Assembly: GCA_038049695.1 (NCBI GenBank)
Contig: CP142457.1
Location: 21,590,501 to 21,654,500 of the forward strand
Reading direction: 5' to 3'
Origin: Cinnamomum chago
Taxonomy: Eukaryota > Streptophyta > Magnoliopsida > Laurales > Lauraceae
DNA length: 64,000 bases
The translations under genes and the position numbers were made by a program. Shown in pieces: positions 1 to 64,000 of the stretch. Position 1 is the first letter of the stretch. Each line of letters begins with the position of its first letter. The notes beneath the pieces were generated by a model. It ran no database searches and had not been told where the DNA came from. It was given only the letters and a program-made list of their open reading frames with translations.

Positions 1-586
1 TTCTAGAAAATGCATTTTACATAAACTTTGTCATTCACATGCATTTTTCTAGAACTTGAGATTTTCACTTTCTATTGAGCCTATTTAGAGGCACTCTTTT
101 GCACTCATATAGTTCTCTTAATCCATGCATTCTTAGGCATATTTCTTAAGAGTAAAGTTCTTTGTTGTAAAGGTTCATGCTTAGCCTTGAAAAGCATATG
201 TTGTAAAGGTTTATGCTATGCCTTGAAAAGCATAGTGTTGATTGTAAGGTTTGAGGTGATCCTAAACCTTATTTGAAGTTAGTGGATACCGATAAGTGTA
301 TCGGGAGTGGATGTAGGCAAGTTGGCCGAACCACTATAAATGAGCTTGTCATGGTGATTGATCTTTTACTCTCTTTGCTTGAATGATTTACTTTTGGTTG
401 TATGAAGTTTGTAGATGATGATTCCTTGTGAATGCTTATCTTAGAGTTTCATATCTATCACAAGATAATTAATCTACTTCAAACCTTAATTGACTTAAAA
501 GTTAAAAGAATTCAAATTGGCCTTGGTTTTTAGAGCTAATCCTATTCACCCCCCCCCCCCCTCTAGGATTCGGTCTTGGACTTTCA
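1..586 (+). mobile_element. HR-family LTR, right end only (element continues outside the window)
   Basis: This is the 3' part of an LTR in plus orientation ending CTTTCA at 586. It carries the family hallmarks: repeated units of the type TTGTAAAGGTT..GCTTAGCCTTGAAAAGCATA (about 165-235), a CCACTATAAAT segment near 330, and the terminal block CCTATTCAC plus 13 C (549-561) and CTCTAGG. It interrupts the integrase reading frame of the Tekay element to its right. Because the left end lies outside the window, its TSD cannot be checked, and whether this is a solo LTR or the 3' LTR of a full element is unknown. No gene is seen in it. Confidence 0.8.
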
Positions 587-1295
587 TAGAATATCTCGTG
601 CTGTGAGCTTCATTCATTATTTCACTCTTCAAATCATCCACATTTGGCACACACAACCGGTCACGAAAATATAATATCCCATTCACCATCTTGAAATCGG
701 GGCGTTCTGCAATAACCTCTACTATCTTAGCCAAGCCTGGGTCTTGCAACTAATTTTCCTTGATCTTCTGGATGAAGGTAGGTTCTGATACTGTCATGTT
801 CGCTAACATCGCACCCAATCTTAGGGTCTGTACTTCTACACCCAACTCTTCAAACTGCTGTAAGACACCCATTCCTCTCAAATTGGCCATAACCACTGAT
901 TTTCTGCTCAAAGCATCTGCTACCACATTCACTTTGCCTGGATGATACTTGATTGGAAAGTCATAATCTTTGATATACTTCATCCACCTTCTCTGCCTCA
1001 TATTCAAATCCTTCTGCGAGAACAAATACTGCAAACTTCTGTGATCTGAATGGACCTCAAATTTCTCTCCGTAGAGGTAGTGTCTCCACATCTTCAATGC
1101 GAAAACAACTGCTGCCAACTCCAAGTCGTGAGTCGCATAATTCTTCTCATGGTCCTTCAACTGTCTCGAGCCATAAGCAATCACCTTGCCATCTTGCATC
1201 AATACACAACCCAGTCCCACATTCGAAGCATCTATATAAACAATAAATCCGCCATTGCCCGAGGGTAATGTAAGGATTGGAGTTGTGGTTAACCT
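587..1295 (-). pseudogene. Tekay RNase H and start of integrase (broken)
   Basis: The minus strand encodes a retroviral-type RNase H: a [20 protein letters not shown] segment, the glutamate in [13 protein letters not shown], the aspartate in [11 protein letters not shown], and the closing [17 protein letters not shown] typical of Ty3-gypsy. After a stop near 750 the same polyprotein goes on with the N-terminal integrase segment (LYFRDRLCVPN, then MNEAHSTRYS), where the zinc-binding HHCC domain begins. The frame ends at 586, where a foreign LTR has inserted, so the integrase catalytic core is absent here. The join to the RT part upstream (about 1221-1295) is frameshifted. In function this would remove RNA from the RNA:DNA hybrid; this copy cannot be functional. 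Confidence 0.85.
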
Positions 1296-2378
1296 TCATT
1301 TCAACTCCTGAAAACTGGTTTCACACTGATCGGTCCACACAAATGGGACATTCTTCCTGGTCAATTTTGTCAAAGGGGTTGCAATGGACGAAAAACCTTG
1401 GACAAATCTTCTGTAGTAGCCTGCTAACCCCAAAAAGCTTCTAATTTCCGTCACACTGCTTGGCCTTGCCCAACTAACAACTGCCTCTATCTTGGCTAGA
1501 TCAACTGCTAAACCTTCTCTGGAGATGATGTGGCCTAGAAAAGCAACTTGCTCTAACCAGAATTCACACTTACTGAGTTTCGCATATAACTGGTTATCCC
1601 TCAAGAGCTGCAATGCTGTCCTCAAATGTTCTTCATGCTCCTTCTTACTCTTAGAATACACAAGGACATCTTCAATAAACACTACTGTGGAGTGATCCAA
1701 ATAAGGTGCAAAGACCTTGTTCATCAGAGCCATAAATACTGCGGGTGCATTTGTCAAACCAAAGGGCATCACCAAGAACTCATAGTGCCCATATCTTGTT
1801 CTAAAAGCTATCTTCTAAACGTCTGAGTCTCTAACTCTCAGCTGATGGTACCCTGACCTCAAGTCTATCTTGGAAAAGTAGGCCGCTCCTTGCAATTGAT
1901 CAAACAATTCATCTATCCTTGGCAAAGGATACTTGTTCTTCACGGTCACATGATTTAGCTTCCTGTAATCAATGCACATTCTCAAACTTCCATCCTTCTT
2001 TTTCACAAATAACACCGGTGCTCCCCACGATGAAACACTTGGCCTAATAAAACCTTTGCTCAACAAATCCTGCAATTGGAGCTTTAGCTCACCCATTTCT
2101 GCTGGAGCCATCCTGTATGGTGCAATCGAGATCAGAGCTGTCCCTGGAAGGAGCTCAATTGTGAACTCAACTTCTCTGATTGGTGGTAAACCCGGGATTT
2201 TTTCTGGAAAAACATCCGAAAATTCACACACAATGGGGATATCCTCCACCCCTTGGGACTGTTTATCCTCCATGATAAATGCAATAAATGCTTGACACCC
2301 ACTCTGAACTAATCTGCTCGCCTTCAAGACTGAAATAAACCCTGCCTGAGATTTTCTCCTGTTCCCCTGAAATATCAA
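1296..2378 (-). pseudogene. Tekay reverse transcriptase (broken, altered active site)
   Basis: RT domain of a Ty3-gypsy polyprotein. It contains, in order, the [10 protein letters not shown] lead-in, [71 protein letters not shown], and the catalytic box, here FIEDVLVYS. The usual box is F-I-D-D, so the first of the two metal-binding aspartates is replaced by glutamate, which should cripple polymerisation. A stop separates the two halves (about 1776-1815, just after RVRDSDV). The C-terminal part, with [10 protein letters not shown] and [17 protein letters not shown], runs into the connection domain. The domain assignment is secure; the copy is dead. Confidence 0.9.
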
Positions 2379-2384
2379 TTCTGC

Positions 2385-2786
2385 CTATGGTCCTTGGAAT
2401 CTGAATGTGATGGTCTTACCAAAACAATCCATGGTGGCATGATATGCTTCTAACCAATCCATGCCTAAAATGACATCAAAATCATGCATGTCCAAAACTA
2501 TGAGGTTGGCCGGTAGATTAACATCTCCTAACAAAACTGTACAACTAGGGTAATGGGTCCTACACACAACTTGTTTCCCTACTGGAGTGGTCACTACTAA
2601 AATGTAATCCAACTCACCACATGGTGCATCAATCAACTTAGTAAAGCTAGGACATGCAAAGGAATGTGTGGATCCAGGATCAAATAAAATCTGGGCTTCT
2701 ACCCAACAAACAAGAAGTTTACCTTCTACCACGTCCCCTGCAGCTTCAGCATCTGCACAGTTGAGATAATACAAACGTCCATGCAT
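2385..2786 (-). pseudogene. Tekay aspartic protease segment
   Basis: The segment LFDPGSTHSFACPSF is the aspartyl-protease active-site region of plant chromoviruses (D-S/P-G-A/S-T-H-S-F form). VILGMDWL near the end is the second conserved protease motif. It lies in the same frame as gag upstream and RT downstream, separated by stop codons (after RPP near 2892 and after FQGP at 2385-2387), so it was once one gag-pol reading frame. Its role was cleaving the polyprotein. The D-P-G form occurs in this group and is not by itself a defect; the flanking stops are. Confidence 0.8.
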
Positions 2787-2891
2787 CTGGAGTCTATTTG
2801 GTACTTGGTTCTGCCTTCCTTGGCCATGCCTAATCTGCTGTGGAGGACGAGCATTCTGGTTCTGTGCTGGTTGCCTAGCCTGCTGCTGTTG

Positions 2892-4031
2892 CTAAGGTGG
2901 TCTAATCTGATTCTGAGCTGGTGCTTGATTCTGAGGAGCTACTTGTCTTTGTTGCTGGTTTCTGTTCCCTTGATTTTGAAGTATTGGGCAATCCTTGATT
3001 GCATGGTACATAGCCCCACACTTGAAACAAGCACCCATGGCCTTACGACATTCATGTGTTTCATGATTCTTGCCACAATGTCCACACCCTTGCCTCACAT
3101 GACCTTGTTCTTGCCTTGGCTTCTTGCCCTGCTGTTGCCTCTGATTCTGCTGCTGATACTGCTGCTTCCTATCCTGAACAATCATGTTGTTAATATCTTC
3201 AAATGTATAAGCCCGCTTGACCGCCTCATCATATGTAGCTAGAGGAACTACTCCTATAACATCTCTCATGATGATCGGATTCAACCCTTCCAAGAACTTG
3301 GTTATCTTCTTCCTTTCAGTGTCAATCAACTCTGTGGCATATCTAGCCAATCTTTCAAATTTGGTGACATAGTCTAGCACCATCATGCTACCTTGCTTAA
3401 GCTGCTGAAATTCGATGGCCTTCTGCCTCTTGACGTGAGAGGGAATATATTTATCTTGAAACTGTATCTTGAATGCTGCCCATGCTTCTTCGTCAGCCAT
3501 CAGTGCATAAGGATCCTTGACTGTTTGCCACCACTGGTCTGCAAGCCCGTAGAATAGTCAAGCTGTGAGCTTGACCTTTTGTATTCCTGTGCACATGAAG
3601 ACATCGAAGATCTTCTCAGTATTAACTAGCCAGTCATCTGCCACTAGCGGGTCCTCATTGCCCGAAAATTCCTTCGGTGCTCTCTTCCTAAACTTCTCAA
3701 ACAGTGCATTAGGGTCAGGATCCCTATTTTGAATTACAATCTGTGGACCCACGGGTGGTGCTACATTTCTGTTCTGAAGTACTTCCAACAACGGCCTTTG
3801 AACTTGTGCCATTTCATCATCCTTCTTAGCCAACTGCTCTTGAAATCTGGCTTGGTTCTCATTAGCTTGCCTTTGTTGTGCTATCATGGCTTGCATCAGT
3901 TCTTGAAACTGCGTAGCTGTTGGTGTCTCAGATACATCTGACTCATTCTGATTACTGCCTGAAGCATGATGATTTGGAGCTTTTCTTGGAGGCATATTGC
4001 TGTAAAACAAAGAGTTAGAACACAATAACAT
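2892..4031 (-). pseudogene. Tekay gag, capsid plus zinc knuckles, one internal stop
   Basis: The likely start is the Met of MPPRKAPNHHASG, near the right end of this interval. A Gln-rich coiled segment follows (FQELMQAMIAQQRQANENQA), then the capsid region (FEKFRKRAPKEFSGNEDP, WLVNTEKIFDVF). The frame hits a TGA around 3558 and continues in the same frame with LFYGLADQWW and AAFKIQFQDKYIP. Near the C-terminus are two zinc knuckles: a degenerate CGHCGKNHETHEC (CX2CX3HX4C) and a canonical CFKCGAMYHAIKDC (CX2CX4HX4C). The order and spacing are typical of chromovirus Gag, which packages element RNA. Sense codons replaced by stops show long decay. Confidence 0.88.
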
Positions 4032-4128
4032 AGTACAAGGGTTTCGAAGGTCTTATACCAACGAACCTATCGAACTCACGAATCCTCGCCACGTTCCTAA
4101 GACCTTTCTAGTTCTTTTAAGTGCCTGA
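4032..4128 (-). other. Tekay untranslated leader
   Basis: Sequence between the gag start and the solo-LTR insertion. It holds no gene. It belongs to the Tekay leader; the rest of the leader is at 6346-6371. The last five bases, CCTGA (4124-4128), are repeated at 6341-6345 as the target-site duplication of the inserted LTR. Confidence 0.7.
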
Positions 4129-4684
4129 TGAAAGTCCGGGGGATCCGAACCCTAGAGGGGGGTGAATAGGGTGAGCTTCAATTATGACCAATTTTAATCA
4201 ATTTTAACTTCTTTAAAACAAACTAGTCACAAGTGATGATTATCAAACAATATGCGGAAGCTAACAAAAGAATCACCACAAAGCAATCACCATCACACAA
4301 GGATTTATAGTGGTTCGGCCTCAATGCCTACATCCACTACCGGCTTGTGAACCAACACCCCACCGGATTTCCACTATTTATGCTTTTCAATAGGCTAAGC
4401 AATAACCTTTACAATATGCTTTTCAAGGCTAAGCAATAACCTTTACATTGATGTTTTTCAAGGCTTAACATCAACCTATACCTTATGCTTTTATAGGCTA
4501 AGCAATAACCTCTTCAACCACAAGGTTGGTTATCTCTCTAATTTAGTGTCTTTAATACACTTGATGGAGATTCAATTAAGCTCATTACAATGCCTCTTAA
4601 TTAGGCGGATATGGAAGTGAAAATCTAATACACACACACACTATGAATGCAAAGATGAAAGTACAAGAAGTGTGTGTGTGTGGT

Positions 4685-5189
4685 CCTCAATCATTTTGAA
4701 AATGAAAGCTCATAAATGTATGCCTAAGGCTTTTGAAAGTTTTAGCCCATAAAAACATTTATGATTGAGGAAATGCTAATCACATGTTAAAAGTAACAAC
4801 TTGTTAATGAGATCAAAGATTTACAAGTTGTATGAAATTAATTAGCTCTAAACATGTGAAGCATAGGGATGTCAATCAAACCAACAATGAAGCTCAAAAC
4901 ATAAGAATAGATTTGGTTGAAAAGAGGGGACAAATCATATGTAATTATAAATACAACTTGAAAGTGATATACCTATCAAAGTAAGGCAAGTTGTGAAACT
5001 TTAAAACAATAATACACATATGATTTGTAAAGATGTTGAATCCAAAACATAAGATACATTTGAAAGAGATTTTCTTACGATGGAAAAACAACAACCAAAG
5101 ATTCAACCAAGTATATGAATCATGTTACATATTTCATTAACATGATCTACTTAGATTTACCAAAGATAAAGTACTACTTGGATTGAATC
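4685..5189. repeat. Nested inverted repeats in the LTR leader
   Basis: Successive stems seen by eye: CCTCAATCAT (4685-4694) with ATGATTGAGG (4761-4770), enclosing CATAAATGT and GCCTAAGGC; TCACATGTT (4780-4788) with AACATGTGA (4851-4859), enclosing ACAACTTGT (4796-4804) with ACAAGTTGT (4823-4831); ACAAATCATATGT (4931-4943) with ACATATGATTTGT (5016-5028), enclosing CAACTTG with CAAGTTG; GATTCAACCAAGTA (5100-5113) with TACTTGGATTGAATC (5175-5189), enclosing ATCATGTT (5119-5126) with AACATGAT (5139-5146). This stretch lies downstream of the TATA box in the element's sense, so it should be transcribed. Confidence 0.85.
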
Positions 5190-5620
5190 AAATGGTGATG
5201 CATCCAAAACAATAGATCTATTCAAAGTATAAAACATGCTAAGGATACAACACATCATAGTTTATCATGTTACTAAAGATTTACCTAAGATAAAACAAAA
5301 CATGAAAACATATGATTTGTAAAGAAGTTGAGTCCAAAACATAAGATAGTTTTGAAAGTGATTTTCTTATGATGGAAAACAACAACCAAAGATTCAACCA
5401 AGTATAGGAATCATGTTACATATAATTTCAAAGGTTCTTTCATTAACATGATCTACTTAGATTTACCAATTCAAGTACTACTTGGATTGAATCAAATGGT
5501 GTTGTATCCAAAACAATAAATCAACTCAAAACATAAAACATGTTAAGGACACAACACAAACATAGTTTAACATGCTAGAAATGATTTACCAAAAATAAAA
5601 AAAAAGCATGAAAACATATG
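5017..5620. repeat. Two-copy tandem duplication (about 290 bp) inside the 2.2 kb LTR type
   Basis: The block starting CATATGATTTGTAAAGATGTTG near 5018 recurs from about 5309 with a few substitutions (guide words: CCAAAACATAAGATA, ACAACAACCAAAGATTCAACC, ATTAACATGATCTACTTAG, ACTACTTGGATTGAATC). A short third start is seen near 5609. The same duplication is present in the HR-3 LTRs (about 32610-33210 and 45010-45610) and inverted in the solo LTR at 55357. I do not see it in the 1.75 kb LTRs, which explains much of the length difference. Confidence 0.75.
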
Positions 5621-5780
5621 ATTAAGGAAAGTAGAGCCTACTTGGAGATTTAACTTCATTAATCCAAGCTTTAACTTTCCTAATGCTCCCCTTCATCCCT
5701 GAGTTCTTTTCCCTTGAATATGCCTCAAAACCTCTCGAGGAGGGGCTTAAAATTCCCAACTTTTGGCAAAGGAAAGAACT

Positions 5781-5792
5781 CATATTTATAGC
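5781..5792 (-). promoter_or_regulatory. LTR TATA box
   Basis: On the minus strand this reads GCTATAAATATG, a good plant TATA box. It sits about 25 bp downstream, in the element's sense, of the first GTCGAC palindrome. The matching motif is present in the other HR LTRs (for example 24521-24532 and 55908-55919), which supports a real promoter. Confidence 0.75.
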
Positions 5793-5816
5793 AAAAAGTG
5801 CCCAACGGCTAGTCCT

Positions 5817-5946
5817 CGGTCGACCTGCAAACAGGTCTCGGTCGACCGGGAACACACAACGGTCAGAAAAATGACCGTTGGGGCGCCAGGGCAACTTTCT
5901 GCCTGCAGTGTTCCCGGTCGACCGGGACCTCTGCGCCGGTCGACCG
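5817..5946 (-). promoter_or_regulatory. Four CGGTCGACC palindromes plus AACGGTCA/TGACCGTT inverted pair upstream of the TATA box
   Basis: CGGTCGACC(G) occurs at 5817-5825, 5839-5848, 5915-5924 and 5937-5946. Between the second and third is an inverted pair, AACGGTCA...TGACCGTT (about 5858-5879). All HR LTRs of both sizes keep four GTCGAC-type sites with the same layout. Position just upstream of TATA suggests binding sites of a dimeric factor; AACGG resembles the core of plant MYB sites. That function is inference. Confidence 0.65.
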
Positions 5947-6355
5947 GCGACACTGCCGGGCCACCCCCCTTTTGACAAAAATTCCAATTTTTGCACATTT
6001 GAAGGTATTTCTTTGGGAGGATTTTTTGGGCCACTAAATCAAGCTAGAAAACATGTTTTAAATCATTCTAAGATGTTTAAAAACATGAAACACACAAAGC
6101 CTAAAAAGATTCAAAACTTTAAAACCAAAGGCTAGCTTGATTTCTAAAACTTTTTCCAAAAACAAATGCATCCAAGTTTTAAAAGCAAATCATGCATAAA
6201 TCAAAACTTTTACAAATCTTAAAAGTAATGCATGAATAAAACAAGATTTCAAGTTTATTTAAAACAATGCAAGTGTGTAAATCAAATGATGCTTGCATGA
6301 TAATGCATCCATCAAATTGCAATCTATAAAATCCCTAACACCTGAAACATGTCTC

Positions 6356-6367
6356 GCTTTGATACCA
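6356..6367 (-). other. Tekay primer-binding site
   Basis: On the minus strand the sequence after the LTR end (spacer GTCC, 6368-6371) reads TGGTATCAAAGC, one base off the common plant iMet-tRNA primer site TGGTATCAGAGC. This is where minus-strand DNA synthesis was primed. It fixes the LTR boundary at 6372. Confidence 0.7.
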
Positions 6368-6371
6368 GTCC

Positions 6372-9300
6372 TGTCGCGACCCCGAAACGGAGCCCCGGGC
6401 CCGCGACGCATTTGTTGAATTGTACATTGGAGATATACTTTCCCACAGGTTCCCGCGGTGAGGATTCCCAAGGAAACACACGGAATCTGACTCACACGAT
6501 CAAGTATGCGGAAGCGTGTAGCAAAACACAGCAAGATGAGCACCAACCAATATTTAAGTGCCCTAACAAATAATACAAGACATATGTATCAAAGGAAGAA
6601 GTTAACATGGCATTCCCAACATAGTTCAAGTTATAGGACTAACACGAAAGTAAGTTAAGTTTTGTTACAACTCCATAAGAGGCCAACAGAGGCCAATACA
6701 ATTCTCAAAATAACAAAAGAAACCCCAAGACAAAATGTTGCGAGTCTCAAGGACCCGCCCGACGTCTAAATGACATCGTCGGGTTGCCATTCTCTCACAG
6801 GGGTTGGCTCACAAGCCTCCTCCTGACGCTCCTCCTCAAAGGTAACGTCTCCTGCACCTAGGCACCAACAAACAAGGGTCAAACACGACGGTTTGGCAGG
6901 TAATCAATTTAGGTGCAAGCATGAAACAATAACGTTTAAGAAAACATATAAGCAAATCCTTGATTTGAAATGCTATACTGACTGAGATACATTTGCAGAA
7001 ATATTTAATCGAGCTGAGATACTAGAACAAACTAGCATGAGTACATAATATATCATGAATAGTCATCATCCACAAAGAGCCCATCCTTTCTCTATCATTT
7101 ATATAATGAAAAGAGCAAGCACGCACGACAAGTACGATATACATAATATAAGCACGACAGGATTTCCCACAAAGACCGGAATTCCGGCCGCGGAACTGGA
7201 CACGCACGATGTGTAATAAATACACGACCAGTCTGCAGACAGTCCACATGTTTAAGGATCCCCAGACAGTGGATCAAACTGAAAGGGCAGTCCAAGCTCA
7301 GTGGTGTTACTTAATTCATGAATGCACAAAACACGCGAAACACTATCAAAACATGTCGAGATAAAAAGGGGGAAACCACTTATCAAACGCGATGAACACG
7401 ACTAGCAAGGGCATATTTAATATGCATAACACGCTTAGGAAGTGATCCCCTTTTTCTTGAAACACATATTCAAAACGAGCTTGTACTTAAGCTTCAAAAC
7501 GAGTACACGATGATTTTCATCATATCGAAACCAAAGTACGAATACAAAGCCTATCAAGCTCATGCAAGGACCTTTGGTTGATCGTTGTGCAGCCGAAGCC
7601 CAGATGTTGGAATTAAAACAGAATTGGTGCCCCAGAAGTTCAAGGACATCTCGGGTTTCGAGTGCATAATATCAGGCTAAAGGCTCCTAAACATGTTCTA
7701 GTTTTCATTCTTGCAAAAACTCTTCAAAACAGGAAATCTGTCAATTTCGGTCACCTCGCGGTCAGGTGTCGGCTAGCCGAACTAAGGTCTGGCGGCTAGC
7801 CGCCAGCTGACCGACGAGCTGACCGCTGGAAATCCAGGTCCAACACAGCCCTCTGGAAAAGGAACCGAATTGACTACAGTTAGCTTACGGTTAGCTGAAC
7901 TGAGGCTTGGCGGTTAGCCGTAAGCTGACAGTAGGGCTGACCGCTGGAAATCCAGTCTGAAATGTAGCTCTCGGGAAAGGGAACCAACATCGCGCGGTTG
8001 GCCAGCGGTTAGCCGACATGGGGTATGGCGGTTAGCCGCTTGCTGACCGTCAAGCTGACCGTAATCACTGCCGAAATGTCAGCTTCTGGAAAGGGAACCG
8101 CCGAGCTCGGTCAGCTCGCGGTTAACCGAAATGGGGATTTCGGTTAGCCGCCAGCCGACCGACGGCTGACCGAACTGCACGGGAAATGAAGTCCAGTGCA
8201 GATTTTTGCACATTTCTTCTTCCCTTCTTCTTATTTCTCATTCCACTTGCACTCCCTGAGCCTACATGCTCTCCAAGGGTCAAAACACATATTTTTCCCA
8301 ATCTTAAACATTCAATCCGAAGAAAAACATAATCATGAAGCTTATAAACATATTTGTATGCAAAATTTCCAAAAACAACAATGTAGCTTAAAATACACAT
8401 GCACAATGGTCCTATAGAGATTACTTGCCTTGCCCAAATGCTAAACACTCTTCTCCAAGCACTTCTCTCAAGCTAATCCAACACTACAAGAAAACCCAAG
8501 ACAAAACCACACAACTTACTCAAAAATGGAGCCAAAGAACCCATTTTAACAAAAGGGTTTGCAAACATGAAAAACATGATCTTAAGGAACCAAAATAACT
8601 CCATGAAAGATATGAGTGGAAGCTCTTACCTAGAGAAGGTCAAACAAGAGAGGAGGAAGAAAATGTAGGGCTTGTCCCACAAGAAGCTCCAAGAAACTTG
8701 TATTGATAGAGAGCTTGCAAAGAGATGAAGAAGATGATGTTCTTAGAATTTTCTTTGGAGTCCTCTAGCTAGATCATGCAAGGTGAGGAAGATGGAAGGG
8801 AAAGAGGGATTTTCCAGCCCTAGGTCAAGAGAGTTGCAGGAATTGGTAAAGTGAATGAAAAGAGAGGGAGATGGGGCTAAAGTGATGAAAATGGGCCCCA
8901 ACTAGCTGAACCTTGAAGTGACCAAAACACGATCTTGAGGGCCTCAGATGACTTCGACGAAGAATGATAAAACGATCGTCGAAATTTCTAGTTTCCAAAA
9001 AAGTATATTTTTGACATGATTTAGGGATCTCGAAAATTGTGTCCAGATTTGTGCAAGAAAGACAATTTTTCCCTCTTTGGGCCAAAACATGGGTTTTTGG
9101 GCTTCAAACATGAATGGGCTCAAAGCAAAAGTTGTAACACATAGAAAAATCATTCAAATGAAATCAAAATCACAATCACACTGAAATCGATACGATCTTC
9201 CCAAGCTTACACGTGCACTCAGGCCTTCCTGAGTGTGTCAGACTAACACTAAACGTTCTCGAAAATCCCCAAAGCTATGTCCAAGACTAAAACTCATTAC

Positions 9301-9387
9301 TTCTAACTCAACGACCACTAAACCCACTTAAGACTAAACACATACTAATCGCACACTAATCGACTTGGTCTGGGTCGGGGTCTAACA
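6372..9387 (-). repeat. 5' LTR of the Tekay element, about 3.0 kb
   Basis: Boundaries in plus coordinates: TGTCGCGACCCCG at 6372 and GGGTCGGGGTCTAACA ending at 9387, giving TG...CA in the sense strand. The end next to the primer site is at 6372. The LTR is about 3 kb with no conserved ORF. A GC-rich tandem block is at 7741-8190. The only other copy in view is a possible terminal fragment (28406-28669). Confidence 0.8.
7741..8190. repeat. Four tandem units of about 118 bp, rich in GGTTAGCC/GGCTAGCC and GCTGACCG words
   Basis: The units begin near 7741, 7861, 7981 and 8097. Each holds a GGAACC start, two TTAGCCG/CTAGCCG words, CAAGCTGACCG or CAGCTGACCG words, and ends near CTGGAAA (the fourth ends differently). 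GGCTAGCC is a perfect palindrome (two copies in unit 1); other units carry GGTTAGCC or GGTTAACC. This is a GC-rich island in AT-rich LTR DNA. Enhancer-like function is possible but not shown. Confidence 0.75.
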
Positions 9388-9634
9388 AGTAGTGAGATCT
9401 ATCTTCTGCATCATCATCACCTTCCTAAAAAAAAAAAGTCATCATTATTATCATCATCATGAAAGTCGTATCCCAACTATGTTGGGATTGGCTAATTGAA
9501 TTTTTTTTCTCCATTTGAGTCTATCATGGGATCTAGAGTCTAGATCTAGAGTCTATCATGAGATCTAGCTTCTGCACCCTCCCTAATTATAAGTTCGAGA
9601 GTGTGTGACATGAGCTGTGTGTTTCTGGTGGCAG
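9388..9634. other. Gene-free stretch with a LINE/SINE-like tail
   Basis: It contains an A11 run, (ATC)n-like TCATCATTATTATCATCATCATG and then GTCGTATCCCAACTATGTTGGGATTGGCTA, a phrase resembling the 3' tails of plant non-LTR retroposons. A GATCTAGAGTCTA repeat follows. No coding potential is seen until the exon at 9635. Confidence 0.4.
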
Positions 9635-9880
9635 TGGCTCGATTTGCTATAATCTATGATGAAAGAGGCAGAGTGGCAGCTGAACAAGTCAGTTCCAACA
9701 GTTGATGAGTACATGGAAAATGCCCACGTTTCATTTGGCTTGTGGCCTGTTCTTCTGCCGGCTCTCTATTTCGTTGGGCCTGAGCTGCCAGAGGAGTTTG
9801 TTAGATGTTCAGAGTTCCCTACTCTATTCAAGCTTTTGAGTACTTGTGGCCGGCTTATCAATGACACGCAAACCTTCCAG
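9635..9880 (+). pseudogene. Exon fragment of an ent-kaurene synthase-like diterpene synthase
   Basis: A single 246-nt exon-like block lies between an acceptor-like GTGGCAG and a donor-like GTGGGC. It translates as WLDLL, stop, [48 protein letters not shown] and [32 protein letters not shown], and STCGRL.ND are hallmarks of the alpha-domain of plant ent-kaurene synthases and related class I diterpene synthases. ND corresponds to the start of the NSE/DTE Mg-binding motif; the rest of that motif would lie in the next exon, which I do not find. An in-frame TAA stands where the family usually has Lys. No neighbouring exons were recognised, so this is an isolated, decayed piece. Confidence 0.85.
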
Positions 9881-10139
9881 GTGGGCATTCTCTGACATAC
9901 ATGTTCAGCTAGCAACAAATCTCCTGGTGTTAGCGCATGTCATGAACTTCAACTGGGACCATTACTTAAGCCCTATTGTGTATATTGAGAGCCCAGTGAT
10001 TCATACCCATAGACAATTCTCACCAACTTATGGTGGCAGTTGAATGGATGGTAAAATGAAATGGCACATGGTCACAGGTTAAATTCATTGATTGAGATGG
10101 GTTAGACTCCAGTGTCATCCATCATTAACTCTCAAGAGT
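9881..10139 (+). other. Sequence after the synthase exon, no gene
   Basis: Starts as the apparent intron of the synthase fragment. No further synthase exon, RNA gene or repeat could be recognised. Somewhere near 10060-10140 it passes into copia-like LTR sequence. Confidence 0.5.
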
Positions 10140-10581
10140 TGCACATCTCTCCTCTTTCTCTCTCTCTTCTAGTTCTCTTCTAGTTTCCTTAGAGTTTCTA
10201 GTAGGGTTTTCTCTTGGAGATCCCACCCATCTTCTTGAGAAAAGAGATCTGATAGAGGGTCATAGCGTGGAAGACAACAAGGTCTTGGAGATCTCTAAAT
10301 GCTTCAAGAAGAGCTTTGGATCAAGTTGATTGCCTTCTCCTCCATTTGAGCACTATCGGGCTCCAAAGGTATTATCTACTTCTCTATTTATTGTAGATTG
10401 TTTTGGATGCATGTAGTTGCTGATTTCTACCTCTTAGATAGGTTTTATTGTTGTACTTGATTCATGAGATGGAGGGATTGCATCCTAGATATGGTTTATG
10501 ACCTTCTGGATGGTTGATCCCTGAGTCAAGTGGGTCAAAAAGTTTTGAAAACCTATCCATGAGGCCCACATACTTCCAACA
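10140..10581 (+). mobile_element. Copia-like LTR fragment, plus orientation
   Basis: This is related, in opposite orientation, to about 29200-29600: shared words include TTCTCTTGAGGAT or TCTTGGAGATC, GGAAGATCAAAA- or GGAAGACAACAAGG-like stretches, CTCCAAAGGTAT, and GTGGGTCAAAA.GTTTTGAAA. A TCTCTCTTCTAG-rich segment and GTTTTCTCTTGG lie at the left. The right edge abuts Tat copy A near 10581. It has no ORF. The copia assignment rests on general LTR character and is tentative. Confidence 0.5.
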
Positions 10582-10589
10582 CTGCAAAG

Positions 10590-12277
10590 TCAGCGTACCT
10601 GGCCCCTCTCAAGGAGAACCGGTTCTACCCTCTCTCTCACATGAAAGAGGAGAAACCTACCCTCCACCAAACAAACAAATCAACTCAGCATGAGCCAGCT
10701 TGCTCCTACAAGCCCAAAATAAAGTCATGCATCACCAGGTTACCGAAAGAACCTGCTAAGGCCTACACTCCTGCGAGTCGACCCTTCATCGCAACAGGGG
10801 CCAAACTTGCATAATTCAAAGCCTCACTGCGACAGGCAAAGGACCGCGTCCAGATCTTATCAATGCCTAGCTTCAAAGAAGACAAACTCGACTGCTGTTC
10901 ACGGGGTTTTACATCCTTCATTGCCAAAGCACAGCCAGAGCTGACCGAACCTCAAATTGCTCGTCGTATACGTCGTCGCGCGACATATCGACAAAAGAGA
11001 TTAGAGAAGCAAATAACCCAGCATTCTGCCCTTCAAGTCTCAAAAAAATGGGTTGAAAAAAAAAGACCCGACCAAGTTGTTGTTGTCTATATGGTCGGCA
11101 AAACCAGAAGACGCCAGAAGTCAGCAACCAAAATTCATGTCAGACGACCGGTGACTCGCAGCGTCTCCCGGACGCGAAGATATCAGGAGGATTCCCCCGC
11201 TCCTTCAAGCCAAGGACATCGGAGTAACCCCTCCTCCGACTCTTCATCCAAAAGGATGAGCTCCAGCTCAGTCCTGGTTACAAATACTGAGCAACCTCCA
11301 CAGCATGATGACGTTACAGCACGCATCCAGTAGTTGGAGCAAGAGCAGCAGAGAATTGAGGCTTTAATGGAAAACCTCCTCCTCACTTTCCAGCGTTCGC
11401 CAAACAATGAAGCTTCTCCGAGTCATCAAGATGACGAGGAAAATAATGAGTCGCGCACCCTTACCAAAAAGGACGTTGACAATATCCTCGCTAAAGCAAA
11501 AGAAGAGGATACAATGAAGGAACATGGGATCAAGCCACCATATCCCTTATGGATGGACTTAGTTCCATTCTCTGCAAAATTCATACAACCTACTCTCCAA
11601 ACATATACGGGGAAAGGTTCAGCCAGACAACACGTCATCCACTTCAAGATCCTAACAGGAGCTATTGCGAATCAAGATGCCCTCAAGATCCGTCTCTTTG
11701 CAAGTACCCTAAAATGTACGGCCTTCGATTGGCACTCCACTCTGCCGGAGGACTCCATCCAAAACTGGGCCATGCTGGAGACACACTTCCTGACCCACTT
11801 CAAAGGTGAAGATCACTCTATTACTATGGCACAACTATGCACCTTAAAACAAGGAGAAAATGAATCAACATATGACTTCATTCACAAGTGGAAGGCAATG
11901 GCATACAAGTGTTCAGATGTACTGCCACAAGCGTTGCTGGTCGATATCTGCCGTAACAACATGAGAGCAAGGATCAGTTCCATGATTATCGGCAACAAAT
12001 CAAAAACCTGGGAGAACTCCTAGAAGCAGCAATGGAGGCTGAAACGGTGATCAAAGACCTCAACGGTAAAAAATCATCAAAGAAAGAGCCGACAGCCATT
12101 ACGACCTCGAAACCAAAGAAAATGGAGGTTCTTAATGCGCAAACCAAGTTAGTTCCTCAGCAGCCAAAGAAAGCTGAAAACAAAATTACAGGTAAGAAAC
12201 ATGAATTCTCTGAAGCCTTCAAAGAACGAGTAGAGAAGAAATACCCGTTCGATGAAGACGTTGAAGAAATTTTTTAG
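10590..12277 (+). pseudogene. Tat copy A gag (broken)
   Basis: An N-terminal region rich in Arg/Lys/Ser (IARRIRRRATYRQKRLEKQ) is followed by the retrotransposon Gag capsid fold: QTYTGKGSARQHVIHFKILTG, LRIFAST-like IRLFASTLK, AFDWHSTLPEDSI, WAMLETHFLTHFKG, LKQGENESTYDFIHKWKAM. An in-frame TAG at 11331-11333 stands where copy B has CAG, and copy B has TAG one codon earlier. A one-base loss in an A-run near 12005 (five A versus six in copy B) shifts the frame. A further TAG (12276-12278 area) replaces GAG of copy B. The product packaged element RNA. Confidence 0.82.
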
Positions 12278-12303
12278 GCTCTCGTAGCAAATGGTAAACT
12301 ACC

Positions 12304-14092
12304 TTGCCTGAGCCCAAAAGACCAGGAGATGTTGGCAAAACCAACGACCCTCGGTATTGTCCATGCCACCAAATGATCTCGCATCATCTCAATCAATGCT
12401 TTGTTGTGAGAGAGAAGATCAACGAGATGTGGAAAAATGGAGTCATCACCTTGACAAAAACTATGGGTCTGCCTCCATTAACATGGTGTCATATGGACAA
12501 AGTTCCAAGTCACCAAAAGAGAAGATCACTACTTCCTTCAAGGTGATAAAAATGACTCAGACGTCCCAAGGGTTGGTTCCTTATCCAACATCAGACGGAC
12601 AACCCATATGGGTGCATCCCGATCTCCTAGAAGATGAAAATTGGGAGATCGTCAAAACAATGTCTACCGCTCAACAGCGAAGGCAAGCCAAGAGACAACT
12701 CGCAAGCTCAAATGGCAGGAGAAGACTCAATGAAAGCAAGAAGTCCCTGAAAAGGCAAAGACCTCTTCCACTGCTTCACCGGGGGCAACGGAAGAATAAA
12801 AAACTTCAAAGGTGGTAAGAAAATTCACCCTTGGTTATTTCATGCCACCTTATTACAGAACTGAAACTACGCAGGGGGCATCATACTCTTACAACTCAGT
12901 AATTGAATATTTCATGGATGGGTACGAGTCCAGTGATACTGCCAGTGATACCGATGAGTGGGAAAAATTCCTTGAAATAGGAGAATACCTCTCCGATGAA
13001 AAATGGATTCCCAAATCTCATCTTATGCCAGTAATCTGGTATAACCCATTACAGTCGCAAGGATCCTGGTCTGATGATGAAGAAGACAAAGACGTTGTTC
13101 AAGAAAGTGTTGTTGATCCAACACAAGCAAGCGCTCCAGTGGAACCCAACATTGATGAACCACAAGGAGCAGATGACGAAGAAGATTTGGCCCCTATGCC
13201 CGATCTCAAGGAATATGCAAGAATCTTGCAACGTCTCGCCATAGAGCAGGAGTAGGATCGCATCAACGACCTTCGTCATAATCAAAATCCAAAACCGGAG
13301 ATCCCGAAAAATTTATAGACATCTCCTCCGGTAACCCCGAAAAATGAAGAAAACTACTAGATTGATGATCCCCTCATATCTGAAGACGATTCTGAGTCTC
13401 AACAGCACATTCTAGAGGCATCTCCTATCGGAGTTGCTTGCAATGCGATAGTTCGAGATGATCATGCCTCTGAAGCTTCGTTTGTCAAGGCCTCAGATTC
13501 TCAGACTACGTCCAGTAGCATATCTTCCGGAGCTACATCTCCTCAGGTGACTTCAACAAAGATATCATCTTCTCAACCTTCGTCTCCTTAAACTATGACG
13601 TTGAAAAAGCTCCTGCCAATGAAGTCTTCTTCAATGAAAATCCGGTCAATTGGTCCCAGATACCCGACCTCATAGGTGATGTCTAGACTAGTAAACTGCT
13701 CAACGAATAAGAGAAGTTGATGGATGATGTTCAAGACTTGTTCCCGAAAAATGCTCCATGCAACGCAATTACTGACTACGACAATACTGCTACAGAGACG
13801 TCTTCAGTAAATGACAAGGATCGACCCCTTGATCCCCAAGAGTGATTTCCCAAAAGGAGACCCCTCTCCAGAAGTTCTTGAAGTTGGTAGAGGTACCCGC
13901 TCTGGCCGGGACTACCACAAAAACTGCAACCAACCTTCTTCTTCTTATGTAAATCCTTCAGGAAAACAAATTGTAAACGCCCCAAGTGGCAACAATAATG
14001 AAATTGCAGGCCCGAAGGAGGCTTTCAAGTACGACTTGATTGAGCACTTCAAACACATACCTGCACGACTGTACATCCTTGACTTATTGTGA
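12304..14092 (+). pseudogene. Tat copy A gag C-terminus and acidic linker (broken)
   Basis: It begins with the Cys/His segment YCPCHQMISHHLNQC, a CX2HX4HX4C variant knuckle known from Tat-clade Gag, then continues as the acidic, low-complexity linker (YESSDTASDTDEWEKFLEIGEYLSDEKW; DDEEDLAPMPDLKEYARIL). GTRSGRDYHKN and FKYDLIEHFKHIPARL precede the protease. Copy B has the same order (48540-50348). Several frameshifts and stops separate the readable pieces (12304-12546, 12357-12818, 12812-13255, 13811-14092). No enzymatic domain is recognised. Confidence 0.7.
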
Positions 14093-14656
14093 ATGTCTCC
14101 ACAAACTCGTGATAGTCTCATTTCAGAACTACAAAGGCTGAATGCAGATGTCGACAAACATGCCTTACAAGTCCTACAAATTGAAATGGACTATAGGGTC
14201 AAAAAATCAAAGGGAGAAAAGAAGAAAACTGAGAGATCAAGCATCGAATGCCTCTCAGTTCAAAAAGCAGCGAGTGCAACCATCGCCATCGATAAGGATG
14301 ACCTCCTGCTAGGCGAGACAAAGCATAACCGACCCTTGTACTTCACAGGGTATGTCAAAGAAATGCCAATACATAGAGTCCAGATCGACCCAGGTTCCGC
14401 ACTCAACCTCATTTCTACTTTGGCACTCAAAGAGTTAGGTATTCCACCTAGCAAACTGAGTCACACACCTGTATCCATCTTCGGATACGATGGGAACGCT
14501 CAAAGTCCTATCGGCAAAATTAGGATCAAATTGCAAATCAGTGATCTTATCTCTGAAGTCACTGTGTACGCAAAAAGAACCCCTTCATGCTATAATATCC
14601 TCCTTGGGCGCCCCTGGATACATGAGAATGGTGTCGTCCCTTCAACTATACATTAG
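14093..14656 (+). pseudogene. Tat copy A aspartic protease
   Basis: RPLYFTGYVKEMPIHRVQIDPGSALNLIS holds the active site in the D-P-G-S form; RTPSCYNILLGRPWIHENG is the conserved second motif (ILLGRPW) of Tat proteases. The frame ends with TAG at 14654-14656, directly before CIKF, where the family usually has Gln. Copy B has the same TAG at 50843-50845, so the stop predates the split of the two copies or is read through. Copy A is otherwise intact across the protease; copy B has lost one base at the active site. Confidence 0.82.
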
Positions 14657-16039
14657 TGCATCAAGTTCGTTGGCAACGATGACTTAATACATCGAGTGTT
14701 TGCAGATAAAAAGCCCTTCAAAGGCAAAGACGTCCATCTTACAGACGCTCAGATGTACAAAGATGAAGAAGAAGAAGAGGAGGAAGAAATAACACCCTTT
14801 GCCAAAAATCTCCAGAAAGATAAGGAAAAGGCTCCTCAGCGATCATCGGAAGAAAACAAACCTTCCAATAAAACCAAAGAGAGCATTCATTCTACCATTC
14901 ATTCTCCCTTTGTTGTCTCCCTCAAACCTTCAAAGCCTTTGGTAATCACCACCAAAGCAAAGAAGACAAAACAAAAGACTGGGAGCAAGTTCGTTGTCCC
15001 CTTCGTGTCCATTATGCAAGACACGGATTCGGACTCAGAGCCAGAAGATGACACATTGTCAAACCAAGCTGATACTCAGCAAGTTCAGCCTGCTCTCACT
15101 CCATTGGAGACACCTGTCGACGTAGAAGACCCTACGTCTGCTTCCTTCGTCGTTCCGGCAACTTCAGCAGAAGAAAAGACAATCCTATTCCACAAATCGA
15201 AAGCCTCTTCACCAAAATCTTCGCTTGAACCTTTCCAAAATGAAGGTATGCCTCAACTATTCTTATATAGTCTAATGGCACAAGTTATCATGAAGAAAAT
15301 GGGCTATGATGCTCAAAATCCAATCGGTTTGAGAGGTGGCCGTGGTATTCTCACACCATTGGAACCCATCCTGATCAAAAGTTTGCTGGAGGATTGGAAA
15401 CTCCGTCGTCACATAGACAAGTCTTCATACGGGTTGGGGCATGATCCTGACACTCCCATGAGACAGTTGACACAAAGGCTACAAAGTCGTTTTGCCGACC
15501 AAGCCTCATCATCTCGTGTCCATGAAGACATCGATCTCCCTGGTTATCTTTTTAAGGAGTCACCCGTCAAGGATTCAGGAAGCTCTTCCAATTGGTATGA
15601 TTTTTATGATGATGAAGAGGAATTATCCGATGACACAAACGCGCGGTCTTCTAGCTCAGAAGAACCATCGTCTCCAAAAGAAGTACCTTACTTTGACCCA
15701 GTTTCAACAGTTGATTGGGATCATCTCATTGCCAGTCTTGAGAAGAGTAACGATCAAGAAGACCCTTGGACAAAAGCAAAGCCTTGGTCTGTAAATGCCT
15801 TTGGAACTCCAGAAGGTCTTGTTAAGTTGGAAGCCTCCGAAAACAATGTGGAGGAACCACTTTCAAACCTTCCAATAGAAGATCCTGTTCAAAAGATAGA
15901 CTTAGGGACACCTAATAGCCCACGTCCTGTATTCATAAGTAAGAATATAAAGGATGATGAGTTACCTGAGTATATTGCTTTTTTTTTCTTGAGTTCATTA
16001 ATTGTTTTGCATGGTCTTATGCTGAAATGCCTGGCTTAG
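14657..16039 (+). pseudogene. Tat copy A spacer with G-patch-like motif
   Basis: A long acidic/Ser-rich spacer (DEEEEEEEEITPF, LKPSKPLVITTKAKKTKQK, DSDSEPEDD) leads to a G-patch-like motif: MKKMGYDAQNPIGLRGGRGI then LTPLEP. Copy B reads GLGGGRGI, so the second Gly of GLG is lost here. G-patch motifs bind RNA or helicases and sit next to protease in some retroelements. The end (TPNSPRPVFISKNIKDDELPEYIAF) is the lead-in to RT. Frame breaks at 16039. Confidence 0.7.
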
Positions 16040-17107
16040 ATCCCAAAATAGCAGTCCACAAACTCAATCTGCAAAAAGACATCAAGCCTGTCAAATAGGA
16101 CCAAAGAAGATTCCGTCCTGATGTGATGGACAAGATTGAACAAGAAGTTTTGAAACTTAAAAGAGTTGGCTTCATCCGCGAGGAACAGCATCCTGAATGG
16201 CTGGCCAACATCGTCCCCGTGACAAAGAAAAATGGGCAGATCAGGGTCTGTATTGACTATAGAGACCTGAATAATGCATGCCCTAAAGATGAATTTCCGT
16301 TCCCCATACCAGAGGTGATGATCGACAACACCTACGGATTTGAGCGAATGACATTCATGGATGGGTTCTCTGGCTACAATCAGATAAAGATACACCCTAA
16401 AGATGAAAGACACTTCATTTCGGACTCCGTTTGGCGTGTACATAGTCATGCCATTTGGTCTGAAAAATGTTTGTGCAACATATCAGAGGGCTATGATGAA
16501 AATATTCCAAGATATGCAGTACAAGATGGTCGAATGTTATGTTGATGACCTCGCCGTTAAAAGCAGAAAAAAAGAATATTATCCTTAAGACCTTCGAGAA
16601 GTCTTCCACCGACTTCGCAAACACAAACTGCGGATGAATCCACTAAAATGCTTCTTCGGTTTCTCATCGAGTAAGTTTCTCGGATTCATAGTTCGGAAAG
16701 GTGGAATAGAACTTGACCCCACCAAAGTCAAGGCTATCCTAGAAATGCCATCTCCAAGAACCCTAAGAGAACTAAAAGGGCTTCAAGGACGGTTGGCATA
16801 CATTCGACGGTTCATCTCCACTCTGTCAAAGAAGTGTCGTCCATTCTCTAGCCTAATGAAGAAACGTGTGCACTTTGTTTGGGATGCTGAATGTGAAGCC
16901 GCATTTCAAGACATCAAGACATACCTGACTAAACCTCCAAGTGTTGGCTGCCCCCACAACTGGGAAACCATTCATCTTGTAGACAAGTGCCCTCGATTAC
17001 TCTTTGGTGGCTCTACTAGCATAAGAAAACGACGAAGGAAAAGAAGATGCTCTATATTACCTCAGCTGCATGTTGGTGGGTGCAGAGCATCGCTACTCTC
17101 CAATTAA
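16040..17107 (+). pseudogene. Tat copy A reverse transcriptase and start of RNase H
   Basis: RT motifs in order: KLKRVGFIREEQHPEWLANIV, VTKKNGQIRVCIDYRDLN, NACPKDEFPFPIPEVMID, MTFMDGFSGYNQIKIHP, then after a small indel near 16415 VMPFGLKNVCATYQRAM and the intact catalytic box CYVDDLAVKS. A TAA at about 16588 breaks the frame before DLREVFHRLRKHKLRMNPLK. The connection (LGFIVRKGGIELDPTKVKAI, GLQGRLAYIRRFIS) and FVWDAECEAAFQDIK start the RNase H part. The catalytic Asp pair is kept; copy A is broken by frameshift and stop. Confidence 0.88.
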
Positions 17108-17646
17108 AAAAAAATGTCTTACAGTGATGTTCATTGTACAAAAGCTGCGTCACTATCTGCTGTCCAACACATTATACCTCATTTCAAGGATCAATCTCTT
17201 AAAGGTCCTTGTCACAAAAGCAGGTTCACTCAATGTCCGATTGGTGAAATGGACCATCCTTTTGTCGCAATTCGATATTAGGTATGTACCATAAAAAGCA
17301 ATCAAAGGCCAAGCTCTAGCAGACTTTCTTGCAGAGCACCCATTGCCTAAAGATTCTCCACTGAGGGATGATCTCCCAAACGAATCTGTCTACAATGTGG
17401 AAACTTCCTTACCAAATGCTTCCGGGGACATGTACTTTGACGGCGCAACTAGGACGAATGAAAAAGGAAATCAAATATCGGGAATTGGCATCCACTTTGT
17501 CAGTCCCGACAAATACATGATTCCACACGCTTTCTCGCTACTGGAACCATGTTCAAACAACGCAACGGAGTACCAAGCCCTGATTGTAGGATTGGAACTC
17601 GCCCTCGAATCTGGCATCACCATGCTAGAAGCTTTTGGGGACTCTC
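17070..17646 (+). pseudogene. Tat copy A RNase H and archaeal-type second RNase H, first half
   Basis: HRYSPIKKKCLTVMFIVQKLRHYLL and SLNVRLVKWTILLSQFDIRYVP are the retroviral RNase H / connection end. ALADFLAEHPLP then leads into a second RNase H of archaeal type: MYFDGATRTNEKGN, GIGIHFVSPDKYMIP, NNATEYQALIVGLELALESGI, ending AFGDS at the insertion point. The Asp (YFDGA), Glu (TEYQAL) and Asp (FGDS) of the DED catalytic set are present. This domain is diagnostic for the Tat/Ogre clade. HR-1 is inserted at 17647 with duplication CTCTC (17642-17646 and 25218-25222); the frame is continuous on the far side. Confidence 0.85.
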
Positions 17647-19396
17647 TGAAAGTCCACGAGGATCCTAACCCTAGAGGGGGGGGGGGTGAATAGGGTGAGC
17701 TACAATTGTGACCAATTTAAACCAATTTTAGTTTCTTAAACAAAACTAGTCACATGTGATGAATGATCAATCAATATGCGGAAGCTAAACAAAATCAATC
17801 ACCACATAGCAATCACCACAACACAATATTTATAGTGGTTCGGCCAACGTGCCTACATCCACTACCGGCTTGTGATCCAATCACCCCACCGGATTTCCAC
17901 TATTTATGCTTTTTCAAAGGCTAAGCAATAACCTCTACAATGTTGCTTTTCAAAGGCTAAACAACAACCTTACAAGATGCTTTTCTTAGGCTAAGCAATA
18001 ACCTTACAATATGCTTTTCTTAGGCTAAGCAATAACCTTATACAATGCTTTTCTTAGGCTAAGCAATAACCTTTACAAATAAAGCTTTCTCTAAGAAAGT
18101 GTCTTTACAAAAGATCGCTCTAAGAGATTACAATTTAAGCTCATATGAAATTGCCTCTTGACTAGGCTAATATGGAAGTTTAATACAAATAACAAACATA
18201 CACTCAATTAAGTTAAAGTGTGTGCACAAGTGTATGAATGCTCTACTTCAATCTATTTTAACAATGAAGCTCTTAAATGAATGCATGATGCATTTTAAAA
18301 TCAAAGCTTATAAAAAGATGATTGAAGAGAAAAATACTAATCACATGAAAGATTCACACAACTTGAAGAAATGATCTAAAACATGTTGTATGAATATAAA
18401 AGTCTAAGAACACATGTGATTTAGGTGAGAGTGATTGCAAACCATTCTAATATACCAATGAAGATAATGAGTTTGCAAAACAACTCTTGAAATCATGCAT
18501 AAGTGAAAAACAAAGATTTAAGCATGCATGGATTTCATTTTAATGAAAATCAAAATACAAGTAAAGTGTACCTTTTTAAGAACTCATGTATTTGATTTCC
18601 AAATGGCCCCCTAGCCTTTCCAACTTCTTCCCCTTTCTTTGGCTCCAAAATGCTCTCAAAGGTTCATGGTTCAAGCCTTGAAAAAGGTTGGAAAAGAATG
18701 GACTTTATAGCCAAAAAGTTGCCAACGGCTAGTTCTCGGTCAACCGGCAAAGAGGTCTCGGTCGACCGAGAAAGCACAACGGATAGATTTCTGACCGTTG
18801 GGGCTACAGAACAGGATTCTGCAGAAATGACCTGCAGTTGTCTCGGTCGACCGAGACCTGTGTCTCGGTCGACCGGCGACACTGCCGGGACACCCCCCTT
18901 TTTGCAAAAAATGCAACTTTTGCCATTTCAAAGGTATTTCTTTGGGGGACCTTTGGGCCACTAAATCAAGCTTAAATAACATGTTTTAAGACATTCTAAG
19001 ATGTTTAAACACATGGAAAACACAAAGCCTAATATGATTTGAAACTTTGAACCAAAGGCTAGCTTGATTTGAAAAACTCCTTTTTCCAAAAACAATGCAT
19101 ACAAAAGTGATTCTTAAAGAGATGAATGTATGCAAAGCTTAAACCTAAATTCTCAAGATGATTTGCAAAATATAATGCACAAGGAATTTGGTTTTCAAAA
19201 GAGTTTTGGGTTCTAAACTCAATGCATCTAAGTTTATGACCAAAACATGCATAAACTAAAAACTTTTCCAAATCTAAAAACCAATGCATGTATACAACTA
19301 GATTTCAAGAAATTTTAAATCAATTCATGAGTGTGAATTCAAATGATGCCAATATGCAAATGCATCCATCAAATTGCAAATACAAAATTCCTAACA
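17647..19396 (-). repeat. HR-1 3' LTR (1750 bp)
   Basis: TGAAAGTCC at 17647 to CCTAACA at 19396. It matches the 5' LTR almost base for base. It includes an 11-G tract, five short tandem units of the GGCTAAGCAATAACCT type (17908-18075), nested inverted repeats (for example CTTCAATC/GATTGAAG and AATCACATG/CATGTGATT, 18250-18420), a TATA box (minus strand, about 18701-18712) and the palindrome cluster about 18738-18876. One of the four palindromes has become CGGTCAACCG here. Confidence 0.92.
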
Positions 19397-19819
19397 ATCT
19401 CCCCCTTTGCAATTTGATGGCAACTTACCTATCATTGAAATTACACACTTAGTCTTTAGCTCCCCCTAAGCTTGACAAGTCTTGAAATCTTCTTGGATGC
19501 TTCTTCTCTTAGCTTGGGCTCTTGGGCTTCAATCTTCAATCTTCTTGATGCTTGGAGCTTGATCATTCTTCAAGCTATCTCTTCTTCTTTCCTCTCTTTA
19601 TCCAAGCATCTCCTTTAGCTCCAAGCTTTCTTTCTTCTAATTGCTCTCCCCCTCTGACCATGCCTCTCTCTTGCTTTGGCAAGATAAGCATTCACTCCTT
19701 GAAAGCTTTCTCCCCCTTTGATGGATAGGAGATCTTCGAGTACTTGAACTCTCGAACTCTCTCCCCCTTTGAAGAGTAGGATATCTTTGAGTCACACTTG
19801 AACTCTCTCTCCCCCTTTG
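19397..19819 (-). promoter_or_regulatory. Polypurine tract plus four similar purine tracts
   Basis: Directly beside the 3' LTR the sense strand reads GCAAAGGGGGAGAT, the expected primer for plus-strand synthesis. Near-identical tracts (CAAAGGGGGAGA, one with CAGAGGGGGAGAG) recur at 19644-19656, 19709-19720, 19757-19771 and 19805-19819. HR-2 and HR-3 keep the same series. Only the LTR-proximal tract is needed; the others may act as extra plus-strand start sites or may be inert repeats. Confidence 0.75.
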
Positions 19820-20047
19820 ACATTAAATTGCAAAGGTACCTACACACATGAGACAAGAAGAATACCTTTAGTAGCACCTGTTAACAAATGAAATAAAAAA
19901 TGAAGTTCATAACAGGTTATCATGTATGGAAGTTAGCTCTAAGGGCTCAAGGGCAATCCAAGGGTGAATTTGATCACAACTAATACTTCCTATGAAGGTT
20001 TACACTCCCCCTCAATCCATTCTCTTCTTTTGTCAAGCTTTTGACAA

Positions 20048-21796
20048 GGTATAACTATTAGATGCAAGAAGGAGATGGTTTAACCAAATGAGGGTCAACT
20101 TCAAGGAAAGAATTAGATTCATTTAACTATGAGGCTCATATGATCAAATTACCAAAAGAGAGCAAGGTCTAGTGAGAGAAGCAATCATGGATACCAATTG
20201 AAATAAACATATCAATTGAGATTAAAGGATATGACTATTAACATAATCACTCTAAAATGGATTCAAGAATGTTACTTATTAGGAAAAATCCAAAATAGAG
20301 CTATCCATGATGCAATGGGGTTTACTCAAACATAGCATCAATCAATATAACTTATGAAAATCATATGCTATGTAAGGTTTTGAACTCATTTCATTCAATC
20401 AATAAATATGACTATTAAAGTGCAAGATGAGTGAAATGAATTCCAAGCATGAAGCCAACCTCAACTAATAACCAACCAATATTATTAACACATAAACATG
20501 GTGGTCATGAGATATACCTATATGAGCAAGAGAGGTGGCAAACATGAACATTATGATGCTAATGGTGTGTGACATGGAACAATCATATTACTTATCAAGT
20601 TCAATCCAATGCACACAAGGTTTATCACATTCACAAGAAATCAAATCAATCATAAAATTATACCAAATGAAACCAATTGACTTTGACAACATGATAAAGG
20701 GCAAGAATGTGACAAAAATTCCATCAAGCACCATAAATGCATATTCATCACTTTTAAGGATATAACTATTGAGCATAGTGATGAACAAGGCAAATTGCAA
20801 TGCAAAAGGATATTACTTGGTAAGGCATGCAATTTTCAAAGTGTCAAAATCATATGAATTCAACACTAAGATATCCATCAAACAAGAGATATAACTATGA
20901 AATACAAGGAATGGATTTCAAAGAGGTTCATATGATTAAGAACACTACTATGAAGTTGAAACATGTATAAGGATGACACCAAGAAAATCTACATGAATCA
21001 ACATCATAACCATCCATAAAGATATGACTATAAGGCATAGAGGATGGATTTGGGTTCTAGTATGGTTTCTACAAATAAAACTAAGATCACAACCATACAT
21101 GGAACCAAATGTCATTTGCATATAAAAAGAATGTAAATAAACAAGCAAGGATGCAAACAACAAACATTTCCATTTCTAAGATAATGAAACCAAAAGAAAA
21201 GGAAATGAAAACATGGAACATGCTTTGATGAATATGACTAATGATGTTATAGAGCATTTCCATTCATACAATCTTCAAATCATTTTAATACACAAAATCC
21301 AACAATGAGCATAAAAAGAATGATTTTGAAGATCAATTATCAACAATGTATTTTAAAAGATATAACTTAATTGAAACACATACAAGTTGATTTTTCAAAC
21401 AATGTTCTCCATATAAAAGTATAACTTAGGAATCCATGGAAAAACTTGAATTGATTCAAATCATTTGTTCAAAAAATATTACTATGACATCTACACAAAT
21501 GATTCAACAACAATTGATCATGAATGAATTAGCTATGAAAGCCTTTAAAAACACAATCAATTGATCATGTAAAGAAATGCAATGCAAGACATATGTGTGC
21601 AAAAAGCAAATCAAACATGATGAAATTATAATCAAAAGATTTTGAAAACCATGAAGTGTAACTTAAAATGGTGCATGAAAACAAAATCAAATGATCATAA
21701 AGAAGCAATGCATTTTAATAAATGTAACTAAAAGAAACAAAATGCAAATGCAACATGACCAACAAAATGATTTAACTATTAAAGAATAGGTTGGTC
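20048..21796. repeat. Array of about 20 stem-loops with a shared loop motif
   Basis: Stems (left arm/right arm) include: 20250-20263/20287-20300; CATAGCAT 20331-20338/20365-20372; 20382-20396/20429-20443; TTCATCACT 20744-20752/20777-20785; 20792-20803/20825-20835; AATCATATGAA 20848-20858/20927-20937; CCATCC 21010-21015/21042-21047; GTATGGTT 21060-21067/21091-21098; TTTGCAT 21115-21121/21151-21157; CATTTCC 21165-21171/21201-21207; 21213-21224/21253-21263; 21273-21284/21319-21331; TCAATT 21333-21338/21369-21374; 21383-21412/21436-21448; AATCATTTGT 21459-21468/21495-21504; GATTTTG 21638-21644/21682-21688; GCATTTT 21710-21716/21739-21745; GACCAAC 21757-21763/21790-21796. Many loops hold ATATAACTAT or a close variant (ATATGACTAT, ATATTACTT, GTATAACTT, TTTAACTATT). 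No ORF is present. The region follows the gag stop in the element's sense. Confidence 0.88.
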
Positions 21797-21812
21797 AATG
21801 AGGTCCAAGACC

Positions 21813-23369
21813 CTAAGGTTTGACTAGGTAAATGACTTTAGGAATCCACCTAAGGTCTTGGGAGGGTTGAACTTTGAGGTCTAGTTTGGATTTCTCACCA
21901 ACTATAGGAGATTTGACTTGATAAATCTTCAATTTAAACTTATCACCATGATATTTAGATTTTACTAAATTTGGCTTAGAATGGTGATTAGTCTTTTGAT
22001 GTTGGTGAGCTTGTTTCTTAGGGGATTGCTTCACTTTTCTTTTCTTCTTATTTTCTCCCTTTTCTTGACTTTTGAATTTTAAATTTAACTTAGCAACTTT
22101 ATTCAAAAGTTCTTTCATAGGTTGATATAAGGGAGATAGATTAAGAAGCTTTTTGTTCTTAGATTCTTTCAAGCTTGGTTTAACTTGTTTAAGCTTTTTA
22201 GAATCTATTTTAGGAGACTCCATTTTAAAGGATTTAACTTGTTTAGTCTTTTTGGAGTTTTCCTTGATTTTTAGTGTCTTACCCTTCAAGTTTGATTTTA
22301 CTTTCTTTGGTTCAAAGATGGGATTAGACACATGGCTTCTTTTTCTTAGTTTGCACTCAAATGTAAAATGTCCTTCAATGCCACAATAATTACATTTAGA
22401 CTTGGGCAAAGAAGTGTGAGTGCTAGAGAATGAGGACTCACCTTTCACAAAAGTGTTGGTGAATTTAGGGTTATAAGACATATTCCTATTAAATCCAATA
22501 CCCGTCCTATCTCCATGATGTTTACCCAATTTAAATAATTTTTCAAGTCTATCTTCACTTTGGGTAAACTTGCACTCATACTTTTGTTTATAGGTTTCAA
22601 GTTGAGTGACTTTGGTTATAAGGATTGAATTTTCATTTTTAACTTTTGAAAGTTCATTTTCAAGTTCCTTATATTTGATTAGCTCTTCATTGGCAAGTTG
22701 TAATTTATGTTTAAGGTCATTAACAACATTAGTTCCAAGCTTTTGAGTTTTTAACTTACTTTTGATCAACTTGGCTTCTAAGTTGTTAAAGTCTTTATCT
22801 TGTCTTTTAATTGTATCTCTTAGGTTTAAATTTTCATTTTTAAACTCATCACAATTTATCTTAATCTCATTTAATTCATCTTGAGCATTAGATAAATTTT
22901 CCTTAGAGATAGTCAATTTAGATTCAAGATTGTTAAAGTCTTTATCTTGCCTTTGTAATTGATCTCTTAGTTTTAGATTTTCCTTATTGACATTTTCATA
23001 ATCCATCTTTAATTCTTTTAGTTCATCTTGAATGTTAGATAGATTATTTAAAGAGATCATGAACTTAGACTCTACACAATTTATTACTTCTTCTTTCTCT
23101 CTAAGTTCATCTTTTGAAGAAGCTAATTCTTTGCTTAGATTTTTAGATTCTTCTCTTAAACTTTTGTTTTTCTTCTCAAGCTTTAAGGATACTTCATATA
23201 ATTCTTCAAAGGCTTGTTGAAGATCTTCTTCATTATATTCTTCTTCTTCATTTAATTTACATTGAGATTCTTTTAATTGAATGTTTGAATCTCTAATAGA
23301 TGGAAGAATGGTAAGTCTAGGAGAATCTACAAAATCTAGCATAGTGGAGTCCATACTAATGATTTTCAA
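21813..23369 (-). CDS. HR-1 Gag-like protein: coiled coil plus CCHC zinc knuckle (518 aa)
   Basis: An intact 518-codon frame, the only one in the element. The N-terminal about 40 residues (MDSTMLDFVDSPRLTILPSI) are followed by a very long heptad-rich region (about 45-275), with repeats such as NLESKLTISKENLSNAQDEL and KNENLNLRDTIKRQDKDFNN, expected to form a coiled coil. A canonical zinc knuckle CNYCGIEGHFTFEC (CX2CX4HX4C) lies at about residues 326-339. The C-terminal part is Lys-rich and basic (KKKRKVKQSPKKQ) and ends with LRWIPK. The zinc knuckle and its place after the primer site identify it as Gag-like, binding element RNA; no standard capsid domain is recognisable. The WIPK segment resembles the stretch just before protease in some copia polyproteins, which hints at a copia relative. 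The start could alternatively be the Met at codon 6. Confidence 0.8.
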   Translation of the reverse strand: MKIISMDSTMLDFVDSPRLTILPSIRDSNIQLKESQCKLNEEEEYNEEDLQQAFEELYEVSLKLEKKNKSLREESKNLSKELASSKDELREKEEVINCVESKFMISLNNLSNIQDELKELKMDYENVNKENLKLRDQLQRQDKDFNNLESKLTISKENLSNAQDELNEIKINCDEFKNENLNLRDTIKRQDKDFNNLEAKLIKSKLKTQKLGTNVVNDLKHKLQLANEELIKYKELENELSKVKNENSILITKVTQLETYKQKYECKFTQSEDRLEKLFKLGKHHGDRTGIGFNRNMSYNPKFTNTFVKGESSFSSTHTSLPKSKCNYCGIEGHFTFECKLRKRSHVSNPIFEPKKVKSNLKGKTLKIKENSKKTKQVKSFKMESPKIDSKKLKQVKPSLKESKNKKLLNLSPLYQPMKELLNKVAKLNLKFKSQEKGENKKKRKVKQSPKKQAHQHQKTNHHSKPNLVKSKYHGDKFKLKIYQVKSPIVGEKSKLDLKVQPSQDLRWIPKVIYLVKP

Positions 23370-23456
23370 ATAAGCAAAACTCTAGGGTTTTAACTCTAGG
23401 TTTTTACACCTAATCAAGAGTTCCAAACACTTGATCCTAAGGGATTAGAGCACTTG
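23370..23456 (-). other. HR-1 leader between primer site and Gag
   Basis: Short untranslated link. It contains no other ORF. The same sequence with few changes occurs in HR-2 (40860-40943). Confidence 0.7.
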
Positions 23457-23468
23457 GCTCTGATACCA
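23457..23468 (-). other. HR-1 primer-binding site (iMet tRNA)
   Basis: Sense strand reads TGGTATCAGAGC, complementary to the 3' end of plant initiator-Met tRNA, two bases from the LTR end (spacer 23469-23470). It proves element polarity. Confidence 0.9.
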
Positions 23469-24520
23469 ATTGAAAGTCCACGAGGATCCTAACCCTAGAG
23501 GGGGGGGTGAATAGGGTGAGCTACAATTGTGACCAATTTAAACCAATTTTAGTTTCTTAAACAAAACTAGTCACATGTGATGAATGATCAATCAATATGC
23601 GGAAGCTAAACAAAATCAATCACCACATAGCAATCACCACAACACAATATTTATAGTGGTTCGGCCAACGTGCCTACATCCACTACCGGCTTGTGATCCA
23701 ATCACCCCACCGGATTTCCACTATTTATGCTTTTTCAAAGGCTAAGCAATAACCTCTACAATGTTGCTTTTCAAAGGCTAAACAACAACCTTACAAGATG
23801 CTTTTCTTAGGCTAAGCAATAACCTTACAATATGCTTTTCTTAGGCTAAGCAATAACCTTATACAATGCTTTTCTTAGGCTAAGCAATAACCTTTACAAA
23901 TAAAGCTTTCTCTAAGAAAGTGTCTTTACAAAAGATCACTCTAAGAGATTACAATTTAAGCTCATATGAAATTGCCTCTTGACTAGGCTAATATGGAAGT
24001 TTAATACAAATAACAAACATACACTCAATTAAGTTAAAGTGTGTGCACAAGTGTATGAATGCTCTACTTCAATCTATTTTAACAATGAAGCTCTTAAATG
24101 AATGCATGATGCATTTTAAAATCAAAGCTTATAAAAAGATGATTGAAGAGAAAAATACTAATCACATGAAAGATTCACACAACTTGAAGAAATGATCTAA
24201 AACATGTTGTATGAATATAAAAGTCTAAGAACACATGTGATTTAGGTGAGAGTGATTGCAAACCATTCTAATATACCAATGAAGATAATGAGTTTGCAAA
24301 ACAACTCTTGAAATCATGCATAAGTGAAAAACAAAGATTTAAGCATGCATGGATTTCATTTTAATGAAAATCAAAATACAAGTAAAGTGTACCTTTTTAA
24401 GAACTCATGTATTTGATTTCCAAATGGCCCCCTAGCCTTTCCAACTTCTTCCCCTTTCTTTGGCTCCAAAATGCTCTCAAAGGTTCATGGTTCAAGCCTT
24501 GAAAAAGGTTGGAAAAGAAT

Positions 24521-24532
24521 GGACTTTATAGC
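24521..24532 (-). promoter_or_regulatory. HR-1 TATA box
   Basis: Minus strand GCTATAAAGTCC. It is followed, in the sense direction, by about 1 kb of LTR leader before the primer site. The upstream palindrome cluster starts 26 bp away. Confidence 0.75.
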
Positions 24533-24557
24533 CAAAAAGTTGCCAACGGCTAGTTCT

Positions 24558-24696
24558 CGGTCGACCGGCAAAGAGGTCTCGGTCGACCGAGAAAGCACAA
24601 CGGATAGATTTCTGACCGTTGGGGCTACAGAACAGGATTCTGCAGAAATGACCTGCAGTTGTCTCGGTCGACCGAGACCTGTGTCTCGGTCGACCG
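24558..24696 (-). promoter_or_regulatory. Four CGGTCGACCG palindromes upstream of the HR-1 TATA box
   Basis: Perfect CGGTCGACCG at 24558-24567, 24580-24589, 24665-24674 and 24687-24696, arranged as two pairs 22 bp apart. The same two-pair layout with slightly different gaps occurs in the 2.2 kb LTR type. Likely factor-binding sites; the factor is unknown. Confidence 0.7.
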
Positions 24697-25217
24697 GCGA
24701 CACTGCCGGGACACCCCCCTTTTTGCAAAAAATGCAACTTTTGCCATTTCAAAGGTATTTCTTTGGGGGACCTTTGGGCCACTAAATCAAGCTTAAATAA
24801 CATGTTTTAAGACATTCTAAGATGTTTAAACACATGGAAAACACAAAGCCTAATATGATTTGAAACTTTGAACCAAAGGCTAGCTTGATTTGAAAAACTC
24901 CTTTTTCCAAAAACAATGCATACAAAAGTGATTCTTAAAGAGATGAATGTATGCAAAGCTTAAACCTAAATTCTCAAGATGATTTGCAAAATATAATGCA
25001 CAAGGAATTTGGTTTTCAAAAGAGTTTTGGGTTCTAAACTCAATGCATCTAAGTTTATGACCAAAACATGCATAAACTAAAAACTTTTCCAAATCTAAAA
25101 ACCAATGCATGTATACAACTAGATTTCAAGAAATTTTAAATCAATTCATGAGTGTGAATTCAAATGATGCCAATATGCAAATGCATCCATCAAATTGCAA
25201 ATACAAAATTCCTAACA

Positions 25218-26673
25218 CTCTCAACTGATCGTCAACAAGATGAATCAAAAATTTGAAGTCAAGAAGCCTGATCTATTGCCTTACTACAATAAAGAACAAT
25301 CATTTCGACAAAAAATTGACATATGTCACATCACCCACATTCCCAGAAGTGAAAACATCCGTGCAGATGCCCTGGCCGGACTCGTCGCAGCTATGGCGAT
25401 CCAAGAAAGGGAAAACTTGGAAATCACAGTGTGTCAAAGAAGGATTCTCCCTCCTCTTAACACACACCAAGCAGTCACTGAATGCCACCAAGTGGTTGGA
25501 AGTCGGATGTCCATCCTCAAACCTCCGATCGACGCCTGGAGAGATCCGTTCATTGATTACATTATGTTCGGAATCCCACCTAAAGATCCAAAAGAACGGG
25601 TAAGCCTTCAAAGACGAGCCCTAAACTTTCATTTGGATATTCCTTTAAAAATGCTTTATAGAAAATCATTCAACAGAGTACTTCTACGCTGCTTGCCACA
25701 ACAAGAAATCGAGGAAACTCTCAAAGAAGTACATGCTGGTCTTTGTGGAGCTCATCAAGCTGGCCCTAAGCTTTACGATCAGATAAAAAGGTTAGGTTAT
25801 TATTGGCATACCGTGGTAGCGGACGCTATGCAATTTGCTAAACGCTGCCAACAATGCCAAGCTCATGGAGATTATATGCACATGCCTCCAGAATGGCTAC
25901 ATCCTACAGCGATCTCATGGCCTTTCGAAGCCTGGGGTATGGACATCACAGGTCTTATTTCTCCCTCATCAAGCAAAGGTCATCGCTTCATCTTCACCGC
26001 TACGGATTATTTCTCCAAGTGGTCAAAAGCATTTGCGCTCAGCGAAATGAAAACCTCATCAGTCCTTCAATTCTTGCGCATCAACATTATCTGTCTCTTC
26101 GGCATACCTAAAAGATTCGTCCATGATAACGGACCACAATTTCGGGATAATAGATTCTACAGGTTCTGCGACAAGTACAAAATCCAAAGTTGTCCTTCGA
26201 GTCCTTATAATCTGGCAGCAAACGGACTAGCAGAAGCCTTCAACAAGACACTCTGCAAAATTCTCAAGAAAATGGTCTCTAGTCACAAAAGAGACTGGGG
26301 AGACAAACTACCTGAAGCTTTGTGGGCTTATCGAACCACTATTCGAGGACCAACCCATAGCACACCATTCTCTTTGGTCTATGGATGCGAAGCTGTTGTC
26401 CCTTTAGAAGTACAAATTCCTTCCTTAAGTGTATCTTTGCAAAATGACATGACGCAAGAAAGCAATGTCAAATTGAGACTCCAAGAGCTGGATAATCTCG
26501 ATGAAAGACGGCTCAAAGCTCTACAAAGTATTGAGCTGTACCAAGCACGCATGGCAGGATCTTTCGACAAGAAGGTCAAGCAACACGCCTATAAAAAGGG
26601 TAACTTGGTTATTGCAGTAAAAAGACCAATGATTTTCGCCCACAAATCCAAAGGGAAGTTCAAACCAACATAG
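25218..26673 (+). pseudogene. Tat copy A second RNase H end and integrase (nearly intact)
   Basis: The first 40 or so codons (QLIVNKMNQKFEV, YYNKEQSF, CHITHIPRSENIRADALAGL) finish the archaeal-type RNase H. The integrase follows: zinc domain with HAGLCGAHQAG and CQQC, then a catalytic core with DDE residues in GMDITG (about residue 235 counting from 25240), FVHDNGPQF (about 296) and NGLAEAFNKTL (about 332); the last two are separated by 35 residues, the expected D-35-E spacing. LWAYRTTIRGPTHSTPFSLVYG is typical of Tat integrases. A TAG at 26671-26673 replaces the Trp of the usual W-E-G-P; the frame then runs on to about 26780. This is the best preserved coding part of copy A. Confidence 0.9.
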
Positions 26674-26764
26674 GAGGGACCTTTAGTCATCGACAAAGTC
26701 TTCTCCAACGGCGCATATGCTCTCCTAAACATGAAAGGTGACAGATGTATGCTACCCATGGTTG

Positions 26765-27326
26765 ACACCAAAAATGTCACTTTGCCACTTCAACATCAAG
26801 AAGCCACACGAAGCCGCATCCTACTACAAACGGGCAATGCTGCTTCAAGTATCAGATCTTGTCAGAATCAAACAAAAACTGCAAGATCCTTCAAGACAGC
26901 CAAAATAGGGTTTTCGGGTCATTCTAACATCTTTTGACCCAACTTCACTCCTCCGACAGCTGAGCAGGCGCTCCTAGCGGTGACAGCATTGAAGACATCA
27001 AAACTTCGATCAGAGCCTACGGATGGTCTCAAAATACCTCCAAACACACCAAAAATGTCACTTTGCCTCTTCAACATCAAGAAGCCACACAAAGTCGTAT
27101 CCTACTACAAAACAGGCAATGCTGCTTCAAGCATCAGATCTTGTCAGGATCAAACAAAAATTGCAAGATCCTTCAAGACAGCCAAAAAAGGGGTTCACAT
27201 GAAGTTTTGGGCCATTCCAACATCATTTGACCCAACTTCACTCCTCTGGCAGCTGAACAGGCGCTCTTGGCGGCGATAGCGTCGAAGACAACAAAACTTC
27301 AATCAGAGCCTACGGATGGTCTCAAA
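26765..27326 (+). repeat. Two-copy tandem repeat (281 bp period) after Tat pol
   Basis: The block ACACCAAAAATGTCACTTTGCC at 26765 recurs at 27046, with shared phrases GGCAATGCTGCTTCAAG, ATCAGATCTTGTCAG and CCTCCAAA. The first copy includes the last codons of pol. Copy B has one copy at 54420-54700 that is closer to the second unit. Confidence 0.75.
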
Positions 27327-28405
27327 ATACCTCCAAAAGGCTCCATGTAAAATTTCAAGTCAAATCGACAACGTTAAACCCTCCACCAAACCTTGAATAG
27401 TAAAATCAAGCCTCTCGGTGGCGAGAACCACCGAGGCTATTACTCATCAAACAGAGCACATGGGCAGCTTCAACATGCTTCAAAAAGGTGCATGTCAAAT
27501 TTCAGGTCATTATGACAACGTTTGACCCGACTTTGACTCTCCAAAACAAAATCAAGGCTACCGGCGGTGGAGCACCCCGAAACCACAACACCTAAATCGG
27601 AGCCAATGGATCGTCTCAAAATTACTCCAATAGGCTCCCTGTCAAATTTCAAGTCGATCGGACATCGGTTGACCGCACATCAACGCGCGACATCTTCCCT
27701 GCGGTGAAATCAAGCCTACTGACGACAGGGCTCCACACGGCTTCAAAACTCAAACAAAAGCCCATGGTTGGTCCTATCTACTGCTCAAGAGGCTTCACCT
27801 CAAATTTCGGGTCATTCCAACATTGTTTGACGTAGTTTCGACTCTTGATGGAAAATCGGCTACAAAGTCTTTGGCTTTTCCTAAAAATAGGAAACTTTGT
27901 GCTCCGATTTGCACGGCTTCTCGTTAGGTTTTCTTAACGAGAATCAAGCCAATAAATGAGGAGGAATTTCAAGAAAAATTCAGGAGAAAATGGCGGCGAA
28001 AAAGACAAAAAATGGCCGAGAAACGGCGACTAAAAGGGGGACAATCCCCATGGTCGTCGGCGGCGACCATGGCCTTTGGTCGCCGACCTTGGCCCATGCG
28101 GCGACCTCAGCCCATGGTCGCCGGTGATCATGGGGGCATGGTCGCACTGCGACCAGGGAAATCTGGGTCACCGGATGGGAGTTCCAGCCTCTGTGATTTT
28201 CTGAAAATCTAATTTTTGATGCTCGAAATCAATTGATCTCCATCGACATCTCGGATCTACCGTCAAGAGCATGAAATCATCATTAATCGTCCCAAGATCG
28301 CCAACCAGCTGACCAAGAAAGTGCACTTTTTATCCGACCGATCTAGAAATCGACAAGACAAATGTCATCGGCCTGCTAGTATCAACCAATATCTGAAGTT
28401 GAAGG
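27327..28405 (+). repeat. Tat copy A 3' LTR, 5' part only
   Basis: Matches copy B (54690-55356 joined to 57579-57890) and a third piece at 59120-59720: GGCTCCATGTCAAATTTCAAGTC, AACGTTTGACCCGACTTTGAC, CCACACGGCTTCAAAACTC, GCACGGCTTCTCGT. No TATA box is reached: the copy ends near 28405 before the point corresponding to 58296 in copy B. The exact LTR start could not be fixed. Confidence 0.65.
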
Positions 28406-28669
28406 GATCAACATGAAAGTTGAATGAAATAACAATACCAATAAAACGAGATTAAAACCATGAGTGCAAAATCTCTGATAAATCCTCAACAATGCAATGT
28501 CATGGAAGGAACCCCCAAAGGGCCCTACTAACACCAAACAATCAAAATAGCCCAACAACTAGAATCAAAGCTATTCCAAACCAACTAAGCCAAAAATCAC
28601 TAATCAAGCTTAGTACTAACATGCCACTTTATTAGCACTAATCGGGTTCACTCGGGTCGGGGTCTTACA
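28406..28669 (-). mobile_element. Terminal fragment of a Tekay-type LTR (uncertain)
   Basis: It ends GGGTCGGGGTCTTACA, almost the end of the Tekay LTR at 9387 (GGGTCGGGGTCTAACA), which reads TGTAAGACCCCGACCC in sense. The rest of the fragment does not match that LTR clearly. It truncates Tat copy A. No gene. Confidence 0.45.
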
Positions 28670-29189
28670 CATTTAGCCTTAAATAAACCAAACACCATAA
28701 ATAGAAAGCAAAAGACTTGTGGGCCATATGGAGAGGACTTGATCATCTGCAAGTTAGTATCTCATACAACCATACAAATCACAGAAACAGGCTGCCAGAT
28801 AATGCTGGAAAAATAGGACATAAGAAAAGACCCGAAACTGAAAAATCAGGTTTCTCCAACTTGCTGCGCAGTTGTCCCGGTCTACCGGCCAGGGGGGCTC
28901 GGTCAACCGGCCTGCAAGTCAGCCAGTCGACCGAGCACGGGGGCCGGGTCGACCAGACTGACGAATTTCTGCAACTTGGGTTTTCTGTTTTGTGTCCATT
29001 CTTTTCCAAATCACTTCCAAAGTGTCCCAATGGCTTCCTATGATCCTTCCATCATTATTAAACCCTTTTGTGACTATCCAAACATGAATCTACTATCAAA
29101 CCAAGTAAATACATCAAAACTGATCCTTACATAGCCCTTGCTTCATCTTCTTCGCATCTCATGCAAAGATCAGAGCAAGCTTGCTGTTC
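28670..29189. other. Unassigned repeat-like DNA with GTCGAC/GTCAAC sites
   Basis: About 28876-28960 holds CCGGTCTACCGG, CGGTCAACCGG, AGTCGACCGAG and GGTCGACCAG, degenerate relatives of the HR palindromes, in a GC-rich patch. The rest is AT-rich with no ORF of note. Probably remnants of an LTR of another family. Confidence 0.4.
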
Positions 29190-30958
29190 TAACATGATTA
29201 GAGATGAGGTGGGCCTTCCAGACAGGTTTCAAAACTTTTGACCCACTTGATGCAGGGATCAATTGTCTAGAATGCAACAAACCCAATCCAGGATGCAATT
29301 CCCTCAATCTCATAGCCATGTACAGCAACATATACTATCTATAAGATAGAAAACAGCACATAAACAAGCTACCACGAAATCCACAACATATAAGGATGTA
29401 GATATACCTTTGGAGCTTTGTTGTGCTCTAATGGAGGATTTGATTTCTTTACTTTGGTGATGAACAACTTCACAATCCAAATCAGAATCTTCAACTCCTT
29501 TTGATCTTCCACGCTATGTCCCGTATTAGATCTCTTTTCTCAAGAAGATGGTGGAATCCTCAAGAGAAAACCCTACTATTAACTCTAAGGAACCAAAGGT
29601 GAAAGAAAGGGGAACTTTGAGAAGAAGAAGACTTGTACAACTCTTGCACAAGGGGGCTGAAAGTGCTCTTATGATTATGCACGAATTTGAGAGGATTATT
29701 CCTCTATTTATAGCCCTCCATAACTCCTCTTTTCCTATTTGAAATAGAAGTTTAACTCCCATTACAAATTAGTAAACATCTCCCTTACTAATTGCCATAG
29801 AAGTCTTACTTCCACAACTATTAGTTGCTTTCTCCTTTCTAATTAAAATAGAAGTCCTACTTCCATTATTAATTAGTAGCTTACCATTACCACTATTAGA
29901 AGTCTCACTTCTAATAGAAATAGCAACCTTCCTTTTAGAGTTCAAGTAGAATTAGTATCTTTCTAATAAATTGGGCTAGCGTGGGGACCACTAGGGATTC
30001 TTTAGAAAGCTGGCTCCAACTGGGACACGCGACCCCGCATCTCATGTGCAATCCGGGCCCACAGTTAATTGCAAATAACTCCACTATATAAATGCAATTG
30101 CACTCCAGTCTTAGGAATATATTTCAATGAAGACCATAAACTTCCCAATTACCACAAGTAGGCCCCTCTATCTATATCCATGGATCAAATGGACCTGTCC
30201 ACCAAATTAGATCCATATCTTATTATCCTTGAGCCCCAATTAATTATAATGATCATTTGGTACCGATCCAATTAACTCTTAATCGGACTGGGTGCGCACT
30301 TACCAATGATAAATCCATTAATTGGCACAAGGGGATATTAAAGATAGCTTCCATCTTGACTATTGAATGTTCCCACAGCTCTACTATCAAGTACCCAAAT
30401 CACCGAGGTGTTGACCTACAATTTGCCTCACTCATTGGTGACTCAAAGCAAATGAATAGATAGAAACTTGAGTTCATTAATGTCTCAGGATTATGAGCCT
30501 ATTGTTAGGGAATTATGAGAGCAGACCTTAAAGTAAAGACAGGGTGTATAAGGTGTTTCTCATGGTCCTTCAATACATCTAATGTACCAGCATCATGATC
30601 CAGAATCTTACATTCTGATGATCGAGATAAATCACACTATCTCATAGTGATCAAAATGCTGCAACCTTGTCAGATGAGGTGTCCAATCTCATCACTGGTT
30701 GTGAAGATATTTAAGTATAAGATTTGTAATACATATCTCCTGTATGTGGATCTCATCCATACACACATGTATTACATCTAGTATACTTGTGGACTCCGGT
30801 TCATCTCATGAACCATTATGTCATTTGTATTGGTTATGTGCAAGTATATAAAACACCATTCATCTCATGAAAGGAAAAACATGAATTGTATTGATAAATA
30901 AAGAAATTAATCTATTTATTACATCATATACCCTTGGTATTGAGACCATAAACTAACA
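29190..30958 (-). mobile_element. Copia-like LTR, minus orientation (solo or truncated)
   Basis: The right edge reads CATAAACTAACA, so the sense strand begins TGTTAGTTTATGGTCTC. The left edge is unclear. A TATA box lies at 29704-29713. The left third is related to 10140-10581. Pyrimidine-rich segments with repeated AGAAGT..CTACTTCCA words occupy 29740-29940. No ORF is conserved and no coding domain is attached, so class assignment is tentative. Confidence 0.55.
29704..29713 (-). promoter_or_regulatory. TATA box in the copia-like LTR
   Basis: Minus strand CTATAAATAG. It fits an LTR promoter firing leftwards, and supports the orientation assigned to this LTR. Confidence 0.6.
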
Positions 30959-30959
30959 A

Positions 30960-31386
30960 AATCTTGGTTCTTTCCTTTTCGGATTTAGTGCTCGCAGAAA
31001 TGTTTGAGCCTTTGTTCGGATTGGAACACCATTTGCTCTCTTTGATGAATTCAATTTTGATTAAAAAAACTCCGTCATTTTGAATTCAGATTTGATGAAT
31101 CTTGGTTCTTTCCTTTTCGGATTTAGTGCTCGCAGAAATGTTTGAGCCTATGTTCGAATTGGAACACCACTTGCTCTCTTTGATGAATTCAATCTTGACC
31201 TTTCAAAAAAAAAATAACCTCCGTCACTTTTGGGTTCAGATTCGTGAAATTCTGGTTCCTTCCCATTCGGACAAAGTGCTCGCAGAAATGTTTGAGCCTT
31301 GTTCGGATTGGAATACCATTTGCTCTCCTTTGTGATTCCAATCTTGACCTTTCAAAAAACCCATCACGTGTCCTTTCCAAGGATGC
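30960..31386 (+). repeat. Three tandem units of about 138-150 bp
   Basis: Units start at 30960, 31098 and 31248. Shared words: TCTGGTTC/TCTTGGTTC, AGTGCTCGCAGAAATGTTTGAGCC, TTCGGATTGGAA, CCATTTGCTCTC, and a T-rich CTTTCAAAAAA end. Units 1 and 2 are closer to each other than to unit 3. They lie upstream of the copy B first ORF and may be part of its leader or LTR end. Confidence 0.75.
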
Positions 31387-31718
31387 GATTTACAACATTT
31401 GTGCCTAGCGGTTCTAGTACGCCCTTTCGGGTCTGTTGTATTCGCGACTGACACATTTGTATCTCCAACCTTTTATCATCTTATCTCAAGTGAGCCTTGC
31501 TTCTTGGTAATTTCAATTAAGGTTCACAATTGCTTCTAGCAGTCACTGGGACACTCGCCCTGAGCCTACCATTCTCGCATTTAGAACAATTGTACCCTCT
31601 ATGGCTTTTTGCCTCTTTCATCTTGCTTGGGCTGGGCCATGTCCCCTTGAGCAATTTGAAAAGACAAAACCATAGTCACTTTCCATTTATGATCACTACA
31701 TTCTTGTGATTACTAATG
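31387..31718 (+). other. Tat copy B leader, before the HR-3 insertion
   Basis: No gene is seen. The last bases, ACTAATGGATAT, join directly to GGTCTTGTTTCAG (46351 onward) when HR-3 and one TSD copy are removed, giving an ATG in frame with the copy B first ORF. So HR-3 hit within the first codons. Confidence 0.6.
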
Positions 31719-31723
31719 GATAT

Positions 31724-33944
31724 TGTAAGTCCATGGAGATCCGAACCCTAGAGGGGGGTGAATAGGGTGAGCTCCAATTATGACCAATTTTAACAAATTT
31801 AACTTCTTTAAAACAAACTAGTCATATGTGATGATTTATCATACAAGATGCGGAAGCTAACAAAAGAATCACCACAAAGCAATCACCATCACACAAGGAT
31901 TTATAGTGGTTCGGCCTCAATGCCTACATCCACTACCGGCTTGTGAACCAACACCCCACCGGATTTCCACTATTTATGCTTTTCAATAGGCTAAGCAATA
32001 ACCTTTACACTATGCTTTCCAAGGCTAAGCAATAACCTTACATTGATGTTTTTCAAGGCTTAACATCAACCTATACATTATGCTTTTATAGGCTAAGCAA
32101 TAACCTCTTCAACCACAAGGTTGATTATCTCACTAAGATAGTGTCTAACATACACTTGATGGAGATTCTATTAAGCTCATTACAATGCCTCTTAAATAGG
32201 CGGATATGGAAGTGAAAAACTAATACACACTCACACTATGGATGCAAAGATGAAAGTACATGAAGTGTGTGTGTGTGTGGTCCTCAATCATTTAGAAAAT
32301 GAAAGCTCATAAATGTATGCCTAAGGCTTTTGAAAGTTTTAGCTCAAAAACATTTATGATTGAGGAAGTAATGCAATCACATGTTAAAAGTAACAACTTG
32401 TTAATGATATCAAAGTTACACAAGTTGTATGAAATGGATTAGCTCTAAACATGTGATGCATAGGGATGTCAATCAAATCAACATGAAGCTCAAAACATAA
32501 AAATAGATTTGATTGAAAAGAGGGGACAAATCATATGTAATTATAAGGACAACTTGAAAATGATTTACCAATCAAAGTGATGCAAGTTGTGAAACTTTAA
32601 AACAATAATACACATATGATTTGTAATGATGTTGGATCCAAAACATAAGATACATTTGAGAGAGATTTTCTTATGATGGAAAAACAACAACCAATGATTC
32701 AACAAAGTATATGAATCATGTTACATATTTCATTAACATGATCTACTTAGATTTACCAAAGATAAAGTACTACTTTGATGAATCAATGGTGATGTATCCA
32801 AAACAATAGATCTATTCAAAATATAACACATGCTAAGGATACAACACATCATAGGTTAACATGTTACTAAGATTTACCAATGATAAAACAAAACATGAAA
32901 ACATATGATTTGTAAAGAAGTTGAATCCAAAACATAAGTTAGTTTTGAAAGAGATGTTCTTATGATGGAAAACAACAACCAAAGATTCAACCAAGTATAT
33001 GGATCATGTTACATATGATTTCAAAGATTTTTCCATTAACATGATCTACTTAGATTTACCAAAGTTAAGTACTACTTGGATTGAATCATATGGTGTTGTA
33101 TCCAAAACAATAAATCAACTCAAAACATAACACATGTTAAGGACACAACACAAACATAGTTTAACATGCTAGAAATGATTTACCAAAAATAAAACAAAAG
33201 CATGAAAACATATGATTAAGAAAGGAAGAGCCTACTTGGTGGTTTAACTTCATTAATCCAAGCTTTAGCTTTCCTAATCATCCCCTTCATCCCTTGGTTC
33301 TTTTCCCTTTTGATATGCCTCAATACCTCTCAAGGAGGGGCTTAAAATTCCCAACTTTTGGCAAGGGAAAGAACTCATATTTATAGCAAAAAGTTGCCAA
33401 CGGCTAGTCCTCGGTCGACCGGCAAAGAGGTCTCGGTCGATCGGGAAGGCACAACGGTCAGATTTCTGACCGTTGGAGGTTTCAGTTCAGAACTGCAGAT
33501 TTTACCTCCAGTTGTCTCGGTAGACCGAGACCTGTATCTCGGTCGACCGGCGACACTGCCGGGACTCACCCCCTTTTTGCAAAAAATGCAACTTTTGCAT
33601 ATTTGAAGGTTTTTCTTTGGGGGACCTTTTGGCCACTAAATCAAGCTTGAAAAACATGTTTTAAAGATTCTAATGGTTTTTAAAACATGAACATAAAAAG
33701 CCTAAAAAGATTCAAAACTTTTAAAACAAAGGCTTCCTTGATTTCTTGAAAACTCTTTTCTAAAACAAATGCATCCAAGATTGAAACCAAAACATGCATA
33801 AATCAATACTTTTACAAATCTTAAAAGCAATGCATGAATAAAACAAGATTTCAAGTTTATTTAAAACCAATGCAAGTGTGTAAATCAAATGATGCTAGAA
33901 TGATTAATGCATCCATCAAATTGCAATCTATAAAGACCCTAACA
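31724..33944 (-). repeat. HR-3 3' LTR (2221 bp)
   Basis: TGTAAGTCC at 31724 to CCCTAACA at 33944. It is of the 2.2 kb type with the internal duplication. G-run of 6. One of the four palindromes reads CGGTCGATCG and another CGGTAGACCG. The TATA box on the minus strand lies near 33378-33389. Confidence 0.9.
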
Positions 33945-35117
33945 ATCTCCCCCTTTGCAATTTGATGGCAACACACTCACCACTGAAATAAACACACTAA
34001 GTCTTCAGCTCCCCCTCAGCTGGACAAGGCTTGAAATCTTCTTGGATGCTTCTCTTAGCTTGAGCTCTTTTCTTCATTCTTCATGATGCTTGGTGCTTGA
34101 TCATTCTTCAATCTTTCTTTCTTTAGCCAAGCATATTCTTTAGCTCCAAGCTTTGTTTCTTCTATTTGCTCTCCCCCTTTGACCATGCTTCTTTCTCCTC
34201 TTGAGAACTTGAAAGCTTTCTCCCCCTTTGATGGATAGGAGATCTTCGAGTACTTGAACTCTCGAACTCTCTCCCCCTTTGCCATTAAATTGCAAAGGTA
34301 CTTACACATATGAAATAAGAAAAATACCTTGAGTAGCACCTGTTAACAAATGAAATCGAAAATGAAATACATAACAGGCTATCATGTGAGGTAGTAGTCT
34401 CTAAGGGCTCAAAGGCAATCCAAGGGTGAATTTGATCAAAACTAATACTTCTTATGAAGGTTTACACTCCCCCTCAATCCATTCTCTCCTTTTGTCAAAC
34501 TTTTGACAAAGATTTAACTATTAGGTAAAAGAAGAAGATGGTTTAACCAAGTGAGGGTCAACTTCAAAGAAGGGATTAGATTCATTTAACTATAGAGCAC
34601 ATTATGATCAAATTACCAAAAGAGAGCTAGGTCTAAAGAGAAAAGCAATCATGGATATCAATTGGACAAACAAAGAGTACCAATTGAGATTTAAGGATAT
34701 GACTATTAAATCAATCACTCTAAAATGGATTTAAAAATATACCTATTAGGAAAAATCCAAATTAGAGCTATCCATAAAGCAATGGGGTTTATTAATCATA
34801 GCATCAATTAATTTAACTAAGAAAAACATATGCTATGAAAGTCTTGAACTCATTTCATTCAATCAAAAAATATTACTTATTGAAGTGCAAGATGAGTGAA
34901 ATGAAATTCAAGCATGAAGCCAACCTCAACTAATAACCAACCAATATTATGAACACATAAACATGGTGGTCATGAGATATACCTATAAGAGCAAGGGAGG
35001 TGGCAACATGAACATTATGATGCTAATGGTGTGTGACATGGAACAAATATATAACTATCAAGTTCAATCCAATGCACACAAGGTTTATCACATTCACAAG
35101 ACATCAAATCAATCAAA
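33945..35117 (-). other. HR-3 internal region, LTR-proximal half
   Basis: Four purine tracts of the GGGGGAGA type (33945-33957, near 34170, 34220 and 34271) and then the first part of the hairpin array, for example GAACTCATTTCATTC with GAGTGAAATGAAATTC (34846-34910) around an AATATTACTTATT loop. No ORF beyond fragments. Interrupted at 35118-35122 (TSD CATTA) by HR-2. Confidence 0.75.
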
Positions 35118-35122
35118 CATTA

Positions 35123-36875
35123 TGAAAGTCCACGAGGATCCTAACCCTAGAGGGGGGGGGGGTGAATAGGGTGAGCTACAACTATGACTAATTATGACCA
35201 ATTTTAACTTCTTAGCATAAACTAGTCACATGTGATGATTAACAAACAAAATGCGGAAGCTAATACAAATACAATCACCACATAGCATGCACCACAACAC
35301 CAATGTTTATAGTGGTTCGGCCAACGTGCCTACATCCACTACCGGCTTGTGTCTCCAACACCCCACCGGATTCCACTAAGTATGCTTTTTACTAGGCTAA
35401 GCAATAACCCTTACAATGTGCTTTTCTAGGCTAAGCAATAACCTTACAAGATGCTTTTCAAAGGCTAAGCAATAACCTTACAAGATGCTTTTCAAAGGCT
35501 AAGCAATAACCTTACAAGTTGCTTTTCTTAGGCTTAGCAATAACCTTTACAAATATAGTTTTCTCAAAGAAAGTGTCTTAACAAAAGAACACTCTAAGAG
35601 ATTACAATTTAAGCTCAATGGAATTGCCTCTTGAATAGGCTAATATGAAAGTGAAAACTAAACTCACACAAACACTCTATGAATGCAAAGATGTATGCTT
35701 ATGAGGTGTGTGTGTGTGTGATGACTTCAATCAAGTTTAAAAAGAAAGCTTAATCAAATATATGCTTAAAGCATTTGAAAGTTTAAGACACACAAAAGTT
35801 TTGATTGAAGTTTGATGCAAATCACATGAATAATAAACAACTTGTTAATGACATGAAATTCAAAGAATCACAAGTTGTATGAAAAATAAAGTTTAAGAAA
35901 GCATGTGATTTGATAAGAGTGATTGCAAACTAATCTAATTTACCAAGAAAGATATTGAGCTTGCAAATCAACTCTTTAAGGACTTGAAATCATGCATAAA
36001 TGAAAATACAAAGGATTTGAACATGCATGAATTTCATTTGTATGGAAATCAAAATAACTTAGAAGATGTACCTTTTAAAAACTCATGAGTTTGATTTCCA
36101 AATTGCCCTCTAGCCTTTCCAACTTCTTCCCCTTTCTTTGGCTCCAAAATGCTCTCAAAGGTTCATAGTTCAAGCCTTGAAAAAGGTTGGAAATGAATGG
36201 ACTTTATAGCCAAAAAGTTGCCAACGGCTAGTTCTCGGTCGACCGGCAAGGTGGTCTCGGTCGACCGAGAAAGCACAACGGTCATATTTCTGACCGTTGG
36301 GGCTTCAGTTCAAAAAAACAGTCCATTTGCCCTGCAGTGTTCTCGGTCGACCGAGACCCAGGTCTCGGTCGACCGGCGACACTGCCGGGACAACCCAAAA
36401 ATTCCAACTTTTGCATTTTGAAGATTTTCTTTGTGGAATTTTGTGGGTCACTAAACCAAGCTTAAAAACATGTTTTAAAACATTTAAAAACATGAAACAC
36501 ACAAAGCCTAAAATGATTCAAAGGTTTAAAACCAAAGGCAAGCTTGATTAGTAAAAACTCTTTTCAAATCAAATTGCATACAAAACTGATTCTAAAGGTG
36601 CTGAATGTATGCAAAGCTCAAACCTAAATTCACAAGAAGATTTTCCAAATCTAATGCACAAGGAATTTGGTTTTCAAAAGAGTTTTGGGTTCTAAAACCA
36701 ATGCATCCAAGTTTAGAACCAAACCATGCATAAAACACAAACTTTTCCAAATCTAAAAACCAATGCATGTATAAAGCTAGATTTCAAGATATTTTAAATC
36801 AATGCATGTGTGTGAATTCAAATGATGCCAATATGCAAATGCATCCACCAAATTGCAAAAACAAAATACCTAACA
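35123..36875 (-). repeat. HR-2 3' LTR (1753 bp)
   Basis: TGAAAGTCC to CCTAACA. Four GTCGAC palindromes at about 36236-36378, TATA box on the minus strand near 36199-36212, five tandem units of GGCTAAGCAATAACC type at 35390-35550, and a TG microsatellite near 35707. Confidence 0.92.
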
Positions 36876-37292
36876 ATCTCCCCCTTTGCAATTTGATGGC
36901 AACTTACTCATCATTGAAATTACACACTCTGTCTTCAGCTCCCCCTCAGCTGGACAAGTCTTGAAATCTTCTTCTTGGATGCTCCTTCTCTTAGCTTGGG
37001 CTCTTGGGCTCTTTTCTTCAATCTTCTTGATGCTTGGTGCTTGATCATTCTTCAAGCTTTCTTATCATCTTCCTCTCTATGGCCAAGCATCTTCTTTAGC
37101 TCCAAGCTTTCTTTCTTCTATTTGCTCTCCCCCTTTGACCATGCCTCTCTCTTCCTCTTGAGAACTTGAAGGCTTTCTCCCCCTTTGATGGATAGGAGAT
37201 CTTCGAGTACTTGAACTCTCGAACTCTCTCCCCCTTTGAAGAGTAGGAGATCTTTGAGTCACACTTGAACTCTCTCTCCCCCTTTGACATTA
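36876..37292 (-). promoter_or_regulatory. HR-2 polypurine tract and repeated purine tracts
   Basis: The LTR-adjacent GGGGGAGAT is followed by similar tracts near 37125, 37175, 37227 and 37276. Position and order equal HR-1. The LTR-proximal copy is the functional candidate. Confidence 0.7.
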
Positions 37293-37499
37293 AATTGCAA
37301 AGGTACCTACACACATGAGACAAGAAGAATACCTTTAGTAGCACCTGTTAACAAATGTAATCGAAAATGAAATACATAACAGGCTATCATGTATGTAAGT
37401 TAACTCTAAGGGCTCATTAGCATTCCAAGGGTGAATTTGATCAAAACTAATTCTTCCTATGAAGGTTTACACTCCCCCTCAATCCATTCTCTTCTTTTG

Positions 37500-39284
37500 T
37501 CAAGCTTTTGACAAGATATAACTATTAGATTCAAGAAGTAGATGGTTTAACCAAGTGAGGGTTAACTTCAAGGAAAGGATTAGATTCATTTAACTATAAA
37601 GCTCATATGATCAAATTACCAAAAGAGAGCTAGGTCTAATTGGAGAAGCAATCATGGATATCAATTGAAACAAACATATCAATTGAGATTAAAGGATATG
37701 ACTATTAACATAATCACTCTAAAATGGATTTAAAAGTATAACTATTATGAGAAATCCAAATTAGAGCTATCCATGATGCAATAGGGTTTACTCAAACATA
37801 GCATCAATCAATATAACTTATGAAAATCATATGCTATGTAAGTTTTGAAATCATTTCATTCAAACAATAAATATGACTATTAATGTGCAAGAATGAGTGA
37901 AATGAAATTCAATCATGAAGCCAACCTCAACTAATAACCAACCAATATTATGAACATATAAACATGGTGGTCATGATATATACCTATATGAGCAAAAGAG
38001 GTGGCAACATGAGCATTATGATGCTAATGGTGTGAGACATGGAATGATCATATTACTTATCAAGTTTAGTCCAATGCACACAAGGTCTATCACATACACA
38101 AGATAAGATATCAATTGGATATGAAATCAATGGAAAGTTATACCAAATGAAACCAATTGAATGTGATAACATGAGTAAAAGCAAGGATGTGATAAACTAC
38201 CATCAAGCATCATAAATGCATATTCATCACTTTTAATGATATTCCTAAAGAGCATAGTGATGAACAAGGCAAATTGCAATGCAAAAGGATAAAGCTTTGT
38301 AATGCATGCAATTTCCAAAGTGTCTAGATCATATGAATTCAACACTAAGAAATCCATCAAACAAGAGATATAACTATGAAATACAAGAAATGGATTTCAA
38401 ATAGTTTCATATGATTAAGAACACTACTTATGAAGTTGAAACATGTATAAGGATGACACCAAGAGAATCTACATGAATCAACATCATAACCATCCAAAAA
38501 GAATATGACTAGAAAGCATATAGGATGGATTTGGGTTCTAGTATGGTTTCTACAAATGTTACAAGTTCACAACCATACATGGAACCAATAGTCATTTGCA
38601 TATGAAAAGAATGTAAACACATAAGCTAGAGATGCAAACAACATACATTTCCATTTCTAAAGATAATGAAACCAAAAGAAAAAGGAAATGAGAATAATGG
38701 AACATGCTTAGATGAATATAACTAATGAGATTAAAAAGCATTTCCATTCAAAACAATCTTCAAATCATTTTGAAAAACAAAATCCAACAATGAGCATAAA
38801 GGAATGATTTTGAAGATCAATTATCAACATTGTATTTGAAAAGATATAACTTCATTAAAACACATACAAGTTGATTTTTCAAAACAATGATTTTCCATAT
38901 AAAGGTATACCTTATAAATCCATGGAAAAACTTGAATTGATTCAAATCATTTGATTTACAAAAAGGATCTAACTAAGACATCCATCAAATGATCTAACAA
39001 CAATTGATCATGACAAATTAGCTATGAAAGCTTTTAACATCACAATCAATTAATCATGTAGAAATGCAATGCAAAACATATGAGTGCAACAAGCAAATCA
39101 AACATGATGAGATTATAATCAAAAGATTTTGAAAACCATGATATGTAACTAGAATGGTGCATGAAGACAAAATCAATTGATCATAAAGAAGCAATGCATT
39201 TTATGAAATGTAACTAAGAAAGAACCAAAATGCAAATGCAACATGACCAACAAAAGGATTTAACTATTAAGGAATAGGTTGGTC
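37500..39284. repeat. HR-2 stem-loop array
   Basis: Collinear with HR-1. Examples: CATAGCAT 37797-37804 with ATGCTATG 37831-37838; TTCATCACT 38223-38231 with AGTGATGAA 38256-38264; ATCATTTGAT 38946-38955 with ATCAAATGAT 38984-38993; GATTTTG with CAAAATC (about 39125-39174); GACCAAC 39245-39251 with GTTGGTC 39278-39284. Loop motifs again are of the ATATAACTAT/ATATGACTA kind. Confidence 0.85.
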
Positions 39285-39299
39285 AAGGTGGTCAAGACC

Positions 39300-40859
39300 C
39301 TAAGGTTTGTCTAAGTATCTAACTTTAGGAATCCACCTAAGGTCTTGGGAGGGTTGAACTTTGAGGTCTATTTTGGACTTCTCACCAACTATAGGAGATT
39401 TAACTTGATAAATTTTCAATTTGAACTTATCACCATGATATTTAGATTTTACTAAATTTGGCTTAGAATGGTGATTAGTCTTTTGATGTTGGTGAGTTTT
39501 CTTCTTAGTGGATTGTTTCACTTTTCTTTTCTTCTTATTTTCTCCCTTTCTTTGACTTTTGAAATTTAGATTTAACTTAGTAAATTTCTTCAAAAGTTCT
39601 TTCATGTTTTGACTTAAGGGAGGTAGGTTGAGAAGCTTTTTGTTAATAGATTCTTTTAAACTTGGTTTGACTTGTTTAACCTTTTTAGAATCTATTTTTG
39701 GAGACTCCTTGTTAATTGGTTTAACTTGTTTAAGCTTTATGGAGTCTTCCTTTGTTTTTAGTGTCTTACCCTTCAAGTTTGATTTTACTTTCTTGAGTTC
39801 AAAGATGGGTTTAGACACATGGCTTCTTTTCCTTAGTTTGCACTCAAACCTAAAATGTCCTTCAATGCCACAAAAATTACATTTGGTTTTGGGCAAAGGA
39901 GGAAGAGTGCTAGAGAATGAGGACTCACCTTTCACAAAAGTGTTGGTGAATTTAGGGTCATATGTCATATTCCTATTAAAACCAAGACCCGTCCTATCTC
40001 CATGAGATTTACCCAATTTGAATAATTTTTCAAGTTTCTCTTCACTTTGGGTAAACTTGCACTCATACTTTTGTTTATTGTTTTCAAGTTGAGTGACTTT
40101 GGTTATAAGGATTGAATTTTTATTTTTAACTTTTGAAAGTTCATATTCAATTTCCTTATATTTGCTTAGCTCTTCATTGGCAAGTTTTAATTCAAGCTTT
40201 AGTTCATCAATAACATTAGATCCAAGTTCTTTTGTTTTTAACTTACTTTTGATCAACTTGGATTCTAAGTTGTCAATGTCTACATCTTGTCTTTTAATTG
40301 TATCTCTTAGGTTTAAATTTTCATTTTTAAGCTCATCACAATTTATCTTAATCTCATTTAATTCATTTTGAGCATTAGATAAATTTTCCTTAGAGATAGT
40401 CAATTTTGATTCAAGATTGTTAGAGTCTTTATCTTGCCTTTTTATTTGATCTCTTAGTTTTAGATTTTCCTTATTGACATTTTCATAACCCATCTTTAAT
40501 TCTTTTAGTTCATCTTGAATGTTGGATAGGTTATTTAAAGAGATCATGAACTTAGAGTCTAGACATTTTATTACTTCTTCTTTCTCTCTAAGTTCATCTT
40601 TTGAAGAGGCTAGATCTTTGGTTAGATTCATAGATTCTTCTCTTAAGCTTTTGTTTCTTTTATCAAGCTTTGTAGATAATGTATATAATTCATTGTAGGC
40701 TTGTTGAAGATCATCTTCATCATACTCATTTTCTTCCTCTTTTGAGTCAAATTGATATTCATTTAATTGATGGTTTGAATCTCTAATAGAAGGAAGAGTG
40801 AGAGGTCTAGAAGAATCTACAAAGTCTAGCCTAGTGGAGTCCATTCTAATGATTTTCAA
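39300..40859 (-). CDS. HR-2 Gag-like protein: coiled coil plus CCHC zinc knuckle (519 aa)
   Basis: Intact homologue of the HR-1 protein: same N-terminus (MDSTRLDFVDS), long heptad-rich middle (KNENLNLRDTIKRQDVDIDN, NLESKLTISKENLSNAQNEL), zinc knuckle CNFCGIEGHFRFEC at about residue 327, basic C-terminus ending RWIPK then RYLDKP. The two proteins differ at many residues yet both frames are open, which suggests the protein was under selection before these insertions. No protease or capsid domain is recognised. It is probably an RNA-binding, self-assembling Gag. Confidence 0.8.
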   Translation of the reverse strand: MKIIRMDSTRLDFVDSSRPLTLPSIRDSNHQLNEYQFDSKEEENEYDEDDLQQAYNELYTLSTKLDKRNKSLREESMNLTKDLASSKDELREKEEVIKCLDSKFMISLNNLSNIQDELKELKMGYENVNKENLKLRDQIKRQDKDSNNLESKLTISKENLSNAQNELNEIKINCDELKNENLNLRDTIKRQDVDIDNLESKLIKSKLKTKELGSNVIDELKLELKLANEELSKYKEIEYELSKVKNKNSILITKVTQLENNKQKYECKFTQSEEKLEKLFKLGKSHGDRTGLGFNRNMTYDPKFTNTFVKGESSFSSTLPPLPKTKCNFCGIEGHFRFECKLRKRSHVSKPIFELKKVKSNLKGKTLKTKEDSIKLKQVKPINKESPKIDSKKVKQVKPSLKESINKKLLNLPPLSQNMKELLKKFTKLNLNFKSQRKGENKKKRKVKQSTKKKTHQHQKTNHHSKPNLVKSKYHGDKFKLKIYQVKSPIVGEKSKIDLKVQPSQDLRWIPKVRYLDKP

Positions 40860-40943
40860 ATAAGCACAACTCTAGGGTTTTAACTCTAGGTTTTTACACC
40901 TAATCAAGAGTTCCAAACACTTGATCCTAATAAAGAGCACGAG

Positions 40944-40955
40944 GCTCTGATACCA
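40944..40955 (-). other. HR-2 primer-binding site (iMet tRNA)
   Basis: Sense strand TGGTATCAGAGC, two bases from the 5' LTR end at 40958. Confidence 0.9.
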
Positions 40956-40957
40956 AT

Positions 40958-42711
40958 TGAAAGTCCACGAGGATCCTAACCCTAGAGGGGGGGGGGTGAA
41001 TAGGGTGAGCTACAACTATGACTAATTATGACCAATTTTAACTTCTTAGCATAAACTAGTCACATGTGATGATTAACAAACAAAATGCGGAAGCTAATAC
41101 AAATACAATCACCACATAGCATGCACCACAACACCAATGTTTATAGTGGTTCGGCCAACGTGCCTACATCCACTACCGGCTTGTGTCTCCAACACCCCAC
41201 CGGATTCCACTAAGTATGCTTTTTACTAGGCTAAGCAATAACCCTTACAATGTGCTTTTCTAGGCTAAGCAATAACCTTACAAGATGCTTTTCAAAGGCT
41301 AAGCAATAACCTTACAAGATGCTTTTCAAAGGCTAAGCAATAACCTTACAAGTTGCTTTTCTTAGGCTTAGCAATAACCTTTACAAATATAGTTTTCTCA
41401 AAGAAAGTGTCTTAACAAAAGAACACTCTAAGAGATTACAATTTAAGCTCAATGGAATTGCCTCTTGAATAGGCTAATATGAAAGTGAAAACTAAACTCA
41501 CACAAACACTCTATGAATGCAAAGATGTATGCTTATGAGGTGTGTGTGTGTGTGTGATGACTTCAATCAAGTTTAAAAAGAAAGCTTAATCAAATATATG
41601 CTTAAAGCATTTGAAAGTTTAAGACACACAAAAGTTTTGATTGAAGTTTGATGCAAATCACATGAATAATAAACAACTTGTTAATGACATGAAATTCAAA
41701 GAATCACAAGTTGTATGAAAAATAAAGTTTAAGAAAGCATGTGATTTGATAAGAGTGATTGCAAACTAATCTAATTTACCAAGAAAGATATTGAGCTTGC
41801 AAATCAACTCTTTAAGGACTTGAAATCATGCATAAATGAAAATACAAAGGATTTGAACATGCATGAATTTCATTTGTATGGAAATCAAAATAACTTAGAA
41901 GATGTACCTTTTAAAAACTCATGAGTTTGATTTCCAAATTGCCCTCTAGCCTTTCCAACTTCTTCCCCTTTCTTTGGCTCCAAAATGCTCTCAAAGGTTC
42001 ATAGTTCAAGCCTTGAAAAAGGTTGGAAATGAATGGACTTTATAGCCAAAAAGTTGCCAACGGCTAGTTCTCGGTCGACCGGCAAGGTGGTCTCGGTCGA
42101 CCGAGAAAGCACAACGGTCATATTTCTGACCGTTGGGGCTTCAGTTCAAAAAAACAGTCCATTTGCCCTGCAGTGTTCTCGGTCGACCGAGACCCAGGTC
42201 TCGGTCGACCGGCGACACTGCCGGGACAACCCAAAAATTCCAACTTTTGCATTTTGAAGATTTTCTTTGTGGAATTTTGTGGGTCACTAAACCAAGCTTA
42301 AAAACATGTTTTAAAACATTTAAAAACATGAAACACACAAAGCCTAAAATGATTCAAAGGTTTAAAACCAAAGGCAAGCTTGATTAGTAAAAACTCTTTT
42401 CAAATCAAATTGCATACAAAACTGATTCTAAAGGTGCTGAATGTATGCAAAGCTCAAACCTAAATTCACAAGAAGATTTTCCAAATCTAATGCACAAGGA
42501 ATTTGGTTTTCAAAAGAGTTTTGGGTTCTAAAACCAATGCATCCAAGTTTAGAACCAAACCATGCATAAAACACAAACTTTTCCAAATCTAAAAACCAAT
42601 GCATGTATAAAGCTAGATTTCAAGATATTTTAAATCAATGCATGTGTGTGAATTCAAATGATGCCAATATGCAAATGCATCCACCAAATTGCAAAAACAA
42701 AATACCTAACA
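40958..42711 (-). repeat. HR-2 5' LTR (1754 bp)
   Basis: Identical to the 3' LTR in my reading apart from lengths of the G-run and the TG microsatellite. TATA box on the minus strand near 42035-42048 with four GTCGAC palindromes just right of it (42072-42214). Confidence 0.93.
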
Positions 42712-42716
42712 CATTA

Positions 42717-43840
42717 TACCAATTGAATCCAATTGAATTTGATAACATGATAAAGAGCAAGAGTGTGACAAAATTCCATCAAGCATCATAAATGCATATT
42801 CATCACTTTTGAAGATATAACTATTGAGCATAGTGATGAACAAGATAAATTGCAATGCAAAAAGATATTACTTGGTAATGCATGCAATTTCCAAAGTGTC
42901 AAAATCATATGAATTCAACATTTAAGATATCCATCAAACATATAGAAATATGAGGAATAGATTTCAAAGAGTTTCATATGATTAAGAACACTACTATGAA
43001 GTTGAAACATGTATAAAGAAGATATCACTTAGAGAAAATACATGAATCAACATCATAACCATCCAAAAGGATATGACTAGAATGGCATAGAGGATGGATT
43101 TGAGTTCTAGTATGGTTTCAATAAAAAACACAACCATACATAGAACAATTTGACATTTGCATAGAGAGGATTAATCAACACTCAAGATCTAACTCATACC
43201 AATCATCAAAAGAATATAACTATTGTAAACACAAGAAGGTATGAAGTTAAAAGATCAATCTATCATGTAACATCTCCACTCTTAGCAAATGCACTAAGCT
43301 TACAAAGCAATGGAAAAAGATATGAGGTTTATACCAAATGAACTTAGCACATAAAATCACATATGTACATAAAAAGCTCAAATACAAGATTTTACTATAA
43401 AGCACATAAACACTCATTAATTTGCATTAATGAAACTATATACCAAAATGGCACAAACATGCAAATCAATGAAACCATATCCAACCATGCAATGTAAGAC
43501 AACAAAATCAATTTGCATAAAGAATGTCACTAAATGAGCAAAGATGCAAATTGTTTGTAAAAAATATTTCCTTCCAAATGATATAATCATAGTTAGGCAC
43601 AAGGAAATAAATTCAAGGAAAATGCTTCTATAAATATAACTAATAAAGCTTAGAACATTTTCCAAAGTTGCAATCAAAGGATTTTGAAAACCATGAGATA
43701 TAACTTTAAAAGTTCATGAAGACAAAATCAAATGATCACAAAGAAACATTGCATTTTAAAAGATGTGACTATAAAGAAACAAAATGCAAATGTATCAAGA
43801 CCAACAAATAGATATAACTAAAAAGAATAGGTTGGTCTAG
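42717..43840 (-). repeat. HR-3 internal region, gag-proximal half: stem-loop array
   Basis: The continuation of the HR-3 array after HR-2. Examples: TTCATCACT with AGTGATGAA (42800-42840); AACCATCC with GGATGG (43060-43098); TATGGTT with AACCATA (43113-43140); GCATTTT with AAAATGC (43750-43787); AGACCAAC 43798-43805 with GTTGGTCT 43831-43838, loop ATATAACTA. Some HR-1 hairpins are absent. It has no gene. Confidence 0.78.
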
Positions 43841-44011
43841 CGGGATCAAGGCCTTAAGGTTACTCAAATAGTCTACCTTTGAAAATTCACCTAAGGTCTT
43901 GAAAAGGTTGTCCATGAGAGAACACTTTGAGGACTCACCAACTCTAGAAGATATACCAGGAAAAGACTTAGAGTGGTGCAATGAGGCTAGGGAAATTTCA
44001 ATTTCAAACAT
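43841..44011 (-). pseudogene. HR-3 gag remnant
   Basis: The first residues and the last about 40 residues (VGESSKCSLMDNLFKTLGEF) recall the ends of the HR-1/HR-2 protein; nearly the whole coiled coil and zinc knuckle are missing. HR-3 is thus a deletion derivative with no coding function. The alignment of the C-terminal part is weak, so the exact breakpoint is uncertain. Confidence 0.5.
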
Positions 44012-44112
44012 AGTGGAAATCTTTAAAAAGATATGCAATAAATCACAACACTAGGGTTCAAATCTAGTAAGGATCAACTCCGGGTTGTTAAGCCCTAAAA
44101 TGGAGTAACCCT

Positions 44113-44123
44113 CTCTGATACCA
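44113..44123 (-). other. HR-3 primer-binding site (iMet tRNA)
   Basis: Sense strand TGGTATCAGAG, two bases from the LTR edge at 44126. Confidence 0.85.
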
Positions 44124-44125
44124 CT

Positions 44126-46345
44126 TGTAAGTCCATGGGGATCCGAACCCTAGAGGGGGGGTGAATAGGGTGAGCTCCAATTATGACCAATTTTAACAAA
44201 TTTAACTTCTTTAAAACAAACTAGTCACATGTGATGATTTATCATACAAGATGCGGAAGCTAACAAAAGAATCACCACAAAGCAATCACCATCACACAAG
44301 GATTTATAGTGGTTCGGCCTCAATGCCTACATCCACTACCGGCTTGTGAACCAACACCCCACCGGATTTCCACTATTTATGCTTTTCAATAGGCTAAGCA
44401 ATAACCTTTACACTATGCTTTCCAAGGCTAAGCAATAACCTTACATTGATGTTTTTCAAGGCTTAACATCAACCTATACATTATGCTTTTATAGGCTAAG
44501 CAATAACCTCTTCAACCACAAGGTTGGTTATCTCACTAAGATAGTGTCTAACATACACTTGATGGAGATTCTATTAAGCTCATTACAATGCCTCTTAAAT
44601 AGGCGGATATGGAAGTGAAAAACTAATACACACTCACACTATGGATGCAAAGATGAAAGTACATGAAGTGTGTGTGTGTGGTCCTCAATCATTTAGAAAA
44701 TGAAAGCTCATAAATGTATGCCTAAGGCTTTTGAAAGTTTTAGCTCAAAAACATTTATGATTGAGGAAGTAATGCAATCACATGTTAAAAGTAACAACTT
44801 GTTAATGATATCAAAGTTACACAAGTTGTATGAAATGGATTAGCTCTAAACATGTGATGCATAGGGATGTCAATCAAATCAACATGAAGCTCAAAACATA
44901 AAAATAGATTTGATTGAAAAGAGGGGACAAATCATATGTAATTATAAGGACAACTTGAAAATGATTTACCAATCAAAGTGATGCAAGTTGTGAAACTTTA
45001 AAACAATAATACACATATGATTTGTAATGATGTTGGATCCAAAACATAAGATACATTTGAGAGAGATTTTCTTATGATGGAAAAACAACAACCAATGATT
45101 CAACAAAGTATATGAATCATGTTACATATTTCATTAACATGATCTACTTAGATTTACCAAAGATAAAGTACTACTTTGATGAATCAATGGTGATGTATCC
45201 AAAACAATAGATCTATTCAAAATATAACACATGCTAAGGATACAACACATCATAGGTTAACATGTTACTAAGATTTACCAATGATAAAACAAAACATGAA
45301 AACATATGATTTGTAAAGAAGTTGAATCCAAAACATAAGTTAGTTTTGAAAGAGATGTTCTTATGATGGAAAACAACAACCAAAGATTCAACCAAGTATA
45401 TGGATCATGTTACATATGATTTCAAAGATTTTTCCATTAACATGATCTACTTAGATTTACCAAAGTTAAGTACTACTTGGATTGAATCATATGGTGTTGT
45501 ATCCAAAACAATAAATCAACTCAAAACATAACACATGTTAAGGACACAACACAAACATAGTTTAACATGCTAGAAATGATTTACCAAAAATAAAACAAAA
45601 GCATGAAAACATATGATTAAGAAAGGAAGAGCCTACTTGGTGGTTTAACTTCATTAATCCAAGCTTTAGCTTTCCTAATCATCCCCTTCATCCCTTGGTT
45701 CTTTTCCCTTTTGATATGCCTCAATACCTCTCAAGGAGGGGCTTAAAATTCCCAACTTTTGGCAAGGGAAAGAACTCATATTTATAGCAAAAAGTTGCCA
45801 ACGGCTAGTCCTCGGTCGACCGGCAAAGAGGTCTCGGTCGACCGGGAAGGCACAACGGTCAGATTTCTGACCGTTGGAGGTTTCAGTTCAGAACTGCAGA
45901 TTTTACCTCCAGTTGTCTCGGTAGACCGAGACCTGTATCTCGGTCGACCGGCGACACTGCCGGGACTCCCCCCCTTTTTGCAAAAAATGCAACTTTTGCA
46001 TATTTGAAGGTTTTTCTTTGGGGGACCTTTTGGCCACTAAATCAAGCTTGAAAAACATGTTTTAAAGATTCTAATGGTTTTTAAAACATGAACATAAAAA
46101 GCCTAAAAAGATTCAAAACTTTTAAAACAAAGGCTTCCTTGATTTCTTGAAAACTCTTTTCTAAAACAAATGCATCCAAGATTGAAACCAAAACATGCAT
46201 AAATCAATACTTTTACAAATCTTAAAAGCAATGCATGAATAAAACAAGATTTCAAGTTTATTTAAAACCAATGCAAGTGTGTAAATCAAATGATGCTAGA
46301 ATGATTAATGCATCCATCAAATTGCAATCTATAAAGACCCTAACA
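44126..46345 (-). repeat. HR-3 5' LTR (2220 bp)
   Basis: TGTAAGTCC at 44126 to CCCTAACA at 46345. G-run of 7. TATA box on the minus strand near 45778-45790; palindromes CGGTCGACCG near 45813 and 45837, CGGTAGACCG near 45919, CGGTCGACCG near 45942. Differences from the 3' LTR include G/A near 32131 versus 44525 and T/C near 33440 versus 45841. Confidence 0.9.
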
Positions 46346-48851
46346 GATATGGTCTTGTTTCAGAAGTTTTCCAAACTAACAATTGCAGCTTCATTGACCA
46401 TCACTTTCGATGAGAACAAATATCAACTCCTGCTTCGAGAAAAGCAAAACAAGTGCACTCACAAGCGCCCCAGCAGCTACCAAAGCATCACCTCCCTCGG
46501 CAAATCTCAAACCGGATCGACCTCTACTCCCTGAACCATCGTCTTCTAGTCGTTGGGACCATTCCCACTCCCCATAGAAGAAACCGCACGTGCCAACAAG
46601 CAGAAAACCGCCCCTAAACATGTCGCTGCTCCGACACCAAGGGCAACAATAAAAAAGCCTGAAGCCCGTGGCAACCCTACAAAGCCTCAACCTCCAAAAA
46701 CCAAGTCTACCCCAAGACCTTCCCCAAAACAAAGGAGGTCCCAAACATCTGCAAAGCCAGCCTACCTGGCCCCTCTCAAGAAGAATCGATTCTACAGTCT
46801 CTCTCACATGAAAGAAGAGAAACCTACCCTCCACCGAACACAAAAATCAACTCAGCATGAGCCGGCTTGCTCCTACAAGCCCAAAATCAAGTCATGCATC
46901 ACCAGGCCACCGCAAGAACCTGCTAAGGCCTACACTCCTGCGAGTCGACCCTTCATCTCATCAGGGTTGAACTCGCCAAATTCAAAGCCTCACTGCGACA
47001 GGCAAAGGACAGCTCCCAGATCCTGTCCATGCCCAGCTTCAAAGAAGAGAAGCTCGGCTGTTGCGCATGGGGGACTACATCCTTCATTGCTAAGGCACGG
47101 CTAGAGCTGACTGAAGCTCAAATTGCTCGTCGTATGCGTCGCCGCGCGGCATATCGACAAAAGATACTAGAGAAGTAAAGAACCCAACATTTCACCCTTC
47201 AAGTCTCTAAAAAATGGGTCGAAAAAGAAAGACCCGACCAAGTTGTTGCTGTCTATATGGTTGGCAAGACCAGAAAACGGCAGAAGTCAGTAACCAAAAT
47301 TCATGTCAGACAACCGGTGACTCGCAGCATCTCCCAGACACGAAGACATTAGGAGGATTCTATCGCTCCTTCTAGCCAAGGACATCGGAGTACCACTCCT
47401 CCGACTCTTCATCCAAAAGAATGAGCTTCAGCTCAGTCACCAAGACAATATCCTCATTCGACTCTCGAAGAATGAACGTCCTGGTTACAAATGCTGAGCA
47501 CCCTCCACAGCATGATGGCGTGACAGCACGCATCTAGCAGTTGGAACAAGGACAACTGAGAATTGAGGCCCTGATGGAAAATCTCCTCCTCACTTTCCAG
47601 TGTCCACTATACAATGAAGCTCCTCCGAGTCATCAAGGTGTCGAGGAAAATAATGAGTCACGCGCCCTTACTAAGAAAGACGTCGATGATATCCTTGCCA
47701 AAGCAAAAGAAGAGGATACACTAAAAGAACATGGGATCAAGCCACCATATCCCTTATGGATAGCGGTTTCGTTCCCTTCAGAATTCAAACAACCTACTCT
47801 CTAAACATTTACGGGGAAAGGTTCAGCCAGACAGCACGTCATCCACTTCAAGATCCTGACGGGAGCTATCGTGGATCAAGATGCCCTCAAGATTCGTCTC
47901 TTTGCAAGTACCCTAAAAGGTACGGCCTTGGATTGGTACTCCACTCTGTCGGAGGACTCCATCCAAAACTGGGCTATGCTGGAGACACGTTTCCTGACCA
48001 ACTTCAAAGGTGAAGATCACCCTGTTACTATGGCACAGCTCTATAGCCTAAAACAGGGAGAGAATGAGTCAACATACGACTTCATTCACAAATGGAAGGC
48101 GATGGCGTACAAGTGCTCAAATGTACTGCCACAAGTGTCGCTCGTCAACATCTGTCGTAACAACATGAGAGCAAGGATTCACTCCATGATTATCAGCAAC
48201 AAATCAAAAAACCTGGGAGAACTCCTAGAAGCATCAATGGAGGCCGAAACGGTGATCAAAGACCTCAACAGTCAGAAATCATCAAAAAAAGAGCCGACTA
48301 CCATTACGACCTCGAAACCAAAGAAAAAGGAGGTCCTTAATGTGCAAACCAAGTCAGCTCCTCAGCAACCAAAGAAAGTTGAAAACAAAACTGCAGGTAA
48401 GAAACATGAACTCTTTGAAGCCTTCAAAGAACGAGTAGAGAAGAAATACTCGTTTGATGAAGATGTTGAAGAAATTTTTGAGGCTCTCGCAGCAAATGGT
48501 AAACTCACCTTACCTGAGCCCAAAAGACCGGGAGATGTTGGCAAAACCAATTATCCCAGGTATTGTCTATACCATCAGATGATCTCGCATCCTCTCAATC
48601 AATGCTTCGTTGTGAGAGAGAAGATCAATGAGAAGTGGAAAAACGGAGTCATCACCTTTGACAAAAACTATGGGTCTGCCTCCATTAACATGGTGTCATA
48701 TGGACAAAGTTCCAAGTCACCAAAAGAGAAGGTCACTACTTCCTTCAAGGTTATAAAAATGACTCAGACGTCCCAAGAGTTGGTTCCTTATCCAACATCA
48801 GACGGACAACCCATATGGGTGCATCCCGATCTCCTAGAAGATGAAAATTAG
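46346..48851 (+). pseudogene. Tat copy B first ORF and gag
   Basis: After the TSD the first ORF reads LFQKFSKLTIAASLTITFDENK, then a basic Pro-rich region (KPEARGNPTKPQPPKTKSTP; YLAPLKKNRFYSLSHMKEEK). The Gag capsid part is better kept than in copy A: ALKIRLFASTLKGTALDWYS, WAMLETRFLTNFKGEDHP, QGENESTYDFIHKWKAMAY, and the Cys/His motif YCLYHQMISHPLNQC. Breaks: TAG at 47535-47537 (CAG in copy A), TAA near 47802 where copy A has CAA, and other indels. 47871-48851 is a 326-codon open stretch. Confidence 0.8.
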
Positions 48852-50348
48852 AAGATCGTCAAAACAAGGCCTACCTCTCAACAGCGAAGGCAAGCCAAGA
48901 GACAACTCTGCAAGCTCAAATGGCAGGAGAAGACTCAATGAAAGCAAGAAGTCCCTGAAAAGGCAAAGACCTCTTCCACTGCTTCACCGGGGGCAACGGA
49001 AGAATCCAAAACTTCAAAGGTGGTATGAAAATTCACCCTTGGTGATTTCATGCCACCTCATTATAGAAATGAAACTACAGGGGCATCATACTATTGCAAC
49101 TCAGTAATTGGATTCCCCATGGATGGGTACAAGTCCAGTAACACTGCCAGTGATACCGATGAGTGGGAAGAATCCCTTAAAACAGGAGAATACCTCTCCG
49201 ATGAGGAATGGATTCCTGAATCTCATCTTATGCTAGTGATTTGGTATAATCCGTATCAGTAACAAGGATCCTGGTCTGATGATGAAGAAGACCAAGAGGT
49301 TGTTCAAGAAAGTGTTGTTGATCTAGCACAAGTAAGCGCTCCAGTGGCACCCAACACTGATGAACCACAAGGAGCAAATGACGAAGAAGATTTGGCCCCT
49401 ATGCCCGATCTTGAAGAGTATGCGAGAATCTTGCATCGTCTTGCCATAGAGTAGGAGCAGCATCGCATAAATAAGTTTCGTCAAAATCAAAATCCAGAAC
49501 CAGTATACCCAGAAAATGAAGAAAACTGCTGGATAGATGATCCCCTCACATCTGAAGACGAGTCTGAATCTCAATAGTGCGTTACTTGCAATGCGATAGT
49601 TCGGGATAATGATGCCTCTAAAGCTTCGTCTGCCGAGGCCTCAAATTCTCAGACTACGTCCGGTAGCACATCTTCTAGAGCTACATCTCCTCAGGTGACT
49701 TCCACAGAGATATCATCTTCTTAGCCTTCGTCTCCTGAAACTGTGACGTCAGAACTCAAACCTCTTCCAGTTGATCATCTCGAAAAAACTCCTGTCAATG
49801 AAGTCTTCTTCAATGAAAATCCGGTCAATTGGTCCCAGATACCTGACCTCATAGGCGATGTTTGGACCGATAAACTACTCAATGAAGAGGAAAAGTTGCT
49901 GGATGTTGTTCAGGACTTATTCTCGAAAAATGCTCCGTGCAATGTGAGCACTGAAGACGGCAATACTGCTACAGAGACATCTTCAGCAAATGACAAGGAT
50001 CAACCCCTTGATCCCGAGAGTGATCTTCTAAAAGAAGACCTTTCTCCAGAAGCCCTTGAAGTTCGTAGAGGTACCCGCTCTGGGCGGGATTACCACAAAA
50101 ACTATAACCAACCTTCTTCTTCCTATGTAAATCCATCAGGAAAACAAACTGTAAACGCCCCAAGTGGTAATAATAATGAAAATGTAGTCCCGAAGGAGGC
50201 TTTCAAGTACGACTTGATTGAGCACTTCAAACACATACCTGCACGACTGCACATCCTTGACTTATTACGAATGTCTCCACAAACTCGTGATAGTCTCATT
50301 TCAGAACTACATAGGCTGAATGCGGATGTCAACAAACACGCCCCATAA
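48852..50348 (+). pseudogene. Tat copy B acidic linker
   Basis: Counterpart of 12600-14160 in copy A: MDGYKSSNTASDTDEWEESL, PVNEVFFNENPVNWSQIPDL, VRRGTRSGRDYHKNYNQPSS, FKYDLIEHFKHIPARLHILD. 49743-50348 is open for 201 codons and fills a part that is broken in copy A. No known enzyme domain. Confidence 0.65.
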
Positions 50349-50845
50349 GTCCTAGAAATTGAAATGGACTATAGGGACAAAAAATCAAATACTTCCTCAA
50401 AGGGAGAAAAGAAGAAAACTGAGGGATCAGGCATCGAATGCCTCTCAGTTCAAAAAGCAGCAAGTGCAACAATTGCCTTCGATAAGGATGACCTCCTGTT
50501 AGGTGAGACAAAGCACAACCGACCCTTGTACTTCACAGGGTACATCAAAGAAATGCCAATACATAGAGTCCAGATGACCCAGGTTCTGCACTCAACCTCA
50601 TCTCTACTTCGGCACTCGAAGAGCTAGGCATTCCACCTAGCAAGCTGAGTCACACATCTGTATCCATCTTTGGGTACAATGGAAGCGCTCAAAGGCCTAT
50701 CGGCAAAATCAGGTTCAAGTTGCAAATTGGTGATCTTATCTCTGAAGTCACTGTGTATACAATAAGAACCCCTTCATGCTACAACATCCTTCTTAGACGC
50801 CCCTGGATACATGAGAATGGTGTCATCCCTTCAACTCTACATTAG
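50349..50845 (+). pseudogene. Tat copy B protease, frameshifted at the active site
   Basis: NRPLYFTGYIKEMPIHRVQ is followed by a one-base deletion near 50573 (CAGATGACCC versus CAGATCGACCC in copy A), which removes the catalytic Asp from frame. Downstream bases still match copy A, including the shared TAG at 50843-50845. Confidence 0.8.
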
Positions 50846-50848
50846 TGT

Positions 50849-51661
50849 ATGAAGTTCGTTGGCAACGATGGCTTAATACATCGAGTGTTTGCAGAAAAAA
50901 AGACCTTCAAAGGCAAAGATGTCCATTTTGCAGACGCTCAAATGTACAAAGATGAAGAAGAAGGAAAGGAGGAAGAAACAACGCCCTTTGTCAAAAATCT
51001 CCAAAAAGATAAAGGCAATGCTCCTCAACAATCATTGGAAGAAAACAAATCTTCCGGCAAAACCGAAGACAGCATTCATTCTCCCTTCATTGTCTCCCTC
51101 AAACCCTCAAAGCCTTTGGTAATCACTACCAAGGCAAAGAAGACAAAACAAAAGGCTGAGGGCAAGTTCACTGTCTCCATTTTGTCTATTATGCAAGACA
51201 AGGACTCAGACTCAGAGCCAAAAGACGATACATCGTCAAGCCAAGCTGATACTCAGCAAGTTCAGCCCGCTCTCACTCCATTAGAGACACTTGTCAACGT
51301 AGAAGACCCTGCGTATGCTTCATTCGTCATGCCGGCAACTTCAGCAGTAGAAAAGACGATCTTCTTCCACAAATCGGAAACCTCTTCACCAAAATCTTTG
51401 CTTGAACCTTTCCAAAATGAAGGTATGCCTCAACTATTCCTATATAGTCCAATGGCACAAGCTATGATGAAGAAAATGGGCTATGATGCTCAAAATCCAA
51501 TCGGTTTGGGAGGTGGCCGTGGTATTCTCACACCATTGGAACCCACCCTGACCAAATGTCAACTGGAGGATTGGAAACTCCGTCGTCACATAGACAAGTC
51601 TTCATATGGGTTGGAGTATGATCCTGACACTCCTATGAGGCAGTTGACACAAAGGCTATAA
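50849..51661 (+). pseudogene. Tat copy B spacer with complete G-patch-like motif
   Basis: A 270-codon open stretch: FVGNDGLIHRVFAEKK, KPSKPLVITTKAKKTKQKAE, SDSEPKDDTSSSQADTQQVQ and then MAQAMMKKMGYDAQNPIGL with GGGRGILTPLEP. The spacing MGY-x7-GLGGGRG fits a G-patch. TAA at 51659-51661 ends it; the homologous codon in copy A is CAA. Confidence 0.7.
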
Positions 51662-52936
51662 AGTCTTTTTGCTAACCAAGCCTCAACATCTCGTGTCCAT
51701 GAAGACAATGATCTCCCTGGATATCTCTTTAAGGAGCCACCCGCCAAGGATCCAGGAAGCTCTTCCGATTAGTACGATTTCTCTGGCGATGAAGAGGAAT
51801 TGTCCGATGATACAGAAGCACAGTTTTCTGGCCCAGAAGAACCATCGTCTCCAAAAGAAGTACTTATTTCAACCCAGTTTCAAAAGGCGATTGGGATCAT
51901 CTCATTGCCAGTCTTAAGAAGAATATCGATCAAGAAGACCCATGGACAAAAACAAAGCCTTGGTCTGTAAATGCCTTTGGAACTCCAGAAGGTCTTGTTA
52001 AGTTGGAAGCCTCCGAAAACATTGAGGAGGAACCACTTTCAAACCTTCCAACAGAAGATCTTGTTCAAAAAATAGACTTGGGGACACCTAATAACCCACG
52101 TCCTGTATTCATAAGTAAGAATATAAAGGATGATGAGTTACCCGAGTATATAGCTTTTCTTCGTGAGTTTGTTGATTATTTTGCATGGTTTTACGCTGAA
52201 ATGCCTGGCTTAGCCCAAAAATAGCAGTCCACAAACTCAATCTGCAAAAAGACATCAAGCCTGTTAAACAAGGCCAAAGAAGATTCCATCCTGATGTGAT
52301 GGACAAAATTGAACAAGAAGTTCAGAAACTCAAAAGCGTTGGCTTCATCCGCGAGGAACAGCATCCTGAATGGTTGGCCAACATCGTCCCCATGACAAAG
52401 AAAAATGGGCAAATCAGGGTCTGTATTGACTATAGAGACTTGAATAATGCTTGCCCTAAAGATGAATTTCCGCTCCCTGTACCAGAGGTGATGATTGACA
52501 ACACCTACGGATTCGAGCGAATGACATTCATGGATGGATTCTCTGGCTACAATCAGATAAAGATGCATCATGAAGATGAAAGACACACATCATTTCGGAC
52601 TCCGTTTGGCATGTATTACTACACTGTAATGTCATTTGGTCTGAAAAATACTGGTGCAACATATCAGAGGACTATGATGAAAATATTCCAAGATATACAG
52701 CACAAGACGGTCGAATGTTATGTTGATGACCTCGCCGTCAAAAGTAGAAGAAAAGAAGACCATCTCAAAGATCTTCGAGAAGTCTTCCTCCGACTTCGCA
52801 AACACAAACTGCGCATGAATCCACTAAAATGCTTCTTCGGTATCTCATCGGGTAAGTTTCTTGGATTCAAAGTTTAGAAAGGCGGGATAGAACTTGACCC
52901 CACCAAAGTCAAGGCTATCCTAGAAATGCCATCTTG
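51662..52936 (+). pseudogene. Tat copy B reverse transcriptase, truncated
   Basis: 52003-52224 holds the lead-in (PNNPRPVFISKNIKDDEL, FLREFVDYFAWFYAEMPGL). 52296-52877 is an open RT core: FIREEQHPEWLANIV, KKNGQIRVCIDYRDLN, MDGFSGYNQIKMHH, MSFGLKNTGATYQRTMM, catalytic CYVDDLAVKSRRKE, LRKHKLRMNPLKCFFG. A TAG at about 52875 replaces a codon that copy A keeps (VRKGG), and homology to copy A stops after ATGCCATCT at 52936, where RNase H should begin. Confidence 0.87.
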
Positions 52937-54418
52937 ATGCATAAAAAATAAAAAAAAAATATGCATGAACATCTTGGATTGCATAAACCTCATTATCATG
53001 GTGCATAAACCTCATTATCTTGGTGAGCAACAAAAAAAAAAGAAGCAAAAAAAGGAGAGAGAAATTTCTTCAAAAAAATAAAATGGCAAGCAGGCCGTGG
53101 CCCAATGCCACGTGGCAATACAACCAAGAAAAAAAAAACGGCAGCAAAAAAAAAAATAGCAGCACGTGAAAAAAAAAGAGGAAAACATGTGGAAAAAAAA
53201 GAAGAAAAAAAAAAGAAGAGGAGAGAAGAAAAGAAAAGAATCCTACTTCTACATGGAATTTCTCATGAAGGAAAAAAACTTACTTGAAGCCATGGATGGA
53301 GAAGAAGAGAAGTTCTTGATCTTGGAGCACTCTTGAAGACTTTTGCAAAAAGAAAGCAATAAGGGCAAGAGATCCAACCTCATTTGCTTTTATAGAGGAG
53401 AAAAAACCAAAAGAGGAAACAAAGAGAAAACCAAGGAGGTAAGTGCTAAAAACTAGCAACCTTCCCAAAAGTAAGAAGATTTGAGATATTCTCTCCTAAA
53501 GAGAGGATTCTTTGAGAAAATCTCTCCCAAAAACAAGGAAGCATGAGAGATTCTCTCCAAAGTAAGGATATTTCTAGATATTCTCTACCCACAAGAGATA
53601 TTTTTAGATATTCTTTGGAAAATGACATCATATGAGATCTAAGCCATCTTCAAAGCTTAAAATCCCATGGGTTAGCCCACATGAGTCAGGTTTGACCACC
53701 TAGGCACTAAAAACAGCTTTCTATCAAAAATCTCCTTTGCTAAGAGCATACAAAATAGTTCCATGCCTCTCTTGAGTCGAGTGAACCATTCAGAAAAAAA
53801 AAAGCCTCATGAGTTTCCAAAACCAAACCATCCAATCTCATGAACCAAATTAAGCCAAAATCATGAAATTGACATTCCACAAAAAGCAAACTCTGGTCCC
53901 CTAATTTCTACACATAGCTTGTTAGGTCACAAGGCTAAAACCAAAAAATCAAATCCTGACACCCTGGCTCGCCACATACAGCTTGTTAGGTCACAAGGTC
54001 AAAACCAAATCTGACCCCCCAATTTGCCACGTACAACTTGTTGGGTCACAATGTCAAAATCAAAAATCAAATCCCGACCCCCTAACCTGCCACATACAGC
54101 TTTTTAGGTCACAAGGTCAAAACCAAAAATCCTCTTGACCGCCTAATGTGCCACATACAGCCCTTAGGTTCACAAGGTCCAAAGGAAAATCCAAAACCCA
54201 AAGTCCAACTCCCTCATGTCATTTTCAAAACTTTGCCTTGAGATGGTACGTGATCCCTTTCACTACCATAAAATCCCCTTAGAAACTCAAAAGGCTATTA
54301 AAAAAAAAACGAATGCTCAAAGACTCTTGGTCAAATCAAAAGCTCTCCTTCAAGTTTCTCTTCGAGGCACATCGACTCCAAAAGCTACTTGTCGCTGTAC
54401 CTCGAGAGGGCATTTGTT
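52937..54418. other. Unrelated DNA replacing RNase H and integrase of Tat copy B
   Basis: It starts TGATGCATAAAAAAT and is A-rich and low complexity to about 53280 (a Lys-rich ORF there is an artefact). 53460-53640 has repeated GATATTCTCTC words. 53911-54190 is a tandem repeat. Homology to copy A resumes at TTGACACCAAAAATG (54419). No TSD or terminal repeats were found, so an insertion accompanied by deletion or a recombinant template is more likely than simple transposition. Confidence 0.6.
53911..54190. repeat. Five tandem units of about 55-63 bp
   Basis: Units begin CACATACAGCTTGTTAGGTC-like at 53911, 53973, 54028, 54091 and 54152. Shared core: GGTCACAAGGTCAAAACCAAA, then CTGACCCCCTAA and TTGC or CTGC. 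Copies differ by several bases each, so the array is old. Confidence 0.8.
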
Positions 54419-55356
54419 GACACCAAAAATGTCACTTTGCCTCTTCAACAACAAGAAGTCGCATGAAGTCGCATCCTACTACAAAACAGGCAATGCTGCT
54501 TCAAGCATCAGATCTTATCAGGATCAAACAAAAACTGCAAAATCCTTCAAGACAGCCAAAATAGGGGTTCACATGAAGTTTCGGGCCATTCCAACATCAT
54601 TTGACCCAACTTCACTCCTTCAGCAGCTGAACAGGCACTCTTGGCAGCAATAGCGTCGAAGACATCAAAACTTCGATCAAAGCTACAAATGGCCTCAAAA
54701 TACCTCCAAAAGGCTCCATGTTAAATTTCGAGCCAAACCGACAACGTTTGACCCTCCATTAAACCTTGAATAGTAAAATCAAGTCTCTTGGTAAAACCGA
54801 GAACCACCGAGGCTATTACTCATCAAACGGAGCACATGGGCGGCCTCAACATGCTTCAAAAAGGCTGCATGTCAAATTTCAGGTTATTCCGACAACGTTT
54901 GACCCGACTTTGACTCTCTGAAACAAAATCAAGGCTACCAGTGGCGAAGCACCCCGAGACCACAACACCCAAATCGGAGCCAACGGATCATCTCAAAATG
55001 ACTCCAATAGGCTCCCTGTCAAATTTCAAGTCGATCGGACCTCGGTTGACCGCACATCAACGCGCGGCATCTTCCCCGCAGTGAAATCAAGCCTACTAGG
55101 GACGGGGCCCCACACGGCTTCAAAACTCAAAAAAAAAGCCCATGGTTGGTAAAAACTGTTCAGGAGACTTCACCTCAAATTTCGGGTCATTCCGACATTG
55201 TTTGACCTAGTTTCGACTCTTAACGGAAAATTGGCTACAAAGTCTTCGGCTTTTCCTAAAAATAGGAAAATTTGTGCTCCAATTTGCACGGCTTCTCGTC
55301 GGGTTTTCTTATGGAGAATCAAGCCAATAAATGAGGAGAAAATGGCGGCGAGAAAG
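54419..55356 (+). repeat. Tat copy B 3' untranslated part and LTR, left part
   Basis: Collinear with 27046-27990 of copy A. It ends in ATGGCGGCGAGAAAG at the solo LTR insertion and continues at 57579 with GAAAGACC. TSD GAAAG (55352-55356 and 57579-57583). Confidence 0.75.
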
Positions 55357-57578
55357 TGTTAGGAATTTTGTAGATTGCAATTTGATGGATGCATTATCAT
55401 TCTAGCATCATTTGATTTACACACACTTGCATTGTTTTAAATAAACTTGAAATCTTGTTTTATTCATGCATTGTTTTTAAGAGTTGTAAAAGTTTTGATT
55501 TATGCATGATTTGTTTTTAAATCTTGGATGCATTTGTTTTAGAAAAGAGTTTTATCAAATCAAGCTAGCCTTTGGATTTAAAGTTTCGAATTTATTTAGG
55601 CTTTGTGTGTTTCATGTTTTTTAAACATCTTCATATGTTTTAAAACATGTTTTCTAGCTTGGTTTAGTGGCCCAAAAATCCTCCCAAAGAAATACCTTCA
55701 AATGTGCAAAAATTGGAATTTTTGTCAAAAGGGGGGTGGCCCGGCAGTGTCGCCGGTCGACCGGGGCAGAGGTCCCGGTCGACCGGGAACACTGCAAGCA
55801 GAAAGTTGCCCTGGCGCCCCAACGGTCATTTTTCTGACCGTTGTGTGTTCCCGGTCGACCGAGACCTGTTTGCAGGTCGACCGAGGACTAGCCGTTGGGC
55901 ACTTTTTGCTATAAATATGAGTTCTTTCCTTTGCCAAAAGTTGGGAATTTTAAGGCCCTCCTTGAGGGGTTTTGAGGCAAATAGAAGGGAAAAGAACCAA
56001 GGGATGAAGGGGAGCATTAGGAAAGCTAAAGCTTGGATTAATGAAGTTAAATCTCCAAGTAGGCTTTACTTTCCTTAATCATATGTTTTCATGCTTTGTT
56101 TTATTTTTGGTAAATCATTTCTAGCATGTTAAACTATGTTTGTGTTGTGTCCTTAACATGTTTTATGTTTTGAGTTGATTTATTGTTTTGGATACAACAC
56201 CATATGATTCAATCCAAGTAGTACTTGAATTGGTAAATCTAAGTAGATCATGTTAATGAAAGAACCTTTGAAATTATATGTAACATGATCCATATACTTG
56301 GTTGAATCTATGGTTGTTGTTTTTCAACATAAGAAAATCACTTTCAAAACCATCTTATGTTTTGGACTCAACTTCTTTACAAATCATATGTTTTCATGTT
56401 TTGTTTTATCATTGGTAAATCTTTAGTAACATGATAAACTATGATGTGTTGTATCCTTAGCATGTTTTACACTTTGAATAGATCTATTGTTTTGGATGCA
56501 TCACCATTTGATTCAATCCAAGTAGTACTTTATCTTTGGTAAATCTAAGTAGATCATGTTAATGAAATATGTAACATGATTCATATACTTGGTTGAATCT
56601 TTGGTTGTTGTTTTTCCATCATAAGAAAATCTCTTTCAAATGTATCTTATGATTTGGATTCAACATCTTTACAAATCATATGTGTATTATTGTTTTAAAG
56701 TTTCACAACTTGCCTTACTTTGATAGGTATATCATATTCAAGTTGTATTTATAATTACATATGATTTGTCCCCAAATTTCAATCAAATCTATTTTTATGT
56801 TTTGAGCTTCATGTTGATTTGATTTTCATCCCTATGCTTCACATGTTTAGAGCTAATTAATTCCATACAACTTGTGTAACTTTGATATCATTAACAAGTT
56901 GTTACTTTTAACATGTGATTGCATTCTATCCTCAATTATAAATGTTTTTGAGCTAAAACTTTCAAAAGCCTTAGGCTTACATTTATGAGCTTTCATTTTC
57001 AAAATGATTGAGGACCACACACACACACTTCATGTACTTTCATCTTTGCATTCATAGTGTGAGTGTGTATTAGTTTTTCACTTCCATATCCGCCTATTTA
57101 AGAGGCATTGTAATGAGCTTAATAGAATCTCCATCAAGTGTATTATAGACACTATCTTAGTGAGATAACCAACCTTGTGGTTGAAGAGGTTATTGCTTAG
57201 CCTATAAAAGCATAGTGTATAGGTTGATGTTAAGCCTTGAAAAACATCAATGTAAAGGTTATTGCTTAGCCTTGGAAAGCATATTGTAAAGGTTATTGCT
57301 TAGCCTATTGAAAAGCATAAATAGTGGAAATCCAGTGGGGTGTTGGATCACAAGCCGGTAGTGGATGTAGGCATTGAGGCCGAACCACTATAAATCCTTG
57401 TGTGATGGTGCTTGCTTTGTGGTGATTGTTTTTATTAAGCTTCCGCATTTTGGTTGATAATCATCACTTGTGACTAGTTTGTTTTAAAGAAGTTAAATTT
57501 GATTAAAATTGGTCATAATTGGAGCTCACCCTATTCACCCCCCCCCCCCTCTAGGGTTCGGATCCCCATGGAATTACA
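55357..57578 (+). mobile_element. Solo LTR of the HR family, plus orientation, with perfect TSD
   Basis: TGTTAGGAATTTTG at 55357 to GGAATTACA at 57578 (2222 bp), flanked by GAAAG on both sides. It is the reverse orientation of 4129-6340 and of the 2.2 kb type. Four GTCGACC sites lie at about 55753-55881, the TATA box at 55910-55917, and a 12-C run near 57538-57549. It has the leader's nested inverted repeats. No internal region, so this is a recombination scar. Confidence 0.93.
55910..55917 (+). promoter_or_regulatory. TATA box of the solo LTR
   Basis: TATAAATA in the context TTTTGCTATAAATATGAG, about 29 bp after the last GTCGACC palindrome. Transcription would run rightwards through Tat LTR sequence. 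Confidence 0.7.
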
Positions 57579-59035
57579 GAAAGACCAAAAAACGGCCGAG
57601 AAACGGCAACTGAAAGGGGGACAATCCCCATGGTAGCCGAAATCTGAGTCACCGGGTGACCCGTTTTCCAGCCCCTGTGATTTTTTCAAAATCTGATTTT
57701 TGATACTCGAAATAGACTGATCTCTATCGACATCTCGGATTCGCTGTCAAGAGCAAGAAATCATCATTGATCATCCCAAGATCGCCAACCGGCTGACCAA
57801 GAAAGTGCATTGTCTGTCCGACTGATCGAGAAATCGACAAGACAGATGTCACCGGCCCGCTTGTATCAACCAATGTATGAAGTTGCATCACCATCCGACA
57901 TCAAACAACATGCGGATCCATCAGCGATCGTCATAAGAAGAATTCCAAAAGACTCGACGCGGCCCGCGACTCTTTGAATACCCTGGCGACCACTTAATGT
58001 CGCTAATTGACCCGTTTTAAGACAACTTAATACGGTCATTAACCCATTATTTTGGATGGCCCAATCAGAATCAAGCAAATGGGAGTTACAAATCCAAGTA
58101 ATCATGGCATTAAAACCATCAAACTCCCCTCATAAAAGAGATTAAAGGCGATTAAATGCCCATCATCTTCCACCGGCCATTCATAAGCCAAGAAAAAGGA
58201 GTTACAAAATCAAGAAATAAAAACTTTTAACTTCTCTCATCATGGAGCATCAATGCCATCAATGCTCATAAACCCACCTTATGGCCACCAAAGCCTATAA
58301 AAGGAGGGTCATTCCAAGGAAAAAGGACCCTTGGACACATCTCCGACCTTCGGACCTTTGAATCTCCGATCCGCCCTAGAAGAAGCGAAGAAAACTCTGA
58401 AGAATTCTCGAATAAACTCTGCCTCTCCACTGCTGAAGAGACACCACAAGGTGATCGAAGTCCCTTGCCCCCCCCCCCCCCCCAAGGTCTCCTCTCTCCT
58501 TCTATCCAACATGGCCTAAATACGGCTCTTCAGCCCATTTATTCATTTTTTTATTGGATATAGGACCTCTCCTTGGTCTTTATCCTCTAAAAAACTGAGG
58601 TTCAAACCAACCCAAAGATTCAAAAGCATCAAGCGTTATCATCTGAAGGATGATGGCGAAGTCCATACATGACTTGCGACCGTCGATCTGAACGAGCCCC
58701 CACAATCTCCTGAGAAGTCAGAAACCTTTTCTTACTTTCTTTGTATTTTGTATTATTTGTAAAGAGACAAAAAAAACCACATTTCTTGTCTTTCTTCATT
58801 GATAAGATTTGTAAATCGCCTTTCACGGCACAAATCGCCTCTGCTGCACAAAAATCGCCTTTCATGGCAAACAAAATGAAATCGCCTCTCACGGCATTTA
58901 AAACACTATCTCTTTCTTAAAATATATGTGCAATGGAAAGTTAGAAAGAATAATTGATTTCCTTTCTACTTGTGAAGGTGAATCTCCGGATTACCACTTC
59001 AAATTCCAAGTAGAATAGAAAATCTGACATACCCG
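57579..59035 (+). repeat. Tat copy B 3' LTR, right part with promoter
   Basis: 57579-57890 matches copy A 27995-28405; the rest has no partner in the window. It contains a TATA box at 58296-58303 (CCTATAAAAGGAGG), a 16-C run at 58468-58483, and short repeats AATCGCCTTTCACGGCA at about 58815-58895 (four degenerate units). The right boundary near 59035 is estimated from CATACCCGTACA; the next bases do not give a clear primer site. Confidence 0.55.
58296..58303 (+). promoter_or_regulatory. TATA box of the Tat LTR
   Basis: TATAAAAG, in a CCTATAAAAGGAGGG context. It supports the LTR assignment and orientation of 57579-59035. Confidence 0.6.
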
Positions 59036-59723
59036 TACAAAAAATGTTGATGACCTCGCTTTTCCTCCTCCGCCATACTCCCGGCAGCCCCAGGGGTGGG
59101 AAGGAGAGGACGAAAGGTCGGAGCCCCCATCACCTCCAATAGGCTCCATGTCAAATCGACAACATTTGACCCGACTTTGACCCTCGAGTAGTAAAATCAA
59201 ACCTCTCGGCAGCGAGAACCACCGAAGCCATCACTCATCAAACGGAGCACATGGGCGGCTTCAACATGCTTCTAAAGGACTGCACGTCAAATTTCATGTC
59301 ATTCCAACAACGTTTGACCCGACTTTGACGCTCCAAAATAAAATCAAGACTACCGACGGTGAAGCACCACGGGACCATAACATCCAAATCGGAGCCAACG
59401 GATCGTCTCAAAATGACTCCAATAGGCTCCCTGTCAAATTTCAAGTCAATCGGACATCGATTGACCGCACATCAAAGCGAGACATCTTCCTCGCGGCAAA
59501 ATCAAGACTACTGGCGACGGGACCCCAAACGGCTTCAAAACTCAAACAAAAGCCCATGGTTGGTCCTATCTGTTGCTCAGGAGGCTTCACCTCAAATTTC
59601 AGGTCATTCTGACATCGTCTGACTTAGTTTCGACTTTTGACAAAAAATCGACTACAATGTCTTCGACTCTTCCAAAAAATATGAAACTTTGTGCTCCAAT
59701 TTGCACGGCTTCTCATCAGGTTT
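59036..59723 (+). repeat. Third Tat LTR fragment
   Basis: From about 59125 it repeats copy A 27340-27935: GGCTCCATGTCAAAT, TTTGACCCGACTTTGA, AGCACATGGGCGGCTTCAAC, CGGAGCCAACGGATCGTCTC, GCACGGCTTCTC. It ends at 59723 where an HR-type LTR begins. 59036-59124 is a short unassigned piece (CTCGCTTTTCCTCCTCC, CAGCCCCAGGGGTGGG). Confidence 0.7.
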
Positions 59724-61011
59724 TTTTAGGGATTTTGTATATTGCAATTTGATAGATGCATTATCATTTTAGCATCATTTGAATTTTCACATATGCATTG
59801 ATTTAGAAAATCTTGAAATCTTGATTTACACATGCATTGGTTTTAAGACTTTTAGAAATCATGTTTCATGCATATTTGGTTTTAGAACTTGGATGCATTT
59901 TAATTGGAAAAGAATTTTTATTAATCAAGCTAGCCATTGGTTTTAAGGTTTCGAATCATTTTTTGGCTTTTTATGTTTCATGTTTTTAAATCCCCTAAAA
60001 TGTTTTAAAACATGTTTTCAAGCTTGATTTAATGGCCCAAAAAATTCTCAACCAAATTCACTTTGAAAAATACAATTTTTGGGAAAAAGGACCCAGGACC
60101 CGGTCGACCCACAGTGTGGTCGGTCGACCGAGCCCATGGAACTGGTCGACCGACCACACATGGGGTCGACCGGGAAAAAAGTCGTTGTGCTACTTTTTCA
60201 AACGGTCATATTTTTTTACCGTTAAGCCTAGGTCGACCGAGCACAGGGGGAGGTCGACCGGGGACACGCCAGAACTCATTTTTTTAGTATAAAATGAGGT
60301 TCATTCCTTTGTAAAAGGGGTTGATCAAAATCATCTTCTAAGCCGCCCTTGAGGAGTTTGGAGACAAGAAAAAGGGGATGAACTAAGAGAGACCAAATGG
60401 TCATTAGTAAAGCCAAAGCTTGGATCAATGAAGTTAAATCTCTAAGTAAGCTTTACTTTTATTAATCATATGTTATATGCTTTGTTTAAATTATTGGTAA
60501 ATGAATTTTAGCATGATAACTATGATGTGTTGAATCCATTCTTCATTTAATCTTTGATCTAAGTTGGATTGGATTCTTCTCCTTGATTTCAAACCAAGTT
60601 TGTTTTAAAATCTTCTTTAATCATGCTTAGCCAAAATCTTTGATTTCTTTTATAGCATGATTCATTTACTTGGTTGAATCTTTATTTGTTGTTTTCATTC
60701 ATTTGAACCTTAGTTAAATTACTTTTGTTTTGAAAACAACATTGCACATGCATCACATGTTTAGAGTTAATTAGTTTCATACAACTTGTGTGAGCCTTTG
60801 ATTTTCACTTCATCAACAAGTTTGTATTCATACATGTGATTTGCATTTCACTTCAATCAAAACTTTTTATGTGCCTTAAACTTTTAAATGCTTTGAGCAC
60901 ATATTGATTGAGCTTACTTTTAAACTTGATTGAAGTTTTCACACACACACACACACACACACACATCATGAGCATACATCTTTGCATTCATATAGTGTTT
61001 GTGTGAGTTAG
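59724..61011 (+). mobile_element. Divergent HR-family LTR, cut by a CACTA insertion
   Basis: It starts TTTTAGGGATTTTG (family TGTTAGGGATTTTG) and follows the LTR plan: U3 with AACATGTTTTCAAGCTTGATTTA, six GTCGAC sites between 60110 and 60260, inverted AACGGTCA/ACCGTT words, TATA box TATAAAA at 60288-60294, and a leader with GCTTTACTTTTATTAATCATATG. It is clearly more diverged than the others and lacks the 290-bp duplication. The right part is separated by the CACTA element starting at 61012, target bases TAG (61009-61011). Confidence 0.75.
60940..60965. repeat. CA microsatellite
   Basis: About 13 CA units in the LTR leader. Shorter TG/CA runs occupy the same place in the other HR LTRs (for example 32264, 35707, 41540). 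Confidence 0.85.
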
Positions 61012-61276
61012 CACTACAACAATTTGCACTTTTACCTGCGTTTTTTCCCGGCGTCGGGGAAAGTATAACTTTTACCGACGAAAAAGCTTCTTTCGCCGGG
61101 AAAAGATAGGGTTTTCTCGGCAACATATTTTCGCCGGAAAATGTTAGGTTTTATACCCGGCGATTTGCCTTTTTCGCCGGCAAAGGTCAAGGTTTTCCTG
61201 GCATTTTGTTTTTTTTCACCGGCAAAGGTCAAGGTTTTCCCGGCGTTTTATTTTTTTTGTCGGGAAAGGTCAAGCC
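61012..61276. repeat. CACTA terminal and subterminal repeats
   Basis: Repeated words in both orientations: CCCGGCGTCGGGGAAAG, TTCGCCGGGAAAAG, TTTTCGCCGGAAAATG, TTTTTCGCCGGCAAAGG, GGTCAAGGTTTTCC(C/T)GGC (near 61185 and 61226). Such GCCGG-type subterminal motifs bind the CACTA-family transposase-associated protein in known elements. Confidence 0.8.
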
Positions 61277-61284
61277 AAACTTCA

Positions 61285-62230
61285 CCTTTCATTTCTTTCT
61301 CTCCCGCTAGCGAAATCATTATTTCCCTCTCCTCACTCATTTCATTCTCTCTCCTCACTCATTTCTTTCTCTCTCGCCTCCATCGCCCTCTCTAGAGCCC
61401 ATCTCCTCTATCTCTCTCTCCCTCTCCAGACCTCTCCAAGCGCACCACACGACCCCTCCACTACATGACAACCACAGCAACACCGCCAAGCGTGCGCAGC
61501 AGCCCCCAGACGCCTTCATCTTCCTCCTCGCGCCGTGGACCCCTCCCCTGCACCAGGTACACCCCTCCCTCTTCCTGTACTCACGCACCATTCCCCCTCT
61601 CCTCTCTCTTTCTTCTCTGTTCTCTCTCTCCCTCATTCCCCATCACTCTGTTTCCTCTCTATCTGCTCTTCTCCCTCCCTTCCTCTCATCTTCTTCCTCC
61701 CCTGTCTCCCCTCGCCTGCGCTTGCTGCAGCGCCCACCTGCACACCACTCCCTCGCTCCCTCGGTTCTCTCTCTCCCCCCCCTCTCTTCTCTTCTTCCTC
61801 CCCAATTCCTCTCCCTCTCCCCTGCTTCCTCCTCTGTTATGCCCTGCGCCCACCTTCACACCACTTCCTTTCTCCCTCGGTTCTCTCTCTCTCTTGCTCT
61901 CTTCTCTTCTTCCTCCCTTGTTCCTCTCCTCTCCTCTGCCGTGCACAGCCACCCTTTCCTCCTCCTCCTCCTCTTCTTTCTTTCTTCCTTATCCTTCTCC
62001 CTTATCTCCCTTTCCCCATTCTCAGCAGCCCCCTCTCTCATTTCCCTCTCCCTTCTCCACTCATTCATCTCATCTCCCATTTGATTTTCTATTATCTCTT
62101 TCTTCCTTTCTTTATTTCCTCCTCATGCACTCTTCCCAGCAACGTCACTGAGCACCCACCCATTTCACTCTCTCTCTCTGTTTCATTCTCTCATTCTTTC
62201 TGATTTCTTTCCTCCCCTTCTTTGCCCAGT
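61285..62230. repeat. CT-rich low-complexity stretch
   Basis: Nearly continuous CTCTCTC, CCTCCT and TTCTTCC tracts. All long frames here (up to 228 codons) consist of Ser, Leu and Pro from the base bias and are not genes. Three related blocks (around 61760, 61880 and 61950) repeat CCCTCGGTTCTCTCTCTC. Confidence 0.8.
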
Positions 62231-63682
62231 GGAATGGTCCTTGAGTCATATCATTTTTTAGATCTTTTGATTTCCTTTCTTCATTCTATTGTAAGTTACG
62301 GCTTTGGCTCCATTTAATGTATTGGGATTTGTTGTGATGTTTATGGAGTTTCGATTTATAAAAAAACCCAAATTCCAACGACCAAGATCGCATCACAGAG
62401 CCTGCCAAGGTAAACAAGCTCTGATTTCTCATTTTTTATCATCACAATTTTGTGGTTGGGAAAGAAAGTGAACAGTGTCTAATTGGGACGACTGCTTATT
62501 GATCACATCTTCCAGACCAACGTGCTCTTGGTATGCTCAAGCAGATCAGCAGATTCTCTCTCCCAATAGGTCGGGAATTCAATATTTGTAACTTTTTAAA
62601 TGCCTTCTTTCCCTTTGTCATCTGAAATACCCATTTGATCGAAACCTCTAAAATTACTATTTCGGTGTTTGTGCAGGGGAGGAATGGAATACTTCAAGGG
62701 TTTTGCATCTAGGTATGTTCTTCTTATTTACTTTTCTTTACAATCCTGCAAGCCTTATTTATTTTCCCTTGTTTTAGTGTCAAGTATTGAGGTTGTTGAG
62801 CTTAAATTTAGTAAAAGTTTCATTCTTGAGAAGTGGGTTAGTGTTTGTCAGCTTTGGAGACGTGTTTTTATACTGAAACCCATTTCCATGTTGATGTTAT
62901 TGTAGTAGTCTACTTATACATGGGATTGGAACCCATCATATTTGTGAGCTATAATTCAAAGAAAGACCATTGCTAGGAGGACACAGACAAGTCCCTCGAA
63001 TTCTCAGGAGATATTTGTTTCATAATGTTTTGGTTCGTGGATGGAACCCATCATGTTAGTGAACTATAATTCTATTTAAACACGAGATTTAGATAAATCT
63101 TGCAATGTTGGCTCTGTATATGTTGCTAGAATTTTTCTTTCTTCCTTCTACTTCTAAGATGTTTATTTTCACTCTATAAATTTGCAGCTGCTTATAAATT
63201 TGTACGTTGATAATTGATGTTTTCATGACGATCTTATTCTAAATTAATCTGGTAAGATGTTTATTGTGCAAGTGGTGAAGCCACTGCTGATTAATGCAGA
63301 GGAGATGAGAATGTCGGCATGATGTTGATTATTTGGAAGTGAGTGAAAGCAAAACCAATTCCATAAACTAGAATGAAAGTTACATATGTGTTCTTTGTCA
63401 TAATAAATTTCAAGTAACTCAAGCTATCCGAGTGCATGATGAGTCAGCTACACTTGGTTTACCAACATGAGAATGGGCCTTAAATAAAGTTTCTAAGAAA
63501 ATTGAGTGCAAGGCAACCTAATTGCAGGGATCAAAGGAAGACCTTTAATGGTGGGGAGTGTGGCCTTCCAAGGGAGTGATCGATTGAATGTAGTGCCAGG
63601 ACCAGTTCCTTTTTATGTTTTGTTTAACTTGTTAATCATTAGCGTTTTTATGTTTTGAGTTTGTTTTTTCAACCCATCTCAG
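62231..63682 (+). other. Possible exon pieces of unknown origin, otherwise nothing recognised
   Basis: Candidate spliced segments with AG/GT-like borders: up to GCCTGCCAAG|GTAAAC at 62410; GGGGAGGAATGGAATACTTC to GCATCTAG|GTATG (about 62678-62713); and from CTAATTGCAG|GGATCAAAGG near 63527. Their translations match nothing I recognise. They could be 5' exons of the captured catalase region or chance. Confidence 0.3.
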
Positions 63683-63796
63683 TTGATACAGTACCGCTTT
63701 ACAAGTGCTTATAATTCACCCTTCTTCACCACAAACTCTGGCGCCCCTGTTTGGAACAACTTAGCATTGACAGTTGAATCAAGAGGTATTAATTGT
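63683..63796 (+). pseudogene. Catalase N-terminal exon fragment
   Basis: After CTCAG the frame reads [20 protein letters not shown] and then [13 protein letters not shown]. This matches the highly conserved start of plant catalases (tetrameric haem enzymes of peroxisomes that split hydrogen peroxide), in particular [19 protein letters not shown]. The start codon region is damaged (TTGATACAG where the family has the Met-Asp-Pro-Tyr-Lys start), and after SRGI the frame leaves the family; GTATTAA may be the old splice donor. No haem-site exon follows within the window. It is a captured or decayed fragment. Confidence 0.85.
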
Positions 63797-64000
63797 GAAG
63801 GACCATTGCTATACATTTGCAATACAGCATCTACACCCCTGATTCACAAGGATACTCCAGTTAGTGAATTTTTTTAGGGTGAAGTGTCAGTTATACAAAA
63901 TTGAGCACTATGTTTTCCCCCCTTCTGATGGATATGTTTATTAATTTGAAGGTAGAGATGACAACTCTGTCCAACTATGAATAGAAGGAAGACCAATTCA

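Follow-up and report, generated by a model that had tools for sequence, protein, structure and literature searches.

The window analysed here, a stretch of 64,000 nucleotides from Cinnamomum chago, raises the question of why the interior of a retrotransposon should carry a long series of hairpins that share a word in their loops on stems unrelated to one another, and of what might read such an array. Three complete LTR elements, HR-1, HR-2, and HR-3, lie in the window, all on the minus strand and each with a 5-bp target duplication. HR-1 (17647..25217; target duplication CTCTC, read from the LTR ends and flanks) is a complete non-autonomous element of Sirevirus type. In sense order, it comprises a 5' LTR (23471..25217, from comparison of the LTR pair), a primer binding site (PBS) of Sirevirus type, TATCAGAGC (23457..23465; motif from the available text of PMC2829016), a 513-aa ORF (21813..23354), the hairpin array with the loop word WARTNAYA (20048..21812), delineated by word counts, flank pairing, and unpaired probability, multiple PPTs with seven copies of AGGGGGAG (19399..20012), the last of which stands immediately before the AT/TG of the 3' LTR, and the 3' LTR itself (17647..19396), with four CGG-CCG palindromes and a TATA box, all of them on the minus strand.

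HR-2 (35123..42711, minus strand; target duplication CATTA), with an array of 13 words at 37501..39296 on the same strand, is nested in the outer element HR-3 (31724..46345, minus strand; target duplication GATAT), which it interrupts. Its insertion falls within the hairpin array of HR-3 (31724-46345), of which the first part in sense order (42714..43845, minus strand) holds 11 words and is partly unalignable with HR-1, and the second part (34490..35113, minus strand) holds 3 words, with plausible stems and a word number too small for a permutation test. Since the LTR pairs of HR-1, HR-2, and HR-3 are 99.66%, 99.83%, and 99.64% identical, respectively, all three elements are recent. An ORF search of the elements found no pol ORF in any of them. 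The interior of HR-3 without HR-2 amounts to only ~2.6 kb, and neither of its pieces contains an M-started sense ORF of more than 84 aa; the array has nevertheless been kept. The preliminary description of the HR-1 array as belonging to an RNA with no other coding content thus fails for HR-1, whose 513-aa ORF the same description called gag, but suits HR-3.

The word [AT]A[AG]TNA[TC]A occurs 19 times on the sense strand of HR-1 between 20048 and 21812, against a mean of 1.95 and a maximum of 6 in shuffled sequence, the expectation for the word being drawn from 60 dinucleotide shuffles; the shared loop motif that had been noticed by eye is thereby borne out. There are 13 words in the HR-2 array (2.25 expected, shuffle maximum 6) and 11 in the first part of the HR-3 array (1.37 expected, shuffle maximum 5), and the second part, with 3 words against 0.92 expected, is not significant alone because the shuffle maximum is 4. 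The word is unenriched in gag (2 vs 2.95), in the PPT region (0 vs 0.42), and in the HR-1 LTR (2 vs 1.6), and the HR-3 LTR contains 6 (2.37 expected, shuffle maximum 6). When gapped 7-mers are counted without prior choice, AGT.ATA ranks first, with 13 occurrences vs 0.42. The further claim that the word is enriched in loops also holds: in HR-1, the mean unpaired probability of its AGT form is 0.62 (n=16), compared with 0.42 for all 8-mers, a level reached by 10 of 20,000 random sets, and the corresponding values for the first part of HR-3 are 0.65 and 0.41 (n=10; 25 of 20,000 random sets). All word-hairpins at or below -12 kcal/mol in the three window arrays (34/34) stand on the sense strand of the element, and the other 58.5 kb, taken on both strands, contain 9.

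Stem formation was assessed with the 35 nt preceding and the 35 nt following each word, comparing the pairing of a word's own flanks with that of flanks swapped between words. Own flanks pair at a mean of -14.4 kcal/mol in HR-1, compared with -8.9 (s.d. 0.66) for swapped flanks, at -14.2 vs -8.4 kcal/mol in HR-2, and at -15.6 vs -8.7 kcal/mol in the first part of HR-3, and 0 of 20,000 permutations reach the own-flank value in each of these arrays; in the second part of HR-3, with only 3 words, 3,355 of 20,000 do. Across copies, own-flank pairing has z-scores of -4.6 to -8.7 in 37/37 HR-1-type arrays and of -4.4 to -6.5 in 15/15 HR-3-type arrays (13 with 0 of 2,000 permutations and 2 with 2 of 2,000). 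Random position sets as good as the words numbered 0 of 150 in HR-1 and 0 of 150 in the first part of HR-3; the mean z of random positions in arrays is itself -1.2 to -1.8, which indicates some pairing throughout the array. Because own flanks outpair swapped ones, the words sit between matching arms and the arms of different hairpins mismatch; the stems are real and mutually unrelated, as the preliminary description had proposed. At ~43163-43672, HR-3 shows no alignment with HR-1, yet hairpins with the word are present.

The number and quality of the hairpins had been put too high. Instead of about 20 stem-loops, 17 of the 19 HR-1 words (16 by another count, in which the last word has no flank) have a flank duplex at or below -10 kcal/mol, and the stricter combination of an AGT word with -12 kcal/mol leaves 13 hairpins in HR-1, 9 in HR-2, and 12 in HR-3, and 5-13 (median 9) in the 37 HR-1-type copies. 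Many stems are broken by internal loops, contrary to their portrayal as mostly perfect. Perfect stems are moderately enriched in the HR-1 array over 100 shuffles, with 15 vs 8.3 of at least 7 bp and 9 vs 3.2 of at least 8 bp, but the shuffle maxima are 14 and 9, respectively. Similarly, the array folds better than shuffled sequence (z -7.1 for the whole array with pairs at most 90 nt apart), but gag reaches -5.9 under the same limit, and in 150-nt windows, the mean z of the array, -1.2, is no better than the -1.5 of gag. Perfect-stem counts and window z-scores alone were therefore rejected as a criterion for the array, which they do not separate from gag. Since the z-scores of gag are similar, the special feature of the array is the pairing centred on the word and not overall foldedness.

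Individual hairpins of HR-1, all on the minus strand and given here in sense order, illustrate this plan. The stem GACCAAC/GTTGGTC (21757..21796) encloses a loop with TAGTTAAA, a variant outside the strict word; it is followed by TGCATTTT/AAAATGCA with the loop word TAGTTACA (21709..21746) and by the 10-bp stem AATCATTTGT/ACAAATGATT with TAGTAATA (21459..21504). Further along the array, AAATTGCA/TGCAATTT carries AAGTAATA (20792..20835), the 9-bp stem TTCATCACT/AGTGATGAA carries TAGTTATA (20744..20785), TCATTTCA/TGAAATGA carries TAGTCATA (20386..20439), and ACATAGCAT/ATGCTATGT carries AAGTTATA (20330..20373).

The genome searched for further copies comprises 1.06 Gb. A first look yielded 6,196 array candidates, of which 40 were scored, and the PPT/LTR junction word AGGGGGAGATTGTTAGG, common to HR-1, HR-2, and HR-3, has 5,902 occurrences, a count of words and not of confirmed HR copies. 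Array matches recur every ~5.2-5.6 kb at C8:44075433-44094073, C3:89927606-89975417, and C6:27051601-27081485, as in head-to-tail tandem copies. For the comparison of HR-1-type copies, 32 downstream stretches were taken from 40 ORF matches, excluding the copy that lies in the window and seven neighbours in tandem, and 30 further loci came from the array-candidate search; nine of the 70 loci were dropped for short coverage (L001-L008, mostly repeating other loci, and L024). The remaining 61 loci together with HR-1 and HR-2 made 63, which were thinned at 98.5% identity to 37, a step that removed HR-2 itself, and the pairwise identity of the 37 copies is 88.6-98.3%. Three extra copies were used in the tree test only. 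The HR-3 family of 15 consists of HR-3 and 14 places hand-picked for spread.

Variation was mapped onto the structure of HR-1 alone, because an alifold structure favours conserved columns; an estimate from the alifold structure, with paired columns ~4x more conserved, was set aside on the same ground. Among the 37 HR-1-type copies, stems, with a minor-base frequency of 0.027, are 3.6x less variable than loops outside the word, with 0.097, and the values for the word itself and for the remaining positions are 0.057 and 0.053, respectively; the HR-3 family of 15 gives 0.013 for stems, 0.061 for loops, 0.052 for the word, and 0.032 outside. Within the 16 AGT words of HR-1, the frequency falls to 0.004 at the A of position 2 and 0.003 at the G of position 3, and amounts to 0.019 at the first base, 0.064 at T, 0.189 at N, 0.103 at Y, and 0.033 and 0.028 at the last two A, with mostly 0.07-0.14 in the nearby loop and lower values again in the stems. 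The HR-3 family of 15 has the same, noisier shape (A 0.013, G 0.020, N 0.153). The core is less invariant when three non-AGT words are included, with 0.062 shared changes per site vs 0.380 in loops and 0.105 in stems; internal changes on the tree amount to 0.219 per site in the core, 0.873 in loops, and 0.211 in stems. Since the words were picked by match to HR-1 or HR-3, their apparent variation is somewhat lowered. Of 576 hairpin-copy pairs of HR-1 type, 460 still have the word, 102 have lost it, and in 14 it is deleted; for HR-3 type, 121 of 140 pairs keep it and 19 have lost it. Thus, the loops are conserved, as had been stated, in the core of the word, but the rest of the loop is the fastest-changing part between copies of one hairpin.

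The sole ORF encodes 513 aa in HR-1 and 514 aa in HR-2. In the HR-1 product, one CCHC knuckle, which scores below the Pfam cut-off, and a basic tail accompany a long stretch predicted to form a coiled coil, and the HR-2 product likewise combines a coiled coil with a knuckle; long helices are predicted at residues 42-199 and 207-258, in a structure model that is otherwise unconfident (mean pLDDT 53.7, pTM 0.21, 4-row alignment). No capsid domain was detected with Pfam in any of 4 relatives; the protein search returned 2 relatives, and the viral contigs searched contained none. The dN/dS of the HR-1 ORF is 0.22-0.31 against six close copies, ranges over 0.16-0.31 in pairs that differ by more than a few changes, and rises to 0.51-0.67 against HR-2; judged by these ratios, the ORF is under purifying selection in close copies. 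The full frame is intact in 7/7 copies examined beside HR-1 and HR-2, which are among the best search matches and not a random sample. The ORF (21813-23354) also folds better than dinucleotide shuffles, with z -5.9 in sense and -5.2 in antisense. The ORF and the array of the same copy (L002-L008 with L009-L015) differ in their distance from HR-1, one example being an ORF dS of 0.066 alongside a nearly identical array. Because these distances disagree, HR lineages seem to exchange segments, and since array and ORF histories differ, gag dS is unusable as a neutral yardstick for the loops.

The gag-pol Sirevirus copy L085 of the same genome contains, in one frame, a knuckle, an acidic/coiled-coil-like stretch, GLGF..GESS, and two further knuckles; the alignment score between the HR protein and the L085 Gag matches the knuckle only, the remaining resemblance being by eye. 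In addition, seven 3' ends of gag-pol Sirevirus copies, of 2.3-2.7 kb each and forming one sub-group by their match ends, were hand-picked from 150 scored matches. The hairpin array is absent from the five of these seven that have a PPT/LTR junction (L086-L090), a small sample of one sub-group, three with one LTR start and two with another. The pol end is seen in four of the five and not in L090; beyond pol, L086 has a single word (-13.4 kcal/mol) and L087-L089 have no word; in L090, there is one weak word (-7.0). Of the other two, L092 has a pol end and PPTs with no junction and no word, and L091 has nothing recognisable. Since a long open frame, of 1,670 aa, is confined to the first gag-pol copy, those of the others being 376-983 aa, autonomous is used here as a type label and not as a statement of activity.

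The class of the HR elements was judged by the Sirevirus hallmarks listed by Bousios et al. 2010, which, in its available text, treats elements of this type as plant-specific (PMC2829016). The PPT AGGGGGAG followed by AT/TG at the 3' LTR is present with several upstream copies (7 in HR-1, 7 in HR-2, and 6 in HR-3). The LTR end CA, ATTGG, and the PBS TATCAGAGC are found at 23457-23470 in HR-1 and 40944-40957 in HR-2, and the PBS junction of HR-3, read by eye, is the variant AGTGG, TATCAGAGA. Every LTR of HR-1 and HR-2 contains four CGG-CCG boxes with a TATA box after them; the HR-3 LTRs contain three or four boxes and lack the exact TATA word used in the search. A poly-C tract close to the LTR end was read in the sequence of HR-1 and HR-2. 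A Gag-Pol with Sirevirus-clade RT is present in none of the three elements; because they have no pol ORF, HR-1, HR-2, and HR-3 are non-autonomous Sirevirus derivatives and not full members. An Rfam search of 17640-25230 gave no family above the gathering score and no match at all in the array; two chance-level matches (E 0.74) both fall in the HR-1 LTRs.

The LTRs have peculiarities of their own. A direct duplication of ~310-330 bp in the HR-3 LTR (32598-32910 and 32884-33217, 83.6% alike) is also present in LTR copies at 4129-6340 and 55356-57567. Downstream of the palindrome/TATA region (44126-45790 and 23471-24530), the LTRs contain short perfect hairpins with loops unlike each other; perfect hairpins of at least 8 bp number 10 in HR-3 and 4 in HR-1. 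The LTR word TTGGTAAAT, considered as a second loop array, occurs five times, and own and swapped flanks pair equally, leaving this candidate unsupported.

Our tentative best explanation is that the HR array may be a multi-site cis-acting RNA signal, read by a CCHC Gag-type protein and serving packaging in trans. In the 3' portion of its transcript, each copy would offer ~5-13 strong hairpins (13 in HR-1) together with weaker ones, with the core AGUNA(Y)A left unpaired in the large loop of every hairpin; the loop word would be recognised by an RNA-binding protein that is indifferent to stem sequence, and the many sites would jointly select and condense HR RNA. The likeliest reader would be a CCHC-knuckle Gag-type protein, i.e., the HR-1 ORF product and/or the Gag of an autonomous Sirevirus, the latter element supplying capsid and Pol. 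HR-3 would use the protein in trans, because it has no long ORF, has kept its array, and was recently mobile. Retroviral nucleocapsid knuckles bind unpaired G in loops, and one G kept constant in the loop core, recurring on a dozen or so stems of unconstrained sequence, would suit a loop-reading protein that gains from many sites. The combination sought in a multi-site packaging signal, several unrelated stems with a shared loop word, is found in the HR arrays, and by analogy with satellite tobacco necrosis virus, the array might recruit the CCHC protein and be carried into particles. A more specific form, which we consider doubtful, is a dense packaging array in which a loop-reading Gag-type protein recruits HR RNAs, with or without an ORF, via about a dozen stem-independent hairpins, and a capsid-less adaptor couples the parasite RNA to Sirevirus particles. 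Weak covariation, the G-U tests, the uneven shared-vs-singleton contrast of stems and loops, antisense folding, and the knuckle-only match to the gag-pol Sirevirus Gag count somewhat against the best explanation, as does the fact that no gag-pol partner sharing the HR LTR ends was identified.

The main rival is that a host RNA-binding protein, and not Gag, binds the array for RNA export, stability, translation, or localisation. The same anatomy fits such a protein, gag-pol Sirevirus copies manage without the array, and no long ORF is found in HR-3 itself; however, the array of HR-1 and HR-2 adjoins a conserved ORF with a knuckle of RNA-binding type, and we know of no host factor with this loop word. 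In our judgement, the host protein is an unlikely reader.

Both the packaging reading and its main rival place the array in RNA, where selection likely acts, given the single orientation of the word, its location in the element interior, and the larger number of shared G-U than A-C states. We consider RNA-level selection likely and not proven, because the covariation and G-U tests are weak or non-significant. Double Watson-Crick states number 12 in the pooled set vs 5-13 in slid controls, and the tight family has 9 pairs vs 4-9. G-U and A-C are nearly balanced among distinct states (26:23), in the alifold structure (51:48), and in the pooled set (42:35), and stand at 3:5 in the HR-3 family. 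In the HR-1 family, the ratio is 17:8 in states shared by at least 2 copies vs 9:15 in single copies (p 0.046), with p 0.058 for states in at least 3 copies; on the tree, it is 22:11 for internal vs 40:34 for terminal changes (p 0.29). These tests have little power, since the copies are 88.6-98.3% identical and seem to recombine. A constraint on DNA, with inverted repeats around a DNA-binding word, would agree with inverted repeats on both strands, with an antisense array that also folds better than shuffles at a z nearly as large as that of the sense strand, and with a G-U excess that is non-significant on the tree and absent in the HR-3 family. It nevertheless appears improbable, as the word is found within the element, downstream of the ORF, with a fixed orientation and a position in predicted loops, the HR-1 family has more G-U than A-C states among those shared, and the known Sirevirus DNA palindromes, in the available description (PMC2829016), have common stems, the opposite plan.

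Little credence is also given to an array without function, i.e., an old tandem hairpin family with arms kept alike by template switching and loops left to drift. Slow arms and fast loops are what it predicts, and the stem-vs-loop contrast between shared and singleton changes, with p 0.004 in the HR-1 family, fails to reach significance on the tree (p 0.07) and disappears in the HR-3 family, where the ratios are 0.31 and 0.35. On the other hand, matching hairpins of HR-1, HR-2, and HR-3 (words 21664, 39151, and 43706) have preserved internal loops, which arm correction should erase, the word core is nearly invariant within fast loops, and HR-3 carries the array without having the ORF. The preliminary preference for RNA recognition elements over tandem duplication is retained in that a recognition array best fits the unrelated stems, one orientation, and near-invariant core, but tandem duplication with long stem divergence could still have given rise to them. 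A structured decoy or small-RNA source, whose hairpins feed or blunt silencing, is hardly probable, for although small RNAs are drawn to the structured palindromic regions of maize Sireviruses according to the available text of PMC10760457, such a role does not require hairpins to share a loop word whose core hardly varies.

Sirevirus LTR palindromes and their small RNAs are already known, as far as the available texts go (PMC2829016; PMC10760457), and a literature search of partial coverage found no description of a retrotransposon with an array of hairpins that share a loop. What is new is the array; the HR element is otherwise a variant of known Sirevirus-type elements. To our knowledge, little has been established about how plant retrotransposons choose the RNA that they package, and even less about how non-autonomous families rise to high copy number; an array whose sites can be counted and whose loop word is defined would provide a direct handle on RNA packaging.

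Among known classes, TR-GAG elements are LTR elements with a Gag domain as the sole ORF. HR-1 and HR-2 resemble them in having LTRs that flank one Gag-type ORF; however, this ORF lacks a recognisable capsid part (the CCHC of HR-1 is below the Pfam cut-off, and 0/4 relatives have a capsid domain). LARD elements exceed 4 kb and have a long structured non-coding interior with no ORF. Named in the preliminary description as the nearest comparison, they find a partial counterpart in HR-3, in which LTRs flank a structured interior without a long ORF, but the HR elements are probably not generic LARDs, as Sirevirus hallmarks are present, and the interior of HR-3 without HR-2 is only ~2.6 kb, compared with >4 kb. 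Tandem hairpins with one loop word set the HR elements apart from both classes. With Sireviruses (Ty1/copia, Pseudoviridae), they share the PBS TATCAGAGC, clustered AGGGGGAG PPTs, the AT/TG junction, CGG-CCG palindromes in the LTR, and poly-C, and they differ in having no pol, no detected capsid domain, and a linker with a hairpin array, which the Sirevirus description in the available text of PMC2829016 does not include. The Sirevirus LTR palindromes, boxes of repeated motifs, are likewise inverted repeats in the same elements; however, they have a common stem and are located both in the LTR and upstream of the envelope-like gene, according to the same available text (PMC2829016), whereas in the HR array the stems differ and the loop is common. 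The closest likeness in plan is with satellite tobacco necrosis virus, whose RNA encodes only the coat protein and whose packaging hairpins, as described in the available part of PMC3593212, are read by the loop with indifference to stem sequence. In contrast to that virus, HR is a retroelement with its hairpins in a dense cluster beside the PPTs, known here from sequence alone.
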